Source of the DNA: Maribacter arcticus
GTDB taxonomy: Bacteria; Bacteroidota; Bacteroidia; Flavobacteriales; Flavobacteriaceae
Direction of reading: 5' to 3'
Assembly: GCF_900167935.1 (NCBI RefSeq)
Contig: NZ_FUYL01000012.1
Span: 1 to 64,000, forward strand
Length of the DNA stretch: 64,000 nucleotides
Of the stretch, positions 1 to 64,000 are shown in pieces. Position numbers and translations under genes: made by a program. Below the pieces are notes generated by a model that worked only from the letters and a program-made list of their open reading frames with translations, made no database searches and was not told the origin of the DNA. Every line of letters begins with the position of its first letter. The stretch's first letter is position 1.

Positions 1-2
1 GC

Positions 3-65
3 CCTAAAGTCCGCATTACGTTTAGCATTGATGAAAAAGCAGTAAGTCGAGTATCTTTAAAATGA
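3..65 (+). CDS. C-terminal end of an unidentified protein (partial)
   Basis: The frame is open from the first bases and ends in TGA at 63-65. It gives about 20 residues ending in SRVSLK. The composition is plausible for a real C-terminus, but the stretch is too short to name. A competing frame stops at 45. If it is real, the left end of the IS110 element lies between 65 and 82 or inside this frame. Very uncertain. Confidence 0.22.
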   Translation, partial: PKVRITFSIDEKAVSRVSLK

Positions 66-81
66 ACTAAAAATTAAAGAT

Positions 82-1137
82 ATGATTACTCAAATTACTG
101 CTATACCGAAGTTATATATTGGCATCGACATACACAAACGAAGTTGGAAGGTACATTGTGCAACAGATTTGTTTGCAGGTAAGTCTTTCAGTATGTCTGC
201 AGATCCAAAGCAATTACAAACTTATGTTTCCAAACATTTTCGGGAGTATGAAGTAACAACTGCATACGAAGCAGGTTGCTGTGGTTATCATGCACACCGA
301 TGTTTTGAAGGTTATGGTTGGCGAAGTTTAGTTGTGAACCCGGCAGATATTCATCGCAAGGGTAAAGAGAAGCATACAAAGACAGATAAGATAGATGCGC
401 AGTTAATTGCTAGAGAACTTAAAGATGGTCGTTTAGAGAGTATCATAATACCAAATAAGAAACGAGAAGAGCTTCGCAGTCTGTTTAGACGAAGAAATGA
501 TTTGGTTAAAGATTTTAGAAGAGTAAAGAGTTATATCAAGATGCAATTATTGTATTTCGGTATTAAAGAGCCAGAGGAGTTCGATAATGACCATTGGAGT
601 CATAAATACAGAAATTGGTTAGATGATATGGTTTTTGAATACCCAACGGCGAAGTCTACTTTAGATAGTCGACTGCGTTTCTTTCGTTTCGTAGATCAAG
701 AGCTACGTGATGTCTCTACTGAGCTAAGGAGGTACTGTAAAACGCATTACAAGAAAGATTATATGCTGCTAAGAAGTATACCCGGTATAGGTGGCATAGT
801 AGCCTGTGGTATATTATGTGAACTAGGAGATTTAAGACGTTTCAACAACATTAAACATTTGGCAGGCTATGTTGGTCTGGCACCAAGTATATACCAAAGT
901 GGAAATAGTCAAAGGACAATGGGAATGACTCCACGGGCAAACCGTTTATTGAGAAGCTATTTTGTGGAAGCATCATGGCAAGCAATACGAGCAGACCCAG
1001 TTATGCAGGCTTACTATCGTAAACATCAAGGGAAGAACGTAAAAAGTATCATTGTCAAAGTAGCAAGAAAGTTACTTAGTAGAACCTTAGCCGTAATTAA
1101 AACGGAAGTGCCTTATACCATAGGTGTAATTGAATAA
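82..1137 (+). CDS. IS110-family transposase
   Basis: This 351-residue protein has the two-part layout of IS110 enzymes. The N-terminal DEDD (RuvC-like) domain begins YIGIDIHKRSW near residue 12, with further acidic residues in the TDKIDAQLIAREL stretch. The C-terminal Transposase_20 domain contains LLRSIPGIGGIVA and LAGYVGLAPS and supplies the catalytic serine region. Length is normal and there is no frameshift, so the gene looks intact. IS110 elements lack classical terminal inverted repeats and use a bridge RNA from a non-coding end to choose target and donor. Only 81 bases are visible upstream, whereas about 300 non-coding bases follow, part of them structured. ATG at 82 is the natural start. 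Confidence 0.93.
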   Translation: MITQITAIPKLYIGIDIHKRSWKVHCATDLFAGKSFSMSADPKQLQTYVSKHFREYEVTTAYEAGCCGYHAHRCFEGYGWRSLVVNPADIHRKGKEKHTKTDKIDAQLIARELKDGRLESIIIPNKKREELRSLFRRRNDLVKDFRRVKSYIKMQLLYFGIKEPEEFDNDHWSHKYRNWLDDMVFEYPTAKSTLDSRLRFFRFVDQELRDVSTELRRYCKTHYKKDYMLLRSIPGIGGIVACGILCELGDLRRFNNIKHLAGYVGLAPSIYQSGNSQRTMGMTPRANRLLRSYFVEASWQAIRADPVMQAYYRKHQGKNVKSIIVKVARKLLSRTLAVIKTEVPYTIGVIE

Positions 1138-1216
1138 TAAAATACGAATTCAAAGAAATAGGAATCATAACAAAGCTCTAAAAAAGTAGTAAGAACTGTA
1201 TCACAAAACAAAACCC

Positions 1217-1319
1217 GTGACCTGTATTGTTCAGGATCACATTTTTAGCAAGTGACCGGTTCTATTATAATTTATAATCATACAAATGCCGGTGACGTTT
1301 CAGGTTTCGAACCGATCAC
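1217..1319 (+). ncRNA. Structured 3' flank of the IS110 element, possible bridge RNA
   Basis: The roughly 300 bases after the transposase have no gene but contain two strong inverted repeats. One is GTGACCTG (1217-1224) with CAGGATCAC (1232-1240), a short hairpin with one bulge. The other is GTGACCGGTTC (1252-1262) with GAACCGATCAC (1309-1319), an 11-position stem with one mismatch enclosing an AT-rich loop that itself can pair (TTATAA/TATAA). In the IS1111 branch of IS110 elements the bridge RNA lies downstream of the transposase, so position and structure fit. The strand is assumed from the transposase. Not verified by homology. Confidence 0.35.
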
Positions 1320-1428
1320 ATATAGGAGTGCGAGCAAGTTATATTAAAAGAAAAAAAGGTGGTTTAAAGTAAAAAAGAAAATATTAATTAACTTTAAAGA
1401 ACTGGACGAAGGCTTTTCATAGGAGGTT

Positions 1429-1440
1429 TTGTTGGCAACA
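1429..1440. repeat. Palindromic 12-mer at the 3' end of the XRE regulator gene
   Basis: TTGTTGGCAACA lies immediately beyond the stop of the minus-strand regulator gene. Its reverse complement occurs exactly at 2134-2145, on the other side of the gene. The core TGTTGGCAACA is itself a palindrome around a central base. It could be a recombination core or a protein-binding dyad. Confidence 0.5.
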
Positions 1441-1441
1441 G

Positions 1442-2023
1442 TTATTTTATTATTTGTATTAAATTCGGGTACGATGTGTATTTAGATTTTCGTTTAATTC
1501 TATACGCAATGATTACAGCCATTGCAACATTAATAATATTTAAAATCACAAATAGAAATAATAAAACATAGGAGATATATCCGTTTTCCAGATTAGTCAA
1601 TTCTAGCGTAGCAGTTAATAGAGCTGTGGATAACGTAATAGTTGTTAAGACGGTCCAGATTATTTGAAAATTTAGTAAGCGAGTACCTTTTTCATCTAAG
1701 TTGATAATTTTATCTTTTTTTGAAACCCAAAAAATTAACGGAATTAATATATTTCCAATAGGAATGACTAAATAAGTAATTACAGATAAATGCATTAAAA
1801 CTAAAAGTTTCAAATCCTCTTTTTTTCCATAATCAATGATTTTCTCAGGCAAAGTGTCTAACGCTTCACAGATAAATTTTAGAGTATTTCCACTCGGTTT
1901 GTTTTCTTCATTCTCTATCCTTTGAATTGTTCTTAAGTTAACTTTTGCTTTTTCTGCTAATTCTTCTTGAGTATAACCTTTTGACTTTCTTAGTTCGACA
2001 ATTTTTTGACCAATATTCTCCAT
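1442..2023 (-). CDS. XRE-family HTH regulator with C-terminal DUF4870-like membrane domain
   Basis: 193 residues. Residues about 5-60 form a Cro/CI-type helix-turn-helix (GQKIVELRKSKGYTQEELAE, then LRTIQRIENEENKPS). The C-terminal half is hydrophobic with about four membrane segments. It includes an N-I-L-I-P-L-I-F-W stretch followed by a charged segment and LDEKGTRLLNFQI, as in DUF4870 proteins. This suggests a membrane-tethered DNA-binding protein that could couple an envelope signal to transcription. The target is unknown. It sits alone between the IS110 element and a glycosyltransferase operon, flanked by matching palindromes (1429-1440 and 2134-2145), so it may be an acquired single-gene unit. 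The 110 bases before the start hold the second palindrome and no obvious promoter. Confidence 0.85.
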   Translation of the reverse strand: MENIGQKIVELRKSKGYTQEELAEKAKVNLRTIQRIENEENKPSGNTLKFICEALDTLPEKIIDYGKKEDLKLLVLMHLSVITYLVIPIGNILIPLIFWVSKKDKIINLDEKGTRLLNFQIIWTVLTTITLSTALLTATLELTNLENGYISYVLLFLFVILNIINVAMAVIIAYRIKRKSKYTSYPNLIQIIK

Positions 2024-2133
2024 CTCTTGTAGTTTTAATTATTTGGTCAAAGTTATTTTAGAAACAAACAAATTGATAACGGTTCGTTTCCGACAACTTT
2101 ACGACATTACTGTCTAATTCCTTGTTTTATAAT

Positions 2134-2145
2134 TGTTGCCAACAA
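2134..2145. repeat. Palindromic 12-mer upstream of the XRE regulator
   Basis: TGTTGCCAACAA is the exact reverse complement of the 12-mer at 1429-1440. It lies 111 bases upstream of the regulator start. Because the core is palindromic, the two sites can be read as either direct or inverted repeats bracketing the gene. Confidence 0.5.
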
Positions 2146-2250
2146 TTATATATAGTAACTATATTTTTTTATGGTAGATATATGCATTAGTAAACCTATT
2201 CCCATTTCACCTGTAATTTAATCAATCTTGTAGAATTGAGGTAAAATAAA

Positions 2251-2277
2251 AAAGGGATAGCCAACGACTATCCCTTT
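2251..2277 (-). terminator. Rho-independent terminator of the glycosyltransferase operon
   Basis: AAAGGGATAG (2251-2260) pairs perfectly with CTATCCCTTT (2268-2277) around a 7-base loop. A-rich sequence on the left becomes a U-run on the minus strand. It sits just past the end of the gene at 2302. T-rich flanks on the right mean it could also work in the other direction. Confidence 0.8.
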
Positions 2278-2301
2278 TTTAAATATTTTATAATTACGGT
2301 T

Positions 2302-3786
2302 TTATGCTCTTGAGGTCAATGATGTAAAGAATACAAAGCCAAAGCCTAAGAATAACATAAAATGGAATGGGAATAAACCGAAATCATTTAAAGGTATAGC
2401 GCTGTACATACCGAACATGAAATAGACCATTAAAGCAAATTCTAAAATCATATTAGGTGAAAGCTTTTTGGCAAGGTATTTATTGCCTTTCCAGCTTTGT
2501 TTCAATGTACTAATATTGAATTTTGGTGTACGAACAAATTCACTTCGCTTACCCATGTGGCCTTCTATTACAGCAATGGTATTGTGTAAAGAGAATCCTA
2601 AGGCTACCGAGAAAAATGTAAAGAATATACGTATATAATCTACAAAATTATTAAAGCCACTACCTTGTATGCTCTTGTAGGTAAACCAATAGCAGACAAA
2701 TAAAATGATGGTGCTTATGGCGAATAAACTAAGTAGAGAGAAAACCCAATCTAGGTGACCATAAGTATTCTTGATATATAATGATGGTATACTTAATATT
2801 GCTACTAAGAATACACATAAGAACATAGAGCTATTCAGCAAATGCATAACCCCATGAAACTTGGTTTTAAAGGGTATATTCTTGGCTTTAACAACACTCC
2901 AAACGGTCTTTCTAAAGTTCTCTGCACCGCCTTTGTTCCATCGAAATTGTTGTGAACGGGCTGCACTAATTACCACAGGTAGTTCAGCAGGTGTCTCAAC
3001 ATCTTCTAAGTACTTGAATTTCCAGTTCTTTAACTGAGCACGGTAGCTAAGGTCTAAATCTTCTGTTAGCGTATCGCCTTCCCAGTTACCTGCGTCAATG
3101 ATACATTCTTTACGCCAGATACCTGCTGTACCATTAAAGTTAATGAAATGTCCTTTGCTGTTACGACCAACTTGTTCTAAAGTAAAGTGGGCATCTAAGG
3201 CAAAGGCCTGTATTTTTGTCAACGTTGAATAGTCACGGTTCAAATGGCCCCAACGGGTCTGTACCACACCTATCTCTTCATCCTTAAAATAAATAACGGT
3301 TTTCTTCAACCAATCTGAAGCTGGTAAAAAATCAGCATCAAAAATAGCGATGAATTCTCCCTTTGCTATTTTCAATCCTTCTTTTAAGGCTCCGGCTTTA
3401 AAACCTGATCTATCTGTTCTTGTTATATGCTGAATATCTAAACCGGTTTCTTGTAATTTAGCTACACTAGCAGCAGTTGTAATTACGGTATCATCGGTAG
3501 AATCATCTAATACCTGAATTTCTAATTTGCTTTTTGGGTATTCTATTTTAGCAATATTCTCCAATAAACGGTCCATTACATACTCCTCGTTAAAAACAGG
3601 AAGTTGAATGGTAACGAACGGAATTTCCTTTGGGTCTAGAAGATTAAATTTAGGAGCTGTTTGGTTCTGTCTTTTTTGAGACAAATAGTTGAATAAAAGA
3701 TTTAGCTGTGCTAAGCTATAAAAGAAAATCAATAGTAATGATAAACTATAAATTGCTATGATAAAATACGCTAGTGCTAATTCCAT
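2302..3786 (-). CDS. Membrane glycosyltransferase family 2 (processive, cellulose-synthase-like)
   Basis: 494 residues. One N-terminal membrane helix (about 5-30) is followed by a cytoplasmic GT-A domain with VFNEEYV, DDSTDD (94-99), the DAD metal site (150-152), the TED motif (241-243) and QQFRW (279-283), which is the QxxRW signature of processive family 2 enzymes. About four more membrane helices follow (roughly 310-490). The layout matches inner-membrane polysaccharide synthases or glucosylceramide-type transferases. The sugar and acceptor cannot be told from sequence. One base separates it from the upstream glycosyltransferase gene, so the two are cotranscribed and end at the terminator at 2251. 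Confidence 0.88.
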   Translation of the reverse strand: MELALAYFIIAIYSLSLLLIFFYSLAQLNLLFNYLSQKRQNQTAPKFNLLDPKEIPFVTIQLPVFNEEYVMDRLLENIAKIEYPKSKLEIQVLDDSTDDTVITTAASVAKLQETGLDIQHITRTDRSGFKAGALKEGLKIAKGEFIAIFDADFLPASDWLKKTVIYFKDEEIGVVQTRWGHLNRDYSTLTKIQAFALDAHFTLEQVGRNSKGHFINFNGTAGIWRKECIIDAGNWEGDTLTEDLDLSYRAQLKNWKFKYLEDVETPAELPVVISAARSQQFRWNKGGAENFRKTVWSVVKAKNIPFKTKFHGVMHLLNSSMFLCVFLVAILSIPSLYIKNTYGHLDWVFSLLSLFAISTIILFVCYWFTYKSIQGSGFNNFVDYIRIFFTFFSVALGFSLHNTIAVIEGHMGKRSEFVRTPKFNISTLKQSWKGNKYLAKKLSPNMILEFALMVYFMFGMYSAIPLNDFGLFPFHFMLFLGFGFVFFTSLTSRA

Positions 3787-3787
3787 A

Positions 3788-4477
3788 TTATTTTATACTG
3801 TATTTGAAGATCCACCCCAAAATTTTTATGCCTGCAAATATACTACCTTTTACGGTTCCTGAAACTTTTGAGATACCTATTCTTCGTTTGTAACGTACTG
3901 GTACTTCGGTATATGTCATTTTCTTCTTTAGAATTTTCAATTGCATTTCCACTGTCCACCCGTAGGTTTTGTCTTCCATGTTCAATTCTTTGAGCTTATC
4001 GTACTTAATGGCTCTAAAAGGGCCTAAGTCTGTAAACTTTGCACCAAAAAATAATCGCATTAGAAATGTTGCTAACCAGTTACCGAACACTTGTTGCGGA
4101 GTCATTGACCCCTCTTCACGCAAATTTTTTCTTCTGGCCCCAACTACAAAATCAATATCATCTTCTAAAATAGGAGCTACCACATTATCTAATTCTTCAG
4201 GATAATCAGAATAGTCTCCATCGATAAATACGATAATATCTGGCTGTTTGGACTTCGATGCAATGTATTCTAGTCCCTTAAGGCAAGCATACCCATAACC
4301 TTTTCTTAGTTCTGTTATTACAGTAGCCCCAGCTGTTTCGGCATTTTTCACCGTATTATCGGAGGAGTTATTATTGACAACGATTACCTCAGAAACTGAT
4401 TTTGGTAGTTCATTGACGACATGGGCAATAGAATCTACTTCGTTATAAGCCGGAATAATTACTTTTATATCGGCCAT
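3788..4477 (-). CDS. Glycosyltransferase family 2, polyprenyl-phosphate-hexose synthase type
   Basis: 229 residues resembling DPM1 / UDP-glucose:dolichyl-phosphate transferases: IPAYNEVDSI near the start, VVNNNSSDNT, and the FIDGDYSDYP metal-binding stretch near residue 85. It has no membrane segment of its own. Family members charge an isoprenoid phosphate with a hexose for later transfer across the membrane, which suits its partner, the membrane transferase downstream. Its start overlaps the preceding stop by one base (TAATG), indicating translational coupling in a three-gene operon. Confidence 0.85.
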   Translation of the reverse strand: MADIKVIIPAYNEVDSIAHVVNELPKSVSEVIVVNNNSSDNTVKNAETAGATVITELRKGYGYACLKGLEYIASKSKQPDIIVFIDGDYSDYPEELDNVVAPILEDDIDFVVGARRKNLREEGSMTPQQVFGNWLATFLMRLFFGAKFTDLGPFRAIKYDKLKELNMEDKTYGWTVEMQLKILKKKMTYTEVPVRYKRRIGISKVSGTVKGSIFAGIKILGWIFKYSIK

Positions 4478-4974
4478 TATTTTAAATTGGATAAATTGTT
4501 TTCATGTGTAAAGGCATTGAATGTTGACCATTCTTTAATCTTTGCACCATTACTATATTTTTCTGCAGATATCATTTTCGAGTCTTTATATTTTAGGCAG
4601 TAGCCATCTTTAACGCCCTTATTTATTTGGCATTTGTGATTTATACGTCCTTTTTTATCATAGAATAACCACCAGCCTATTTGTTCGTTTTTAAGATATT
4701 TTCCTTCTTTCGTGCGAATTCGATTTTCATCATAGAAAAACCAATATTTTTCTTTCTTACCATATTCAAAATAGCCTTTCTCAGCTATTTTACCATTCGG
4801 ATGATAAAAGGACCAGTAATCGGTCTTAATATTAAAACGCATCCAACCTTCGCTAGCCAAAGTGCCATCTTCAAAATAGGTACGTTCATAGCGTTTGTCC
4901 TCAGAACTTATAAACGCTAACAAGACAAAGCTGATTAGAATGGCGTAAACGAATTTTAATAACTTCATGTTCAT
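4477..4974 (-). CDS. MORN-2 repeat protein (YwqK-like), exported
   Basis: 165 residues. An N-terminal hydrophobic segment (about 5-23) is followed by repeated aromatic/glycine units such as FEDGTLASEGW, YHPNGKIAEKGYF and WWLFYDKKGRI, the MORN-2 pattern of YwqK-like proteins. The repeats form beta-hairpins; in Bacteroidota such proteins are common, mostly periplasmic and of unknown role. It is the first gene of the operon with the two glycosyltransferases and overlaps the next by one base. An internal ATG two codons downstream is an alternative start. Confidence 0.72.
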   Translation of the reverse strand: MNMKLLKFVYAILISFVLLAFISSEDKRYERTYFEDGTLASEGWMRFNIKTDYWSFYHPNGKIAEKGYFEYGKKEKYWFFYDENRIRTKEGKYLKNEQIGWWLFYDKKGRINHKCQINKGVKDGYCLKYKDSKMISAEKYSNGAKIKEWSTFNAFTHENNLSNLK

Positions 4975-5080
4975 TTATTTAATCAGTTAAAATCTGTACC
5001 CAAATCTATTGCCAAAGATCGGGTAATTTTTTTACTCAAAGAATTTGTGAAAACCCTTAATATATTGATTGCTAAATACA

Positions 5081-7489
5081 CTATTTGATTTCGTTCTTTA
5101 TGTCGTATACGTTTTTTCCTTTTTTCAGCGGAATTTCAGTTCCTTGCCAAGACAGATTTCCTGCCATGGTAATAGGTAATGTTATTTCTGCGGATAGTTT
5201 ATTCTTGGTTCTATTCAGCTTAAATTCTATAGTTCCTTTAGATGTAGGCAGTGACCCTATAATAGTTTTTAATTTACCGAAAGCTGGAGCAATACGTACT
5301 TCTTCAAAATCATTTTTCACGGATTGAATGCCAGCTAGATAATTAAAATAGAAATAAGCAGGTGATGCACTCCAAGGGTGTACTTCTGAACGTGTAGGTT
5401 TCTCAATACTTTCAAAACGCTCTAAAGTAGTGGTCATATTATCTTCAATCATTTTCTCCCATGGTTTTAGGGCAACATCGAACAATTCTGGGGCTCCTAC
5501 TTTCTTAATCGCCTCAAATAGGTAAAAACGATAATAATAGGTCGCCTGTAATAAATCTTTATCGTTCAATATTTTATCAAGAAGTGCTCTTTGCTCGCTT
5601 TCGTGAATAGCATCGGTCAATATGGCCATGATATTGGTGTGCTGGTCATAGATAGTCTTATCTGGCCGTTCGGCAAAAATGTTTGTTTCCATATCAAAAC
5701 AAAGGTCATAAACCGATTTTTTAATTTCTTCTGCACGGTTTTGATATACTAGCGAAGTTTGGTTATCCCCAATTTCTTTAAAAAGCATAGCTGCATTTTG
5801 TAATGCGTGTACATAATGTAAACTTACTACCGCAGAGTTTTCGCCGTCATTTTTTGTTGCCGTACCGCTACCGTTATTAGGGCCAGTATACCAATCTATA
5901 AAATAACGATAGGGAGTTTTGTTGACTAGGTTAAGTTCGTTCATGTTCTTTTCAAAACCTGCCAATGTGTTTACAATGCCATCTTTATAGGTATGTATGA
6001 ATTCTTTATCGCCAGATACATTGTAGTAGTCGGCAATCATATCGACCCATACCAAAGAATATGTAGGGTAAATAAATGTAGAACGAAGTGGATAAGCACC
6101 AAGAATATTACCGTCTGAATCTCTAGAATGATCAAATTGGCGAATAGCGTTTTTTGTATGCTCAGTATTACCACTCATGGCTTGCCAGATTAAGGCTTGT
6201 ATTTTAGTATCACCTACATACTGCATAGTTTCATAATAGGCGTCACTTAAAAAATAGTCTTGTGTGCAGATATCGATAGTGCGTTTGCAGATATCGAAAA
6301 TTTGATTGTATAGTTCATTGTCTGAAGTGAATTGGGCCACAGATGGTATGGTAGTTCGTGATCGATAATTCTTGAAAGAATTTAAAACTAAGGGCTGCAC
6401 TTTAGTTTCTATTTCGAATTCAATAAAACGAAATGTCCGCATCCAATTCGGTATAAATTTCTGTGCATCTTTTCCATTGGAAATAATAAGGTCGTAATAC
6501 CCTAAAAGTTGTTTTCCTTCCAAGTTATTTCGGTCACCTTTTTCATTGTTTGGGCCAAATAGGTTTTCAGCATATTTTATACGGATAGATGCATTTTTTC
6601 CTTTACTGAATAGCAATTCAGGAAATCCGTTGGTTACATATTGCTGATCTATTAGAAAAGTAGTTTTTGTATTTGCAGGAATTTTAAGTTCATCGCTTAC
6701 TGGAAATTTTGTGGTAATAGATTTTGAAGATTTTACTATACTTCCTATTTGTTCTTCATCCCAAGAAAGTAATGGTAGATTTCGAGGTTCAAGTAAATAC
6801 GCTATTGAACCTCCCATGCTACTGGCATTCTCAAAAAATTCAGTTTTTTGCCAGTTGGTATCATTATAATCTAATAATTCCCATCCGGTAGGGTAGGCAT
6901 TTAAATCAATAATATCGGTAGGGTTGTTTGCATAGAAGCCACCGACAATTGACTTTTCTTTATCACCACGCCAAACAACTTCATTAGCTTTATACGAATC
7001 ATCTATAGCACACACCCAGGCACCTTGCTTTCCGGTGGTGTTCAATTGTTCTGCATTTATAGTTACCCCGTTCACCATTAAACTTGTGAAGATAGACTGC
7101 ATACCTAAAAATCTTCTTTTCCCGAAATTAATCACTTTTACAGCTAAGATGTTTTCGCCTTTTTCTAGGTAGTTTTTAAGGTTTAAAGTTTCATATTTAT
7201 AATGCTGAATATCGCTCAATTGCGGGCCATGAGTAACTAATTTTCCATTGACATACAGAAAATAATGGTTGTCTGCAGAGATATTAATAATGAAATCTGC
7301 GCTAGTATTGTCTACTTTAAACGTATTTCGAAAAAGTACCACACGGTCTTCACCACCCAAAATATCTGGGTGGCTTACCCAGCTGGCATGTATGTTTTCG
7401 GGGCCATAAATTACTTCAGGATAATTGAGTTCCTCCTGGGCATAAAGTGGCAGGGAAATTAAAACTAGCAAGAGGAAATGGCGTATCAT
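5081..7489 (-). CDS. GH78-like alpha-L-rhamnosidase family protein, secreted
   Basis: 802 residues with a signal peptide (about 1-17, ending LPLYAQ). The N-terminal beta-sandwich part (NISADNHYFLYVNGKLV and the following stretch) matches the carbohydrate-binding domain of bacterial rhamnosidases. The central (alpha/alpha)6 barrel contains LSDAYYETMQYVGDTKIQ, in the position of the DxxR/E acid motif of GH78. Near the C-terminus SEVHPWSASPAYF carries the second conserved Glu/Trp region, followed by the C-terminal beta domain. It would trim terminal deoxysugars from algal or plant glycans in the periplasm. The first motif is atypical for GH78, so activity on rhamnose is not certain. It is transcribed alone. 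Confidence 0.78.
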   Translation of the reverse strand: MIRHFLLLVLISLPLYAQEELNYPEVIYGPENIHASWVSHPDILGGEDRVVLFRNTFKVDNTSADFIINISADNHYFLYVNGKLVTHGPQLSDIQHYKYETLNLKNYLEKGENILAVKVINFGKRRFLGMQSIFTSLMVNGVTINAEQLNTTGKQGAWVCAIDDSYKANEVVWRGDKEKSIVGGFYANNPTDIIDLNAYPTGWELLDYNDTNWQKTEFFENASSMGGSIAYLLEPRNLPLLSWDEEQIGSIVKSSKSITTKFPVSDELKIPANTKTTFLIDQQYVTNGFPELLFSKGKNASIRIKYAENLFGPNNEKGDRNNLEGKQLLGYYDLIISNGKDAQKFIPNWMRTFRFIEFEIETKVQPLVLNSFKNYRSRTTIPSVAQFTSDNELYNQIFDICKRTIDICTQDYFLSDAYYETMQYVGDTKIQALIWQAMSGNTEHTKNAIRQFDHSRDSDGNILGAYPLRSTFIYPTYSLVWVDMIADYYNVSGDKEFIHTYKDGIVNTLAGFEKNMNELNLVNKTPYRYFIDWYTGPNNGSGTATKNDGENSAVVSLHYVHALQNAAMLFKEIGDNQTSLVYQNRAEEIKKSVYDLCFDMETNIFAERPDKTIYDQHTNIMAILTDAIHESEQRALLDKILNDKDLLQATYYYRFYLFEAIKKVGAPELFDVALKPWEKMIEDNMTTTLERFESIEKPTRSEVHPWSASPAYFYFNYLAGIQSVKNDFEEVRIAPAFGKLKTIIGSLPTSKGTIEFKLNRTKNKLSAEITLPITMAGNLSWQGTEIPLKKGKNVYDIKNEIK

Positions 7490-7590
7490 TTAAATAGAAT
7501 GTATGTTGAGTTGAGAACAACCAGTGTTATAGCTATGAAAATAGGGTAAAATAAACTGAACCTTAACAATTGAAGGTGAAATTAAATGCG

Positions 7591-9183
7591 CTATTTTTTA
7601 TTCACCAAATCCATAAGGTTAACATCATTACCTAATAACACATCTTTAGAATTGATACGGCCTTTCTCAGGTCCGTTTTCTAATTTCAACACGCCACGTG
7701 GGCATACTGCAGAACATACTCCGCAACCTACACAGCTAGAACGAACTATATTTTCACCCTTTTGAGCATATGCTCTAACATCAATACCTTGTTCGCAATA
7801 AGTAGAACAGTTACCGCATGAAATACACTGCCCACCATTTGTTGTTATTCTAAAGCGAGACTTGAATCGTTGTACAAACCCTAAATAAGCCGCTAAGGGG
7901 CAACCAAATCTACACCATACTCTATTACCAAAAATTGGATAAAAACCTGTGCCGATAACTCCTGCGAAAATGGAACCTACTGCTAAGCTATATACATTTT
8001 GTACGCTCTGGGTTTTAATACCTAGAACAGTACCTGTTTCTGAAAAGAAGCTGTAAAGGGTCATACCTGTCATTACAACAGCAAAAAGTAGTACGCCGTG
8101 AATTAACCAACGTTCAACTTTCCATGCGAAAAGTGATTTGTCTGAATGTTGTCTGTATGGGTCACCTAATGTTTCCGCTAGACCGCCACAACCGCAAACC
8201 CAAGAGCAGTACCATCTCTTTCCAAAGAAATAGACCATTACAGGAACGATAACTAAGGTTAGAATAATACCCCAAAAAAGAATGAAAATTCCGATACCAC
8301 CACTATCTAAAAGCGTTTTTAGATTCCATTGAAAAAAGAAATCATAATCTAAAGGAAAAGCATTCTTGAAATCATAATAGGGCATTTGTAAACGCACCAT
8401 AATTTCTGGAATAAGAAAGGCAAAAACAATTTGAAAGAACAATACAGATGTTGTTCTTACTACTTGGTATATGTTGTTGCGATACTTTATATACATACGT
8501 ACTGCCATTACCGACATTACAATACAATACATAAAGCCATACACGAACCAATGACCAGCAGGGTTGCCACTTAAACTTTCACTAATAGGGTCGACTAAAT
8601 AGGTCCAATTAGTTGCATACTCTGGGCGGAAATATAAGACGAGGTAAAATGAAACCAAGAAGATAAATACTAGCCAAGCTATCCAACCTTTATTAGTAGA
8701 ACTTTGATGGTAGATGCCGTCATTTTTTATTCCTTTGGGTCCTAAAAGTACCACTTGAGGCACAATAAAAAGTAGCGCGCCAATAATACCTAGTCCAAAG
8801 GTTAGAAACCACATAAGGCCTTTGTTTTCTGCTATAAAGCCAACTCCAGATTTTTTGGCAATAGATCCTGCCATGTCTCTACCCTTTGTATAAATAACCT
8901 TTTTGTACTCTTTATTTTTTCTATGCGTCGCATTCGCATTAGCTAATGCAGAAACAATTATTGGAGATAAGCTCTGTATGCCATTAAACTCTTTGTCTTG
9001 TATTTTGGTTTCTAAATCTTGAATAAATAATTCGCTTTTAATTGAATTATCTGACACAATTTCTTGAACGATGGTTTTGTCTACTTTGAACGTTCCAAGA
9101 AGCGGTAAGGCAGCAAATGTGCTTAGACCTACCAAAAAAATAACTATTCCTATATTTTGAAGTACTTTCATTTTTTTGTTCAT
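7591..9183 (-). CDS. NosR/NapH-type membrane polyferredoxin
   Basis: 530 residues, with several membrane helices, two CxxxC-type loops (WYCSWVCGCGG and WCRFGCPLAAY) and a C-terminal pair of 4Fe-4S clusters (CISCGNCSTYC and CVGCGVCSAVCPRG). This is the C-terminal architecture of NosR/NirI/NapH electron-transfer proteins, which pass quinol electrons to periplasmic reductases. The flavin-binding FMN domain of full NosR is absent. It overlaps the start of the flavoprotein gene by one base, so the two form an operon. No nitrous oxide or nitrate reductase is nearby, so the electron acceptor is unknown. Confidence 0.83.
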   Translation of the reverse strand: MNKKMKVLQNIGIVIFLVGLSTFAALPLLGTFKVDKTIVQEIVSDNSIKSELFIQDLETKIQDKEFNGIQSLSPIIVSALANANATHRKNKEYKKVIYTKGRDMAGSIAKKSGVGFIAENKGLMWFLTFGLGIIGALLFIVPQVVLLGPKGIKNDGIYHQSSTNKGWIAWLVFIFLVSFYLVLYFRPEYATNWTYLVDPISESLSGNPAGHWFVYGFMYCIVMSVMAVRMYIKYRNNIYQVVRTTSVLFFQIVFAFLIPEIMVRLQMPYYDFKNAFPLDYDFFFQWNLKTLLDSGGIGIFILFWGIILTLVIVPVMVYFFGKRWYCSWVCGCGGLAETLGDPYRQHSDKSLFAWKVERWLIHGVLLFAVVMTGMTLYSFFSETGTVLGIKTQSVQNVYSLAVGSIFAGVIGTGFYPIFGNRVWCRFGCPLAAYLGFVQRFKSRFRITTNGGQCISCGNCSTYCEQGIDVRAYAQKGENIVRSSCVGCGVCSAVCPRGVLKLENGPEKGRINSKDVLLGNDVNLMDLVNKK

Positions 9184-10529
9184 TAAGCTTTGCTAAAAAT
9201 TCGTTTCCAACTTTTCTTTTCTAGACGTATATTTTTATTGAAGGCCGCATTGTATTTATTTACAATTTCTGCCTCATATAGTTTATAAAACTCAGGGTCG
9301 AAATTTGCATCTTTGAGGTAAGTCATTACATGGTCTACATCTTTGTTTTCGGTTAACCATTGGTCAAAAACCTCATGGCGCATGCGTATACCGAAGGTGT
9401 TGATGCCTAAAAATTTCATGGTGTCTTTATGATATGCAATAGTGATGCAAATTTTTTCTTTCGGGTGTCTCCAATGAAAATGATGCTCGTGGTCTTCTTT
9501 GCTTCGTTCGCTAAATACCCAACCATACGTTTGGTATTCAACATCTAAAAATTTGGCTGAATTAAACCAATGTCCTGGATTATATTCTCTAGGATTGTCA
9601 CATAGGGTTTGGGCTAAAGCTTCACCCATCATACGACCAGTGTACCATACAGCCTCAATAGGTCTTCTACTGCCTATGCCTTCGTGCTGTTCAGCACAGT
9701 CACCAATAGCATAAACATCTTTCGCGCTGGTTTCTAAAAATCGATTGACTTTTACACCTCTTCCTAATTCGATACATGATTCCTTTAGAAAATCAATATT
9801 GGGAGTGACACCAGCGGTTAACCCTACAACATTACATTCTATAATGTCACCTTTATCGGTAACTACAGCTCTAGCTCTTCCATTTTCATCAGATATAATC
9901 TCTTCTAAATTGGTGTCTAATCGTAAATCGATATGATGCTCTAAAATGTGCTCGTTAATCATAGTAGATTCGCCTTCTGTCAAGACCCCGTTCCAAAAAC
10001 TCTTTTCACGTACAAGAAAGGTCACCGGTATTTTTCGAGAACGAAGCATTTCTGCCATTTCAATACCAATGAGTCCGCCACCAACAATAACAGCTCGGTT
10101 ACAAATGGCATTATTAGGAGCATTTTTCTCAAGTAATTCTAGGTCTTGTTTTGAATATAGTCCTTGAACACCTTTTAAATCTTGACCTGGCCAACCAAAT
10201 TTATTCGGTTTTGATCCTGTTGCAATTACCAGCTTATCATAAGTAATGGTAGAGCCATCTTTTAGGGTTAGTTTTTTTGAATCAGGTGCTACTTTTTCTA
10301 CAAAGCCATTCACTAAATCGATTTTGTTTTTTTTCCAAAACCAATTTTCATATGGCTGAGTATGTTCAAATTTCATGTGGCCCATGTAGACATACATTAA
10401 TGCTGTACGGGAAAAAAAATAATCACTTTCTGCAGATATAATGGTGATTCTATTATTCGATAGCTTTCGTACATGTCTAGCTAAAGTAACCCCAGAAATA
10501 CCGTTGCCTATAATTACAATATGATTCAT
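9183..10529 (-). CDS. FAD/NAD(P)-dependent oxidoreductase
   Basis: 448 residues of the pyridine-nucleotide disulfide oxidoreductase fold. The FAD site is IIGNGISGVTLARHVRK at the N-terminus, a second GxGxxG site (VIVGGGLIGIEMAEML) near residue 165 binds NAD(P)H, and DVYAIGDCAEQ near residue 265 binds the flavin. It resembles NADH:rubredoxin or nitrite-reductase-type reductases rather than disulfide reductases, since no redox CxxxxC is present. It is translationally linked to the polyferredoxin, which suggests NAD(P)H-driven or quinone-linked electron transfer between the two. It is the first gene of the pair; the 277 bases upstream are shared with the divergent DUF547 gene. Confidence 0.85.
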   Translation of the reverse strand: MNHIVIIGNGISGVTLARHVRKLSNNRITIISAESDYFFSRTALMYVYMGHMKFEHTQPYENWFWKKNKIDLVNGFVEKVAPDSKKLTLKDGSTITYDKLVIATGSKPNKFGWPGQDLKGVQGLYSKQDLELLEKNAPNNAICNRAVIVGGGLIGIEMAEMLRSRKIPVTFLVREKSFWNGVLTEGESTMINEHILEHHIDLRLDTNLEEIISDENGRARAVVTDKGDIIECNVVGLTAGVTPNIDFLKESCIELGRGVKVNRFLETSAKDVYAIGDCAEQHEGIGSRRPIEAVWYTGRMMGEALAQTLCDNPREYNPGHWFNSAKFLDVEYQTYGWVFSERSKEDHEHHFHWRHPKEKICITIAYHKDTMKFLGINTFGIRMRHEVFDQWLTENKDVDHVMTYLKDANFDPEFYKLYEAEIVNKYNAAFNKNIRLEKKSWKRIFSKA

Positions 10530-10806
10530 ATAATGCTTTTGTTGGTCCTTGTGTCGGTATTAAAGGTAATAACTTAACAGCTACATTTTTATTTAGAAAG
10601 ATTATAAACTCATGATGAGACTGTAGTGTTTTTTAACTTATTTTACGTTTTAATAATCTTTAAATGGGTTATTAATAATCACATAATTAGTGTTTTATTT
10701 AATTGAAGTTTATTGAGGAAAGTAAAAGAAATATTCTATAAGTGTATGGTAATGATTAAACGCACGACTTAAAGTAACTCGATAACAATATTAAATTTAA
10801 AGTTTC

Positions 10807-11520
10807 ATGAAACGACATATCATACAAGCATTATTTTTCTTATTGATTGTGACCGGTTCATCAGCGCAAGAATTGAATACATTTTTTAACGAAACCGATA
10901 GCTTTTTAAAAGCTAATATTATAGATGGTCGTGTTAAGTATAATGCGATTAAAGAAACCCCAGAAGCTTTAAAAGCTATTTTACATTTAGCAAAAGATAT
11001 TTCTGTGTCAGAGTCAGAAGTTATGAACTACCAAGCCTTCTGGATTAATGCTTATAATCTTATTGTGATAGATGGAGTCGTTAAAAATTATCCATTAAAA
11101 TCACCGTTAGATGTTGATGGATTTTTCGATAAAGCTAAGCATAGTATCGGGGGTAAAATGATTACTTTAAATGGCATTGAAAATGAATTGTTACGGGCAA
11201 AATTTCCAAATGAACCACGATTTCATTTTGTATTAGTTTGTGCAGGTTTAGGTTGTCCACCGATAATAAATGAAACGTACACTCCAAAAAAGCTAGAAAC
11301 TCAATTGCAACGACAAACAGTTTTAGCAATGAATAATCCTAGTTTTATTAGGGTAGAAGGTAATAAAGTTAATGTTTCGCAAATCTTTGAATGGTATAAA
11401 GATGATTTCGAAAGGGTAGGGGGTATAGTTGCATTCATCAATAAATTTAAAACTTCAAAACTACCTGAGGCAGTTCAATTGGGTTATTATCCTTACGATT
11501 GGACCTTAAATTCCAAATAG
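10807..11520 (+). CDS. DUF547 family protein, exported
   Basis: 237 residues with a signal peptide (cleavage near SSAQ, residue 20). The DUF547 core is recognised by YQAFWINAYNLIVIDGVV, a charged segment, and the FHFVLVCAGLGCPPI stretch with its invariant Cys. The Cys/His arrangement recalls transglutaminase-like proteins, but no activity has been shown that I can name. The 277-base upstream gap is AT-rich with no clear promoter motif. DUF547 genes occur near arsenic and redox clusters in other bacteria, which fits the neighbours at 7591-16525 but does not prove a shared role. Confidence 0.8.
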   Translation: MKRHIIQALFFLLIVTGSSAQELNTFFNETDSFLKANIIDGRVKYNAIKETPEALKAILHLAKDISVSESEVMNYQAFWINAYNLIVIDGVVKNYPLKSPLDVDGFFDKAKHSIGGKMITLNGIENELLRAKFPNEPRFHFVLVCAGLGCPPIINETYTPKKLETQLQRQTVLAMNNPSFIRVEGNKVNVSQIFEWYKDDFERVGGIVAFINKFKTSKLPEAVQLGYYPYDWTLNSK

Positions 11521-11649
11521 TTGAATTTCTTATTGCATAAACAATAGCTTGTTATTCATTAGCTGGTATTTCTTAACAAATAGTTATGTGTGTACCCTAT
11601 TGCAACCTGCTGTAAATAGTATAATTTTAGGTGATTAAGGAATTTAAAA

Positions 11650-12657
11650 ATGAAAAAATTAAGCCTTTTGTTTTTATTCGCCATTCAGTTTTCATGTTTT
11701 GGTCAGGCAAATAAGAAAATTAATGGGGTGAGTTTTGTTGCCTCAAGGGAGAAGGTGGTTCAAGAACAAGTGGAAGCTATAGTACAGGTAAATGCAAATA
11801 GTGCTGCCGTAATGCCTTTTGGATTCATCAGAGAAGTGAATAATCCAAAAATTACATTCAATACCGAACGACAATGGTTTGGTGAAACCAAGAGCGGAGC
11901 AGAACAATATATAGAAATGCTACATGAAAATGGTATTTCGGTTATGATGAAGCCACAAATCTGGATTTCTAAAGGTGTTTTTACGGGAATTCTAAAAATG
12001 GACAGCGAAGACCATTGGAAACAATTAGAAGAATCATACTGTGATTTTATATTGACGTTCGCTCAATTAGCAGAAGAAAGTCATGTTGATGTGTTTTGTA
12101 TCGGTACCGAATTAGAGCAATTTGTTCAGAATAGACCAGCGTATTGGAATGGATTAATTACTGAAATACGTCAAATATATAAAGGGAAACTGACTTATGC
12201 AGCGAACTGGGATGAGTTTGACCGAGTACCCTTTTGGAATCAATTAGATTATATTGGTGTTGATGCCTATTTTCCACTATCAGAATCAAAAACACCATCA
12301 GTTGAGGAACTTATAGCCGGTTGGCAACCATGGAAATCTAAGATATCAACGTTGTCAAATCAAACTCAAAAGCCAATTCTTTTCACGGAATATGGATATA
12401 GAAGTATGGACTATTCTGCTAAGAAACCCTGGCTTGTGGATCGTACCGAAGAAAGGCCTAATATGGTGTCTCAAGCGAATTGTAAAGAAGCTATTTTCTC
12501 TGAATTTTGGGGAGAAAAATGGTTTGCAGGTGGTTATGTTTGGAAATGGTTTCCAAACCATGGTACGGCCGGTGGTGTAAATGACAACAGATTTACACCT
12601 CAGAATAAACCATCGTTAAAAATAATCAGCGATAATTATAAAAAGTACAGTGAATAG
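11650..12657 (+). CDS. GH113-like glycoside hydrolase, secreted
   Basis: 335 residues with a signal peptide (about 1-18, CFGQ). The fold is a TIM barrel: VFCIGTELEQF near residue 155 carries the acid/base Glu, and ILFTEYGYRS near residue 247 carries the nucleophile Glu. GGYVWKWFPNHGTAGG near the C-terminus is typical of the GH113 beta-mannanase-like family. A mannan or mannose-containing oligosaccharide is the likely substrate. A short gap to the amidase gene follows; the two may be cotranscribed. Confidence 0.8.
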   Translation: MKKLSLLFLFAIQFSCFGQANKKINGVSFVASREKVVQEQVEAIVQVNANSAAVMPFGFIREVNNPKITFNTERQWFGETKSGAEQYIEMLHENGISVMMKPQIWISKGVFTGILKMDSEDHWKQLEESYCDFILTFAQLAEESHVDVFCIGTELEQFVQNRPAYWNGLITEIRQIYKGKLTYAANWDEFDRVPFWNQLDYIGVDAYFPLSESKTPSVEELIAGWQPWKSKISTLSNQTQKPILFTEYGYRSMDYSAKKPWLVDRTEERPNMVSQANCKEAIFSEFWGEKWFAGGYVWKWFPNHGTAGGVNDNRFTPQNKPSLKIISDNYKKYSE

Positions 12658-12719
12658 TCTCAATTTTGCAGGCTGTTAGTTGTTTCGAAAGATGGCACAA
12701 ACTTTGTTTCCCTTATCAT

Positions 12720-13745
12720 ATGTTTAGGTATTTAATTTTAGTAGTTTTTATTGCTCAAGCCGCATTTGGTCAAGAATCGTTGAAAACGGTAACGGCCGAA
12801 CCTGGCGATGGTATTCTTTCCCTTTTAAGAAAGCAAGGGGTTAATCCGTATGAAATATTTGATGAATTCGTAGCCTTAAATAATCATGATTTAAGAGATA
12901 GTGTGCATCTTATAGCAGGTAAAACCTATGTGATTCCGAAGTTCGAATTGGAAACAGTGCCAATTGTAGACTCGATACAAAAACAATCTACTGATGTTAA
13001 AAAGTTAGAGAGTGCTTCTTATGCTATTTTTGGTGAAAAGCATAAAACAGTAATCACCAAAAGTGAACGACTGAAAGGTAATGTGTATTATTTAGTTTCT
13101 GGTCATGGTGGTCCTGATCCTGGTGCAATGGGTGTTTATGCCGGTAAAACCATATCGGAAGATGAATATGCGTATGATATTACATTACGATTAGCGAAAG
13201 AATTATTAGCTCATGGAGCAATGGTCTACATTATTATACAAGATGAAAACGACGGCATTAGAGATGAGCGTGTTCTTGAAATTGACCATGATGAGGTTGC
13301 CTATCCAAATAAAACGATTCCCTTAAACCAAGTAGCAAGATTAAAACAACGTGTAGAAATCGTTAATGACCTTTATAAGTCGAATAAGGGTAAGTACCAG
13401 CGTTTAATTGTCACACATGTTGATAGTAGAAGTGTGGGGCAAAATATAGATGTGTTTTTCTATTATCATGAAAATAGTAAGAATGGTAAAAAGTTGGCAG
13501 AAAGTATTCATACTACTTTCGATGCCAAGTATAAAAAATATCAACCTAATAGAAGTTATGCAGGTACTTTTGAAGATCGAACCTCGCTTTATTTGGTTAA
13601 GAAAACGCACCCTGCAATGACATTTATTGAGATTGGAAATATCATGAATGCTAAGGATCAAGTTAGAATCGTCGATCCCGATAATCGTCAAGCATTAGCA
13701 AAATGGATTAGTGAAGGCGTGCTGTTAGATTTTGAGGAGGAATAA
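12720..13745 (+). CDS. N-acetylmuramoyl-L-alanine amidase, exported, with LysM-like N-terminus
   Basis: 341 residues from the ATG at 12720, chosen because it starts a clean signal peptide (MFRYLILVVFIAQAAFGQ). An upstream in-frame ATG at 12666 would bury the signal. Residues about 20-80 look LysM-like (EPGDGILSLLRKQGVNPY, then AGKTYVIP). The catalytic Amidase_3 domain has VSGHGGPDPGAMG with the first zinc His, an acidic zinc ligand in SEDEYAYD, a later zinc His in IVTHVDSR, and the catalytic Glu in FIEIGNI. It cleaves peptide stems from peptidoglycan in the periplasm. Confidence 0.87.
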   Translation: MFRYLILVVFIAQAAFGQESLKTVTAEPGDGILSLLRKQGVNPYEIFDEFVALNNHDLRDSVHLIAGKTYVIPKFELETVPIVDSIQKQSTDVKKLESASYAIFGEKHKTVITKSERLKGNVYYLVSGHGGPDPGAMGVYAGKTISEDEYAYDITLRLAKELLAHGAMVYIIIQDENDGIRDERVLEIDHDEVAYPNKTIPLNQVARLKQRVEIVNDLYKSNKGKYQRLIVTHVDSRSVGQNIDVFFYYHENSKNGKKLAESIHTTFDAKYKKYQPNRSYAGTFEDRTSLYLVKKTHPAMTFIEIGNIMNAKDQVRIVDPDNRQALAKWISEGVLLDFEEE

Positions 13746-13748
13746 AAC

Positions 13749-14453
13749 TTATATGGCGATATATTTTAAATAATATTGATGTAATTCATTAGGTCTAGCC
13801 CCTAAATAATGCTTTAAATGAATCATTGCAAAATGCCATTGTAACATTACCATTCCGCGTTCCTCATATCGCCTAGCAGAAGTTGTTACAGCTGCAGGTA
13901 TAATCTTGAAAGGTTTTAATTTATACATTCGACCTATGAATTCGTTATCCTCATAAATGATATAGTTTTCATTAAAGCCGTTATTTTCATGAAATAGCTT
14001 ATTGGTGATAAATAGCGATTGGTCTCCGCCACGACAAATCTGATGGTTGATTTTGGTACACCAAGCAAAAAATTTCAAAAAATTACTATCACTATTAAAG
14101 CGCATTTGAAAACAACCTACTTCATGACCTTCTTTTAAAGCTTGAAATATAGCCAAGTCAAAGTGTTTTGGAGGCAAGGAATCTACATGTAAAAAATAAA
14201 GAATTTCTCCGGTTGCTATTGCAGCACCAAAATTCATTTGAACGGCCCTTCCTTTTATGCTGTTAATTACGGTAGCACCATAATCACGCGCATTAGAAGG
14301 CGTTTCGTCACTGCTGCCACCATCAACAACCAGTATTTCTTTAATGCGATTAGAGCCTGCATTTTTTGAAATGGACAAAAGAACCTTCTTAATGTAATTC
14401 GCCTCGTTCAATACCGGAATAATGATACTAATTGTGGGCTGGTAACTACTCAT
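13749..14453 (-). CDS. TIGR04283-type glycosyltransferase (arsenosugar-associated family)
   Basis: 234 residues of GT-A fold: IIPVLNEANYIKKVL at the N-terminus, VDGGSSDET near residue 45, and the YFLHVDSLPP metal site near residue 90. The family (selenodomain/arsenosugar-associated transferase 2) is usually encoded with its partner family TIGR04282, here at 15310, with a purine nucleoside phosphorylase between them as seen here. Its likely role is to transfer a sugar or aglycone in making an arsenosugar-type compound, but the defining radical SAM (arsS) and methyltransferase (arsM) genes are not in this window. Confidence 0.8.
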   Translation of the reverse strand: MSSYQPTISIIIPVLNEANYIKKVLLSISKNAGSNRIKEILVVDGGSSDETPSNARDYGATVINSIKGRAVQMNFGAAIATGEILYFLHVDSLPPKHFDLAIFQALKEGHEVGCFQMRFNSDSNFLKFFAWCTKINHQICRGGDQSLFITNKLFHENNGFNENYIIYEDNEFIGRMYKLKPFKIIPAAVTTSARRYEERGMVMLQWHFAMIHLKHYLGARPNELHQYYLKYIAI

Positions 14454-14497
14454 AAATATCTTTTTGCTTTCTTATGGTAGTAAAATGATAACTTAAC

Positions 14498-15313
14498 TTA
14501 CAGTTGCTTTATTAATTCTTGAAACAATTTCACCATTTTAGGTTCAGTTTTTTCAGCTATAGCAATAATTTCACTTATATCTACAGGCTTAAGATTATCT
14601 GGGTCGCATTCGTCGGTTAAAACTGAAACAGCTACAATCGGTAATGATAAATGGTTGGCTACAATCACTTCTGGTACGGTACTCATGCCAACGGCGTCTG
14701 CACCTATTAATTTAATCATTCTATATTCTGCCTTCGTTTCAAGTTGAGGTCCCACTACAGAAGCATATACTCCTGTTTTTAAAGAAATATCGTTCGCTTT
14801 GGCAATAGCTAATAATTTATTTCGCATGTCTAAATCGTAAGGTTCAGACATGTCTGCGAAACGCTCTCCATACTCACCTACATTCTTAAACGCCAATGGC
14901 GACCCACCTTGCAGATTAATGTGATCTTCGATCAACATCATATCACCTTTTTTGTAATTTAGGTTAACAGCACCTGCTGCATTTGAAATAAAGAGTTTGG
15001 TAATGCCAAGCATATGCATAACACGTATTGGGTATGTAACATCTAAAAAATCATATCCTTCATATAAATGAAAGCGACCTTGCATAACCACTACCTTTTT
15101 ACCAGAAATGGTGCCATATACCAATTTGCCCGTATGAAACTCTACGGTTGCTAGAGGAAAAAATGGAATATGGTTGTAATGGGCGTCTATAGGGTCTTCG
15201 ATGCTATCTACCAATTTTCCTAATCCAGTACCTAATACGATTCCTATTTCAGGTTGGTCAAAACCTTTGTTTTTAAGGTATGCTACAGATTCTAATAATT
15301 GTTCTTTAATCAT
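14498..15313 (-). CDS. Purine nucleoside phosphorylase (trimeric PNP/MTAP family)
   Basis: 271 residues, full length. Visible signatures are GTGLGKL (28-34), HFHLYEG-like phosphate/ribose motifs (GRFHLYEGYD, 79-88), the SNAAGAV loop (110-116), and VGPQLETKAEYRMI plus AVGMSTVPE (187-215). It splits purine nucleosides with phosphate. At TDECD (233-237) it has Asp234, where mammalian PNP has Asn and MTA phosphorylase has Asp, so an adenine-containing substrate is possible. The gene overlaps the TIGR04282 gene by 4 bases (ATGA), so it is co-translated with it. This supports a dedicated pathway role rather than general salvage. Confidence 0.88.
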   Translation of the reverse strand: MIKEQLLESVAYLKNKGFDQPEIGIVLGTGLGKLVDSIEDPIDAHYNHIPFFPLATVEFHTGKLVYGTISGKKVVVMQGRFHLYEGYDFLDVTYPIRVMHMLGITKLFISNAAGAVNLNYKKGDMMLIEDHINLQGGSPLAFKNVGEYGERFADMSEPYDLDMRNKLLAIAKANDISLKTGVYASVVGPQLETKAEYRMIKLIGADAVGMSTVPEVIVANHLSLPIVAVSVLTDECDPDNLKPVDISEIIAIAEKTEPKMVKLFQELIKQL

Positions 15314-15987
15314 GAATTTATATGTTTTAAAAAGGGTTGAAAAGCTTCAATATCCTTTATGTCCTCGTAATAATCTACGTCGTTTCTTGTTTCTAAAAGA
15401 GCAGTTTTCTTGTCGTTAAGGTCGGCAAGGGTATCCATTAAAACCGTTTCGGTGCCCCAATCTTTATTTTTAAAAAGTTCTGGCGTGTAATTTTTCATCC
15501 CAAGTAAATAATATCCTCCATCTTCTGCTGGCCCAACAACAAAATCGTTTTTTTCGAGTGCCTTAAATGCTTGTTCTATATCTTCCTGCGAAAAATCGAA
15601 CATATCACTACCAATAATTATGATTTTTTGAAATTCATTTTGAAATCCTTCTTGAAAAGCATTCGCCATACGAGCGCCCAAATCATTACCAGTTTGTAGT
15701 TTCTTTCCAAAACGTTTGTTGTCCCAAATGTCATTCTCCCAAATCTCTTCAGAGTAGTATACAATCTTTTCTGCGTATAAGTTACTTGTAATTTTAACGG
15801 TATGATTGAGGAGAAACTGATAAATATTCAGCGCCGACTCGTCACCAACCGTTGCCGCCAATCGCCTTTTTCCTTTACCCAGCTCAGGATTTCTTGTGAA
15901 AATCAGCAGTAGATTATTAGAGCTCGCCAGTGTAAAATCAATTACCTTTTCATCTCGCTCTTCTTTGTTGTCTTGTATTATTCCCAA
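15310..15987 (-). CDS. TIGR04282/DUF2064 glycosyltransferase (arsenosugar-associated family)
   Basis: 225 residues. The core starts LLLIFTRNPELGKGKRRLAATVGDE near residue 27 and continues with IIIGSDMFDF and NDFVVGPAEDGGYYLLGM, the nucleotide-sugar-transferase-like signature of this family. It is typically paired with the TIGR04283 transferase and a radical SAM enzyme. It overlaps the PNP gene by 4 bases. The first about 20 residues are polar and not conserved-looking, so the true start may be downstream, but no better ATG precedes the core. Confidence 0.8.
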   Translation of the reverse strand: MGIIQDNKEERDEKVIDFTLASSNNLLLIFTRNPELGKGKRRLAATVGDESALNIYQFLLNHTVKITSNLYAEKIVYYSEEIWENDIWDNKRFGKKLQTGNDLGARMANAFQEGFQNEFQKIIIIGSDMFDFSQEDIEQAFKALEKNDFVVGPAEDGGYYLLGMKNYTPELFKNKDWGTETVLMDTLADLNDKKTALLETRNDVDYYEDIKDIEAFQPFLKHINS

Positions 15988-16018
15988 AGTAAATTTTATT
16001 GATTATCCAAACTCCTAC

Positions 16019-16525
16019 CTAATAAACCTTTATGCCTTCATGTAAAAGCTTACCCCAATGCTTGCTAAATGCATGTACACTATCGGTGGCTTTTTCTTTG
16101 TCGTTAAATACTTCGCCACCTTTATTTTTCCATTCAAAAATACCACCATGAAGATTACGTATTTTGGTATAACCAAGCTTCTTCAACTTTTCACCAATAT
16201 TTTCTGAACGTACACCAATTGAGCAATAAACAATAATGGATTGAGAAGTGTTAGGGATAGTTTCAAGAATTTTTTGTTCGTCAAAATTTTTATAACCTAC
16301 CCAAATGGCATTCTTTAAATGGCTAACATCAAACTCTTCCTTTTCTCGAGTATCTAAAAACAGAATTGAATCTGACATAGATAAACTTTCAGGATAGACA
16401 TAGGGTATGCTTTCTTTATTCCACGTCTTTAAAGCGCGATTAATATCATCTTGCCCAACTACAACGTTTGAAAAGCATAGAAGGGAAAATAAACTAAAAA
16501 CTTGTAGATATTTGATTAACTTCAT
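16019..16525 (-). CDS. Rhodanese-like domain protein, exported
   Basis: 168 residues from the ATG at 16525, which begins a signal peptide (MKLIKYLQVFSLFSLLCFSN). The in-frame ATG at 16555 would add ten polar residues before it. The rhodanese domain has FLDTREKEEFDVSHL and the active-site loop IIVYCSIGVRSENIG, with the persulfide-forming Cys. C-terminal residues include LHGGIFEWKNKG. It would move sulfur, or in arsenic-linked proteins arsenic/selenium species, in the periplasm. It is the first gene of the minus-strand run 16525-13749 and faces the GH32 gene across a 55-base divergent promoter region. Confidence 0.85.
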   Translation of the reverse strand: MKLIKYLQVFSLFSLLCFSNVVVGQDDINRALKTWNKESIPYVYPESLSMSDSILFLDTREKEEFDVSHLKNAIWVGYKNFDEQKILETIPNTSQSIIVYCSIGVRSENIGEKLKKLGYTKIRNLHGGIFEWKNKGGEVFNDKEKATDSVHAFSKHWGKLLHEGIKVY

Positions 16526-16580
16526 TGCTGTAAAGGTACTATTTTTAGTCTCCAAGGTTTATAGTTTAAAAGACGAGTTT

Positions 16581-18164
16581 ATGGTTAAAATTTTGCAAAA
16601 GGTGTTTTTTAAATCGGGATTAATTATGCTTGTCATGTGCAATTTTAGCTGTAAGCAGGATGCGAAAATTCAAGAGATTACTACAGAGCTAGAACCATCT
16701 GATTATTATACGGAATCATATCGACCACAGTTTCATTTTACCCCAGAAGAAAAATGGATGAATGATCCTAACGGACTTGTTTATAGCAATGGTAAATATC
16801 ATTTGTTCTATCAATACTATCCAGACAGCACTGTTTGGGGTCCTATGCATTGGGGCCATGCCATTAGTAAAGACTTATTGGAGTGGGAGCACAAACCAAT
16901 AGCGTTGTTTCCAGATAAACACGGGTTAATATTTTCTGGTAGTGCCGTAATTGATAAAGAGAATACATCTGGTTTTGGTACAAAAGAAAAGCCAGCAATG
17001 GTTGCGATTTTCACGTATCATGATATGGAAGGAGAACAGTCTGGTAAAAAGAATTTTCAAACACAGGGTATTGCATACAGTTTAGATGATGGAGATAGTT
17101 GGACGAAATATGAGGGAAATCCTGTGATCGGTAATGATGGAATTAAAGATTTTCGGGATCCTAAAGTTTTTTGGAATGCTAAAGAGCAAAATTGGACGAT
17201 GCTTTTAGTGGCAGGAGACCATTTGCAGATATGGAACTCGCCAGATTTAAAGGAATGGAAAAAAGTAAGTGAATTTGGGAAAGAAAAAGGAGCACATGGC
17301 GGCGTATGGGAATGTCCTGATTTATTTCCTTTAAAAATTGAAGGAACTGATGAAGAGAAATGGGTTCTTTTAATAAGTATTAATCCGGGTGCGCCAAATG
17401 GGGGGAGTGGAACACAATATTTTATTGGTGATTTTGATGGAACAACATTTACAACAGACCAAACAGAATCTCGATGGATAGATTTAGGCCGAGATAATTA
17501 CGCTGGGGTTACCTATAACGATGCTCCGAACAATGATCGAATATTTATTGGGTGGATGAGTAATTGGGATTATGCGCGCGATACACCAACCGAAAAATGG
17601 CGAAGCGCTATGACGGTGCCTAGAAAATTGACATTGCGTAAAATTGAAGGCGAGCTTTTCTTGGTGAATTATCCTTTAGACAATATGAAGGGTATAGTGT
17701 ATGAGACTTTTTCAGATAGTCAATTTGAGTTAACGAAAAATCAGAAGGAAATGATTCCGTTGAAATACGGAAATCAATCTGAAATTAGATTCACGGTCAA
17801 GAATCCTGAGATGACATTGTATTTCAGTAATGAAGCCGGTGATAACTTAGACATAGTAATCGATAGAAAAAACAAAATGTTGACTTTTAACCGTGGAAAA
17901 TCGGGCAAAGTCGATTTTAGCGAAAAATTTGCTGGTGGTTTACAAAAGATGGATATGTCAAATTTGCCTGAAGAACCAGTTGAGGTGAAAATTCTATTAG
18001 ATCATTCTTCTATGGAGCTTTTTATTAACGGAGGGCAGTATGTTATGACCAATCAAATATTTCCAAATGAATTCTATACGGCTTTAACTCTTGAGAATAA
18101 TTCAAATGATGAATTAATAATAAACGATTTTAGCGAGCGTGAGATGAAGCGTATTTGGGATTAG
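16581..18164 (+). CDS. GH32 fructan/sucrose hydrolase, lipoprotein
   Basis: 527 residues from the ATG at 16581. This start gives a lipoprotein signal (LIMLVMCNFSC), whereas the longer frame from 16407 overlaps the rhodanese gene. The five-bladed propeller carries the nucleophile motif WMNDPNG, the RDP motif (DFRDPKVFW) with the transition-state Asp, and WECPDLFPL with the acid/base Glu. A C-terminal beta-sandwich follows (HSSMELFINGGQYV). It cleaves beta-fructosides such as levan, inulin or sucrose at the cell surface. No SusC/SusD pair or fructokinase lies beside it, though an APH-type kinase is at 19441. Confidence 0.9.
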   Translation: MVKILQKVFFKSGLIMLVMCNFSCKQDAKIQEITTELEPSDYYTESYRPQFHFTPEEKWMNDPNGLVYSNGKYHLFYQYYPDSTVWGPMHWGHAISKDLLEWEHKPIALFPDKHGLIFSGSAVIDKENTSGFGTKEKPAMVAIFTYHDMEGEQSGKKNFQTQGIAYSLDDGDSWTKYEGNPVIGNDGIKDFRDPKVFWNAKEQNWTMLLVAGDHLQIWNSPDLKEWKKVSEFGKEKGAHGGVWECPDLFPLKIEGTDEEKWVLLISINPGAPNGGSGTQYFIGDFDGTTFTTDQTESRWIDLGRDNYAGVTYNDAPNNDRIFIGWMSNWDYARDTPTEKWRSAMTVPRKLTLRKIEGELFLVNYPLDNMKGIVYETFSDSQFELTKNQKEMIPLKYGNQSEIRFTVKNPEMTLYFSNEAGDNLDIVIDRKNKMLTFNRGKSGKVDFSEKFAGGLQKMDMSNLPEEPVEVKILLDHSSMELFINGGQYVMTNQIFPNEFYTALTLENNSNDELIINDFSEREMKRIWD

Positions 18165-18169
18165 ATCTA

Positions 18170-19444
18170 TCAATAAGTCATTTCTTTTGCTAAAGCTTCT
18201 AAGTCCATCCCTAAATTTTCTTTATTGACTTTAAGAATCTTTTCTCGCAATTCTTTCGGAAGTGTTTTGTAGCCTAATTTCGCCCCTAAAATCATGCCGG
18301 CAACTGCGGCAACGGTGTCATTATCACGACCGTAATTGACTATGAATTGCATTGTTTTATCAAAATCACCTTTTCCAAACTCAAGGCCTGTTACTAATAT
18401 TTGCCAAATTTCTGCGGAGTGAAATGCAATGCCACGCTTATCCTTTTCTAGTATTTGATAAAGCATTTCTTGACGTATCCAATCCGTTTTTGTCCCGGGG
18501 TAACCCGTTGGTACTTTAAAGACGGTATTATTATTTAATAGCAAAGAATCGACAAAAACAATATCCTCTATTCGACGTACATTTTTTTGCGCACCATCTA
18601 AAATTGCTAGTGGTATACGACCCACCAACCGACTATCTGCATACCCAATAGGGTCTATGAATTTAGGCGCGCTCATAATAGAATCTAGTTCTTGCGTTCT
18701 CATCGCCATATGGGTCATTGCAGAAACTAAAGCAGTTATGTCTTTAGCGTACCCAATATCAAAAAGGCTTAAGTCATACGCTTTTTGGTAGGCCTCTAAA
18801 GGAGATTTAGTAATAAGACCGATCATGGGCGAGTATAATTGCCCGGCACAAGACATTTCTCCACCATAAAAACGATTCTGCGCTTGAAGGTAAGATTGGT
18901 TGTCCTTTTTGTAAGCAATGGCCACCCTTGCCCATTCTTTTATCCAATCTATTTTTTCAATCTGTGTATCGAGTAAATCAGTGCTGGTCTGAATATCTTT
19001 ATCTGCGAGAGACTGCGCTAAGTTTTGGTAGTATTCTATGATGTATTGTGAGAAATTGTCTGGGCTTATAGAATTCTGATTATCCTTAAAATAATGAACC
19101 ATTAGACTCTTCCATCGCGTGTCGTCTGTAGTTGCCCCAGCCAATAGGTTATGTTCCCAAGTACCTTCAGGAGATTGTTCTCGAACGGCAGGCGTTAGTC
19201 CGTTAATAAAGCCATAGTTTAGTTGAATATCTTTTCTGTGCCACATTTCGGTAGATGCGCCCATAGCATCACCAATTGCAGATCCTACAAGTGCGCCTAA
19301 AACTTTGTCGTAGTAAACAGAATCTGCTAATTGCAATTTATCACTGGCATATGTGCTGTTGGTAGGTGAGGGAATGTCAAATTGTTTATTTTCATTTTTG
19401 CATCCAACAATACAAATTAAGATAAGTAGATATACATATTTCAT
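18170..19444 (-). CDS. ADP-ribosylglycohydrolase family protein, lipoprotein
   Basis: 424 residues. A lipobox (MKYVYLLILICIVGC) precedes an all-helical ARH domain with the metal-binding motifs GSAIGDAMGASTE, GATTDDTRW and NYGRDNDTVAAVAGM, so both magnesium sites appear complete. Classical family members remove ADP-ribose from proteins or DNA inside the cell. A lipid-anchored export signal points instead to a small-molecule glycoside substrate outside the cytoplasm. It overlaps the kinase gene by 4 bases (ATGA), so hydrolysis and phosphorylation may act on one nucleoside-like compound. Confidence 0.85.
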   Translation of the reverse strand: MKYVYLLILICIVGCKNENKQFDIPSPTNSTYASDKLQLADSVYYDKVLGALVGSAIGDAMGASTEMWHRKDIQLNYGFINGLTPAVREQSPEGTWEHNLLAGATTDDTRWKSLMVHYFKDNQNSISPDNFSQYIIEYYQNLAQSLADKDIQTSTDLLDTQIEKIDWIKEWARVAIAYKKDNQSYLQAQNRFYGGEMSCAGQLYSPMIGLITKSPLEAYQKAYDLSLFDIGYAKDITALVSAMTHMAMRTQELDSIMSAPKFIDPIGYADSRLVGRIPLAILDGAQKNVRRIEDIVFVDSLLLNNNTVFKVPTGYPGTKTDWIRQEMLYQILEKDKRGIAFHSAEIWQILVTGLEFGKGDFDKTMQFIVNYGRDNDTVAAVAGMILGAKLGYKTLPKELREKILKVNKENLGMDLEALAKEMTY

Positions 19445-20412
19445 GATAGTATCATGTTTTTGCTCATGAGTAATAATTGTTCTTTATCGGCAAGGGTTCT
19501 GCTTAACGGTAGTTGTGCCAAACCTATTAATCTCCTCATAATTTCAATGCCGGCAATTTTCTTTAAAAGTTTCATATCAATAGTTTTAGGATATGTTTTT
19601 TCAATTTTTTCGAAGTAAGAGGGATTATGAGTGGCTATGATTAAATGCGCTGCCATTACCCCAAGGTCAAATTCAGGAAAACCAACAAAGCCAAATTCTG
19701 GGTCAATAACATAAAGATGGTCTTTTTTAGTCATCCAACTACCTGGATAGTAATCTCCATGTAAAAGCGTATTTCCTTTCGATAAATATTTTTCACCAAT
19801 TAGGGTCACTTGCTTTTTAAGGTTTTCATTTTCTTTAAAGGACATCGAGAGTTCTTGCAGCCCTTTTTGAATATCGTCTAAGGAGAAGCCATTATCTATA
19901 AGAAAAGGCAGAACAAAAATATGCTGGTGGTTAAGCTCACGCATTTTCATATTTGCAGGAAAATTGGTTGGTGTCGCAGTGTTATGAATTTGATAGCTTA
20001 TTTCAATAAGTTTTTCAAATTGATCATCGCCGATAGTGCGTTTGTGGTAAATAAAACCCATATCATCGCAAACACCTAGATCTTCCATCACTAAAATGTA
20101 AGATTCAAGGTCAAACCCGATAATTGGCGGAAAATTTTCTTTGATAGATCCGTTGCTTATAGCGTCATAAAAAGTTTTTTCGACTGCAATTCTTTCTATT
20201 GGGGCAGGTATGTCTTGGTATTTCTGAACAAAGGGTCTAGATTGTTTTATAATTAAAGAACGTATACTGGTAGTTACACGAAGTACTACATTCATATTGC
20301 CTTCACCAGCCTTGGTAATTTTGGTTATTTTTTCATTTTCTTTTGCCCAGCTTTTAGAGGTTAGATAGTTTTCTAAGGAACTGAAAGAGCTGTCTTCGCT
20401 AATTTGTATCAA
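19441..20412 (-). CDS. APH/methylthioribose-kinase-like phosphotransferase
   Basis: 323 residues of the aminoglycoside phosphotransferase/choline kinase fold. It has an N-terminal nucleotide-binding lobe (AGEGNMNVVLRV, IIKQSRPFV), the catalytic loop LLHGDYYPGSWM near residue 217 with the catalytic Asp, and YVIDPEFGFVGFPEFDLGVMA, the metal-binding DPE/DPEF type seen in 5-methylthioribose kinases. It would phosphorylate a pentose or similar sugar. It is the first gene of the pair with the ADP-ribosylglycohydrolase. Substrate unknown; antibiotic resistance is not indicated. Confidence 0.8.
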   Translation of the reverse strand: MIQISEDSSFSSLENYLTSKSWAKENEKITKITKAGEGNMNVVLRVTTSIRSLIIKQSRPFVQKYQDIPAPIERIAVEKTFYDAISNGSIKENFPPIIGFDLESYILVMEDLGVCDDMGFIYHKRTIGDDQFEKLIEISYQIHNTATPTNFPANMKMRELNHQHIFVLPFLIDNGFSLDDIQKGLQELSMSFKENENLKKQVTLIGEKYLSKGNTLLHGDYYPGSWMTKKDHLYVIDPEFGFVGFPEFDLGVMAAHLIIATHNPSYFEKIEKTYPKTIDMKLLKKIAGIEIMRRLIGLAQLPLSRTLADKEQLLLMSKNMILS

Positions 20413-20457
20413 AATCGTTACGTTTATAGCAATTGAAGATAGGTATTAAAACAAAAA

Positions 20458-20481
20458 AATCCTTACCGTTAAGTAAGGATT
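20458..20481 (-). terminator. Terminator of the tRNA-Phe gene
   Basis: AATCCTTAC (20458-20466) pairs perfectly with GTAAGGATT (20473-20481) around six bases. On the minus strand the stem is followed by a U-run from the A-run at 20453-20457. It begins 6 bases past the tRNA 3' end. Confidence 0.88.
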
Positions 20482-20486
20482 TATTG

Positions 20487-20559
20487 TGGTGCCTCCAGGA
20501 ATCGAACCAGGGACACATGGATTTTCAGTCCATTGCTCTACCAACTGAGCTAAGGCACC
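20487..20559 (-). tRNA. tRNA-Phe (anticodon GAA)
   Basis: Read on the minus strand, the acceptor strands GGTGCCT and AGGCACC pair in all seven positions. The D arm is TAGCTCAGTTGGTAGAGCA, the anticodon loop CTGAAAA carries GAA for phenylalanine, and the T arm reads CCTGGTTCGATTCCAGG. The length is 73 bases and the 3' CCA is not encoded. It is intact with its own terminator. No integrated element uses it as an attachment site in this window. Confidence 0.97.
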
Positions 20560-20659
20560 ATGTCGCTATAAGCGGCTGCAAATATAATTTCAATTTTATG
20601 ATTTACAAACTAATTCATAAAAAAAGCGAATTGTTTTTTTAATTTATGATCTTTGTGTC

Positions 20660-21388
20660 ATGAATTTAATCATTGATGCCGGCAATACAAGTGTAAAGTT
20701 GGCGATATTTAAAAAGACGGAAATCATTCATTTAGAGTCTGTTGCTGCCTATGATTTTGTGGCGGCGGTAAAAATAATTTTCAAGAATTATGCGAAAATT
20801 CAATTTGCAATTATTTCTAGTGTTGGGGCACTTTCTAAAGAACAAATGAACGTTTTGGCTATTTTTTGTGAGGTACATGAGCTTTCGAATACTTCAAAAG
20901 TGCCATTTAAGAACTCTTATGCCTCGCCTCAAACTCTTGGTGTAGATCGTTTGGCTCTTGCTACAGCAGCCTTTTATTTTAATCCGCACCATAATAATCT
21001 AATAATAGATGCAGGAACATGTATAACGTATGATATGTTGAATGATTTTGATGAGTATTTAGGTGGGTCTATATCTCCTGGTGTGCAAATGAGATATAAT
21101 GCTATGCATAATCAAACTGCCAAGTTGCCTTTATTAGAAAAAGTAGAGCTCTTAGATTATATTGGGAATACTACTGAGAACTGTATGCATAGTGGGGTTA
21201 TAAATGGTGTAATTCTCGAAATTGACGGTCTCATTGACCTATATAAGAGTCGTTTTAAAGATTTAACAATTATTTTAACAGGGGGTGATACACTATTTTT
21301 GTCTAAACGATTAAAAAATACCATATTTGCGGATTCTAAATTTCTCCTGAAAGGGCTTAATTATTTGCTAGAATACAACAAGCACTAA
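20660..21388 (+). CDS. coaX: Type III pantothenate kinase
   Basis: 242 residues. The ASKHA-fold motifs are LIIDAGNTSVKLAIF at the N-terminus, a TLGVDRLALATAA stretch near residue 93, and NLIIDAGTCITYD near residue 113, with the catalytic Asp. An ILTGGD phosphate loop lies near residue 210. It makes 4'-phosphopantothenate, the first step of coenzyme A synthesis, and unlike type I enzymes it uses monovalent cation. It is the first gene of a conserved flavobacterial run; its stop codon is directly followed by the next ATG. Confidence 0.95.
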   Translation: MNLIIDAGNTSVKLAIFKKTEIIHLESVAAYDFVAAVKIIFKNYAKIQFAIISSVGALSKEQMNVLAIFCEVHELSNTSKVPFKNSYASPQTLGVDRLALATAAFYFNPHHNNLIIDAGTCITYDMLNDFDEYLGGSISPGVQMRYNAMHNQTAKLPLLEKVELLDYIGNTTENCMHSGVINGVILEIDGLIDLYKSRFKDLTIILTGGDTLFLSKRLKNTIFADSKFLLKGLNYLLEYNKH

Positions 21389-22675
21389 ATGATCAGAAAA
21401 ATTGTAATTGCAATTGTATACATGTCCACTATTGGTATGTACGCTCAAGATGGTACTGTTTCTCCCTATTCCTTTTTTGGAATCGGTGATTTAAAGAACG
21501 CCAGTACGGTAGAAAATCAAATGATGGGAGGTATAGGCATGTATGCAGATAGTATCCATCTTAACTTAAGAAACCCTGCTGCTTACGGTAAATTGGGTTT
21601 AGAGGTAATGGATAAAGAGGGTCTTGTGACCTATACTGCCGGTGTTTCCAATAAACAGTATCGACTTAAAAGTTTTACTGAAGAAGAGAAAAGTTCAATA
21701 ACCAGTTTAGATTATTTGGCTTTGGGCTTTAGTCTAGGTAAAGGTTTAGGAATGGGTTTTGGTATTATGCCTTATTCTTCTGTAGGGTATAATCTAGTAA
21801 ATGAACAAACTAATGCAAGTGGTTCGTTAACGAATGTCTACACTGGCCAAGGCGGTTTAAACCGTGTTTTTTATTCTGTTGGTTATGAGGTTCTAAAAGA
21901 TGTAAGTATAGGGGCTACTGTTAATTTTAACTATGGTACTTTAGAAAATCAGCGCCTACAACAAATAGATGGTGTTCAATTTGGAACATTCGACAGACGT
22001 AGCTCTAGGGTAAATGGTTTCGATTTTAATTATGCTTTAAATTATTCGCCTATAATAAAAGATAGATATAGGCTACATTCATCTATACGTGTAAATACCC
22101 AGGGTAATCTGGTGTCAACGAACGATAGACAAATTGGTTCTTTTTCTGTAGCTACAGGGGGTAATATTGAAGAGATAGATGTCAATTTAGATGCCCAAAA
22201 TCTAAAAAATACAGAATTAAAAATACCAACAACTACCACTTTAGGTCTTGGTTATGGGGAAGATTATAAATGGTTTGTAGGTGCTGAGTATAGTTTTCAA
22301 GCAATGAGCTCTTTTGAAAATGTATTTCTTGGAGCAGATAGTGTACGTTATAATGATGCAAGTTCAATTGCACTTGGTGCTTTTATTACACCTGACCATG
22401 ATTCTTTTACAAGTTACTTAAAACGAGTAACTTATAGAGCCGGTTTGCGTTTAGATAAGACCGGAATGATAGTTAATGATGTTGATATTAATAACTTTGG
22501 CATAACTTTTGGATTAGGTTTACCACTGGGTAGAAGTTTCTCTAATCTTAATTTAGGATTTGAAATTGGAAGAAGAGGAACAACTAGGGCAAATCTAATA
22601 GAAGAGAGCTATTTTAAATTTAACGTAGGTCTATCTTTAAATGATCGCTGGTTCCAGAAAAGAAAAATCAATTAA
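21389..22675 (+). CDS. Outer-membrane beta-barrel protein of the coaX-lptC block
   Basis: 428 residues with a signal peptide ending near YAQDG (residue 20). The start DGTVSPYSFFGIGDL and then alternating hydrophobic strands with many Gly/Asn/Tyr residues indicate an outer-membrane beta-barrel with some FadL-like character. The last segment (FNVGLSLNDRWFQKRKIN) resembles a terminal barrel strand with a basic tail. Position next to coaX and upstream of TPR, lptC and PpiD-like genes is conserved in flavobacteria and suggests a role in envelope building. The function is not known to me. Confidence 0.72.
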   Translation: MIRKIVIAIVYMSTIGMYAQDGTVSPYSFFGIGDLKNASTVENQMMGGIGMYADSIHLNLRNPAAYGKLGLEVMDKEGLVTYTAGVSNKQYRLKSFTEEEKSSITSLDYLALGFSLGKGLGMGFGIMPYSSVGYNLVNEQTNASGSLTNVYTGQGGLNRVFYSVGYEVLKDVSIGATVNFNYGTLENQRLQQIDGVQFGTFDRRSSRVNGFDFNYALNYSPIIKDRYRLHSSIRVNTQGNLVSTNDRQIGSFSVATGGNIEEIDVNLDAQNLKNTELKIPTTTTLGLGYGEDYKWFVGAEYSFQAMSSFENVFLGADSVRYNDASSIALGAFITPDHDSFTSYLKRVTYRAGLRLDKTGMIVNDVDINNFGITFGLGLPLGRSFSNLNLGFEIGRRGTTRANLIEESYFKFNVGLSLNDRWFQKRKIN

Positions 22676-22714
22676 TAAAAATTTAGTACATTAACCACTT
22701 TAAAAAGAGAAAAA

Positions 22715-24088
22715 ATGAAATCGAAACTTTACTTCACGGCAATAATGTTCCTTGGGATGATGGGGGTAAGTAATGCACAGGCTCAGAACCCTGAATGTAT
22801 GACAAATCTGTCTATCTTTTCAGAGCATGCGAAAGTTAAAAATTATGATGCTGCTTATGAGCCATGGAAAATGGTTTATGAAACATGCCCTCAATTAAAT
22901 AATGCAATTTATGTATATGGAGAACGTATACTTAAAGATAAACTAGAAAAAGCTACAGGGGCTGAAAAGGAGAAATTCGCTAATGACTTAATGGGTCTTT
23001 ATGATAACAAATTAAAGCATTTTGCATCAAAAACTTCTTTAGGTGAAACTGATGTAGATAAGGCGATGGTGATGTATGATAATAAAATGGCCGATGATGC
23101 TAAGATGTATAGCTTGTTAAGCGAAGCTTTTACTAAAGATCAAGAAAATTTCACGAATCCAAAGGCACTATATATCTATTTTTCTAGTTTGGTTGATGAG
23201 CATAAAGCTGGTAGAAAAGATTTACAAGAAGTTTTTGATGTTTATGACGCTGTAACAGAGAAGATTGAATTAGAAAACGAACAAATCACTGGTAAAATCT
23301 CTAAGTTATTGCCAAAAGAAGAAGCTGGTACGTTGACATCTAAAGAGAAGTCTCGTTTAAAGTCTTATAACTCTTATTCTGAGGTTTACGGTAAAATTGC
23401 TGGTAGTATCGATTCTAAATTAGGTCCTTTAGCAGATTGTAGTAACCTGATTCCTTTATACGAAAAGAGTTTTGAAGAGAAAAAAGGAGATGTTGTTTGG
23501 GTAAAAAGAGCAGTAGGTCTTATGTTCAACAAAGAATGTACAGATGACCCAATGTTTCAAAAATTATTTGAAGCTCAGTTAAGGCTAGATCCATCTGCCG
23601 ATGCATATGTATACGGTGGTACTTTGAAAATGAAGAATGGTGATACTTCAGGTGCACTTGCCGATTTCGATAAAGCTTTATCTTTAGAGACCAACAATGA
23701 TAAAAAGTCTAAGATAGCTTATAAGGTTGCTGTGATAAATAAGAGAAAGGGTAGTAAGTCTACAGCACGTAGCTACGCTCAGAAAGCTATTGATGCAAAC
23801 CCATCAAATGGTCGTGCTTATTTATTGATTGCTAATTTATATGCAACTAGTGCAAATGATTGCGGTAGTACTACTTTTGAAAAAAGAGCAATGTATTGGA
23901 AAGCAGCAGATATGGCAAGACAAGCAGGTAGAGTGGATCCATCTTTAGGTGGTTCTTCAAGTCAAGCTGTAAATAGTTATTTAGCAAAAGCGCCAAGTAA
24001 AGAAATGATCTTTAGTTCAGGTATGGCTGGTAAAACTGTGTCCTTCTCATGTTGGGTTGGTGGTAGTGTAAAGGTTCCATCGTTATAG
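22715..24088 (+). CDS. TPR-repeat periplasmic protein
   Basis: 457 residues with a signal peptide (cleavage near NAQAQ, residue 24). Helix-turn-helix units of TPR type are clearest near the C-terminus (TLKMKNGDTSGALADFDKAL, SKIAYKVAVINKRKGSK, ARSYAQKAIDANPSNGRAYL). Several conserved Cys lie at both ends (PECMTN and CPQLN near the start, FSCWVGG near the end), possibly forming disulfides in the periplasm. It probably acts as a protein-binding scaffold for the outer-membrane assembly functions encoded around it. Confidence 0.78.
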   Translation: MKSKLYFTAIMFLGMMGVSNAQAQNPECMTNLSIFSEHAKVKNYDAAYEPWKMVYETCPQLNNAIYVYGERILKDKLEKATGAEKEKFANDLMGLYDNKLKHFASKTSLGETDVDKAMVMYDNKMADDAKMYSLLSEAFTKDQENFTNPKALYIYFSSLVDEHKAGRKDLQEVFDVYDAVTEKIELENEQITGKISKLLPKEEAGTLTSKEKSRLKSYNSYSEVYGKIAGSIDSKLGPLADCSNLIPLYEKSFEEKKGDVVWVKRAVGLMFNKECTDDPMFQKLFEAQLRLDPSADAYVYGGTLKMKNGDTSGALADFDKALSLETNNDKKSKIAYKVAVINKRKGSKSTARSYAQKAIDANPSNGRAYLLIANLYATSANDCGSTTFEKRAMYWKAADMARQAGRVDPSLGGSSSQAVNSYLAKAPSKEMIFSSGMAGKTVSFSCWVGGSVKVPSL

Positions 24089-24093
24089 TAAAA

Positions 24094-24696
24094 ATGATAC
24101 AAATTTTCAATTATAGAGGCATTGCCATGGTATGTACCATGGCAATGCTTTTTTTATCTTGTAAGGATAATTATAAAAGAGTAGGCGATGAGGCTGCTAA
24201 AAAAGTTTATCCTAGAGGTGTTGTTGAAGATTTTGTACTTACCTATACCGAATCTCCTGAAAAATTAGACTCTGAAGATGAAGGTACTTCGAAAGTTCTT
24301 GCGATTTTATCGGGTCCTATCCGTAATGACTTCGACCAGCTTTCATTTCCATATCAAACCTTTCCAGAGGGTTTGCTAGTGGAGATATTTAATGAAAAAA
24401 ATGAAAAAACAACAATAGAAGCAGATTACGGAGTGTTGTATTCTGCAACTTCTATTGTAGATTTGCGTGGAAATGTACTCATAAAAGGGGATGATGGTAA
24501 AAAGCTAGAGACCTCTCAATTGTATTATGACCGTGCAAATGAGTGGGCATTTACGCAAGAGAAGTTTACCTTTACCAACCCAGATGATGGTACGGTGATG
24601 GATGGAGAGGGTATGGATATTCAAAAAGACCTTCAGTTTTTGAATGCGCATAAAACTTATGGTCTAATGTTGATAAAAGAAGAAAAGGATGATTAA
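24094..24696 (+). CDS. lptC: LptC-family LPS export protein
   Basis: 200 residues. A short N-terminal membrane/lipoprotein-like segment (AMVCTMAMLFLSCKD, lipobox Cys near residue 23) precedes an OstA/LptC-type beta-jellyroll, with the recurring pattern EADYGVLYSATSIVDLRGNV and LETSQLYYDRANEWAFT. LptC links the inner-membrane LptBFG transporter to LptA in lipopolysaccharide export. The lipobox is unusual compared with the enterobacterial single-helix anchor but common in Bacteroidota. It overlaps the next gene by 8 bases. Confidence 0.8.
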   Translation: MIQIFNYRGIAMVCTMAMLFLSCKDNYKRVGDEAAKKVYPRGVVEDFVLTYTESPEKLDSEDEGTSKVLAILSGPIRNDFDQLSFPYQTFPEGLLVEIFNEKNEKTTIEADYGVLYSATSIVDLRGNVLIKGDDGKKLETSQLYYDRANEWAFTQEKFTFTNPDDGTVMDGEGMDIQKDLQFLNAHKTYGLMLIKEEKDD

Positions 24697-24898
24697 CATT
24701 TTAAGGTATACTGAATACCTATATATAATAGTAGCGGGTTTTTCTATTTTTAGAATTTTCACCGATTGGAATACGGACCGAAGTATGGCGTATTTGTTTA
24801 TATTTTTTGCTATAGTATCTATTGGTATGTTTTTGTTTAGAAGAAGCTATCGGAAAAAGTTTGAACAGCGTAAGCGAGATAATAATACTAAAGAATAG
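24689..24898 (+). CDS. Small two-helix membrane protein
   Basis: 69 residues: two hydrophobic segments (about 8-22 and 33-49) and a strongly basic tail (RRSYRKKFEQRKR), so the C-terminus is likely cytoplasmic. It is wedged between lptC (8-base overlap) and the CNNM gene (1-base overlap), so it is translated as part of this operon. I recognise no family. Confidence 0.72.
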   Translation: MINILRYTEYLYIIVAGFSIFRIFTDWNTDRSMAYLFIFFAIVSIGMFLFRRSYRKKFEQRKRDNNTKE

Positions 24899-26184
24899 TG
24901 GGTACAGCTGGTATTATCATTATTCTTTCGCTTGTACTTTCGGCATTTTTCTCAGGTATGGAGATTGCATTTATTTCTGCAAATAAAATACACATCGAAA
25001 TTGAGAAAAAGCAAGCTGGCTTTTTGGCTATGGTGCTTACTAGGCTAACGAAAAAACCATCGAAATTTATTGCAACTATGCTAATTGGAAACAATATAGC
25101 TTTAGTTATTTATGGTCTTTTTATGGGAGAAATTCTCATGAATTGGTTTACCGGAATGACCTCTGAAAATGCTATTTTAAAGATTTTAATTACAGATTTT
25201 AGTCTTTTAACGCAAACCTTGATTTCCACGTTTATCATTTTGATAACCGCAGAGTTTCTTCCTAAGGTGATGTTTCAGATATATGCAAATAGCCTGTTGA
25301 AATTATTAGCAATACCTGCGTTTATATTCTACCTGTTATTTTCATTTATTTCAGATTTCATAATCTGGATTTCAGATTTAATCTTAAAATATATATTTCG
25401 CACTTCTGGTGATGAGGTACAATTGGCATTTAGTAAGTTAGAGCTCGGGGATTATATTACAGAACAGATGGAAACTGTAGAAGCTGAAGATGATGTAGAT
25501 ACGGAAATTCAATTTTTTCAGAATGCTTTAGAATTTGCAGCAGTAAAAGCTCGTGAGGTTATGGTTCCTAGAACTGAGATTGTTGCTGTTGAAATGCATG
25601 AAACCCCCAAAAACCTTGCTAAAATTTTCACCGAAACGGGGTACTCTAAAATATTGATTTACAATGATACGGTAGATAATGTAATTGGTTATGTGCATTC
25701 TTATGAGCTTTTTAAAAAACCCAAGACATTAAAAAGTATTCTACTTCCTGTTGAGTTTGTGCCAGAAACAATGCTTATTCAAGATATTTTAAATACGCTT
25801 ATGAAGAAGCGAAAAAGTATAGCTGTAGTCTTAGATGAATATGGTGGCACCTCTGGTTTAGTAACCGTTGAAGATATTGTTGAAGAACTTTTCGGTGAAA
25901 TTGAAGATGAACATGATACGACCGATTTACGAGAAGAACGTGTAGATGAGCGACATTTTCTTTTTTCAGCTCGTTTAGAGGTAGATTATATAAATGAAAA
26001 TTATAAGTTAGAGCTTCCGGTTTCAGATGAATTTGAAACGTTAGGAGGTCTTTTAGTTCATACATTGGGGGAAATACCAGAAAAAGAAGTAGAGTTGACC
26101 ATAGAGCCTTATAAGTTTACTGTTTTAGAGGTTTCGAATACAAAAATTGATTTAGTATCAATAGAACTTTTAGAAGAACAATAA
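24898..26184 (+). CDS. CNNM/CBS-domain hemolysin-family transporter (CorC/HlyC)
   Basis: 428 residues, starting at a GTG that overlaps the previous stop (TAGTG). Residues about 1-180 form the DUF21/CNNM membrane domain (SAFFSGMEIAFISANK, then four helices). Residues about 210-330 form a CBS pair (VMVPRTEIVAVEMHETP, VVLDEYGGTSGLVTVEDIVEELFGEI). Residues about 345-425 form the CorC_HlyC domain. Such proteins are magnesium/cobalt efflux or homeostasis factors; flavobacterial relatives include gliding protein GldE. Which role it has cannot be told here. Confidence 0.87.
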   Translation: MGTAGIIIILSLVLSAFFSGMEIAFISANKIHIEIEKKQAGFLAMVLTRLTKKPSKFIATMLIGNNIALVIYGLFMGEILMNWFTGMTSENAILKILITDFSLLTQTLISTFIILITAEFLPKVMFQIYANSLLKLLAIPAFIFYLLFSFISDFIIWISDLILKYIFRTSGDEVQLAFSKLELGDYITEQMETVEAEDDVDTEIQFFQNALEFAAVKAREVMVPRTEIVAVEMHETPKNLAKIFTETGYSKILIYNDTVDNVIGYVHSYELFKKPKTLKSILLPVEFVPETMLIQDILNTLMKKRKSIAVVLDEYGGTSGLVTVEDIVEELFGEIEDEHDTTDLREERVDERHFLFSARLEVDYINENYKLELPVSDEFETLGGLLVHTLGEIPEKEVELTIEPYKFTVLEVSNTKIDLVSIELLEEQ

Positions 26185-26244
26185 CCGTATATCGACCAAT
26201 AAATTAGGTGGCTTTTTAGTTTTTATTATTTCAATTAAAAATGG

Positions 26245-26252
26245 TAGTTTTG
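26245..26252 (+). promoter_or_regulatory. Bacteroidota -7 promoter box before the PpiD-like gene
   Basis: TAGTTTTG matches the TAnnTTTG consensus of the Bacteroidota primary sigma factor and lies about 43 bases upstream of the start at 26295. The -33 element is not clear; only T-rich sequence lies at the right distance. It implies the foldase gene can be transcribed separately from the lptC run. Confidence 0.4.
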
Positions 26253-26294
26253 CCTCCCAATAACCACAAACGATTATTTTAAACGTTAATTAGA

Positions 26295-28412
26295 ATGGCA
26301 GTATTAGAAAATATAAGGAAACGTACAACAGTGTTGATCTTGATAATAGGTTTGGCGCTTTTTGCATTTGTTATTTCTGGTGTTTTTACCAGTAGCAATT
26401 TTGGAGGTGAAAAAGTAGGTTCGTCCGTTGCCGTGATTAATGGTGAGGATGTATCTATAGATGATTTTAGACAAGAGGTGGAGACAGCTTCAAGAAGAGT
26501 TGGCCCAACTGCATCGTCTATGCAAGTTGTTAACCAAGTTTGGGAGAACACAATTAGAAAGAATGTTTTAGGAGCGCAATTCGAAGATTTAGGTATCGGT
26601 ATTGAGCAAGATCAGATTGTTGATTTTCTTCGTACTACGGGATATGCGCAAAATCCTGAATTTCAAAACCAAGATGGTCAGTTCGATCCTAATATCTTTA
26701 AGCAAACAGTAGCAGATTGGAAGGTTAATAACCCAGCACAATATGACGCTTGGTTACAAACCGAGAACGAAATCATTCAATTGGCTAAAGAACAGACTTA
26801 CTTTAATATGGTAAAGGCTGGTATCGGTGCAACATTAAAAGAAGGTGAGTTAGACTATAAGTTGGCAAACGAGAAAATGGATATTAAATATGTAAGAGTA
26901 CCTTACTCTTCAATTCCAGACAGTACTATTACGGTTACTAAAAGTGAGATTGCTGATTACGTTAATGATCATAAAGAGGAATATAAGCAAGATCCAGCAA
27001 GGGATTTACAATATGTATACTTTGAAGAAAAACCATCTGAAGCAGATGAGAATGAGATTAAAGATGCTATTTCAAAACTTTTAGATGACACTGTAGAGTA
27101 TAACTCTCAAACAGATCGTAACGATACTATTAGAGGATTTAGAAATGCTAAAGATGTATCTGCCTTTTTGGACAGAAACTCTGACACGAAGTTTGACACT
27201 ATTTTTAAGGCTAAGAAAAATTTACCTGCTAGTGTTGCGGATACTTTAATGAGCTTGGGCGTAGGTCAAATTTATGGTCCTTATAAAGATGGGGGTTCTT
27301 ATAAGCTTTCAAAAATGATTGCTCGAAAGTCTAACGGTTCTGTAAAAGCTAGTCATATTCTTATGCAATATGCAGGTGCTACTAGGGCTAACCCTGATGT
27401 AACTAGAACAAAAGAAGAAGCAGAGGCAAAAGCAAAAGAATTACTTATAGAAGCTAAAAAATCTGGAGTTGTATTTTCAGAATTGGCTAGAGATAATTCA
27501 GATGGTCCTTCAGCACCGCAAGGAGGTGATTTAGGTTATTTCCAAAGAGGAGTAATGGTTCCTGAATTCAATGATTTTGCATTTAATAATAATGTAGGAA
27601 CAATAGGTTTAGTGGAAACTGATTTTGGATTCCATGTAATTAAAGTTGATGATAAAGAAGACGTAGTTCAGATAGCTACTATTTCTAGAGAGATTGTTGC
27701 GTCGGAAAAAACAATAAACACCTTGTTTACTAAGGCTACAAAATTTGAAATGGAAACTACTGAAGATGAAAGTGCCTTTTCAGCAATGGCTAAAAAAGAA
27801 GAGTTTGTTGTTCGTCCTGTAAACAAAATTAAAGCTTTAGATGAAAACCTTCCTGGGTTAACTAATCAAAGAAATATTGTTCAGTGGGCTTTTAATGGAG
27901 ATACTGAGGTAGGAGATGTTAAGCGTTTCAATATCAACAATGGTTATGCCGTTGTTCAATTAACAGGTAGCTACGCAGAAGGTGTTATGAGTTCAGAAGA
28001 TGCGTCTGTATTGGTTTTACCTATTATTAGAAAAGAGCGTAAGGCGGCTAAAATTATTTCCGCTAATAAAGGTAAGGACATGAGTACTATTGCTTCAGAT
28101 AATAGTGTTTCTATTTCTAATGCATCGGCACTTACAGTGAAGTCACCAACTATTCCAGGTGCAGGTAGTGAGCCAGTTGTTGTAGGTACAGCTTACGGTA
28201 TGGCAAACGGAGCAACTTCAGGTTTAATTGAAGGTAATACAGGGGTATTCAAAATTGAACTTGTAAATAAGACTGAAGCTCCAAAATTGGATAATTACAG
28301 TGTTTATGCAAATCAACTAAAGACTAGTGCTGCAAGTCGTGTGAATACTTCGGTTTACACCGCGTTAAAAGATGCTGCAAAAATTGAAGATAAAAGAGCT
28401 ACTTTTTACTAG
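26295..28412 (+). CDS. PpiD/SurA-type peptidyl-prolyl isomerase, membrane-anchored
   Basis: 705 residues. One N-terminal membrane helix (about 12-33) is followed by a SurA_N-like helical region (INGEDVSIDDFRQEVETA). A parvulin domain lies near residues 350-460, with KASHILMQYAG, FSELARDNSDGPSAPQGGDLGYFQRG and FGFHVIKVDD. A long C-terminal periplasmic part follows, in which a second divergent parvulin-like region is possible. It folds proteins leaving the Sec translocon and supports outer-membrane biogenesis. Length is typical of flavobacterial PpiD. It ends at a bidirectional terminator. Confidence 0.88.
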   Translation: MAVLENIRKRTTVLILIIGLALFAFVISGVFTSSNFGGEKVGSSVAVINGEDVSIDDFRQEVETASRRVGPTASSMQVVNQVWENTIRKNVLGAQFEDLGIGIEQDQIVDFLRTTGYAQNPEFQNQDGQFDPNIFKQTVADWKVNNPAQYDAWLQTENEIIQLAKEQTYFNMVKAGIGATLKEGELDYKLANEKMDIKYVRVPYSSIPDSTITVTKSEIADYVNDHKEEYKQDPARDLQYVYFEEKPSEADENEIKDAISKLLDDTVEYNSQTDRNDTIRGFRNAKDVSAFLDRNSDTKFDTIFKAKKNLPASVADTLMSLGVGQIYGPYKDGGSYKLSKMIARKSNGSVKASHILMQYAGATRANPDVTRTKEEAEAKAKELLIEAKKSGVVFSELARDNSDGPSAPQGGDLGYFQRGVMVPEFNDFAFNNNVGTIGLVETDFGFHVIKVDDKEDVVQIATISREIVASEKTINTLFTKATKFEMETTEDESAFSAMAKKEEFVVRPVNKIKALDENLPGLTNQRNIVQWAFNGDTEVGDVKRFNINNGYAVVQLTGSYAEGVMSSEDASVLVLPIIRKERKAAKIISANKGKDMSTIASDNSVSISNASALTVKSPTIPGAGSEPVVVGTAYGMANGATSGLIEGNTGVFKIELVNKTEAPKLDNYSVYANQLKTSAASRVNTSVYTALKDAAKIEDKRATFY

Positions 28413-28432
28413 TAAAAGATTATAATAGTTAT

Positions 28433-28463
28433 AAAAAGAGCATCCAAAATGGATGCTCTTTTT
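28433..28463. terminator. Bidirectional terminator between convergent genes
   Basis: GAGCATCC (28438-28445) pairs with GGATGCTC (28451-28458), extended by AAAAA on the left and TTTTT on the right. It serves the plus-strand foldase gene and the minus-strand GHMP kinase gene, which converge here. Confidence 0.88.
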
Positions 28464-29375
28464 TTATAGTATCATTTCTTTGTAAGGGAGAATAGTTGAA
28501 TACCCTTTGTTTCTAAAGTAAGTCATTTCAGATGCTGTTCCCGTTACCAAAACAAAGTCACCTCCCCATGCTCCTAAGCTTTTAATAGTGCCTGAGTAAT
28601 CTGAAAAAAGGGTTTCTTTTACCGTAGGTATTTTTAGAGTTTCCGATAGAATTTTTTCATGTGTATTTAATAATGTAACGAATTCTTTTAATTCTTTACA
28701 CTGTAAAATTTTGTTGGTAATGGCATCAATTTTTGAGACTAAAGCAGTTTTATCAAAATCTAGATTTCTATAACTGTTGATGGCGTCACGACTATTTTTC
28801 TTTTTATTGAGATAAACAAAGTAGAGCTGGTCAGAAAATTTGGGTTGAAAATTAACTTCACTAACTGAAGGATTGTATTCGTTACTTCTATATAGAATTG
28901 GGGTATTGTGTTGTGCACAAGCAATATCATAACCACTACCACCAAACGTCGCAGCTAATAAACGGTAAGGGTTCACATTTGCCCATTTTGCTATATTGGC
29001 AATTAAGGTAGATGAGGAACCTAAACCCCAATCTCTAGGGAAAGTAAGTTTTGCTTCAACTGAGTTATATTCGGTTTTACTTGATAAAAAGGAAGGGTTT
29101 AAGTGTTTTGCTTCCAATAAAATTTGTGCTAGTCTTTTAGAAATATCAGTATCTGAAGTATGTATGGTTTTTAGTTCAATTTTAGAAAATTGTGCACTAA
29201 ACCAGATAGTGCCGTTTTCATTTAAACTCTTCCATTCGAATGTTTTTGAGTTTGATGTTTCTAATTTTAGAGATTGTCCGAATTTGGTAGGTAGAGCCAA
29301 CCCTTTAGCACCATCTAAAATGGCGTACTCTGCAGTGAGTAGTAATTTTCCATTGCTATAGAGTTCCTTAGTCAT
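28464..29375 (-). CDS. GYDIA-family GHMP kinase
   Basis: 303 residues. The GHMP ATP-binding motif is PRDWGLGSSSTLIANIAKWA near residue 113, and the family name motif GYDIACAQHNTPILY follows near residue 150. A C-terminal GHMP region contains KSLGAWGGDFVLVTG. It belongs to the mevalonate/phosphomevalonate kinase superfamily. In flavobacteria it is encoded beside HMG-CoA reductase, as here (10-base gap), so a role in mevalonate-pathway isoprenoid synthesis is likely, although the exact phosphorylation step is not fixed by sequence. Confidence 0.87.
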   Translation of the reverse strand: MTKELYSNGKLLLTAEYAILDGAKGLALPTKFGQSLKLETSNSKTFEWKSLNENGTIWFSAQFSKIELKTIHTSDTDISKRLAQILLEAKHLNPSFLSSKTEYNSVEAKLTFPRDWGLGSSSTLIANIAKWANVNPYRLLAATFGGSGYDIACAQHNTPILYRSNEYNPSVSEVNFQPKFSDQLYFVYLNKKKNSRDAINSYRNLDFDKTALVSKIDAITNKILQCKELKEFVTLLNTHEKILSETLKIPTVKETLFSDYSGTIKSLGAWGGDFVLVTGTASEMTYFRNKGYSTILPYKEMIL

Positions 29376-29385
29376 TTCGCAATAC

Positions 29386-30702
29386 TTATTTCCTTAGTGC
29401 GTTCAATTGTAGTTCCACTTCGTGATGAGTAACGATATTCGTTCTAAAATGGGTGACTAACTTCCCTTTTTCAAGGTCTGAAGCTCCAAGTTGATTTAAG
29501 ATATTTAATAGATGCATTTTCATATGACCTTTTTGAATACCTGTTGTTACCAATGAGCTAACTGCTGCAAAATTCTGTGCAAGACCGGCAACGGCAATAA
29601 TTTGCATGAGTTCTTCGGCAGAAGGGTTTTGAAGTATTTCTAAGTTTAATTTAACCAATGGGTGTAGGTTTGTTAGGCCGCCAACAGTACCCAATGCCAA
29701 GGGTAATTCAATCCAAAATGTAAATATGCCATTTTCTATTTCGGCATGTGTTAGGCTGCTATATTGGCCATTTCTACATGCATAGGCATGAATACCTGCC
29801 TCCACAGCCCTAAAGTCATTACCGGTCGCTAAAACCACAGCATCGATTCCGTTCATAATGCCCTTGTTGTGGGTCACTGCACGATAAGGTTCAATCTGGG
29901 CTATTTTAATTGCTTGTATTATTTTTTCTGCCGTATGTTGAGGAGATATGTCTGCGCTTAATTGTAGCTCTTCTACAGGGCAGCTAACCTGAGCGCGTAC
30001 CGTACAATTAGGCACGTAATTAGACAAAATACTCATGATTACTTCAACATTTTTTTCCTCATCAGAAAAACCATCATAAGCAGCTGTTTCTTTTTTTAAA
30101 GTTGTCGCAAATTGCTCTAAACAACTATTTATGAAATTTGCCCCCATAGCGTCCTTAGTTTGAAAGGTAGCATGTAGTTGATAATAGTTTTTTAGCTCAG
30201 CTGTCTTATTTTTTAAAACGATATCACTGATACCACCACCTCTTTTTTCCATACTAGTGGTGAGTGAAGTGCTTTCAGCTAGTAATTTCGGTTTTAAATA
30301 AGTGAAAAAACTACTTAGCTTTTCAAAATTTCCTTTAAATAAGAAATGTACTTGACCTACTTTTTCAGTTCCTAGAACTTCGGTTTTAAAACCTCCTCTA
30401 TTTAGCCAGAATTTGGCAGCTTTACTTGCTGCAGCAATTACCGAGCTTTCTTCTATTGCCATTGGTATGGCAAACAATTTATTATTAATCAAAAAATTTG
30501 GAGCTATACCTAATGGTAGGTATAAATTGGTGAGGGTGTTTTCTATAAACTCATCATGTAACTGTTGAATATTGGAATTCTGGTTCCAATACGTTTGTAG
30601 AATTTTTATTGATTGTTCTTTGTTTTGTGTGTAATTGGAGGTTACCCAATCTATTTTCTCTTCTTTCGTAAGTTTGGAAAAACCACTAATCGGCTCAGTC
30701 AT
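29386..30702 (-). CDS. Hydroxymethylglutaryl-CoA reductase, class II (degradative-type)
   Basis: 438 residues. Class II HMG-CoA reductase signatures are EESSVIAAASKAAKFW near residue 79 (catalytic Glu), DAMGANFINSCLEQF near residue 180, HNKGIMNGIDAVVLATGNDFRAVEAG near residue 275 (catalytic Lys and Asp), and a C-terminal GHMKMHLLN with the catalytic His. Automated naming calls this form degradative, but pairing with a GHMP kinase indicates a biosynthetic role, making mevalonate from HMG-CoA. It is the first gene of the two-gene operon. Confidence 0.92.
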   Translation of the reverse strand: MTEPISGFSKLTKEEKIDWVTSNYTQNKEQSIKILQTYWNQNSNIQQLHDEFIENTLTNLYLPLGIAPNFLINNKLFAIPMAIEESSVIAAASKAAKFWLNRGGFKTEVLGTEKVGQVHFLFKGNFEKLSSFFTYLKPKLLAESTSLTTSMEKRGGGISDIVLKNKTAELKNYYQLHATFQTKDAMGANFINSCLEQFATTLKKETAAYDGFSDEEKNVEVIMSILSNYVPNCTVRAQVSCPVEELQLSADISPQHTAEKIIQAIKIAQIEPYRAVTHNKGIMNGIDAVVLATGNDFRAVEAGIHAYACRNGQYSSLTHAEIENGIFTFWIELPLALGTVGGLTNLHPLVKLNLEILQNPSAEELMQIIAVAGLAQNFAAVSSLVTTGIQKGHMKMHLLNILNQLGASDLEKGKLVTHFRTNIVTHHEVELQLNALRK

Positions 30703-30911
30703 TTAGGTATAACTTTCTTCTAAAGGTTGATATAACTATACGGCATTTATTTAAAAGGCCTTTTGTTTTTTATGAGAGTAAATATAAGCATATTGGTACG
30801 AACCTTTATATGTGGATTAAAGCGTTAAAAGCTGTTTCTTTTTCGGTGTAAATTGTGGTTTTTTAAGGAATTTGTGGTAAACTTGAGAGATTTAACAAAA
30901 TTCTAATTTTT

Positions 30912-33077
30912 ATGCGAAAAACACACTTATTTACATTGATTGTACTAGTTTTCAATGTATTTACTTGGGCACAGGAGAAACAAATTGAGGTAACGGATAT
31001 ATATCAAGGTGCTTTTAGAACCGAAGGAATGGATGCATTGCGCTCTATGAATAATGGAAAACAGTATACGGTTCTTAACATGGATAGAATAAATCAATCT
31101 TCAACCATTGATAAATATGACTATAAGACACTAAACAAGGTTTCTACTATAGTATCATCTGCAGATTTAAACGACATTCCTAATTTCTCAGCGTACAGTT
31201 TTAGTGCCGATGAAAAAAAGATATTACTGTCAACCGAGATAGAACCTATATTCAGACGCTCTACTTTAGGTGTTTTTTATGTGTTTGATGTAGAATCTAA
31301 AAAGGTAGTGCGAATAAGCGATGCTAAAATACAAGAGCCAACGCTTTCGCCAAACGGTAAGTTAGTTGCATACGTAAAGGATAATAATATTTACCTATTT
31401 AATATAGCAACAGGTGAAACTAAGAAGGTAACTGTTGATGGGGTTAAAAACAAAATTATCAACGGAGTAACTGACTGGGTATATGAAGAAGAATTTGCAT
31501 TTGTACGAGCTTTTGAGTGGAATGCCGATGGAACTAAAATAGCTTTTTTGCGTTTTGATGAGACCAATGTTCCTGAATTTTCTATGGATGTTTATGGAAC
31601 CGGATTATATCAACAGTCACACGTTTTTAAATACCCAAAAGCAGGAGAGAACAATTCATTCGTGACTTTGCATCTTTTAGATGTAGCCAGTGGTAAAATA
31701 GCTTCGGTGGACTTAAACGATGCGTATTATGTGCCTCGAATTAAGTGGAAGAACAATAAAAACATGTTGAGTGTACAGACATTAAACAGGCATCAAAACC
31801 ATTTAACCATGTATTCTGTTAATGCTAAAACTAGTAAAGTTTCAATTCTATTAGAAGAGACAGATGACGCCTACGTCGATATAACAGACAACTTAACTTT
31901 TTTAGAGGATGATAGTTTTATCTGGTCAAGTGAAAAGGATGGTTGGAATCATATATACTTATATAATGAAGATGGCGAATTAATGAACCAGATTACCAAA
32001 GGTGATTGGGAGGTGACCAAATATTATGGGTATGATCAGAATGAAGATAAGATATACTATCAATCTACTGAAAATGGTTCTATAAATAGAGGTATATATA
32101 ATATTAGTAGTGGCGGTGATGATAAAAAAGCATTGGCAGTCATTGCAGGCGCTAACAACGCATCTTTTAGTGCCGATTTCACTTATTTTATAAATACATT
32201 TTCAAGCGCAGAAATACCGCCAGTTTATACGCTACATCAAGCCGTAAATGGTAAGAAGATAAAAGATATAAAGGATAATCAGCAATTACTTCAAAAGTTA
32301 GAAGGGTATAAGATGAGTTCGAAAGAATTCTCTACGATTTCTATTAATGGCAATAATCTTAATATGTATATGATTAAGCCAAAAGATTTTGACCCATCAA
32401 AGAAATACCCATTATTAATGTATCAATATAGTGGTCCGGGTTCGCAAAATGTTTCTAATAGTTGGATGGGAGCTAACGATTACTGGCACCAAATGTTAGT
32501 GTCAGAAGGGTATGTTATTGCCTGTGTTGATGGTAGGGGAACTGGTTATAAAGGAAGTGATTTTAAGAAGGTTACTTATATGAATCTAGTGAAATACGAA
32601 ACGGAAGACCAAATAGCTGCAGCAAAAAAGTTAAGCGAGCTAGAATATATTGATGAGAATAGAACAGGAATCTGGGGATGGAGTTTTGGTGGCCATATGT
32701 CAACAAACTGTCTTCTTAAAGGTAACGATGTTTTTGAAACCGCTATCGCAGTGGCACCGGTGACTTCATGGCGTTTTTATGATACAATTTACACCGAACG
32801 TTTTATGCGCACACCAGCCGAAAACCCTAGTGGCTATGATGATAATTCTCCATTTAATTATCCTGAATTGTTAGAAGGTAATTATTTGTTGATTCACGGT
32901 TCAGGTGATGATAATGTACATGTTCAAAATTCTATGCGTATGATAGAAGCATTGATTCAGGCAAACAAGCAATTCGATTGGGGTATCTATCCAGATAAAA
33001 ACCATGGTATTAATGGTGGAAATACAAGAATTCACCTATTCAATAAAATGACCAATTTCATAAAAGAAAAATTATAA
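30912..33077 (+). CDS. Dipeptidyl peptidase IV (S9 family)
   Basis: 721 residues with a signal peptide (about 1-20, TWAQ). An eight-bladed propeller (about 40-470) contains the Glu pair of DPP-IV in WVYEEEFAF near residue 192. The alpha/beta-hydrolase domain carries the Ser in GWSFGGHMS near 590, the Asp in HGSGDDNVHVQ near 665 and the His in DKNHGING near 697. It removes X-Pro or X-Ala dipeptides in the periplasm. The peptide transporter 15 bases downstream would import the products, so the pair forms a dipeptide-use operon. Confidence 0.93.
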   Translation: MRKTHLFTLIVLVFNVFTWAQEKQIEVTDIYQGAFRTEGMDALRSMNNGKQYTVLNMDRINQSSTIDKYDYKTLNKVSTIVSSADLNDIPNFSAYSFSADEKKILLSTEIEPIFRRSTLGVFYVFDVESKKVVRISDAKIQEPTLSPNGKLVAYVKDNNIYLFNIATGETKKVTVDGVKNKIINGVTDWVYEEEFAFVRAFEWNADGTKIAFLRFDETNVPEFSMDVYGTGLYQQSHVFKYPKAGENNSFVTLHLLDVASGKIASVDLNDAYYVPRIKWKNNKNMLSVQTLNRHQNHLTMYSVNAKTSKVSILLEETDDAYVDITDNLTFLEDDSFIWSSEKDGWNHIYLYNEDGELMNQITKGDWEVTKYYGYDQNEDKIYYQSTENGSINRGIYNISSGGDDKKALAVIAGANNASFSADFTYFINTFSSAEIPPVYTLHQAVNGKKIKDIKDNQQLLQKLEGYKMSSKEFSTISINGNNLNMYMIKPKDFDPSKKYPLLMYQYSGPGSQNVSNSWMGANDYWHQMLVSEGYVIACVDGRGTGYKGSDFKKVTYMNLVKYETEDQIAAAKKLSELEYIDENRTGIWGWSFGGHMSTNCLLKGNDVFETAIAVAPVTSWRFYDTIYTERFMRTPAENPSGYDDNSPFNYPELLEGNYLLIHGSGDDNVHVQNSMRMIEALIQANKQFDWGIYPDKNHGINGGNTRIHLFNKMTNFIKEKL

Positions 33078-33092
33078 ACCAACCATACGACT

Positions 33093-34628
33093 ATGACTGA
33101 AGTTAATACAGAATACAGTGACCAAAAGCAGATGCTAGGCCACCCCCAGGGATTATTTTATTTGTTTTTTGCAGAATTATGGGAACGATTTAGTTTCTAT
33201 GGTATGCGCGCGCTGCTTACGCTTTACATGGTAAATGTAATATTTGAAGCACTGGCCGAGAGAGATTTTGCAACTGCTGCCGTTTATGCTTCTTATGGTT
33301 CTTTAGTATATGCATCTACAGTAATTGGTGGAAAGATTTCAGATCAAATCTTAGGGATGAGAAACTCCATTTTTTTAGGCGGTATACTAATGGCTATTGG
33401 CCATTTTGTATTGGCAGTTGAGAATGACATTGCATTTTTCTTGGCGTTGTCTTTAATAATTGTGGGCAACGGATTTTTTAAACCTAATATTTCCACATTT
33501 GTTGGAACATTATATGAAAAAGGAGACCCTAAAAAAGATTCTGGTTTCACTATTTTCTACATGGGTATCAACATTGGAGGTTGGGTAGCTCCACTTTTAT
33601 GTGGTTGGTTAGCTGCGAAATATGGCTGGCACTACGGTTTTGGATTGGCAGGCATAGGAATGTTAACAGGCCTGATTGTTTTCTGGAGGGGTATAAAAAG
33701 GAATGTTTTTGGAGCACGAGGACTTCCACCTAATGAACAGGTTATGAATAAAAAGATTCTTGGAATTAAGCAGGGAATACTTGTTCCTGTTTTGGCTGTG
33801 ATTTCGGCTCCATTAATTGCTTTATTATTAGCATCTTATAAATCAATTGCAACGGATGGAATTTTTGGAGGTCAGAATATTGTAAACGTAATCTTTCAGG
33901 GTATAGGAATTGCTGTTTTAGCTTATCTAGCTTATGAGATGTATAGGGCTACTTTAGAGGAGAGAAAAAAGCTTTTTGTAGCTGTTTTAATTACGGTTTT
34001 CATGACTATATTCTGGGGTTTTCATGAGCTTTCAGGTAGTGTAATAACTTTATTTGCAGCAAGAAATATTGATCTAGAGGGCATCATGAGTGCTGCTCAG
34101 ACGAATTCGCTGAATTCTATGTGGATTATCATACTTGCAATTCCCATATCGATGATGTGGACATGGTTGAGTAAGAAAAATTCGAATCCACGTACCCCTT
34201 ATAAATTTGGACTAGGATTACTTTTTGCGGGTATTAGTTTCTATGTTCTTGCAATCAGTGGTGCAAGTGCTAATGCAAATGGATTAGTGCCTTTTGCATA
34301 CCTTTTATTAATGTATTTTTTACTTTCCATAGGTGAATTATTTATGTCTCCGGTTGGTCTTTCTAAAATTACAGATTTGTCTCCAAAACGAATTGTAGCG
34401 TTCATGATGGGTGTTTGGTTTTTATCATCGGCTTTTGCGTTTCAAATAGTTGGTTTTATTGGAAAACAATTGGCAATCGAAAGTACTGATAAGAATGTCG
34501 GCGGGTTTGATACTTTGGCCATTTATACAGACGGTTTTATGCTTATTGCAAAATACGCTTTAGCAGCAGGTTTAATAGTCTTGGTAGCTTCGCCATTCAT
34601 TAAAAAACTAATGGGTAAAATTCATTAA
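33093..34628 (+). CDS. POT-family proton-dependent peptide transporter
   Basis: 511 residues with 12-14 membrane helices. The family signature ELWERFSFYGMRALLTLYM (ExxERF) lies near residue 24, followed by GGKISDQILGMRN and the PTR2 motif FTIFYMGINIGGWVAPL near residue 150. It imports di- and tripeptides with protons across the inner membrane. It follows DPP-IV in the same orientation. Its stop lies one base from the stop of the truncated comEC gene on the other strand. Confidence 0.93.
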   Translation: MTEVNTEYSDQKQMLGHPQGLFYLFFAELWERFSFYGMRALLTLYMVNVIFEALAERDFATAAVYASYGSLVYASTVIGGKISDQILGMRNSIFLGGILMAIGHFVLAVENDIAFFLALSLIIVGNGFFKPNISTFVGTLYEKGDPKKDSGFTIFYMGINIGGWVAPLLCGWLAAKYGWHYGFGLAGIGMLTGLIVFWRGIKRNVFGARGLPPNEQVMNKKILGIKQGILVPVLAVISAPLIALLLASYKSIATDGIFGGQNIVNVIFQGIGIAVLAYLAYEMYRATLEERKKLFVAVLITVFMTIFWGFHELSGSVITLFAARNIDLEGIMSAAQTNSLNSMWIIILAIPISMMWTWLSKKNSNPRTPYKFGLGLLFAGISFYVLAISGASANANGLVPFAYLLLMYFLLSIGELFMSPVGLSKITDLSPKRIVAFMMGVWFLSSAFAFQIVGFIGKQLAIESTDKNVGGFDTLAIYTDGFMLIAKYALAAGLIVLVASPFIKKLMGKIH

Positions 34629-34629
34629 A

Positions 34630-35748
34630 TTAGTTCTCCAAATCAAAATAATAAGCTCCCTTTTCACCAGTATAGTGAAAGGGGATTTTATTTTTTAAAC
34701 AAGTCATTCTCCAGCGGTCAATATAACTTCGGTAATTACTGCCATCAGCAATAATTTCTTTAGGGTTGATCCTATCTATGAATCTCTCAAGATTAATTTT
34801 TGGTGATTGGGTTAATAGAATTGTTTCCATTGATGTGCTTTTAGGATAAATACCTGCACTATCTAAAACCAGTAGTATTTCATTTTTAAAAGAGTAGCTA
34901 TTCTTCAAAGAATCGAATTGGGTCAATTCTATTCGTTCAGCAGTCTGATAATCTGAAATCAGATTGTTAGCCATTTCCGTCGAATTCGATAAGATGGATA
35001 AATTCCTGCCGCTTCTATTGAATAGGATACTCCTTTTGGTTTGATGTAGAACAATTGCTTCCGTTATTTTGGATGCTTCAATTTTTTGAAAAGAAGTATA
35101 GCATTGAAAACATAGTAAACTAATCAAAAATATAGCGATGCGTTTGTAGGTAAATAGGGTACAGGCTTTAATAAACAAAACGATGGTTATAATAGACAGA
35201 ATAAGTTGTCCGAAATCGAACGAAATAGAACTGAAAATAAAACTTTCTTGTTTCGCGACCCAGCCGATTAAATTGTTCATTAGGTTTATTATTCCATTAT
35301 AAAACCATACAATTTGTGAGGGAAGCCAATTTATCAGGGAAAGGAATATCACTAAAATACCTATACCTAAAATAACACCTAAAGCAGGAACTATTATTAA
35401 ATTGGAAATAAAAAATAATCCTGGAAATTGATGAAAGTAATATAGACTTATTGGCAATACACCCAATTGGGCAGCTATACTTACACAGAGAAGTTGCCAA
35501 AAATATCGGACAAACGTGTTCTTCGGAAAATACAATTTTTTAAGCAAAGGAAAAATCCATAATATAGCGAATACTGCCGCGTAACTCATTTGAAAGCCAA
35601 CCTGAAATAATAAACTGGGATTAATAAAAAGTAGAATGAATAATATAGATAAAGCTAGAATGTTAAAGGAGTTGCTAGGCCTATTTAAATATATCGCATA
35701 AGCTACGAATGTGAACATTGTTGTAGCGCGAATAATACTTGTTATCAA
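34630..35748 (-). pseudogene. comEC: comEC/rec2, 3' half only, cut by an integrated element
   Basis: About 372 residues of a ComEC DNA-uptake channel are readable. The competence-domain stretch SIIRATTMFTFVAYAIYLNRP is followed by a series of membrane helices and a C-terminal metallo-beta-lactamase-like remnant region (VLDSAGIYPKSTSMETILLTQ, PKEIIADGSNYRSY). Full flavobacterial ComEC proteins are about 650-700 residues, so the N-terminal OB-fold domain and first helices are missing. Homology fades just beyond residue 1, about 40 bases from the start of a large serine recombinase. No ATG begins this frame; the apparent first codon is TTG. The remaining half should lie beyond base 64000. Natural transformation would be lost unless the element excises. 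Confidence 0.85.
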
Positions 35749-35787
35749 ACCAAATATGGTACAAACTAAATTTATTATATTAGTGTT
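35749..35787. other. Probable attachment junction of the serine-recombinase element in comEC
   Basis: This is the interval between recognisable comEC sequence and the start codon of the large serine recombinase. Large serine recombinases are usually encoded right beside their attachment site and cross over at a central dinucleotide, so the attL or attR core should lie here or slightly into either side. The interval is AT-rich with no repeat visible inside the window. The partner end is outside. Confidence 0.55.
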
Positions 35788-37395
35788 ATGATAGGAATAT
35801 ATTGTAGAATTTCCAGAGAGAAGTTAGATGGTAAGGATAGGAGTATTAATGACCAGAAGTTGTTAGGAATAGAATTATCTGAAAAATTAAAACTTCCTTA
35901 TAAAGTATATATTGATGAAGGGATTTCTGGTACTGATGAAATTAAAAACAGACCCGAATTTTCAAATCTGTTGGATGATGTTCAAGATGGTTTAGTTACT
36001 CATATCTATGCTTATGATCAATCTAGGTTAGAACGTAATCCACAAACACGTTTCGCTTTTAAGAATTTACTTAAAGAAAATAACACCAAATTATATACAG
36101 AAACTGGGGAGGTTGATTTGTATGATGATGAATTGGAGATGTTAGGGGATATTGTTTCCATAATGAACTCTTACTATGTCAGAATTACCACGAAGAAAAT
36201 TAAGTCAGTTATAAAAAGGAATGTAAGTTCAGGAAAAATACACGGTTTACCTGCTTACGGTTATACAAAGGATGAAGATGGTATAATGATAGTTGATGAG
36301 GAAGAAGCTAAAATAGTAAAATTAATATTCAAACTTTCTTTGGAAGGTAAAGGTCAGAGAACAATAGCTCGTTACCTGAATGAAAAGAAGATTCCAACAC
36401 GATATCAGAAATTAAATCAAGAATATAAAAGCACTAACTACAATACTAATAAAACAGTTGTAAAGAAAGGGAGTGAATCTAAATGGGGTCATTCCGTGGT
36501 TCGAGGGATACTAATAAATCCTGTATACAAGGGTGTTAGAAAATTTATGGATGAAATATATGATTGTCCAGTAATTATTAAACCTCAACTATGGCAAAGA
36601 ACACAGGATAATCTAATATTAAATTCTAGATATACGGGTAAACCTACCTATCATAAATATCTTTTGAATAATATATTGTATTGTGGTGAATGTGGTAGAA
36701 GATATTTAGGTAGATCAACAGATAGTAAGAGAGGAAATCCCTACATGTGTTCTTCTAAACAAAGAATTCCAAGTGAATGTGATAATAGAAATATTCAACA
36801 ACCTAAAATTGAATGGTTCGTTTGGAACAAATTCTTTGTTGATAAAGAACTGTTAAACATAGTGAAGAATCATTTTAAGGAAACGGAAATAGATGATGTA
36901 CCGAAAAGAATATCGAAAGAATTGACCAACCTTAAAAGGGAACTTAAACAATTAGAGAGTAGGAGAGGGAATGCGATTTCGATGGTGTTAGATGGGACTT
37001 TGAGTAAGACTGATATCAAATCTGAACTTAGAAAGATTGATTTGAAACGGGAAGATTTGAAAGTGAAAATTTATAATATAAGGGAAGAGCAGGAAGTACA
37101 AAAAAAACAACTAAAAAATATTGATAAGGTTGATGAGGATTTAGATTTTATTAAAGAGAATTTACCTTTCAAAAGAAAACAGGACTTTATTAAAAAATGG
37201 ATAAATAAAATAGAAATACTGTTTCATGATCCATATTACCTAATAGCTTTTGATTTCAATATACCCAAACTAAAACCACAAACTTTTTATATTCACAGAA
37301 AGTACGTTGGTTTGGAGGAAACATTGAAAACTGGTACTTGGTTAGATCCAAAGGAATGGGTTAATAAGAAAGGAAAGTTTACTAAAAATAAGTAA
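35788..37395 (+). CDS. Large serine recombinase (integrase) of the element
   Basis: 535 residues. The N-terminal resolvase domain begins IGIYCRISREKLDGKDRSI, with the catalytic Ser at residue 9 and YAYDQSRLERNP further on. The recombinase domain (about 170-280) includes GLPAYGYTKDEDG. A zinc ribbon near 297-330 has YCGECGRRY and the YMC and ECDN cysteines. A coiled coil (about 370-450) and a C-terminal tail follow. This is the complete architecture of phage-type large serine integrases, which insert DNA unidirectionally and need a directionality factor to excise. It sits at the very edge of the element and is convergent with a small serine recombinase. Confidence 0.93.
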   Translation: MIGIYCRISREKLDGKDRSINDQKLLGIELSEKLKLPYKVYIDEGISGTDEIKNRPEFSNLLDDVQDGLVTHIYAYDQSRLERNPQTRFAFKNLLKENNTKLYTETGEVDLYDDELEMLGDIVSIMNSYYVRITTKKIKSVIKRNVSSGKIHGLPAYGYTKDEDGIMIVDEEEAKIVKLIFKLSLEGKGQRTIARYLNEKKIPTRYQKLNQEYKSTNYNTNKTVVKKGSESKWGHSVVRGILINPVYKGVRKFMDEIYDCPVIIKPQLWQRTQDNLILNSRYTGKPTYHKYLLNNILYCGECGRRYLGRSTDSKRGNPYMCSSKQRIPSECDNRNIQQPKIEWFVWNKFFVDKELLNIVKNHFKETEIDDVPKRISKELTNLKRELKQLESRRGNAISMVLDGTLSKTDIKSELRKIDLKREDLKVKIYNIREEQEVQKKQLKNIDKVDEDLDFIKENLPFKRKQDFIKKWINKIEILFHDPYYLIAFDFNIPKLKPQTFYIHRKYVGLEETLKTGTWLDPKEWVNKKGKFTKNK

Positions 37396-37411
37396 GAGGA
37401 AGAATTTTGGT

Positions 37412-38158
37412 TTATTTAGATTTCAAATCTACATATTCAGTTAAACCCAATTCTTTATAAACATCACTCTCTTTCATAACCTCAACCTTTCTTTTTTCCA
37501 TAATCTCAATTGAAAGGTTCTTACGGTCTTTCTTCATGTATTTTTTAATTTTGGTAACTGTGTTCTTGTTGAGGTTTCCATCCATCAACCTTATAACCTC
37601 ACTACCTTTCATACCCATGTTCAAATAATCTACAGCCTTAGAATGTTTCTTTAGGAAAGCTGATGGTGTTTCTTTTCCTCTTGGGGTTCTGTTTTTATAC
37701 TTTCCTTTGATCTTGGCTATTTCAATTCCCTCTAATTGACGTTCTTTTCTGATTTCGTTCTCAACCTCACCGAAACTACCCAAAATGGAAACCATCATTT
37801 TCATCACATAGTTCATCTTCCCATCAACTAGGGTTCTCATTCCAAGGTTTTTAATATAAAGTGAAATACCACGTTCGTGGATGTAATCAATGAATCCAAG
37901 TAAGGATTTAAGGTTTCTAGCTAATCGATCGATGGTATGAATCTGAATTTCATCAATTGTACCTTCATCGATCATCACCTTCAATAGTTTTCCTTTATCC
38001 CTTTCAAAAATCGGAATAGTACCGGAACACTTATCCTCCAGTATGAATTCATAATCCTCACTATTTACCAATTGTCTTTCAGTCGATTGTTGGATAGTTG
38101 AACAACGAACGTAAAGAACTACTCTTTTCAAATCCTCCTTATTCTTATTGTCTTTCAT
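37412..38158 (-). CDS. Small serine recombinase (resolvase/invertase type)
   Basis: 248 residues. The catalytic domain starts VVLYVRCSTIQQSTERQ with Ser20, then IHTIDRLARNLKSLL and an E-helix (MVSILGSFGEVENEIRKERQ). The C-terminal region ends in an HTH-like segment (GMKGSEVIRLMDGNLNKNTVTKI). Family members resolve cointegrates or invert DNA. Its stop is 16 bases from the stop of the large recombinase, so the two converge without a visible terminator. The 138 bases before its start, to the leader repeat at 38297, are AT-rich with no named site. Confidence 0.87.
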   Translation of the reverse strand: MKDNKNKEDLKRVVLYVRCSTIQQSTERQLVNSEDYEFILEDKCSGTIPIFERDKGKLLKVMIDEGTIDEIQIHTIDRLARNLKSLLGFIDYIHERGISLYIKNLGMRTLVDGKMNYVMKMMVSILGSFGEVENEIRKERQLEGIEIAKIKGKYKNRTPRGKETPSAFLKKHSKAVDYLNMGMKGSEVIRLMDGNLNKNTVTKIKKYMKKDRKNLSIEIMEKRKVEVMKESDVYKELGLTEYVDLKSK

Positions 38159-38296
38159 ATTTCCTAATAATAATACCCATATTAATAATGCATTAAAAAT
38201 AGGAATAAAGTCTTGTATACCCTATTTTCAGGAGGTTTTTTCGATGAAGCACCTTTCCTATTTTCGAGTATACATTTATATTGGGAATAATATTTG

Positions 38297-38735
38297 GTGA
38301 GTTTATGAACTCATTAAATTGGGGACAGGTTTCGTGTAACTCCAAAGTCTGATTCACACTTTACCCTTAAATAAGTGGCTCTCATATAGAACCCAATTTT
38401 TTTATTGTGGGTAAAACTCGATTTGATAAGTTGGTTACATATTCAATATTGAAAACACTCTCTCTTAGGAGTTAAAAAAGAGAAGAAACAAAGTACACAT
38501 ACTGAAACGCTTTATAAACCTCAAATAAATACTTTTGTGGGTATACATTAAAATCGTTTAAATAATTTTTAAGAAATTGGTCAACGTCACAGCTTGGTGA
38601 CATTCTGAATATTTTCGTTCACGAACATATATTAAACGAATCTACTTTTGAATTATCCATAAACATAGGAATATTCGTAGATTAACGTCTTATAAAATAT
38701 GTTCTATATATAATTGTTGTAGTCCATTAGACGAA
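38297..38735 (+). repeat. Long non-coding leader, copy A
   Basis: The 611 bases between the small recombinase and the next gene hold no ORF. From 38297 they match, over about 440 bases, the leader at 47687-48150. Shared landmarks in order are GAGTTTATGAACTC, ATTGGGGACAGGTTT, CCCAATTTTTTTATTGTGGG, TTTGATAAGTTGGTT, ACACATACTGAAACG, AAATCGTTTAAAT, an AGCTTGGT block, TATTAAACGAAT and ATTGTTGTAG. A hairpin-forming CCCAAT/ATTGTGGG and two short dyads are conserved. TACTTTTG at 38643-38650 fits the TAnnTTTG promoter box. It ends about 35 bases before the nuclease gene at 38770, so it probably carries that gene's promoter and a transcribed leader. Confidence 0.8.
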
Positions 38736-38769
38736 ACAAGAAACATCCTACAAAAAACAAAAATTCAAT

Positions 38770-39816
38770 ATGGAAAAATGGAATGAACTATGTTACATAC
38801 TATCTGAAAATTTACCTTCAAATACAAGTGAACAGCTATTTGAATTAAAAGTAGTTCAGGCATTTGAAAAATTGGGATGGAGTCAATTTAATAATGAAAT
38901 TGTGGTGCGGAAAAGTATTCAATTAGGAGCTTCAAATAGAATTGTTCCTGATTTAATTTTGAAATCAAAAGATAAAGGAAATCTTTTCGTTGTAGAAGTT
39001 AAAAAACCTTCTCTCGAAATTAACAATTCTACTTACAAAGGGCAACTATCGTCATTTATGGCAATTACGAGAGTTGAATTAGGGATTCTAATTGGTAATA
39101 AATTACAGCTATTTTTAGACGGCAAATTTTTTAATGAAAATGGCATTGTCTTAATCGACGAAATTGAGTTTAAAAGAGATAGTGAAAAAGGACTAAAGTT
39201 TGTGCAATTATTCAGCAAGGAAAATTACAATAGAGAAAATATTGAAAATCACGCTCAAGAGAAAATTCAAAAATTAAAAGAAATAGAAGATTTTAAAAGA
39301 CTGAAAAATCAATTACTCTCTAAAAATTATAATGAAAAAATAATTGATTATTTAAAAACAGAACTTTTAAAAGAATATAACGAAAAGACAATTGAAAAAG
39401 TACTCAAAGTATTAGATGTTAAAATTGAGAATAAAAACAAAATAGTTCCTGTCGAAAATTACCAAAAAAGTAGAACGAAAAGATATAACTCGGTTGAAAA
39501 TTTTAATGAATTTACTGGAAAACTTCCAATCGGAAAATATGTGCGAAAAACATTTAACGAATTAGTTAAAAATAATTTAATTGACAGAAATGAAATTGAA
39601 AGATTACAAAGAGCTGACTATTCAAAAATGACATTTGATATTCAATTTCCTTTTTTGGCTAAAGAAAACTCTACCTATTACGAAAGAGTTAGGTATTGGA
39701 AAAATCCATATCAAATAAATGGCGAAATATTTTATGTGACTTCTCAATGGTATGAAGTTCCTGCTAATAATGACAGACCATATTATGAGGAATGGTTAAA
39801 GAAAATGAAAGAATAA
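38770..39816 (+). CDS. Stand-alone HsdR-N-type (PD-(D/E)xK) nuclease-like protein
   Basis: 348 residues. The N-terminal 130 residues form a restriction-endonuclease-like core: RIVPDLIL with Asp61 and LFVVEVKKP with Glu76 and Lys78 give the D-ExK triad of type I restriction HsdR N-terminal domains. A Glu/Lys-rich helical linker (about 155-230) leads to a C-terminal domain of about 115 residues (FTGKLPIGKYVRKTFNELV, TFDIQFPFLAKENSTYYERVRYW) of a family I cannot name. There is no helicase part and no adjacent methylase. It is likely a defence or regulatory nuclease whose C-terminal domain recognises the target. It follows leader copy A directly. Confidence 0.75.
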   Translation: MEKWNELCYILSENLPSNTSEQLFELKVVQAFEKLGWSQFNNEIVVRKSIQLGASNRIVPDLILKSKDKGNLFVVEVKKPSLEINNSTYKGQLSSFMAITRVELGILIGNKLQLFLDGKFFNENGIVLIDEIEFKRDSEKGLKFVQLFSKENYNRENIENHAQEKIQKLKEIEDFKRLKNQLLSKNYNEKIIDYLKTELLKEYNEKTIEKVLKVLDVKIENKNKIVPVENYQKSRTKRYNSVENFNEFTGKLPIGKYVRKTFNELVKNNLIDRNEIERLQRADYSKMTFDIQFPFLAKENSTYYERVRYWKNPYQINGEIFYVTSQWYEVPANNDRPYYEEWLKKMKE

Positions 39817-39952
39817 TAACGCACTACAAGCCGTGTAAAAATAATTGCTTGGTTCTCGCCTACTTGGAAAATTCTGCGGATTTCCCAAAGCCAGTTTTTA
39901 TCTGGAGAGGTTCGTGCTTTAACACGCCATAGCTCATATACAAAAACGTTAT
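39816..39952. repeat. Palindromic intergenic element between nuclease and lipoprotein genes
   Basis: ATAACG (39816-39821) at the stop of the nuclease gene is mirrored by CGTTAT (39947-39952). Inside are partial stems: TTGGAAAATTC near 39859 opposite GGATTTCCCAA, and a TTAACACG-rich segment. The length (about 137 bases), the AACG/CGTT ends and the position just after a stop codon are like the other intergenic elements of this island. I infer a cassette-boundary element. No ORF is present. Confidence 0.5.
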
Positions 39953-39996
39953 GCATAATTAACCAGATAATTTCAATTCAAAATGGCTTATTCCAC

Positions 39997-40881
39997 ATGA
40001 AGAAAATAGACATCATATTAATTGTTTTCATAGCTTTATTTTGGGGATGTGGGGATGGAGTATCTAAACATAATATCTCTGACAACTTTGAAAACTCTAT
40101 TCAGACAAGTGAATACTATGATGATGATATTACTTATAAAATTGCTTTAAATAAGAAAATTACCGTTGATTCATTGAAAAGTTTAGACAACATAGTTCTT
40201 GAACTACAAGTTTTCGTCAATAACAAGCCTGTAAAAATTGACGAACAAAATAAAATTGAAATTAGTGGATGTTCCTATTTAGATTTTCCTGAAATTATCA
40301 TTTCAGTGGTAACATTTAAGGATAAACTGGCTATTGGATGGCGTATTGATGGTTTGGGTTCTGTATGTGGGAACACATACTCTTCTAAGACATACCTCGT
40401 TTTACCGCAGAAACATAGCACTTGTTTTCTTTACTCTTTGGCTTCTAAAGGTGAACCATTAATTGAAGTCCGTTCAGCTAACAGTATAGAAATCTTAAGT
40501 TACTATCAAGAATGGGGACGAACTGGTACAGCCAGCAGTTTTTTTGTTCCCATGAAGACAATTCTAAAGATAGATTCCAATTTTTCTAAACCGGTAGAAA
40601 TAGAAAAAGGAGATCTTCTAATCGAAATAGAAAAGTTAGATAATGAAATTTGCGAAAGCTATCTTAAAGGAAGTTATCTGGGTTTGTTTACTGCTGCATT
40701 GAATGATAGGAACGCAGAATTATTGGAGTATGCCTTTATCAACTTCTTTGATGAAAACGACGCATCCTGGTACAATTCACAAGGAATCGTATATACTCCG
40801 AATGAAATTTCTGACCTTAAGAGAGTTTTAGTGAACAATCAAAAATTACCGGATAGATTTAAACATTTATTAAGACATTAA
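39997..40881 (+). CDS. Lipoprotein of unknown function
   Basis: 294 residues. The lipobox is MKKIDIILIVFIALFWGCG, with Cys near residue 18. The mature part is mixed alpha/beta with a Cys pair (ISGCSYLDFPEI and GLGSVCGNTY) that could form a disulfide, and a C-terminal helical region (ALNDRNAELLEYAFINFF). I recognise no family. It lies between two palindromic elements and has no gene partner at close spacing, so it behaves as a single-gene cassette. Confidence 0.75.
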   Translation: MKKIDIILIVFIALFWGCGDGVSKHNISDNFENSIQTSEYYDDDITYKIALNKKITVDSLKSLDNIVLELQVFVNNKPVKIDEQNKIEISGCSYLDFPEIIISVVTFKDKLAIGWRIDGLGSVCGNTYSSKTYLVLPQKHSTCFLYSLASKGEPLIEVRSANSIEILSYYQEWGRTGTASSFFVPMKTILKIDSNFSKPVEIEKGDLLIEIEKLDNEICESYLKGSYLGLFTAALNDRNAELLEYAFINFFDENDASWYNSQGIVYTPNEISDLKRVLVNNQKLPDRFKHLLRH

Positions 40882-40894
40882 ATGAATAACAAAA

Positions 40895-40970
40895 AATGCT
40901 TAACAAAACCTAAAATTCATGTCCACTGCGTACCTTGTGGCCGCGAAATTTTAGCCAAATCGTTGGCATT
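40895..40970. repeat. attC-like hairpin site
   Basis: A 76-base imperfect inverted repeat. AATGC (40895-40899) pairs with GCATT (40966-40970); TAAC (40901-40904) opposes GTTG (40962-40965); CTAAAATT (40910-40917) pairs perfectly with AATTTTAG (40947-40954); CCAC (40923-40926) pairs with GTGG (40937-40940). Unpaired spacers lie between boxes, as in integron attC sites. It fills the gap between two lipoprotein genes. No integron integrase is visible, so the recombination role is inferred. Confidence 0.5.
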
Positions 40971-40982
40971 AATTTGAACCGA

Positions 40983-41855
40983 ATGAAATTCAAACTTACA
41001 TACATTTTGATTTTTGTATTATTAGTTTCTTGCAAACAAAATAAGTTGGATGCTGCTACTGATTTTAAAAGTAAGAGAGTATCCGAATACATCTACTCTT
41101 CTGAATCAGATTCAGACCCAATTAATGAAAATTGGGTTAAAGAAGATTCACTCTTTTTATCTGAATTAACTGATATTCTAAAAAATGATGAAAGTGATAT
41201 ACTCGATATTCTTAAAATAGATGAAAGTGATAGGAGAACCACACTTGGTTTTGGATATGAACAAATCGAGGCAAGTATGGGGAAAGGCTATGCTGGAATT
41301 TATTACAATTTAATATTAAAAGATGGTCAAGTTGCATCTTATGAGTTCACACCAAATTTCCCAAATAATAAAGACATAAAAGAGCGTTATTTAAAAATGT
41401 TTTCAGGAATTTTTAAAATAAGTGATAATACACTTCATAAACGATATTTCAATATTTCGGAAATGGAAAAACCTTTAAAAAACATAAATCCAGATATTTC
41501 GTTGAATGAAAATTTAAGATTCCTTATGACACCATTTTCTGGAACAAGGTATGGTTTTAGTGGTGGGTATTCAGGAAGCACTTTTACGAATAGAGCAATA
41601 TTTATAGAAGAATCCAAAAGCATAAATCCTGAAGTTTGTCAAATACTTATGAATAGCATAAATTCTGGAACAAGACTTATGGGAATTGAATATTATATGA
41701 AAAACAAATCTGATTTTAAAAATCAAGATTTAATCAATAATTGGATTGACAAAGTTTACTCAGAATTACCAACAATAGAAACTTTAGAAGGCTGTTTTGT
41801 GATGCAAAGAGATAGTAAAGCATTGGTTGCGGAGTATGTAAAAAGAAAAAACTAA
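40983..41855 (+). CDS. Lipoprotein of unknown function
   Basis: 290 residues from the ATG at 40983, which starts a clear lipoprotein signal (MKFKLTYILIFVLLVSC). The in-frame codon at 40935 lies within the attC-like hairpin and would precede it with unrelated residues. The mature protein has DESD repeats near residue 65-80 (LKNDESDILDILKIDESDRR), a glycine/tyrosine stretch (GTRYGFSGGYSGSTF) and a C-terminal helix. No family recognised. Confidence 0.75.
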   Translation: MKFKLTYILIFVLLVSCKQNKLDAATDFKSKRVSEYIYSSESDSDPINENWVKEDSLFLSELTDILKNDESDILDILKIDESDRRTTLGFGYEQIEASMGKGYAGIYYNLILKDGQVASYEFTPNFPNNKDIKERYLKMFSGIFKISDNTLHKRYFNISEMEKPLKNINPDISLNENLRFLMTPFSGTRYGFSGGYSGSTFTNRAIFIEESKSINPEVCQILMNSINSGTRLMGIEYYMKNKSDFKNQDLINNWIDKVYSELPTIETLEGCFVMQRDSKALVAEYVKRKN

Positions 41856-41896
41856 TATTAATCTGTATCCGTATTTTAGGACTTGACATTTAAGGA

Positions 41897-42463
41897 CTGA
41901 TAATAAATCGAGTTTTTAGTTTAATTTTTACACTTGTTATTTTAACAAGTTGTGCGGACACGGATAAAAAATGGAAATTTCAAGAGATTGATGAGACAAA
42001 ATTAGTCTTGCAAGAAAATATTCTCACGGCCGATTATCTGAAAACGGTTGAATTCAAAAATCATCTTTACTCAAAAACATATGATACAATTATAGAGGTA
42101 ACATCCTATCAGTACGAATCAGAGCTTTGGAAAAATAATAAAATGACTGGCCGATTTAATGCTTCCACTTACGTATATCCAAAGTCTGACTTAAATGATA
42201 TGGACGAATATTTTTCTTTCCACATAGCTGGATACGATTTTGAGGCATCCATATCACCTAATTTCAGATATGAGAAAACTTATGAAATTAAATTGCCTTA
42301 TAGAAAATATCAAATTATTAAAGCATTCAAAAATGACACCCTGAATATAGGACTAGCATTCCATATTTTGAAAGAAAATAAAATAATTTTCACAACAGTT
42401 ATGACAAACGATAAATTTGAATTGGAAATTGAAAAGTTGATTCAAAAACTGAATGAAATATAA
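41897..42463 (+). CDS. Lipoprotein-like gene with no canonical start codon
   Basis: The frame opens after a TAA at 41891. It encodes an N-terminal hydrophobic run ending in a good lipobox (RVFSLIFTLVILTSCADTD) and a mature part of about 165 residues (WKFQEIDETKLVL, YESELWKNNKMTGRFNAS). No ATG or GTG precedes the signal, and the first TTG (42008) lies far inside the mature part. CTG at 41897 or an ATA/ATT just after it are the only possible starts. Either the start has mutated and the gene is silent, or a rare start is used. The family is unknown. Confidence 0.5.
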   Translation: MIINRVFSLIFTLVILTSCADTDKKWKFQEIDETKLVLQENILTADYLKTVEFKNHLYSKTYDTIIEVTSYQYESELWKNNKMTGRFNASTYVYPKSDLNDMDEYFSFHIAGYDFEASISPNFRYEKTYEIKLPYRKYQIIKAFKNDTLNIGLAFHILKENKIIFTTVMTNDKFELEIEKLIQKLNEI

Positions 42464-42743
42464 AAAATGTAAGCTTCCCTTAAAACCGAACTGATACTGA
42501 AAATTCCAAAAAGCCCAAAGGAAATTAAAAAGTTCTTAGGTTTTAATGTTTTCATATTTTATCACTTACTTTGAAATATTACTTAAAATGTTTCCCTCAA
42601 AAACTAAATATCTATTTTAAGATATAATGGATCATTTATTCTATCAACTTCTTTCTTCATTAAACATCTTGACAAGTTGACAATACAGAAGTCCTTGTCA
42701 TTCATATCTTTTATACTATCATTTAAAGGTTGGGGTATTTTTG

Positions 42744-44726
42744 TCACTCGACCCTATTATCATATTCTCTATACCATTCCAGTATTTCCATACTAGGTAT
42801 GACAATATCTCCGTATTTGTCAATAAAACTCTTTTCATAATCACCTTCTAATCGCACTCTCGCATATCCATTCCTAAAATCTCCAGCCTCAATGAATTCA
42901 ATTTGAGTAATTTCATTTCCCATTCTATCTACATACCCATATTTATCATTTAATTTCACTCTTAGAATATCATCTTCTACTCCCCAAATACTGTCATACT
43001 TAAAGTCAGTAAGTAACTTGCCTTCTTTATCAATAACCGCCCATTCATAATTTTTTTTAACAGAACTTAACCCGTTTTTAAAATTTAAACAATAATCATA
43101 TTTTAAAGGTATTACCACATTGCCTTCCCTATCAATATAACCTTGTTTCTCATTGAGTTCAACAGATGATAAACCTTCATGAAAATCTGAAACCTTATCA
43201 TATTTTAGTGGAATTATCTCTTCTCCTTTATCATTTATGAATCCATATTTATCATCAATCATTACTTTAGCTATGCCACCTCTAAAATCATCTGTATTGT
43301 CATACCTTATTGAGGTTATTTCTTTTCCTTTATTATCTATATAACCCCATTTATCATTTAATTCAACTCTACAAAAATTTTCTGTAAATGACCTTACATT
43401 GTCATATTTAATTGGTGTTACATCATTACCACTTAAATCAATCAATCCGCATTTATCGTTAGTTGTAATATCTGCTAAATCCTGTTTATGACATTTACTA
43501 ATATTCCGAAACTTCAAAGGAACTATGGTATTATTATCAATATCCACTACTCCATTATTATATTGGGTATAGGTGTGATATTTGGTTTGCCCATCTGTTC
43601 CTTTATATTTGGATTTACGTTCGATTCCAATAAAGTCTGTAACAATAAAAAAATCATTGTTAATCTTAGAAACTGAACGATACTTTAAATGAATTTTTGA
43701 ATTTCCGTTTCTATCAATAATATGATAATTTTTATTTGAATTAACTAAACTATAGCCATTCTCAAAATCACTTGGGTGGTTTTCATAAATAAGCGGTATA
43801 ACTTCTTTACCCTCAATATTTATAAAACCCCATTTGTTGTTTAATTTAACCTTTGCTAATCCCTCGCAAAAATTACCAGCTGCATCATAAATTATTGGAA
43901 TAACCTCTTTACCATTTCTATCAATAAAACCAGCCTTTTTTCCTACCCTAACACTTGCAAATCCTTCTTTAAAATATACATCTATTAAATCACCATACAT
44001 ATTGTAATCTGGACGATATTTAAAAGTTGTTAATTCATTTCCCTCTCTGTTTATAAATGCCCATGTACCTTTACCCAGAATGGCAGCCACCTGTTCGTTA
44101 TAATTACAAACATAATAATACTTTGGCCTTATAACTTCTTCACCATTCTTATTAATATAACCCCATTTACCTTTACAAACAACTCTTGCAAGTCCATCAT
44201 GAAATAATGACGTAGGTAACTCATTCACACAAAATAAATGACTATCGTATTTTAGCTCCGTAATATGAATACCTTTTGAATTAATAATACCCCATTTCCC
44301 ATTCAATTTTATAGCTCCATATCCATCATCAAAAACTATTGCTCCATCATAGATTATTTTCGTAATGGGTTTTTTATTAGAATTAATTAATCCACAGAAT
44401 CCATTTTTCCATACTATTTGTGTATCGCTTGAGATTATTTCTTTTGCTATGTCCTCTTTTAATGAAGGTTCATTTTCAAAGGCTGAATTATTATTTTGAA
44501 TAATTTTAATCAAGGAGTTAAATGTGACTAAATTTTGTTCAATTTTCATTAGAGCCTCGTCATATTTATTAGACTCTATAAGGCTACTAATTAAATCTTT
44601 ATCCTCCAAAATATCAAAATCTTTTAATTTATTAATCTGTTCTTGTATCAGATGATATTCTTTTAAAAGAATATAATTTTTTATCAAATTAAGCCTAGAA
44701 ATTATATTAGAAATTTTTTCTGTCAT
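42744..44726 (-). CDS. WG-repeat protein
   Basis: 660 residues. After an N-terminal helical region (about 1-85, Leu/Ile/Lys/Glu-rich) the protein is built of about twenty WG repeats of roughly 30-35 residues, each with a core such as KWGFINIEGKEVIPLIYE, DKYGFINDKGEEIIPLKYD or KWGYIDNKGKEITSIRYD. No signal peptide or membrane helix is seen, so it is probably cytoplasmic. WG repeats form beta-propeller or solenoid-like binding surfaces of unknown ligand. Its C-terminal end is 280 bases from the preceding lipoprotein gene; that gap holds no site I can name. It is the only long minus-strand gene in this part of the island. Confidence 0.88.
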   Translation of the reverse strand: MTEKISNIISRLNLIKNYILLKEYHLIQEQINKLKDFDILEDKDLISSLIESNKYDEALMKIEQNLVTFNSLIKIIQNNNSAFENEPSLKEDIAKEIISSDTQIVWKNGFCGLINSNKKPITKIIYDGAIVFDDGYGAIKLNGKWGIINSKGIHITELKYDSHLFCVNELPTSLFHDGLARVVCKGKWGYINKNGEEVIRPKYYYVCNYNEQVAAILGKGTWAFINREGNELTTFKYRPDYNMYGDLIDVYFKEGFASVRVGKKAGFIDRNGKEVIPIIYDAAGNFCEGLAKVKLNNKWGFINIEGKEVIPLIYENHPSDFENGYSLVNSNKNYHIIDRNGNSKIHLKYRSVSKINNDFFIVTDFIGIERKSKYKGTDGQTKYHTYTQYNNGVVDIDNNTIVPLKFRNISKCHKQDLADITTNDKCGLIDLSGNDVTPIKYDNVRSFTENFCRVELNDKWGYIDNKGKEITSIRYDNTDDFRGGIAKVMIDDKYGFINDKGEEIIPLKYDKVSDFHEGLSSVELNEKQGYIDREGNVVIPLKYDYCLNFKNGLSSVKKNYEWAVIDKEGKLLTDFKYDSIWGVEDDILRVKLNDKYGYVDRMGNEITQIEFIEAGDFRNGYARVRLEGDYEKSFIDKYGDIVIPSMEILEWYREYDNRVE

Positions 44727-44871
44727 TACATTAACTTATTTTAGAGTTAAATACTTTTTTTAACCGATAAGTTATGTTAAAAATAAAAATGTTATCATAA
44801 TAGGGGTTCTCTTAAGGGATGAGGAGTGGGTGACCTCATTACTGATTAAATTAAATTTCTTCATTGATTAA

Positions 44872-45135
44872 TCATTTGATAATTTGGGTTATTGAAAAAC
44901 CCTTCTCATTATTATTTACCAATACCTCCTCTAATAACTCTTCTGAAAACTCATTTACAACAGAGAATGAAATAATCTCATTTAAAGGATTAGAATCATA
45001 TATATTTTTAGTCTCTGAGGACTTTATATTTTTGCCTAGAAGATATCCTCGCTCCCATGTATTATGATACCAATTAGGATTATCACATTCACAAAAATCA
45101 TAATTAAAACTGCAATTGCATTTTGGTAATTCAGC
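44872..45135 (-). pseudogene. Cysteine-rich protein remnant, start lost
   Basis: A frame on the minus strand is open from just after a stop at 45138-45136 to TGA at 44874-44872, about 87 codons, with no start codon near its beginning. It reads ELPKCNCSFNYDFCECDNPN, then WYHNTWERGYLLG, and ends in a charged helical tail (EFSEELLEEVLVNNNEK). The Cys/Trp pattern and codon use look protein-like, unlike the plus-strand frame over the same bases. It may be the 3' part of a gene cut by rearrangement. The 145 bases to the WG-repeat gene hold no other gene. Confidence 0.4.
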
Positions 45136-45386
45136 CTATTTTTCCAAACTAGCAAGAGCCATTTTGGAATATTAAGATAATATGTGTTGTTTCAAACTCT
45201 GAATTTGACCTATTATATGAAAATGGATTTCCTCGATTTAGATGTTTTAAAACATTATTAAATTGATAATGCAGAAAAGCGAGGAATTATAATTCCTTTC
45301 ATTAGCTCTAAAATAACAAAAAAGCAAATCAAAAAACTACTTAAAATAGTATTTGTGTTACAAATGTTTTACAATGAGAAATGAGA

Positions 45387-45412
45387 AAAGGGTTACATTT
45401 CTGTAACCCTTT
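45387..45412. repeat. Perfect 11-bp hairpin
   Basis: AAAGGGTTACA (45387-45397) pairs perfectly with TGTAACCCTTT (45402-45412) around TTTC. No T-run follows on the plus strand and only a mixed A/G run on the other side, so it is at best a weak terminator. It stands 11 bases from the tRNA-tail-like sequence, the position a tRNA terminator would occupy. Confidence 0.55.
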
Positions 45413-45422
45413 GAAAACTAAG

Positions 45423-45445
45423 TGGTCCCACCTGTAATAGAACCA
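45423..45445 (-). pseudogene. tRNA 3'-end remnant (T arm and acceptor strand)
   Basis: On the minus strand this reads like the end of a tRNA: a GGTTC T-loop start, then ACAGGTGGGACCA. Compared with a normal GGTTCGATTCCAGG...ACCA ending, a few bases of the T-loop and stem are altered, and the sequence upstream does not continue as a tRNA. It could be a decayed attachment-site duplicate left by a tRNA-targeting element. Short, so chance resemblance is possible. Confidence 0.35.
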
Positions 45446-45486
45446 ATACCTTTATGCCCTAATAATTAGTATATTAATAATTATAG

Positions 45487-45527
45487 TGGAACTCCAATAG
45501 TTCCAGTTTAGAACTTCTGGAGTTCCA
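45487..45527. repeat. 41-base nearly perfect dyad
   Basis: TGGAACTCCA (45487-45496) pairs with TGGAGTTCCA (45518-45527) in all ten positions; inside it AGTTC (45499-45503) pairs with GAACT (45511-45515), leaving a 7-base loop. No T-run follows. It could be an operator, a recombination site or a transposon end. Confidence 0.55.
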
Positions 45528-45894
45528 ACGAAATCTATAAGTTTCCAATAAAAATTTCAATCTTTTTCAAACATTTCTTCACGTTTTCTCAAACTTCCTA
45601 TACTTATATATGGTACTGGTATCCATCAAAGGGGTAAAATACCAATCACCCTATCACCATCAACAATACGATTGAGTACAGGAGTAGGGTTAGACATCGG
45701 GTAGTAATCTGTGGGATTGAAACAATATCCAATAATAACGGATGAGGTTTCTCCGGTAGTACCAAAAATAATTTTATTATAAATCAGATATGGGTGAGAA
45801 CGGACTGGTCTGAGGAAATATAAAATTAATCACTTAAAGGAAGAGAACTAAACTTCTCCGAAAGGGGATTCGTGTATTTAATTTAAAAATAACA

Positions 45895-46104
45895 ATGGAA
45901 CTAAACAGATACGAAACAGTTAAGAGTGTAATTAATAAACTTGATAAGATAATTTCCAAATTTCTAAATGAGGCAAAACCAAACTTAAAAGAACTATTCT
46001 CTTTAATAGAAATGAGAAGTACTTATGTAAAAGAACTTGATGGACTGACCAGAAGTAAAAACACACATGAAATGTTTAAAAACAAAAATAGATATGGAAA
46101 ATAA
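45895..46104 (+). CDS. Small helical protein of unknown function
   Basis: 69 residues, charged and helical (RYETVKSVINKLDKIISKFL, KELFSLIEMRSTYVKEL), with no signal or cysteine. It overlaps the start of the HTH gene by 11 bases, so the two are cotranslated. I recognise no family. Pairing with an excisionase-like HTH gene suggests a role in element maintenance. Confidence 0.55.
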   Translation: MELNRYETVKSVINKLDKIISKFLNEAKPNLKELFSLIEMRSTYVKELDGLTRSKNTHEMFKNKNRYGK

Positions 46105-46288
46105 TCACAGAATAACAAAACAAGAATTAGAGAAGATGTATGGAGTAGATAGAACCACAATAGAGATCTGGAGAAGAAGATATGGACTTCCTATAATAGA
46201 AATATCATCTCATTCAAAATACATCAGGAGAGATGAGCTAATAGCTTGGGAAGATAGAATGAAGGATAAGTTTCAAGTTGAGGTTTAA
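46094..46288 (+). CDS. Excisionase-like HTH protein
   Basis: 64 residues from the ATG at 46094; the frame extends upstream to 46067, but that part overlaps the previous gene and lacks HTH sequence. The protein is a single winged helix-turn-helix of MerR/excisionase type: ITKQELEKMYGVDRTTIEIWRRRYGLP, then KYIRRDELIAWEDRM. Such small proteins act as recombination directionality factors or repressors. It is a candidate partner for the large serine recombinase, but distance and type leave this open. Confidence 0.65.
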   Translation: MENNHRITKQELEKMYGVDRTTIEIWRRRYGLPIIEISSHSKYIRRDELIAWEDRMKDKFQVEV

Positions 46289-46322
46289 AATTCAAACTAT
46301 ATGAAAATTTGAATTTGATATA

Positions 46323-47249
46323 CTATCCTTTAAATCCTATCCAAAACTTCTTTGGAAAGTTCTTCTCATTCGATAATCGAAGTTCTTCTAAATGTTTATC
46401 AGATATTCCTTCGGACTGTAACATATCAACCAGTCTTAAATTTCTTGTTTCAAGTCTTTGAATTTCAGATTCATCAACTATTCTATTTGATTTTGAAGAA
46501 TTACAACCTCTATGCGTATAAACTAGATTCCACAAATCATCAGAATACATAAAAGACCACGGAATGACATGGTCTATTGATATATCTCCATCAAAATCTT
46601 CCCCACATATAAAACATTTTTTATCAGATAGAGTAAGATACTTATGGAACTTGGATAGAGATTTCCTACGGATATTTCCTCTATCAGTTATCTTTATCTT
46701 TTGAGATATTCTAGGCGAGGAATTAAAATTTTCAAGGATTTGAGACCATCTATAATTGATTATCTCAAAGAGTAAATCCGAATACTCCTTTAATATTTCA
46801 GGATTTGGTAATACAATGATTTCGTTCCCTTTATCCAATTCGTAAAGAGAAAATTCTTTTCTATCAACTTTAAGAAACCGATAACTTACATCCTTTTTTA
46901 ACTGATTATTCAAGAATTTAATATCTAAGTCGATTTCATCCTCCACTCTTTCAAACTTAATGGGCTTAAATCCATTATCCTTTTGATATTCATCAATTTT
47001 CTTCTTTACATACGTTATTAAAACAGGAGGTTTCTTTGGATTAGGACTTTGTTGTAAATCAAAGAATATGGTTTGATTCCAATAATATTTGAACATATTT
47101 CTTGAAATCCTATCAAAGGATATTATAGAATTATTTCCACCCTCCAAACAACATTCTATTATGGATTTACTCCATCCCATTTTATAGGTATTGTCTACAC
47201 TTCCGTTCTTAATTACCGTGAACCAATCTTTAATGGTTTCATTCATCAT
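46323..47249 (-). CDS. HNH endonuclease
   Basis: 308 residues. The nuclease domain is C-terminal: KKCFICGEDFDGDISIDHVIP with Cys212, Cys215 and the Asp226-His227 pair, then Asn241 and RGCNSSKSN with His246 and Cys249, giving a zinc-ribbon-stabilised HNH fold. The N-terminal 200 residues are mixed and resemble no family I know; they may recognise the target. Its start lies inside the end of the HIT gene (11-base overlap), so the two are translationally coupled. A defence function is plausible because it sits in an accessory island. Confidence 0.82.
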   Translation of the reverse strand: MMNETIKDWFTVIKNGSVDNTYKMGWSKSIIECCLEGGNNSIISFDRISRNMFKYYWNQTIFFDLQQSPNPKKPPVLITYVKKKIDEYQKDNGFKPIKFERVEDEIDLDIKFLNNQLKKDVSYRFLKVDRKEFSLYELDKGNEIIVLPNPEILKEYSDLLFEIINYRWSQILENFNSSPRISQKIKITDRGNIRRKSLSKFHKYLTLSDKKCFICGEDFDGDISIDHVIPWSFMYSDDLWNLVYTHRGCNSSKSNRIVDESEIQRLETRNLRLVDMLQSEGISDKHLEELRLSNEKNFPKKFWIGFKG

Positions 47250-47607
47250 AATTCTGTTTTGATGGAATTACACCTCTAACTCCCCCTCGGGGATTTTCAG
47301 TATCTCCTTTGTATCTTGGAATGATATGAACATGGGTATGTAAAATTGTTTGTCCACTTTCTTCTCCCACATTCATTCCAATATTAAACCCTGAGGGATT
47401 GAATTCTTTTTGAAGATATTCCTTTAACTCATCTATAATTGAGATAAGGGATATCTTTTCCTCCTTAGTACACTCAAAATAATCCTTCCGATGGTGTTTT
47501 GTAATAATCAATGAATGACCATTAGTAACAGGGTACTTATCAAAAGAAACAAGCCAATGTTTATTCTCAATTATTGGTTTTGATATATTACAGAAAGGAC
47601 AATCCAA
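47239..47607 (-). CDS. HIT-family nucleotide hydrolase/transferase
   Basis: 122 residues. A CPFC pair at residues 3-6 can bind zinc, TNGHSLIITKHHRKDYFECT follows, and the histidine triad HTHVHIIPR lies at 90-98, so the active site (His90, His92, His94) is intact. HIT proteins hydrolyse or transfer AMP from dinucleotides or adenylated molecules. Unlike housekeeping HIT proteins it is the leading gene of a two-gene unit with an HNH nuclease, so it could make, remove or sense a nucleotide-modified signal. The 79 bases before its start separate it from leader copy B. Confidence 0.85.
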   Translation of the reverse strand: MDCPFCNISKPIIENKHWLVSFDKYPVTNGHSLIITKHHRKDYFECTKEEKISLISIIDELKEYLQKEFNPSGFNIGMNVGEESGQTILHTHVHIIPRYKGDTENPRGGVRGVIPSKQNYDE

Positions 47608-47686
47608 ATTAAAACAGTTTAGTAATTATTGCTATAACAAATAGCACATAATTCGAAGCATACCTCATAATTAATAATAAAATATA

Positions 47687-48150
47687 GTGAGTTAATGAAC
47701 TCATTAAATTGGGGACAGGTTTTACGTAACCACAAAGCTTCTTTTTAGTTTTGTCCTTGAAATACCCATGTTCATATCGGCCCAATTTTTTTATTGTGGG
47801 TAAAATCTTATTTGATAAGTTGGTTTTAAATTCAGAATTGAAAACACTTTGTCCTAGGGTATAATAAAAAAGAGAAGATACAAATTACACATACTGAAAC
47901 GTTCCATAAACCTAAACTAAATAGTGCTGTGGATGATATATTAAAATCGTTTAAATATCTTTTCAAGAAATTGGTCAAAGCCATAGCTTGGTAATATTCT
48001 GTATATTTTTGTTTACAAACATATATAATATGCATATTAAACGAATAGGACTTTTTTGAATTACCCATAAAAAAGGGAATATTCTTATATTAACGTTATA
48101 AGAGAAATATAGTAACTTGTTACTATAAGCAATTGTTGTAAGCCATTTAA
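47687..48150 (+). repeat. Long non-coding leader, copy B
   Basis: The 578 bases between the HIT gene and the gene at 48186 hold no ORF of merit. From 47687 they match leader copy A (38297-38735) with shared GAGTTAATGAACTC, ATTGGGGACAGGTTTT, CCCAATTTTTTTATTGTGGG, TTTGATAAGTTGGTT, ACACATACTGAAACG, AAATCGTTTAAATA and a final ATTGTTGTA. A dyad that reads TTCG-TTCA-CGAA in copy A reads TTTG-TTTA-CAAA here, with paired changes that keep the symmetry. It stands about 35 bases before the first small gene, just as copy A stands before its nuclease gene. Confidence 0.8.
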
Positions 48151-48185
48151 AAAAAACCAAAAAATAATTAAATATTGATAATATT

Positions 48186-48407
48186 ATGTTGGAATACGAG
48201 GACGAAATTGAAAATGAAACAGATTTACTTCGCTGGCTATATTTTTACATTGAAAAGAAATCCAAAAAAGGAGTAAAACAAAAACATTTAGAAAAAATGA
48301 TTTTGAAAATTGAAAATATACTAAACATTACCATAAATGATGAATTGGGCTTTGGGTATATTCCAGATTTGGATAGAGAAGAACTCGATGATAATTTACC
48401 ATTCTAA
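48186..48407 (+). CDS. Small acidic protein, first of three related small genes
   Basis: 73 residues: a helical core (LLRWLYFYIEKKSKKGVKQKHLEKMILKIENI, positions about 13-44, quoted here only as its landmarks LYFYIE and MILKIE) and an acidic tail (DLDREELDDNLPF). It resembles the two genes that follow in the order of aromatic and Leu/Ile positions. It directly follows leader copy B. No family is recognised. Confidence 0.6.
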   Translation: MLEYEDEIENETDLLRWLYFYIEKKSKKGVKQKHLEKMILKIENILNITINDELGFGYIPDLDREELDDNLPF

Positions 48408-48412
48408 TTCCT

Positions 48413-48562
48413 ATGACAAAAAAAGTACTACTTTATTATATTCTTGGTTATTTGAATAGCCAAAAAAATTCAAGGAATACTGAATCCTTAGAATTGTCCT
48501 ATGTCCTTAGACTAATCGAAAAATATACTCGAATTTCAAATAAGAATAACTCAAATGAATAA
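48413..48562 (+). CDS. Small protein, 49 residues, related to its downstream neighbour
   Basis: ATG at 48413 to TAA at 48560-48562. It begins MTKKVLLYYILGYLNSQ and ends EKYTRISNKNNSNE. The start closely resembles that of the next gene (MNKKDILYYAYGYLKF), and both continue with a Leu/Arg-rich helix and a conserved RY or KY pair. It starts 5 bases after the previous stop and overlaps the next gene by 8 bases, so the three are one unit. Confidence 0.6.
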   Translation: MTKKVLLYYILGYLNSQKNSRNTESLELSYVLRLIEKYTRISNKNNSNE

Positions 48563-48884
48563 AAAAGATATACTTTATTATGCTTACGGTTATTTAAAAT
48601 TTCTATCCGAAAGTAATAATAGTGACGAAGATTTATATATACGACTGAATATCATGATTGCACGTTATTCAAAGGATAAACTCATTAGAAGCCATCGTAG
48701 GTATCAAAACAATTTAAATAGAGTAATATGGGATATAGAAGATAAAATTGGACACCGAAATGCATTTCCTGAACTTTATAGTAATCAATCTTATAATAAT
48801 AATAATAATGATGATGATAATGGAAATGACAATTACAATCCTGATTTAGATTTAGACCAGCAACATCCTGATTTCTATGTCTGA
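48555..48884 (+). CDS. Small protein with Asn/Asp-rich tail
   Basis: 109 residues. The N-terminal half (MNKKDILYYAYGYLKF, LNIMIARYSKDK) is a longer paralogue of the 49-residue protein before it. A basic helical middle (SHRRYQNNLNRVIWDIEDK) and a tail of Asn and Asp runs follow, encoded by AAT/GAT repeats, which may vary in length by slippage. No family recognised. It is the last gene of the run that follows leader copy B. Confidence 0.6.
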   Translation: MNKKDILYYAYGYLKFLSESNNSDEDLYIRLNIMIARYSKDKLIRSHRRYQNNLNRVIWDIEDKIGHRNAFPELYSNQSYNNNNNDDDNGNDNYNPDLDLDQQHPDFYV

Positions 48885-48890
48885 ATAAAA

Positions 48891-49077
48891 AACGGCTTAC
48901 AATAACGTATATAAAACATAGCTATTACAGGCTTTCCGAAAGGTTTTTGTGTATTTGCCAAGTCCGCCAAATCTTTTGGATTTGGCTTTTTGAGAGAGTA
49001 AAGTAAAAAAGAAAATTTAAAAATTCGGCTTGTGTTAATCCGAATGTTCCGTGTCTTTTTGCACGCTACGTTATTCA
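48891..49077. repeat. Intergenic palindromic element, copy 1
   Basis: AATAACGTA (48901-48909) is mirrored by TACGTTATT (49067-49075). Within it, CTTTCCGAAAG, GCCAAATC/GATTTGGC and ATTCGG/CCGAAT form hairpins. The stretches AAGTCCGCCAAAT, TGTGTTAATCCG and GTGTCTTTTT-CACGCTACGTT recur in the element at 58521-58716. It follows the stop of the previous gene by 6 bases. It codes for nothing visible and looks like a mobile or recombination element typical of gene-cassette boundaries. Confidence 0.6.
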
Positions 49078-49145
49078 AATTTGAAAAACAAAGACTGACA
49101 ACGAGTAGACGAATAAAAAAATAAACTATTAAATAAATTAAAAGT

Positions 49146-49442
49146 ATGAAAATTGAATGTCGAAATTGCAAAAATATAGAAATCGTGAACACAGACTTGT
49201 TTGTGAAAATCATTGGTGGTGCATTACCTGTTGGTGGGTTTTGGGCTTGGACAACTTATCTACTTGCTGGTACTGGTTTTGCATTACCTATTGTCATAGC
49301 AATGATTGCAGGCGGAACAGGTATGCTTATTTATAAAGACAAAATCGTTAAATGGCTTACAAATAAGAATTATAAATGCTCAAAGTGTAATAGTATAAGT
49401 TGGGATACTATGAAAGAAAACGTCCCTAGAAAGAAAAAATAA
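49146..49442 (+). CDS. Small membrane protein with split zinc ribbon
   Basis: 98 residues. A CRNC pair near residue 5 and a CSKC pair near residue 78 flank two hydrophobic segments (about 22-40 and 44-62, glycine-rich), so the two halves of a zinc ribbon could meet on the cytoplasmic side of a membrane hairpin. The C-terminus is basic (NVPRKKK). I recognise no named family. It lies directly after a palindromic element and is spaced from the next gene by 46 bases. Confidence 0.65.
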   Translation: MKIECRNCKNIEIVNTDLFVKIIGGALPVGGFWAWTTYLLAGTGFALPIVIAMIAGGTGMLIYKDKIVKWLTNKNYKCSKCNSISWDTMKENVPRKKK

Positions 49443-49488
49443 GTACCCATTAAGCTATGTAAAATGGTTTGCTGGTGTTCCCCTATTC

Positions 49489-50001
49489 ATGAAAATCCTG
49501 ACAGATTTACCTTCTTTTTGTATATGCTTTAAATTAATTGCTAAAACACTAAGACCTCTAGTCCTTATTGTCTACCTAATTCTTTTGACTATAATTTATT
49601 TGAATTGGAATTTTTTAACTGGTAAATGGCTAGAAGGTTTTAATCTTTTGAATCAAGGTGAAAATAAAATCCTTGTTGGTTTAACATCAGTATATTATAC
49701 ATTTGGGTCTTTTTATGGTGTAATATTTTTGTTGATGCCACTATCAGTTTTTGAAAAAAAACACAAAAAAGAAGAAAAATTAATATTTAAAATACCACGT
49801 AAAACTGATACACGCTTTTACTTAAAAAATATATTAATTTTCTTTGTCTTCCCTTTGTTGTTAATAATTGGTATTGTTCTTTGGATGTTTATAGAAGTAG
49901 AATCTACTTACCTTGCATACGTCTTTTGCTTAATCGTTACTGTTGCATTGATTCTCTCTTTAGTATATACTATTTTTAAAAAAGTATTGAAAATAAAGTA
50001 A
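49489..50001 (+). CDS. Four-helix membrane protein of unknown function
   Basis: 170 residues with about four hydrophobic segments (near 23-42, 64-84, 108-127 and 140-160) and a basic C-terminus (FKKVLKIK). Lys/Glu/Arg-rich loops (EKKHKKEEKLIFKIPRK) lie between the second and third. No catalytic or transport motif is seen. It could be an immunity or phage-interaction protein given the context, but that is not shown. Confidence 0.6.
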   Translation: MKILTDLPSFCICFKLIAKTLRPLVLIVYLILLTIIYLNWNFLTGKWLEGFNLLNQGENKILVGLTSVYYTFGSFYGVIFLLMPLSVFEKKHKKEEKLIFKIPRKTDTRFYLKNILIFFVFPLLLIIGIVLWMFIEVESTYLAYVFCLIVTVALILSLVYTIFKKVLKIK

Positions 50002-50031
50002 GCGAGTTAAATTATATATAGTTGTAAAAAA

Positions 50032-50268
50032 ATGGGTATCTATGATTTCAACATTTTATCCGACCATGAGAAATATGATACTGTATTTACAAAAGGTCAA
50101 TTCGTTGATAGTGTTAAGGAGGGAAGGATAACATATTTACTTTACTCACTATCTTATTTCTGGATTGAGGTAATGTACGATACACCTACTAACAAAATAT
50201 TAGAAATAGGTAGTTTTGTAAGTGGTAAAACTTTGGACAGGTATAGTAATGTTCCAAACAAAATTTAA
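50032..50268 (+). CDS. Small protein of unknown function
   Basis: 78 residues, soluble, with aromatic residues spread through (FNILSDHEKYDTVFTKGQFV, YLLYSLSYFWIEVMYD). The pattern of alternating strands resembles small cassette-borne proteins of Bacteroidota. No family named. The 115 bases after it contain a TTACGG/CCGTAA hairpin at 50298-50313 with no T-run. Confidence 0.55.
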   Translation: MGIYDFNILSDHEKYDTVFTKGQFVDSVKEGRITYLLYSLSYFWIEVMYDTPTNKILEIGSFVSGKTLDRYSNVPNKI

Positions 50269-50383
50269 ATTAAGGAATAATTAAAATACTTCTTCCTTTA
50301 CGGTTTTCCGTAACCAATTAAGTACTTCTTTTAGTATCATTACTCCTATTGCGTTTTAAATCTCTAGAATAAAAAACCTCAAA

Positions 50384-50635
50384 ATGGAAACAATGAAGCA
50401 AAAAAATTTTGAAATCAAACCATATCAAAGACTATTAAAACAAATAAAATTTGAAAATGTACGTAGTCAATATACAGATAGAGAAATTCAAATGGAGCTC
50501 TTATATTCCAATAGCCTATTATTTGAACAATTACAACTCACTCAAAAGAATACCAACATCATTAAAATTATCGTTCTAATATTTGCGATATTATCAGTAT
50601 TAATTGGCTTATTAATTGGTCTAGGCATTATTTAA
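50384..50635 (+). CDS. Small tail-anchored protein
   Basis: 83 residues. A charged helical region (KPYQRLLKQIKFENV, REIQMELLYSNSLLFEQL) is followed by one C-terminal membrane helix (IIVLIFAILSVLIGLLIGLG, about 62-82). This is the layout of tail-anchored proteins and of small membrane effectors with a coiled coil. No family recognised. The 190 bases after it carry no gene. Confidence 0.6.
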   Translation: METMKQKNFEIKPYQRLLKQIKFENVRSQYTDREIQMELLYSNSLLFEQLQLTQKNTNIIKIIVLIFAILSVLIGLLIGLGII

Positions 50636-50825
50636 TTTAAGGTTAAAAGGGAAGTGAATTAATTTCATTCAAGAAATAAAATAATATTAATCTAAGTCTT
50701 ATTCGAACATGACAACTAAAATAGGAATACATGTACTTAGACTTAATATTCTGTAAATCAACCATTTTATAAATTAAATTAACTTTAATTAAATAGTTTT
50801 AATGGTTCATATAAATACTTAAATA

Positions 50826-51590
50826 ATGAAAAATATTTGGATTCCTTTTTTCACTCTTATTTTGATAGTAAGTTCTTGTAGTAAAGACTTTGAGGATGTG
50901 ACCTCGAATCAGGAAGTTTCTTCCATAAGTTTAAGAGGTAAAATGGATAAAGTTTCCATCTGTCATTATGACGAAGATACGGATACTTGGAAAACCTTGA
51001 ATGTTTCTGGAAATTCCCTAAAGGGACACTTGAAACATGGAGATGTTATTGGGGAGTGTTCAACCTCTGTTGTTTATGATTTCAATGATTGTTCAATTGA
51101 TGGATTCAATACAAATGGAGAAGGAACATTTTCAATAATTGATAATGGAATTGATGGATGTGGAGTTTCATTGACACGACCAATCAGTATGAGAACGGAC
51201 TCTCAATTTTCCTATGGAACCTATGAAATGGATACAAGAGCTTCTACTGGGGTATCAAATCAATATATGTTTCTTTTTCTTAGTGAAGATTTTTCTTCTT
51301 ATGGAATAGGTATTGGTATACAACCGGATAGAACTGATGATGAAGGAATAGATTTTATCGTTAATGGAGTTCCTCTTTTACAAGGTAGAAGAAGTGATAT
51401 CCCTGTTTCCTATCCTAATTGGTATCATGTTAAAGTTGAAGTAACACCAGATTATGTGAAACTTTGGTTAGACGAAACTTTAATGTACGAATTATATGAT
51501 TATGGGGGAATCGAAAATCCTATAGGTAGATGGGAAATTAGTTCATATTCAACAAGTGAATTTGATAACCTGAAATACACTCCAATGTAG
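50826..51590 (+). CDS. Surface lipoprotein with concanavalin-A/laminin-G-like domain
   Basis: 254 residues. The lipobox is FFTLILIVSSC (Cys near 18). Residues about 42-75 hold a small module (KVSICHYDEDTDTW, GHLKHGDVIGEC) that recurs in Bacteroidota surface proteins. The rest is a jelly-roll domain of the LamG/glucanase type (YGTYEMDTRA, YPNWYHVKVEV, PDYVKLWLDETL), which binds or cleaves glycans; catalytic residues are not evident. It lies 34 bases upstream of another large surface lipoprotein and may be coexpressed with it. Confidence 0.7.
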   Translation: MKNIWIPFFTLILIVSSCSKDFEDVTSNQEVSSISLRGKMDKVSICHYDEDTDTWKTLNVSGNSLKGHLKHGDVIGECSTSVVYDFNDCSIDGFNTNGEGTFSIIDNGIDGCGVSLTRPISMRTDSQFSYGTYEMDTRASTGVSNQYMFLFLSEDFSSYGIGIGIQPDRTDDEGIDFIVNGVPLLQGRRSDIPVSYPNWYHVKVEVTPDYVKLWLDETLMYELYDYGGIENPIGRWEISSYSTSEFDNLKYTPM

Positions 51591-51624
51591 AACATCTAAA
51601 TTTTAAAATATTATATAAGTTATC

Positions 51625-53994
51625 ATGAAAAACCCTCTTGTTTATTTCTTCTTTATTTTAATTTCCTTTTTCGTTCTTAGTTGTACTTCAAGTTTAGATA
51701 CAGATCCGGTAATAGAGACAAAAACATACACTCTAACTCTTTCAACAACCCCATCAGAAGGTGGAACAGTTTCTCCTTCGAGTGGAAATTATGAAGAAGG
51801 TACTACCGTGTCTATAGAAGGTACTCCCAACGAGTTTTATAAATTTAATGAGTGGACAGGAGATGAACAGAATACAGATAATCCCGTATCCATTTCTATG
51901 AATTCCAACAAGAGTATCACAGGAGTTTTTGAACTTTTGGATTCGGATGGGGATGGAGTAACAGATGATATTGATGAATGTCCTGATACTCCCAATGGGG
52001 AAACGGTTAATAGTATTGGGTGTATAGAACCTGAACTTACTTATGTTCCTGATGATGTATTTGAACAAACTCTTATAGATTTAGGAATTGATGATGAATT
52101 AGATGACTATGTTTTAACTAACTCAATCAAACCAATAAAAGAATTAGTTTTTGATGAAAAGGAAATATCCGATTTTACAGGAATAGAAGGTTTTGAAAAT
52201 TTAGATAAATTGGATGTTACGAAACCATCCACAAGTTTAACATCTATTAATTTAAGTACTAATCTAAATCTTGTGACTTTGTACATTAATCAAACTAGTA
52301 TTCCTTCTTTTGATTTATCCAATAATACAAGTTTAACCTTCCTTGATTTATCCGATAATCAATTATCAACTATCGACCTTTCCAAAAATATTGATTTAAC
52401 CTTTCTTGATTTGGCAGGAAATCAATTCACAACTATTGATTTATCAAACAATATCAATCTTACACAACTTGATTTCGAAGTAAATCAACTTATGTCTATT
52501 GATTTATCAAATAACACTAACCTAAGTGAATTGTATTTATTAGATAATCAACTATCCTCTATTAATGTTTCCAATTTAGTTAATCTTACTTCCTTTTTAA
52601 TTTATGAAAATCCTCTTACGTGTATTCAGGTTAATCAAGATCAATTAAATAACATCCCTATTGGTTGGGAAAAAGATTCTGAGGATTCTTATTCCTTAAA
52701 TTGTTCAGATACAGACGTTGATGGTGTAACAGATGATGTTGATAAGTGTCCGGATACGCCTTCAGGAGAAACTGTTGATACCAACGGTTGCTCTGATTCT
52801 CAAAAGGATACCGATGAAGATGGTGTAACTGATGATTTAGATACTTGTCCAGATACACTTTCAGGAGAAACTGTAGATTCCAACGGTTGTTCAACTTCTC
52901 AAAAGGATACCGATGAAGATGGTGTAACTGATGATGTTGATACGTGTCCTAATACTCCCTCAGGAGAATCTGTGGATGCAAATGGTTGTAGTGATAGTCA
53001 AAAGGACTCTGATGGTGATGGGGTTTCAGATAATAAAGACTCGTGTCCGAATACTCCAGCAGGAGAATCTGTTTTACCAAATGGCTGTCCAGTTAATACT
53101 CAAACCTATGTCCCTGATGATAATTTTGAGCAATATCTTATTGATTTAGGATATGATAGGTTTTTGGACGATTATGTGACTACCGCAAATATTAGTTCTG
53201 TAGAGAGTTTAACTATAGCTTTTAATGAAAATATAACTGATTTGACTGGTATTGAAGACTTTACTTCATTAACTTCATTAGGAATAGATTCCGTTCCTAT
53301 AACATTTTTAGATATCTCTATCTTCAATAATTTAACATTTCTATCTTTGGAGTATATCAACTTGAATTCTCTAGAAATAGTTAATCATAATAGTCTAGAG
53401 GCCCTGTCATTATATGATATTGGAAGTTCTGTTACTTTGAATGTAAGTAATAACAATAGTTTGAATTCCATTAGTGTGGGAAGAGGTAATTATGAATCAA
53501 TATCTATAACTCAAAACCCAGCATTAAACAATACAATTTACTTGGGCAATATGGTGGCAAATTCACTGGAAATTATTAATAATCAAGAATTGCCAAGAAT
53601 TCAGATTTATGCTATGGATCAACTATCCAGAATAGATATTGCTAATAATTTAGCTCTCACGGGAATTAGCATCTCTAACAGTCATATTAATGCCTCGTTA
53701 GATGTCTCCACAAATACCAACTTGACAAATTTGGAGATACCTTATTACGATGGTGGCGGAAATATATATGCATTGAACATTTCTAATAATACTTTGTTGG
53801 AAAGGTTAGATATAAGGTGGAATCAAATCCAAAGTTTAGATGTTTCACACATTGTGAATTTGGCATATTTGGGTACGATAGGAAATCCATTGACCTGTAT
53901 CAAGGTAAATCAAGAACAATTGGACCAAGTTCCCAATATTTGGGCTATATGGGATAAAGACGAAGAAGACGTTTATTCCTTAAATTGTAATTGA
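51625..53994 (+). CDS. Surface lipoprotein with InlB-B-type, thrombospondin-3 and leucine-rich repeats
   Basis: 789 residues. The lipobox is FFFILISFFVLSC (Cys near 20). Residues about 33-105 form an InlB B-repeat/Listeria-Bacteroides domain (STTPSEGGTVSPSSGNYEEG, TGVFELLDSDGDGV). Thrombospondin-3 calcium repeats (DSDGDGV, CPDTPSGETV and similar) occur once near 110 and then as four or five units near 363-490. They separate two leucine-rich blocks (about 180-360, LDLSDNQLSTIDLS, and about 500-785, with the same YVPDDxFEQ lead-in and Cys-capped end LTCIxVNQ). It is likely a calcium-stabilised adhesin on the cell surface. The LRR blocks are homologous duplicates, and the TSP3 units encode near-identical DNA prone to recombination. 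Confidence 0.82.
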   Translation: MKNPLVYFFFILISFFVLSCTSSLDTDPVIETKTYTLTLSTTPSEGGTVSPSSGNYEEGTTVSIEGTPNEFYKFNEWTGDEQNTDNPVSISMNSNKSITGVFELLDSDGDGVTDDIDECPDTPNGETVNSIGCIEPELTYVPDDVFEQTLIDLGIDDELDDYVLTNSIKPIKELVFDEKEISDFTGIEGFENLDKLDVTKPSTSLTSINLSTNLNLVTLYINQTSIPSFDLSNNTSLTFLDLSDNQLSTIDLSKNIDLTFLDLAGNQFTTIDLSNNINLTQLDFEVNQLMSIDLSNNTNLSELYLLDNQLSSINVSNLVNLTSFLIYENPLTCIQVNQDQLNNIPIGWEKDSEDSYSLNCSDTDVDGVTDDVDKCPDTPSGETVDTNGCSDSQKDTDEDGVTDDLDTCPDTLSGETVDSNGCSTSQKDTDEDGVTDDVDTCPNTPSGESVDANGCSDSQKDSDGDGVSDNKDSCPNTPAGESVLPNGCPVNTQTYVPDDNFEQYLIDLGYDRFLDDYVTTANISSVESLTIAFNENITDLTGIEDFTSLTSLGIDSVPITFLDISIFNNLTFLSLEYINLNSLEIVNHNSLEALSLYDIGSSVTLNVSNNNSLNSISVGRGNYESISITQNPALNNTIYLGNMVANSLEIINNQELPRIQIYAMDQLSRIDIANNLALTGISISNSHINASLDVSTNTNLTNLEIPYYDGGGNIYALNISNNTLLERLDIRWNQIQSLDVSHIVNLAYLGTIGNPLTCIKVNQEQLDQVPNIWAIWDKDEEDVYSLNCN

Positions 53995-54219
53995 CGGTTA
54001 TTATTAAAAAATAAATTGATGTTTAACTAGTAGAATCTCGACATTAAACGATACATAATTGATAAATACTCCCCAAAACCCAAACTTCTTAATACTATAA
54101 ATAGGTTATTTTATTTTCTATGAGATTTTGATGTTATGAAATTTGGTAAAATTTTTGAGAAAGTCAAATTTTAAGCGGAATTGTTGTCTATTTTTCTGCT
54201 TTTATGCGGGGTTTCAGTT

Positions 54220-54266
54220 CCGTTTTACACTGATCATACACAAGTGTATACATCAATATAAAACGG
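54220..54266. repeat. 47-base interrupted hairpin
   Basis: CCGTTTTA (54220-54227) pairs with TAAAACGG (54259-54266), TGAT pairs with ATCA further in, and ATACAC/GTGTAT form the tip around AA. Unpaired bases lie between the boxes. It is within the 562-base gene-free stretch after the adhesin gene. It resembles the other boxed hairpins of the island. The rest of that stretch up to 54366 shows no believable gene. Confidence 0.5.
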
Positions 54267-54365
54267 GAGTCTTAAAGAAAAGAGACCTAATTATTATCTT
54301 ATGGCAAACTATAAATGGTTTTATCCCTAATTTTAGGAAAAGATAAAATTAAAATAAAACAACTT

Positions 54366-54440
54366 ACAACAGGTCCTATAAGTAATGTCCTAAAAACTCA
54401 TTAGCATGAATAAGGACATTACTTATAGCCCTGTCGTTGT
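54366..54440. repeat. attC-like hairpin site before the RecQ module
   Basis: ACAAC (54366-54370) mirrors GTTGT (54436-54440), AGG (54371-54373) pairs with CCT (54430-54432), and CTATAAGTAATGTCCT (54376-54391) pairs perfectly with AGGACATTACTTATAG (54413-54428). Extra bases on one arm between the boxes (GTC) are the sort of extrahelical bases that give integron attC sites their strand choice. The 21-base loop is AT-rich. No integron integrase is in the window. Confidence 0.55.
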
Positions 54441-54455
54441 GCTTCATTAAGGAAA

Positions 54456-54550
54456 CCAGCCGCACAAACAGCACATTTGGTTTTTCCGACACTAAAGCCA
54501 ACGAATAAAAAACCAAAAGAGCTGTTTTTTGCCAACGCTTGAAAGAATTA
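54456..54550 (+). repeat. Short leader (family 2), copy 1
   Basis: A non-coding segment directly after the attC-like hairpin and ending at the start of the RecQ gene. It shares with 58726-58816 the landmarks CCGCACA, CACATTT, AAAAGAGCT, TTTTGCCAACGCTT (there TTTTCCCAACACTC) and AGAATTAAA. The matching position, before the first gene of each module, suggests a common leader or boundary. GCCAACGCT also occurs right after the stops of the module genes at 58451 and 62271. Confidence 0.65.
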
Positions 54551-54556
54551 AAATGA

Positions 54557-57500
54557 ATGATGAAAAAATACTCTGCAAACTACTCTTACACCAATCATAA
54601 TTTTGTTATTCAGAACCTAACGAATACAAGAAAAGAGTCGAAATTTTTACCTGCAATTTTAATAATCAAAAACCTTATTCAAAGAGGTAAGCCAACCTTA
54701 ATGAGCCAATATTTACAAAGTATTTATGGTTCAGTTCACAAAGAAATAGAACTCTTTAAAAATCCCTTTGTTTTAATAAATAAATCAAGCCTTAAATGGA
54801 ATAACACTATAAAAGGAGATGAAGAAAATAATTATTTTCCAGCAAGAACATTTTTGGAAGAGAGAATTAGTGAAGATTTATCTGAGTATGAATTTATAAA
54901 ACAACTAATAATTCCAGAAATTGAGATTAATCAAATCACTCAAAGAAATGATGAAAACTTCAAACATCAATGCGTTGATTTTTTCTTGCCACAAGCGAAT
55001 TTAGTAATAGAAATAGATGGGCAACAACACAAAGAGGAAGTTGGAAGAGTTATTGATTCAATCAGAGACAATCACTTAACCTTATCAAAGGTTTTAACGG
55101 TTAGAATCGACACAAAAGATTTAGAAGCGAGAAATGAAATCTATCTTGAAAATATAGAACAAATAAAAAACCAACTCGACAAATATTCAAGATTTCTAAA
55201 TTTATACAAAACAAACTTCAATCTCAGCTTCGATGAGATTCCAGAAGAAATAAAAAAAACAAAATTATTGCCTACGGCAATAATTCGTTTTCAAGTTTTA
55301 ATTCTTGAATTACTTGAAAGTGGTATATTAAGTCTTGATAGCGAAAAATGGTTATTTGAAGTTAAAAACAAGGATATAAATGGATATGAAAATCATTCGA
55401 TAGAGGATATATTTGAATGGCTTCATCATTTATTGAAATTGCAAAAACTTCCTTTTAATGAACCTCAATTTGAAATTAGAAATGTTGAAAATTTCAGTAA
55501 CGGAAATTGTGTTAAAATTGACTTTAGCCTTTTACAACGTTGGACTGATGAAAATTCACTTAATGAAAAAATTATTTATGTAAGAACTGACTATTTAGAC
55601 TTATTTCATAATCGAAATAAAAATAAATTAGACAGAATCAACTATTTTAAACTAGGTACTTCTTCTAAATACAATTACAAACTTCTTTTCAATGAAGAGT
55701 CTGATGATTTAGAAAACTTACAGTTTTTTCTTAAAAACATATTTGGGTATGATAAATTTAACAATGGTCAGATTTCAATTATTCAAAACGTTTTAGAAAA
55801 TAATACAACTATTGGATTACTACCAACAGGTGGCGGAAAATCTTTGACCTACCAACTTGCGTGCCTTTTACAACCTTGCATCAGTTTTGTTGTATGTCCA
55901 ATCAAATCTTTAATGTACGACCAAATAAAAGACCTTGACAAAGCATACATTCAAAATATTGAATCAATAAATAGTGATGTAATTGGAGCTGAACGAACTG
56001 AAATATTAGACAATTATAGCAATGGAAAATATTTCTTTGTTTTTATTTCGCCTGAGAGATTTCAAACCAAGGATTTCAGAGAAAGACTAATAGCAATAAA
56101 TTCACAATTGAACTTCTCTTATGCTGTCATTGATGAAGTTCATTGTTTGTCAGAATGGGGGCACGACTTTAGAACCTCATACTTAAACCTTTCAAATACC
56201 ATAAAAAAATATTGTCCTTCAATCAACTTTTTAGGATTAACAGCAACTGCATCAGTTTACGTTTTAAAAGATATTCAGTTAGAATTTAATACTGACCAAA
56301 AGAATGTAAAAACGCTAACCGATTATACTCGACCAGAATTAGAATTTATTGTTATAAATGATAACGGTAAAAAATATCAAGAAATTAAAACTATTATTGA
56401 AAATCACAACGAAGAAGATAATCTTTTTGATTTAGATTCTGAGAACCCTAAATGTGGTCTTATATTCACACCTTTTGTAAATAGTGGAAATGGTTGTTTT
56501 GATTTGGCAAGTAAACTAACAACTAACTTCAAAGTACCCGTAAAATTCTATTCAGGTACGAAACCAAAAAATTATCAAAACGATTTAGATTTCGAGAAGT
56601 ACAAACTAAAAGTTCAAGACGAATACAAAGAAAATAAATTCTCATTATTGACAGCAACTAAGGCTTTTGGTATGGGAATTAATAAAAAGAATATAAGCTT
56701 TACAGTTCATTATGGTATGCCTGCTTCAATGGAATCACTTTATCAAGAAGCAGGAAGAGCAGGAAGAGACAAAAGTGATGCAAAATGTTATGTTTTACTA
56801 ACAGAAGAAAATCCAGAAACTGATGTTCAAACTATTTTCAACCCAGAATCAACTTATGAAGAAATCCAATCATTAACAGAAAAAGTTAAATGGGATGGTC
56901 AAGATGTCTTTCGTCAAATCTTTTTGTATCAAAATGGATTAGACTCAATATCTAAAGAGTTAGAACTTGTTGCCCAACTTCATAACACATACTCAGAATC
57001 AGGAACATCTAAAGTTGTTTCTGCAACGAGTTTAGCATCAAACAAAGCGAAAGTTGAGAAAGCTATTTATCGTTTGTCAAATTTGGGAGTTATTTTAGAT
57101 TGGACTGTTGATGATTTCTTTAATGGAGTGTTTACCGTTACATATAATACTTTCACAGAAGAAAGTATAAAATCTACTCTACTCAAATTTATTAAAAAGT
57201 ATGTTGATGACTTTGAATTTGATAACCATTCTGATAGAATTAAATACACAAATATTTTAAACAATACTGAATTGCCAAAATTCGAGCGTTTAGTAAAAAT
57301 CTTACTGCAATGGTCTTACGATAAGTTCGGTTCAAACAGAAGAGAGTCATTAAAAAATGTATACGAAAACTGTTTAAAATATGATGATACAATTGAAGGA
57401 AAAGAATCTTTTAAAAAATCGTTAGAAGCATATTTTAAATTCACAGAAGCAACTTACATTTTACAACATATTGCAGAAAATAACAACAGAGACCTTTCTA

Positions 57501-57949
57501 AATGGTTTGATGTATTCTATGATGAAAACAACAACTTCATCAACAAAGATTCATTAGTTGATTTAAAAGGTAACCTACAACGGTTTTTAGAGAGTTTTCA
57601 ATCTAACACAGGACTAAATCTTATAAATGGTTTAACCATCTTACTTTTAGAAGATTCATTTAATAAAATTGAAGAAAGCAGATTTTCAAAATCATTTGAT
57701 ACAATCTCAAATTATGAAGAGTCAGAATTTGATTATGTTATTGACCAAATTCTTGAAGTCTCAAAGAAATTTAATCAAAAAGGGAAAATAATATTGTTGA
57801 AATTCTTATATAAATTCAGTAAAACAGAAGAGGAAAAACTAAGGTTTGCAAAAGAATTAGGAGACACAAAAACTCTACTCATTCATTACAACAATAGGCT
57901 TAAAAGCATAAATAAAAATATAGAATATGGATTTAGAAAAATTGGATAG
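54557..57949 (+). CDS. PDDEXK-RecQ fusion helicase/nuclease
   Basis: 1130 residues. Residues about 100-200 form a Vsr/DUF559-like nuclease: Asp141 in CVDFFLPQ, then VIEIDGQQH with Glu152 and Asp154. Residues about 385-745 form a RecQ-type SF2 helicase: TGGGKS (424-429), VIDEVHCLSEWGHDFR (526-529 is DEVH), LTATAS, and QEAGRAGRD (730-738). The zinc-binding cysteines and HRDC domain of housekeeping RecQ are absent; instead there are about 390 residues of helical sequence of unknown type. The gene overlaps the coiled-coil membrane gene by 23 bases. The gene pair, the island setting and the leader in front suggest an anti-phage system. An upstream ATG at 54553 leads to an early stop, so 54557 is the start. 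Confidence 0.85.
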   Translation: MMKKYSANYSYTNHNFVIQNLTNTRKESKFLPAILIIKNLIQRGKPTLMSQYLQSIYGSVHKEIELFKNPFVLINKSSLKWNNTIKGDEENNYFPARTFLEERISEDLSEYEFIKQLIIPEIEINQITQRNDENFKHQCVDFFLPQANLVIEIDGQQHKEEVGRVIDSIRDNHLTLSKVLTVRIDTKDLEARNEIYLENIEQIKNQLDKYSRFLNLYKTNFNLSFDEIPEEIKKTKLLPTAIIRFQVLILELLESGILSLDSEKWLFEVKNKDINGYENHSIEDIFEWLHHLLKLQKLPFNEPQFEIRNVENFSNGNCVKIDFSLLQRWTDENSLNEKIIYVRTDYLDLFHNRNKNKLDRINYFKLGTSSKYNYKLLFNEESDDLENLQFFLKNIFGYDKFNNGQISIIQNVLENNTTIGLLPTGGGKSLTYQLACLLQPCISFVVCPIKSLMYDQIKDLDKAYIQNIESINSDVIGAERTEILDNYSNGKYFFVFISPERFQTKDFRERLIAINSQLNFSYAVIDEVHCLSEWGHDFRTSYLNLSNTIKKYCPSINFLGLTATASVYVLKDIQLEFNTDQKNVKTLTDYTRPELEFIVINDNGKKYQEIKTIIENHNEEDNLFDLDSENPKCGLIFTPFVNSGNGCFDLASKLTTNFKVPVKFYSGTKPKNYQNDLDFEKYKLKVQDEYKENKFSLLTATKAFGMGINKKNISFTVHYGMPASMESLYQEAGRAGRDKSDAKCYVLLTEENPETDVQTIFNPESTYEEIQSLTEKVKWDGQDVFRQIFLYQNGLDSISKELELVAQLHNTYSESGTSKVVSATSLASNKAKVEKAIYRLSNLGVILDWTVDDFFNGVFTVTYNTFTEESIKSTLLKFIKKYVDDFEFDNHSDRIKYTNILNNTELPKFERLVKILLQWSYDKFGSNRRESLKNVYENCLKYDDTIEGKESFKKSLEAYFKFTEATYILQHIAENNNRDLSKWFDVFYDENNNFINKDSLVDLKGNLQRFLESFQSNTGLNLINGLTILLLEDSFNKIEESRFSKSFDTISNYEESEFDYVIDQILEVSKKFNQKGKIILLKFLYKFSKTEEEKLRFAKELGDTKTLLIHYNNRLKSINKNIEYGFRKIG

Positions 57950-58451
57950 TGTTGTAAATGAATTAGAACATAATTCGAAGCAACTTAAAGATTTTACGGC
58001 TGTTTACTCAGAAATAAGTACGCTTCAATCGAATATAAGCCGAAACTTGGAATTAATAGAAGAGAATAATAAAAGTTTAAACTCAGTAAGTGATGTAATC
58101 AAACAAAAAACTGAAGAAAACACAGAGCAGCTAAAAGTTGCCCATGACTTTCTTGAGCAAAAAATTGGAGAGATTTATAAAGACAATAAAGTTTTTCAAA
58201 AAGAACTTGACGCAACGCTTATTACAAGACTTGACAAGCACAAATCTGATATTCAAGTTGAAATTAGAAATGAAGGAACTCAAATACAACGCGCATTTGA
58301 AACTACTTTAAACTCTAACTTTAATTCAATGGAATCGAAAATTAAAGAGCTTTTTGATTCTCAATCAAAAGAAATAAAAACAATGAAAATTTTAATATTT
58401 GTATTAGTTGCTATTGGAGTTGGTTTAGGAATTGGACTTTACTTGAAATAG
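57927..58451 (+). CDS. Coiled-coil tail-anchored membrane protein, partner of the RecQ fusion
   Basis: 174 residues. A long coiled coil (about 5-145) with heptad-spaced Leu/Ile (LDSVVNELEHNSKQLKDF, LQSNISRNLELIEENNKSL) ends in one membrane helix (MKILIFVLVAIGVGLGIGLYL, about 152-172, quoted as landmark IFVLVAIGVGLGIG). Its start lies inside the end of the RecQ gene, so translation is coupled. It could anchor the helicase/nuclease at the membrane or act as the membrane effector. No known family is recognised. Confidence 0.75.
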   Translation: MDLEKLDSVVNELEHNSKQLKDFTAVYSEISTLQSNISRNLELIEENNKSLNSVSDVIKQKTEENTEQLKVAHDFLEQKIGEIYKDNKVFQKELDATLITRLDKHKSDIQVEIRNEGTQIQRAFETTLNSNFNSMESKIKELFDSQSKEIKTMKILIFVLVAIGVGLGIGLYLK

Positions 58452-58520
58452 CCAACGCTACACCAAAAATTGCAAAAGAGTATGTCTTTGCGAACGCTAG
58501 CAAGTTTTCGGAAAAAGCCA

Positions 58521-58716
58521 GCAGGTAAGATGTGTATAAAACATGGCTAATAAGGCTTTAACAGAGGTTTTCGCTTCTTTATTAAGTCCGCCAAATTTTT
58601 AATTTGGTTATATTTAGAAAAAAATAAACATAAAAATTAAAAATTTGGCTCTGTGTTAATCCGTAAAGTTAGTGTCTTTTTACACGCTACGTTTCATACA
58701 CTAGACCGTTACCTGC
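58521..58716. repeat. Intergenic palindromic element, copy 2
   Basis: A 196-base element bounded by GCAGGTAA (58521-58528) and its exact complement TTACCTGC (58709-58716), with GTGTAT (58532-58537) mirrored by ATACAC (58696-58701) just inside. Internal stretches AAGTCCGCCAAAT, TGTGTTAATCCG and GTGTCTTTTT-CACGCTACGTT are shared with 48891-49077, so the two are copies of one element. There is no ORF. The boundaries are like those of a miniature mobile or cassette element. The other bases between 58452 and 58877 hold only this, the leader, and a weak TTGCAAAAGA fold. Confidence 0.65.
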
Positions 58717-58725
58717 AAGCTGAAA

Positions 58726-58816
58726 AGCCAACCGCACAGTCAATCACATTTCATTTTTTTCGTGCCTCAAAAAATAAAAAGAGCTTGTCTTTTCCCAACA
58801 CTCAATCAGAATTAAA
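58726..58816 (+). repeat. Short leader (family 2), copy 2
   Basis: Directly follows palindromic element copy 2 and precedes the methyltransferase gene. It aligns with 54456-54550: CCGCACA, CACATTTC, AAAAAGAGCTTGTCTTTT, CCCAACACTCA and AGAATTAAA appear in the same order and spacing. Another 60 bases separate it from the start codon; they contain three GTCCGT repeats (58833-58868). Confidence 0.65.
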
Positions 58817-58877
58817 TAGGAATTTCAAAAAATGTCCGTAAATTTGTCCGTGTACGCAAAAACGTCCGTGGAATATT

Positions 58878-61085
58878 ATGGCGACAATTAATTTCTATTT
58901 AGACAAACCTGACAAAAAAGGGTTTGCACCAATACATCTAAGGATAAACTGTAACGGAAGTCAAGTTAAGGTTTCTACAGGACAGAAAATAGAACCAAAA
59001 AACTTCAACAAATCCAAACAGAAAGCGATTGGGTTGAGTGTGGAATTCCACGAAATTAATCATTATTTAGATTTTCTAAGAGAACGAGCGGACGAACTTC
59101 TGCACCATTCTAACAAAAAAACCTTTGTACAAAAAGAAGTTAAAAGCGTATTGAACGAACACATCGAAAACTATAAAGAAAATAGCAATGTCAATATTTT
59201 AAAAGAGCAGGTTGCACTTTATGGAAAACCATTCACTTTTGTAGATTTATTTGCAGGAGCAGGTGGTTTTAGCGAGGGATTTTTGCAAGCTGAATATAAC
59301 AATAAATTCTTTGATTTCGTTGTTGCCAACGATATCAATGAAAATTGCGAATTAACTCACGTCGTTCGATACAACCATCAATTAGGTTTGGATGCTGAGT
59401 TTCTAAAACAAGATATTACTGAACCAGACTTTTTAGACAATTTATTAAAAAAAATAAATGGTAGAAAAATAGACGTTGTTTGTGGTGGTCCACCTTGCCA
59501 AAGTTTCAGTCTTGCAGGAAAGCGAAAAAAATTCGATAAGAAAGATGACCTTTTTTCTCACTATTTGGAAGTCATTAAGGTTTTACAACCTAAATACTTT
59601 GTTATGGAGAATGTAAAAGGAATTTTGACTAAGGAAGGTGGTAAAATAAAAGAATTAATTATCAAGGAAATTAACTCTATCGTTGATACTAAAGAAATTC
59701 CTTTACTAAAAACTTTTATCCAAAAAATACAGAAAGAATCAAATTCTTTCCTTTTCGATAGTATTGTAAAACGAGTTGAACTTGAAAAACTACTTGAAAA
59801 AGATAAGGAAACTGGAAAAGCTGATTTCATCAGCTTTGTAGAAAATAGATTTAAAAGACTGACACCAAAAATAGCAGACTACAAAACCAGTAAGACGGAC
59901 GAAAATATCAATACAATTCGTCACGGTTTCAGCCTTTTGGCAAGAACAAAAGAATGGGAGAAATTAAAGCGTGACATTATCAAAGAGAAAGATTTTTGCA
60001 ATATTGATAGTGATGACTTTGCAAATGCCTTTACAGAGTTTCTAACAGAAATAAGTTCTGAAAATGTCATTTTAAAAATTGAAAACTCATTTAAAGCTTT
60101 AAAGATTCCAAGTAATTACAAAAAAGATTGTGAGGATATAATAACTGCTCTAAAAATCTACACAACGTCTTTTGATGAATCCATTGAGATTTTAAAATCT
60201 CATTGTAATACATCACAAAAAAAAGAATTAGAGACTATCCTTGAAAGTATTAGACTTTATAAAATAGAGCAACCATTTGTTGCTAACGCATCAAATTATG
60301 GCGTTCCACAAAATAGAGAAAGAGTACTTTTTATTGGTTGTCGCAAAGACCAAAAATATATTTCTGAAATACCTGCAACAGTTACCGAAGAAGAAAAAGT
60401 TACAATTTTTGAAGCCTTGTACGATTTAGACTTTATTGGTAATAACCAAGAAGCTCATCGATATGAAGAAGTTGATATTTTTGCTCAATACAACGGAACT
60501 GCAAAGAAAATGGCTAAACTTCTCAAAAAAAGAAAAATTGATGGAAAGCCAATTTCAAAAGGCGGAAAATCATTTGCAGAATGGTCAAAAAAAGGAAGAT
60601 TAATCGAACGATTTAAACCTCAAACAAAACCATTTTACGTAAGGAATACGGAAGGTTTGGAGAACGGAGAGAAATATTTTGACATACTCAACAATCACAA
60701 AACAAGTAATCAAAATGAAACCGTTATTGAAAGACTTGGTGTGATTTTAAAAAATGGTAATTATAGAAAAGCGCAACCAGAACTTGAAAAATTAAATCTA
60801 TCTACAAACAAGAGAAATTACAATGTTTTAAAACCAGACGAACAAAGTTCTACAATAATGACTATCGCAGATGATTACATTCATTACAACTCGCCAAGGT
60901 CTTTAACAGTTAGAGAAATGGCACGCTTACAATCATTTGATGACTCTTTTGTATTTCAAGGAAAACGTTCAACAGGTGGAAATAATAGAAAAACAGAAGT
61001 ACCACAATACACTTTAGTTGGAAATGCTGTTCCGCCTTTATTGGCTAGAGCGGTTGCAAGTGAGATTTTAAAACATATCAAGTGA
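58878..61085 (+). CDS. DNA cytosine-5 methyltransferase with an integrase-type N-terminal Arm domain
   Basis: 735 residues. Residues 1-75 match the Arm DNA-binding domain of Bacteroidota tyrosine recombinases (FYLDKPDKKGFAPIHLRINC, VSTGQKIEPKNFN, INHYLDFLRERADEL). From 119 on it is a C5 methyltransferase: FVDLFAGAGGFSEGF (motif I, 121-135), PPCQSF with catalytic Cys207, MENV (243-246), a QNRERV motif VIII near 480, and GNAVPPLLARAVA (motif X) near the end. A long insertion (about 265-460) lies between motifs VI and VIII. It methylates the recognition site and so protects host DNA from the endonuclease encoded next. The fusion is unusual for a modification enzyme. The reading frame overlaps the endonuclease gene by 4 bases. 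Confidence 0.9.
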   Translation: MATINFYLDKPDKKGFAPIHLRINCNGSQVKVSTGQKIEPKNFNKSKQKAIGLSVEFHEINHYLDFLRERADELLHHSNKKTFVQKEVKSVLNEHIENYKENSNVNILKEQVALYGKPFTFVDLFAGAGGFSEGFLQAEYNNKFFDFVVANDINENCELTHVVRYNHQLGLDAEFLKQDITEPDFLDNLLKKINGRKIDVVCGGPPCQSFSLAGKRKKFDKKDDLFSHYLEVIKVLQPKYFVMENVKGILTKEGGKIKELIIKEINSIVDTKEIPLLKTFIQKIQKESNSFLFDSIVKRVELEKLLEKDKETGKADFISFVENRFKRLTPKIADYKTSKTDENINTIRHGFSLLARTKEWEKLKRDIIKEKDFCNIDSDDFANAFTEFLTEISSENVILKIENSFKALKIPSNYKKDCEDIITALKIYTTSFDESIEILKSHCNTSQKKELETILESIRLYKIEQPFVANASNYGVPQNRERVLFIGCRKDQKYISEIPATVTEEEKVTIFEALYDLDFIGNNQEAHRYEEVDIFAQYNGTAKKMAKLLKKRKIDGKPISKGGKSFAEWSKKGRLIERFKPQTKPFYVRNTEGLENGEKYFDILNNHKTSNQNETVIERLGVILKNGNYRKAQPELEKLNLSTNKRNYNVLKPDEQSSTIMTIADDYIHYNSPRSLTVREMARLQSFDDSFVFQGKRSTGGNNRKTEVPQYTLVGNAVPPLLARAVASEILKHIK

Positions 61086-62263
61086 GAAAACTTACAGACG
61101 CAGAACAAGAAAAGATAAAATTACTGACCAAAAATCAAGTTTCCCTTACTTTAATTGAACCTACTGAAACAGGACTTAAAAAATCCATAATGGATGCGAC
61201 TGGTTCTGTCCGAAGTTATTTAAAAAGTGAAAATATTCACGATTACGAATTACAGAATCAAGGAACAGAAAGTAAGATAATAATCCCAACTATTATTCAT
61301 ACCGGTTTTAAAACTATAAAATCTAAAGCATCATTATATCGTCCTTCAACTAAAAATGGAGACCCAAGAATTTGGTTTTATAGCTTAACAAATGTTACAG
61401 ACCCAAATGATATTATCGCAATCACTTATTACAACGATAGTTTTCAAGTTTTTAACTTAACAAAACTAGATGTCAGAGAATTGATTAATTCTGCAATCCA
61501 AAATCCATTTCAGGATTTAATTAATGCCATTAATACGACTGAAAACGAAGTTGCATTTGAGCTTTTGGCTATGCTAAGAAAAATTGCAAGTGCTGGTCCA
61601 ATTCCTTCAATGGTAAACGCTGACACTTCTGTCGGTAGAACACTCGAAACAGCGCTTGGAATTGATATTAACTCTTCTAAACAGCCAGATTACAAAGGAA
61701 TTGAGCTTAAATCGTTCAGAAACAGTAGAACGAACCGTAAAAACCTATTTGCACAAGTTCCAGATTGGGATTTAAGTATGCTCAAAAGTTCGGCACAAAT
61801 TCTAGACAATTTCGGTTACGAGCGCGAAGAGGATTTTAAATTGTATTGCACAGTTTCGGCAATCACGAGAAACTCGCAAGGTTTGAATCTAAGAATTGAC
61901 AACGACATCAAACAATTAATTGAAAACTCGGACAAACCAGAGATTGGAGATTTTGTAGTTTGGACATTAGACAAACTACACAACAGACTAAAATCAAAAC
62001 ATAAAGAAACGTTTTGGGTAGAAGCCGAAAGCACCAGAATAAATGACCGTGAACATTTTCAATATAAGTTGGTAGAACACACAAAAAAGCCAATTACTTC
62101 TCAATTCGACTTGTTAGTTGAACAAGGAATAATAACACTTGACCATTTAATAAAGCGAAATTCAAAAGGTAAAGTTGTCGAAAAAGGTCCATTGTTTAAA
62201 ATAAAACCGAAAGGAATTGAATTACTGTTTCCGCCAAGTGAAAGTTACAGTTTAATGACATAG
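61082..62263 (+). CDS. MvaI/BcnI-family restriction endonuclease
   Basis: 393 residues starting at a GTG that overlaps the methyltransferase stop (GTGA). The catalytic region is near residues 180-215: SVGRTLETALGID, then QPDYKGIELKSFRNSR with Asp203 and the ExK pair Glu208 and Lys210, matching MvaI/BcnI enzymes, which act as monomers on CCWGG- or CCSGG-type sites. Residues 1-130 probably bind DNA; residues 235-390 are mixed alpha/beta. With the C5 methyltransferase it forms a type II restriction-modification unit. The site it cuts cannot be deduced here. GCCAACGCT follows the stop by 7 bases. Confidence 0.87.
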   Translation: MRKLTDAEQEKIKLLTKNQVSLTLIEPTETGLKKSIMDATGSVRSYLKSENIHDYELQNQGTESKIIIPTIIHTGFKTIKSKASLYRPSTKNGDPRIWFYSLTNVTDPNDIIAITYYNDSFQVFNLTKLDVRELINSAIQNPFQDLINAINTTENEVAFELLAMLRKIASAGPIPSMVNADTSVGRTLETALGIDINSSKQPDYKGIELKSFRNSRTNRKNLFAQVPDWDLSMLKSSAQILDNFGYEREEDFKLYCTVSAITRNSQGLNLRIDNDIKQLIENSDKPEIGDFVVWTLDKLHNRLKSKHKETFWVEAESTRINDREHFQYKLVEHTKKPITSQFDLLVEQGIITLDHLIKRNSKGKVVEKGPLFKIKPKGIELLFPPSESYSLMT

Positions 62264-62321
62264 CGGAATTGCCAACGCTTAAAGCCATACACATTTCCAG
62301 TCGCACCATCCACGCTTCACC

Positions 62322-62411
62322 AAAACCGATAGAGAAATTGACCAAATGGTTTATGAATTGTACGGATTGACAGAAGAAGAAATAAAGATTGTGGAAGAAG
62401 CCTCTGCATAA
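62322..62411 (+). pseudogene. C-terminal scrap of an N6-type restriction-modification protein
   Basis: An open frame reads KTDREIDQMVYELYGLTEEE and ends KIVEEASA before TAA at 62409-62411. A tail with REID, VYELYGLTEEEI and VEE is the common C-terminus of Eco57I/type IIG-like and BREX-type methylase proteins. No other part of such a gene is near. It indicates that a methylase gene once stood here and was cut out or replaced. Confidence 0.6.
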
Positions 62412-62771
62412 TACTTACACGTTTTTAATTCGTACGAGCCACCACTACACCATCCATTACAAATGCAATATAATCTGCTAACGGTAAAAACAAGACTGAA
62501 CAAAAATCTTGCTTTTGCTCTATCTCCTTTATTTAAAGCTCTCTAATAAGGTTGATTGTCAAACCCCATCAAACCTTTTCAGATTTTTTATAATGTTTTA
62601 TAACATTTTTTAAACGAACTCTATACTTATATACAGAAGATAGGGGGAAATCCACACCCATCCATTACTACGAGAGTGGTTGAAATAAGGTAAAAACAAT
62701 TATTTCTTTAATGAATCCCAACGCCTTTGGACGTAATGGGGACTAAGTATAAAGTAATAAAGTAAACAGCT
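62412..62771. other. Non-coding stretch before the HUH-like gene
   Basis: About 360 bases with no gene. It holds the 13-mer CTATACTTATATA (62631-62643, also at 45598-45610), several short palindromes such as TATAATGTTTTATAACATT, and CCATCCATTAC repeated at about 62450 and 62660. These could be parts of a replication or mobilisation origin for the small HUH-like protein that follows, but no nick site is identifiable. Confidence 0.35.
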
Positions 62772-63167
62772 ATGAAAACAATAGGAATAAGAATAAGAAA
62801 AATAAATGTTACGAAAAGTGGCAATGTCCATTCAACATCTAAAAAGAACATCAAAAAACAGATTTTAACTCTACACAGAAAAATTAAAAAAAAGGATAAA
62901 ATCGAGACCGAATACGTGATAGAAAAAGATGACCACAAAGGAAGGTATCACTCCCACCTAGTCATCCACTACAATGATGAAAAGAACCTCTACAACCAAC
63001 TTAATCGGTTCATAGGTGGTAGTACATGGATTTCAGAAAATAGTGGGTTTGATGAAGTTAAAACGAACAATGGGAAATGGAGTGAGATAAGTTTACATAA
63101 CCTGTATGATGTAGAGGGATTTATAGGTTACATGAACAAGTACAATCCTAGTGAAACCTTTTACTAA
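62772..63167 (+). CDS. Small HUH-like (rolling-circle-type) protein
   Basis: 131 residues, basic N-terminus. GRYHSHLVIHYND has two histidines at 60 and 62 followed by a hydrophobic strand and a third at 66, resembling the metal-binding motif of HUH nucleases, and FIGYMNKYNP has Tyr120 and Lys123 like the YxxK motif. A Glu/Asp-rich stretch (ETEYVIEKDDHKG) precedes the histidines. It is smaller than most replication initiators. The central residue of HxH is Ser rather than a hydrophobic one, so the assignment is tentative. It is followed after 20 bases by an HTH gene and lies after a palindrome-rich non-coding stretch. Confidence 0.5.
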   Translation: MKTIGIRIRKINVTKSGNVHSTSKKNIKKQILTLHRKIKKKDKIETEYVIEKDDHKGRYHSHLVIHYNDEKNLYNQLNRFIGGSTWISENSGFDEVKTNNGKWSEISLHNLYDVEGFIGYMNKYNPSETFY

Positions 63168-63187
63168 ACTTACAAAAAGAAACAACA

Positions 63188-63436
63188 ATGGAAGAATCAC
63201 TAATGGAAAAAACATTGAAAGGAATGGGTATCGAAACATCCTTATTAAATTCAAAACAGATTTTCACCCGAGAAGAAACAGAAAGGATATTCAACTGTTC
63301 ACATTCAACATTGAAGAATTTCGAGAAAAGGGACTGGATTAAACCGAGAAGGTTCAAGAATAAAAACTTTTATACTAAAGCCGGTATTCTGAACTGCATT
63401 AAGATACAAGCACCTTTTGAAGCAAAAACCCATTAA
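63188..63436 (+). CDS. Helix-turn-helix protein, excisionase-like
   Basis: 82 residues. The DNA-binding part is IFTREETERIFNCSHSTLKNFEKRDWIKP, residues about 25-53, quoted by landmarks IFTREETERI and STLKNFEKRDWIKP; a short wing (RRFKNKNFYTKAGIL) follows. This is the MerR/excisionase-type HTH also seen at 46094. It sits 20 bases after the HUH-like gene, a layout like that of small mobile replicons. Role as directionality factor or repressor is inferred. Confidence 0.6.
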   Translation: MEESLMEKTLKGMGIETSLLNSKQIFTREETERIFNCSHSTLKNFEKRDWIKPRRFKNKNFYTKAGILNCIKIQAPFEAKTH

Positions 63437-63600
63437 GATTGAAGGATGGGAAACAATTTGGGATATTAGTTAAACAATGGAAGTGTATGAAATTATGAAC
63501 ACATTTCTTTTTGATATATATACATACCAACAATCATTTGAATTACTGTGATATCACCAAGAATGGTATCCTCGTAATAAATAACAAACGATTAAAAGAG

Positions 63601-63626
63601 CCACAGATATATTCTGTGGTTTTTTT
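63601..63626 (+). terminator. Rho-independent terminator
   Basis: CCACAGA (63601-63607) pairs with TCTGTGG (63613-63619) around TATAT, followed by a run of seven Ts (63620-63626). It ends the HUH-HTH unit. The 164 bases before it, from the HTH stop, show no gene. Confidence 0.88.
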
Positions 63627-63714
63627 ATGTCCTTTTACCATTTATTGTGTAAGGCATCAAACTGTCATCTAAACTGTGGATTGAACTTAAAATTAAAATT
63701 ATTACTTTCCATTT

Positions 63715-64000
63715 ATGAAAATTAGTGAGTTCGTTAAGAATATAACTGAGTTTCAATCCAAGGATTTCATAAAGAATATGGGTCAAGAGGATCGAGACCA
63801 AATGGAAAGTAATCTCTGGTTGGTATGGCAAAAACTCCAGCTTATAGATGATTTCGAAATTTTCCTTCCCTTATCCGATATTTCCGAAGCTCTCTCCAAG
63901 ATAAAGGATGTTCCAAATATCGTTAAGAAGAACAACAAGTTCTTCGATATCAACTTTTTTTATGATTTATGTATCGAAAATATTCCAAAAAGGAAATATA
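63715..64000 (+). CDS. Unidentified soluble protein (partial, runs off the window)
   Basis: ATG at 63715, open to the last base, 95 codons. It reads MKISEFVKNITEFQSKDF, then MGQEDRDQMESNLWLVWQKL, EIFLPLSDISEALSKIKDVP and NIVKKNNKFFDINFFYDL. It is mixed helical with no signal. It begins 88 bases after the terminator, so it starts a new transcript. I do not recognise the family; the stop lies beyond the window. Confidence 0.65.
   Translation, partial: MKISEFVKNITEFQSKDFIKNMGQEDRDQMESNLWLVWQKLQLIDDFEIFLPLSDISEALSKIKDVPNIVKKNNKFFDINFFYDLCIENIPKRKY

What the first reader, a model, noticed from the sequence alone, without database searches (positions are those of the whole stretch)
34630..37395. 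An integrated element splits the competence gene comEC
ComEC is present only as its C-terminal half (about 372 of the usual 650-700 residues). Sequence similarity ends about 40 bases from the start of a large serine recombinase that faces away from it. The N-terminal half is not in the window, so at least 28 kb separate the halves. An insertion into comEC would shut off DNA uptake until the element excises, comparable to known insertions in comK or comM in other bacteria. I know of no such arrangement described in Flavobacteriaceae.
Basis: partly seen in the sequence, partly recalled or inferred. Interest (0 to 1): 0.82.

Follow-up and report, generated by a model that had tools for sequence, protein, structure and literature searches.

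The report
Mobile element splits DNA-uptake gene comEC
A 29-kilobase mobile DNA element has inserted itself at an exact spot inside comEC, the gene for the channel that brings in foreign DNA, in a marine bacterium, and its recombinase belongs to a family whose other members mostly break a different DNA-uptake gene, comM, which suggests such elements retarget among genes of the same pathway.

Summary
Confirmed and extended. The missing N-terminal half of comEC lies on the same contig, 1.05 kb past the window. A 29,315-bp element bounded by ACT cores (35737-35739; contig 65052-65054) splits one 674-codon comEC; joining the flanks restores SASIIRA as in Maribacter relatives. The reconstructed attP is symmetric about CT (21 of 26 pairs; best of 2,000 shuffles 18). 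No other comEC was found; comM is intact.

The closest integrase found, in another genus (G330), also abuts a comEC split at the same serine codon. Of 16 further relatives, 14 sit in comM, another competence gene, and 2 in neither. Rooted on phage integrases, the comEC pair nests among comM-targeting ones, and the two sites show no detectable similarity. So one integrase family probably retargeted from comM to comEC.

Elements in competence genes are known, including serine-recombinase phages in streptococcal comEC (PMC4260502) and one Variovorax prophage (PMC9658991). New, as far as searched, are the Bacteroidota comEC lineage and the within-pathway switch. Excision and loss of transformation are inferred.

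The parts
34630..35739 (-). comEC, C-terminal half (residues about 306-674 of the joined gene)
   Evidence: PF03772 E 5.8e-33; 71-76% identical to the ten best-matching Maribacter loci; joined ORF open for 674 codons
35737..35739 (.). left core ACT (AGT in comEC sense = serine codon 306); crossover dinucleotide inferred as CT/AG
   Evidence: shared by both junctions in the comEC frame and centre of attP symmetry; same codon as in G330
35740..35765 (.). left half of attP (TGTTATCAAACCAAATATGGTACAAA), inverted near-copy of the right half at contig C5:65027-65052
   Evidence: 21 of the 26 innermost pairs complementary, the central CT counted as the first pair; best of 2000 shuffles 18
35740..64000 (.). 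integrated element, 29,315 bp core to core; continues beyond the window to the second core at contig C5:65052-65054. G+C 30.3% against 35.0% and 34.8% in the flanks
35788..37395 (+). large serine integrase, 535 aa, intact
   Evidence: Pfam Resolvase, Recombinase, Zn_ribbon_recom; PHROG 95 integrase 2e-87
37412..38158 (-). small serine resolvase/invertase, 248 aa; 63% identical over 112 aa to one in the G330 element
   Evidence: PF00239; PHROG 125
38292..38319 (.). 28-bp palindrome ATTTGGTGAGTTTATGAACTCATTAAAT, possible resolvase site 1 of 4
   Evidence: score 22 of 24 to a consensus drawn from these sites; best in 1.30 Mb of 80 control loci 18
47682..47709 (.). 28-bp palindrome, possible resolvase site 2 of 4 (sites 3 and 4 are outside the window at contig 64573 and 64877)
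   Evidence: score 22 of 24; a direct copy of the following about 0.42 kb lies at 38.3 kb, 77.6% identical
38770..39816 (+). cargo: protein with an HsdR_N-like domain
   Evidence: PF13588 1.6e-5, just over cut-off
46323..47249 (-). cargo: HNH endonuclease
   Evidence: PF13395 1.5e-9
47239..47607 (-). cargo: HIT-domain protein
   Evidence: PF01230 3.5e-19
54557..57949 (+). cargo: RecQ/DpdF-like helicase with a DUF559 nuclease-like domain, candidate defence gene
   Evidence: PADLOC DpdF 5.1e-122; TIGR00614 252 bits, cut-off 219.8; DUF559 2.2e-5. NCBIfam DpdF equivalog not met (141.7 of 550 bits)
58878..61085 (+). cargo: C5-cytosine DNA methyltransferase
   Evidence: PF00145 1.5e-53
61082..62263 (+). 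cargo: MvaI/BcnI-family restriction endonuclease next to the methyltransferase
   Evidence: PF15515 5.1e-80
62772..63167 (+). cargo: weak match to a replication protein (G2P/ORF2-like)
   Evidence: PF23343 26.0 bits against a cut-off of 27.8: below cut-off

Best explanation
A 29.3-kb integrative element of a Maribacter-like bacterium is integrated by its own large serine integrase into an attB site inside comEC (serine codon 306, central dinucleotide AG in comEC sense). Insertion cuts the inner-membrane DNA channel into a 305-residue stub with a short element-coded tail, and a C half without its start, so natural transformation should be off while the element is in place; precise excision would restore the 674-codon gene. 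The integrase belongs to a Flavobacteriales family whose members mostly use comM as attB; an ancestor of the window and G330 integrases switched from comM to comEC. Likely advantage: a host that cannot take up DNA cannot cure the element by recombination with an empty allele. Shown by sequence: boundaries, exact restoration on joining, attP symmetry, recurrence in a second genus, comM targeting by most relatives found, nesting of the comEC pair in the tree. Inferred: excision, loss of uptake, direction and reason of the target switch.
For: Both halves and no other comEC; exact joined ORF and attP symmetry; joined protein 69-74% identical over its length to seven Maribacter loci printed, and conserved gene order (11 of 80 loci printed); second insertion at the same codon with a related integrase and resolvase; attP of both elements 27 of 54 identical at zero offset (next best offset 24), 2 of 5000 shuffles as high; 14 of 16 further relatives in comM, with comM restored on joining in the 3 of 14 joined; rooted tree; dprA and an intact comM in the genome. 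Among 354 of 397 family genomes with a comEC match, six had two matches, and of these only G000 and G330 are split at this place beside an integrase. In Riemerella, placed by its authors in the Flavobacteriaceae, the ComEC gene is essential for transformation (PMC8459023, passages read).
Against: No reads, circular form or transformation assay were available. The comM-to-comEC change is one inferred event; the fork joining the comEC pair to its nearest comM sisters has 90/85 support and the five-member clade 96/94 with the outgroup, but 93/93, not starred, in the 15-row tree; without a root the data do not give a direction. The outgroup branches are very long. attP symmetry in G330 is within the range of shuffles (17, maximum 20), and in the three comM elements joined the symmetry centre is not consistent and in one (G427) not at the core. 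G330 is a draft: its comEC halves are on two contigs, so the insert was not seen whole. No paper that I read shows natural competence in Maribacter.
Confidence: 0.8

Rival explanations
1. The insertion is real and site-specific but its place in comEC is incidental: serine integrases tend to use conserved codons of widely present single-copy genes, and interruption of competence is a by-product without selection.
For: Both cores lie in conserved protein motifs (SAS-[IV][IV]-RA in ComEC, HHTISDVA in ComM). Conserved coding sites are used by many integrases, e.g. 33 in one prolyl isomerase site (PMC10083194, passages read).
Against: The switch went from one competence gene to another with no detectable similarity between the two sites (best ungapped 17 of 40, shuffle mean 17.5). 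Competence genes are reported as enriched targets of large serine recombinases (PMC10083194).
Confidence: 0.35
2. The element is a fixed remnant: it once integrated by this integrase but can no longer excise, so comEC is a permanent pseudogene.
For: No phage structural or conjugation genes were recognised among the element ORFs scanned; no excision factor was identified.
Against: The integrase is complete with three domains; both att halves are present and the two comEC halves show no decay, since the joined frame is open for all 674 codons.
Confidence: 0.25
3. Assembly artefact or chimera.
For: Draft assembly of 22 contigs.
Against: One contig of 139,787 bp runs through both junctions; flank synteny on both sides; att anatomy and an independent case in another genus.
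Confidence: 0.01

Closest known systems
Streptococcal prophages Phi1207.3 and Phi10394.4, and Tn1207.1 (PMC4260502, PMC8321556, PMC4288039; passages read)
   Same: Element with serine recombinases at one specific site inside comEC (celB; PMC4260502). For Tn1207.1, comEC split and DNA import lost (PMC8321556). PMC10383233 (one passage read) says Phi1207.3 impairs transformation and that its excision restores a low level.
   Different: Other phylum. Phi1207.3 carries three resolvase-family proteins, phage structural genes and macrolide resistance; reported site GA. Whether it is the same comEC codon could not be tested: the record has no chromosomal flank.
Variovorax prophage VAI-C_pp_2 in comEC/Rec2 (PMC9658991, table row read)
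   Same: Prophage at comEC; its listed 16-bp core can be read as Ala-Ala-Val-Val-Arg, resembling the ComEC motif hit here (my reading, not aligned).
   Different: Tyrosine integrase, Variovorax.
Elements in comM of Aggregatibacter, Acinetobacter and others (PMC4774983, PMC11472951; passages read)
   Same: Competence gene interrupted by mobile elements, in PMC4774983 at an orthologous position in several genera; comM is also the target of most relatives of this integrase.
   Different: Window element is in comEC; other hosts and recombination enzymes.
Large serine recombinase survey (PMC10083194; passages read)
   Different: Its main text does not contain the word comEC; supplements not read.

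Membership tests
Large serine integrase | Resolvase N-terminal domain, Recombinase domain and zinc ribbon in one protein of about 450-700 aa | tested here: met
Large serine integrase | Short identical core, attP of about 50 bp with inverted arms about a central dinucleotide | tested here: met
   Window: 21 of 26 pairs symmetric about CT. G330: 17 of 26 about TC, within the range of shuffles (maximum 20)
Large serine integrase | Catalyses attP x attB integration | not testable with these tools
   needs a recombination assay
Site-specific element in a competence gene | Target gene split at one site and restored exactly when flanks are joined | tested here: met
Site-specific element in a competence gene | Same site used by independent elements | tested here: met
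   G000 and G330 at the same serine codon
Site-specific element in a competence gene | Interruption abolishes transformation | not testable with these tools
   no phenotype; essentiality of ComEC in Riemerella from PMC8459023, passages read
Prophage | Terminase, portal, capsid or tail genes | tested here: not met
   None in the Pfam scans or in the 10 ORFs scanned against PHROGs, apart from a tape-measure match of 19.9 bits on a 174-aa protein, judged chance. ORFs under 100 aa were not scanned, save one of 82 aa, nor one antisense ORF (51754-52068)
Integrative and conjugative element | Relaxase and type IV secretion genes | tested here: inconclusive
   None in the Pfam scans of the ORFs given; small ORFs not scanned, see above

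The most novel reading that the evidence does not exclude
A single serine-integrase family in the Flavobacteriales is adapted to disabling natural transformation: its ancestor used comM, and one branch moved to comEC, an unrelated sequence in the same pathway, where it hits one serine codon in two genera whose serine codons differ (AGT and TCT), with the matching attP core changed accordingly. Retargeting is then steered by the function of the target gene rather than by likeness of the site.
Probability: 0.4. Interest if true: 0.72.

Novelty: new variant of a known kind. Interest (0 to 1): 0.52.

Why it matters
Whether mobile elements interrupt competence genes by accident or because it protects them from being cured is debated (PMC4774983, PMC11472951, passages read). 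An integrase family that moves from one competence gene to another unrelated one is a natural test of it: site likeness is removed as the explanation, and the family can be traced through many genomes. It also gives a Bacteroidota integrase with predicted attP and attB, in a family in which natural transformation has been shown in few members (of those I met, Riemerella species).

Tried and rejected
A second comEC copy: none found. Invasion of comEC by other elements in the family: six of the 354 family genomes with a match showed two PF03772 matches. Apart from G000 and G330, G300 and G343 have overlapping pieces (stop or frame change, no insert), G112 has one full copy plus a divergent second, and G170 has pieces on two contigs that end and start at other profile positions (47 and 57) and stays unresolved; G079, a partial single match at that cut-off, was also looked at. 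Limits: the match table was cut, so partial single matches in other genomes were not examined, and 43 of 397 genomes had no match; a split with one half missing would be overlooked. Viral contigs with the window integrase alone: none; with the two-row alignment one relative, L133. Phage and plasmid records: only distant relatives, all under 60% identity. A second draw of the family, centred on G049, gave no new match; the handles it listed had been seen before. Class search: only the window's own at E 1e-80 (335 genomes). Midpoint rooting gave the same nesting as the phage outgroup. L106 was first labelled 'other' and moved to comM after one search found the comM C half about 4.8 kb from its integrase. 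Site of Phi1207.3 within comEC: not testable, no flank in the record. Similarity between comM and comEC attB: none above shuffles, ungapped comparison only. attP symmetry in the comM elements: no consistent centre.

Full report
Observation. The ORF at 34630-35748(-) is the C-terminal part of ComEC and the ORF at 35788-37395(+) is a complete large serine integrase. A PF03772 search of the whole assembly (4.21 Mb, 22 contigs, rated 100% complete) found two matches only, the two halves of one gene on contig C5: 35170-35757(-), profile 71-264, and 65043-65282(-), profile 1-80. The contig runs unbroken between them (139,787 bp).

Boundaries. In the comEC frame the two junctions share AGT (ACT on the + strand) at 35737-35739 and 65052-65054, 29,315 bp apart. 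Joining the flanks there gives one open frame of 674 codons with SASIIRATTMF at the join, as in the Maribacter genes printed. Of the 11 intact loci printed (of 80), the joined protein is 69-74% identical over its length to seven Maribacter ones and 52-57% to the other four; the neighbours (POT transporter, peptidase, NlpC/P60 and lpxB; names recalled from sequence, not from a family call) lie in the same order, with partial or weak matches in L005 and L022 for the transporter and in L005 for the peptidase. The two element ends form an attP symmetric about CT: 21 of the 26 innermost pairs, the CT itself counted as the first, while the best of 2,000 shuffles reached 18. Element G+C is 30.3% against 35.0% and 34.8% in the flanks.

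A second case. In a search of 397 genomes of the family the closest integrase, 53-57% identical depending on the aligner, is in G330, another genus. It lies in the same place and orientation beside a comEC C half, and the N half is on another contig of that draft. The core there is TCTGT; the join gives an open comEC frame and falls on the same serine codon. Symmetry of the G330 attP is weaker (17 of 26, shuffle maximum 20), but the two attPs agree at 27 of 54 positions at zero offset (24 at the next best offset), which 2 of 5,000 shuffles reach. The inferred central dinucleotides differ (AG and TC in comEC sense), as the serine codons differ. Of 397 family genomes 354 had a comEC match and six had two; of these six only G000 and G330 are split here beside an integrase. 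Genomes with a single partial match were not all examined.

The integrase family. Apart from G330 I had 16 further relatives: 10 from the family search, 2 from the genus search (36 genomes), 3 from the order search (395 genomes) and 1 viral contig (E-value limits 1e-60 to 1e-80 in the genome searches). Looking at what lies beside each, 13 have ComM up to about residue 280 upstream of the integrase: in 10 the match ends 30-100 bp away, in L102, L133 and L104 about 0.23, 0.30 and 0.89 kb; L106 has the ComM C half about 4.8 kb away; L108 and L136 have neither gene in the 20 kb read. That is 14 of 16 in comM. In the 3 of 14 that I joined (G304, G427, G425), comM is restored at HHTISDVALVGGG with the core GATGT (in G427 GATGT on one side, GACGT on the other); attP symmetry there gave no consistent centre. 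The window's own comM is intact (511 aa). On a tree rooted with three phage integrases, the two comEC integrases are sisters (100/100) and lie in a five-member clade with three comM integrases (96/94), among further comM ones. The fork to the nearest comM pair is 90/85; in a 15-row tree the five-member clade has 93/93; the outgroup branches are long. The comM and comEC sites of the window's own genome show no similarity above shuffles (best ungapped 17 of 40; mean 17.5). The simplest reading is a change of target from comM to comEC.

Mechanism. The integrase joins attP to attB in comEC. The N half then reads 305 ComEC residues, the shared serine and a short tail from the element; the C half has lost its start. 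ComEC is the inner-membrane channel for transforming DNA, and is essential for transformation in Riemerella (PMC8459023, passages read). dprA is present in the host. So uptake should be off while the element stays, and back if it excises. These two steps are inferred. The likely gain for the element is protection from curing by transformation, as argued for other elements (PMC4774983, passages read).

Cargo. A C5 methyltransferase next to an MvaI/BcnI-family endonuclease, a RecQ/DpdF-like helicase with a DUF559 domain, an HNH and a HIT protein, an HsdR_N-like protein, a WG-repeat protein and a protein with thrombospondin type 3 and leucine-rich repeats. No phage structural or conjugation gene was recognised in the ORFs scanned, save a 19.9-bit tape-measure match judged chance.

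A second recombinase. A small resolvase lies beside the integrase; a 63% identical one is in the G330 element. Four 28-bp palindromes (21-24 of 24 to ATTTAATGAGTTnnnnAACTCATTAAAT, a consensus drawn from these sites) occur in 80 kb of contig, all inside the element; one of 19 lies beside the resolvase in G330, but L105, a comM locus, also has one of 19, and a host site of the contig scores 18. In 1.30 Mb of 80 control loci the best score is 18. They may be sites of the small resolvase that set off cargo blocks. This is a suggestion only.

Known or new. Serine-recombinase elements in streptococcal comEC are long known (2003 work cited in PMC4260502); comM, comK, comYC and comFA are known targets (PMC4774983); large serine recombinases are reported to favour competence genes (PMC10083194). 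Transposons in comEC are reported in Piscirickettsia (PMC12955456, passages read). I found no report of a comEC insertion in Flavobacteriaceae or of an integrase family moving between two competence genes in ten searches of the paper library, of which I saw listings and the passages named; that library lacks most subscription papers. I file it as a new variant of a known kind.

Noticed in passing
window 38292-38319, 47682-47709; L083 4574-4601 and 4878-4905; L123 506-533: Four 28-bp palindromes inside the element scoring 21-24 of 24, against at most 18 in 1.30 Mb of control loci, and a weaker one (19) in the G330 element; L105 also has one of 19. Possible sites of the small resolvase that divide the element into cargo blocks.
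   Followed up: partly
window 38286-38688 and 47676-48096: About 0.42 kb repeated directly at 9.39 kb distance, 77.6% identical, each copy starting at one of the palindromes: looks like a shared cassette leader.
   Followed up: partly
window 58878-61085: The cytosine methyltransferase has an N-terminal match to an arm DNA-binding domain (PF17293, 5.1e-7, residues 9-74), which I recall from tyrosine recombinases: an odd combination.
   Followed up: no
window 54557-57949 and 57927-58451: RecQ/DpdF-like helicase with a DUF559 domain overlapping a 174-aa protein without a convincing family: candidate defence pair.
   Followed up: no
L075 1-1089: A metagenome contig (coverage about 1 by its title) starts at ComEC residue 310, four codons after the insertion site; perhaps a third insertion broke the assembly there.
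   Followed up: no
G000:C21:238613-238756 (L161): A short comM fragment (profile 84-131, with a stop) lies on another contig than the intact comM and begins where comM elements split the gene; possible trace of an old comM insertion. No recombinase was seen by eye among the ORFs around it.
   Followed up: partly
L101, L106, L107, L124, L134, L135: In 6 of the 17 integrase loci searched a small resolvase (34-40% identical to the window's) lies near the integrase in opposite orientation, as in the window: a recurring two-recombinase pair.
   Followed up: no
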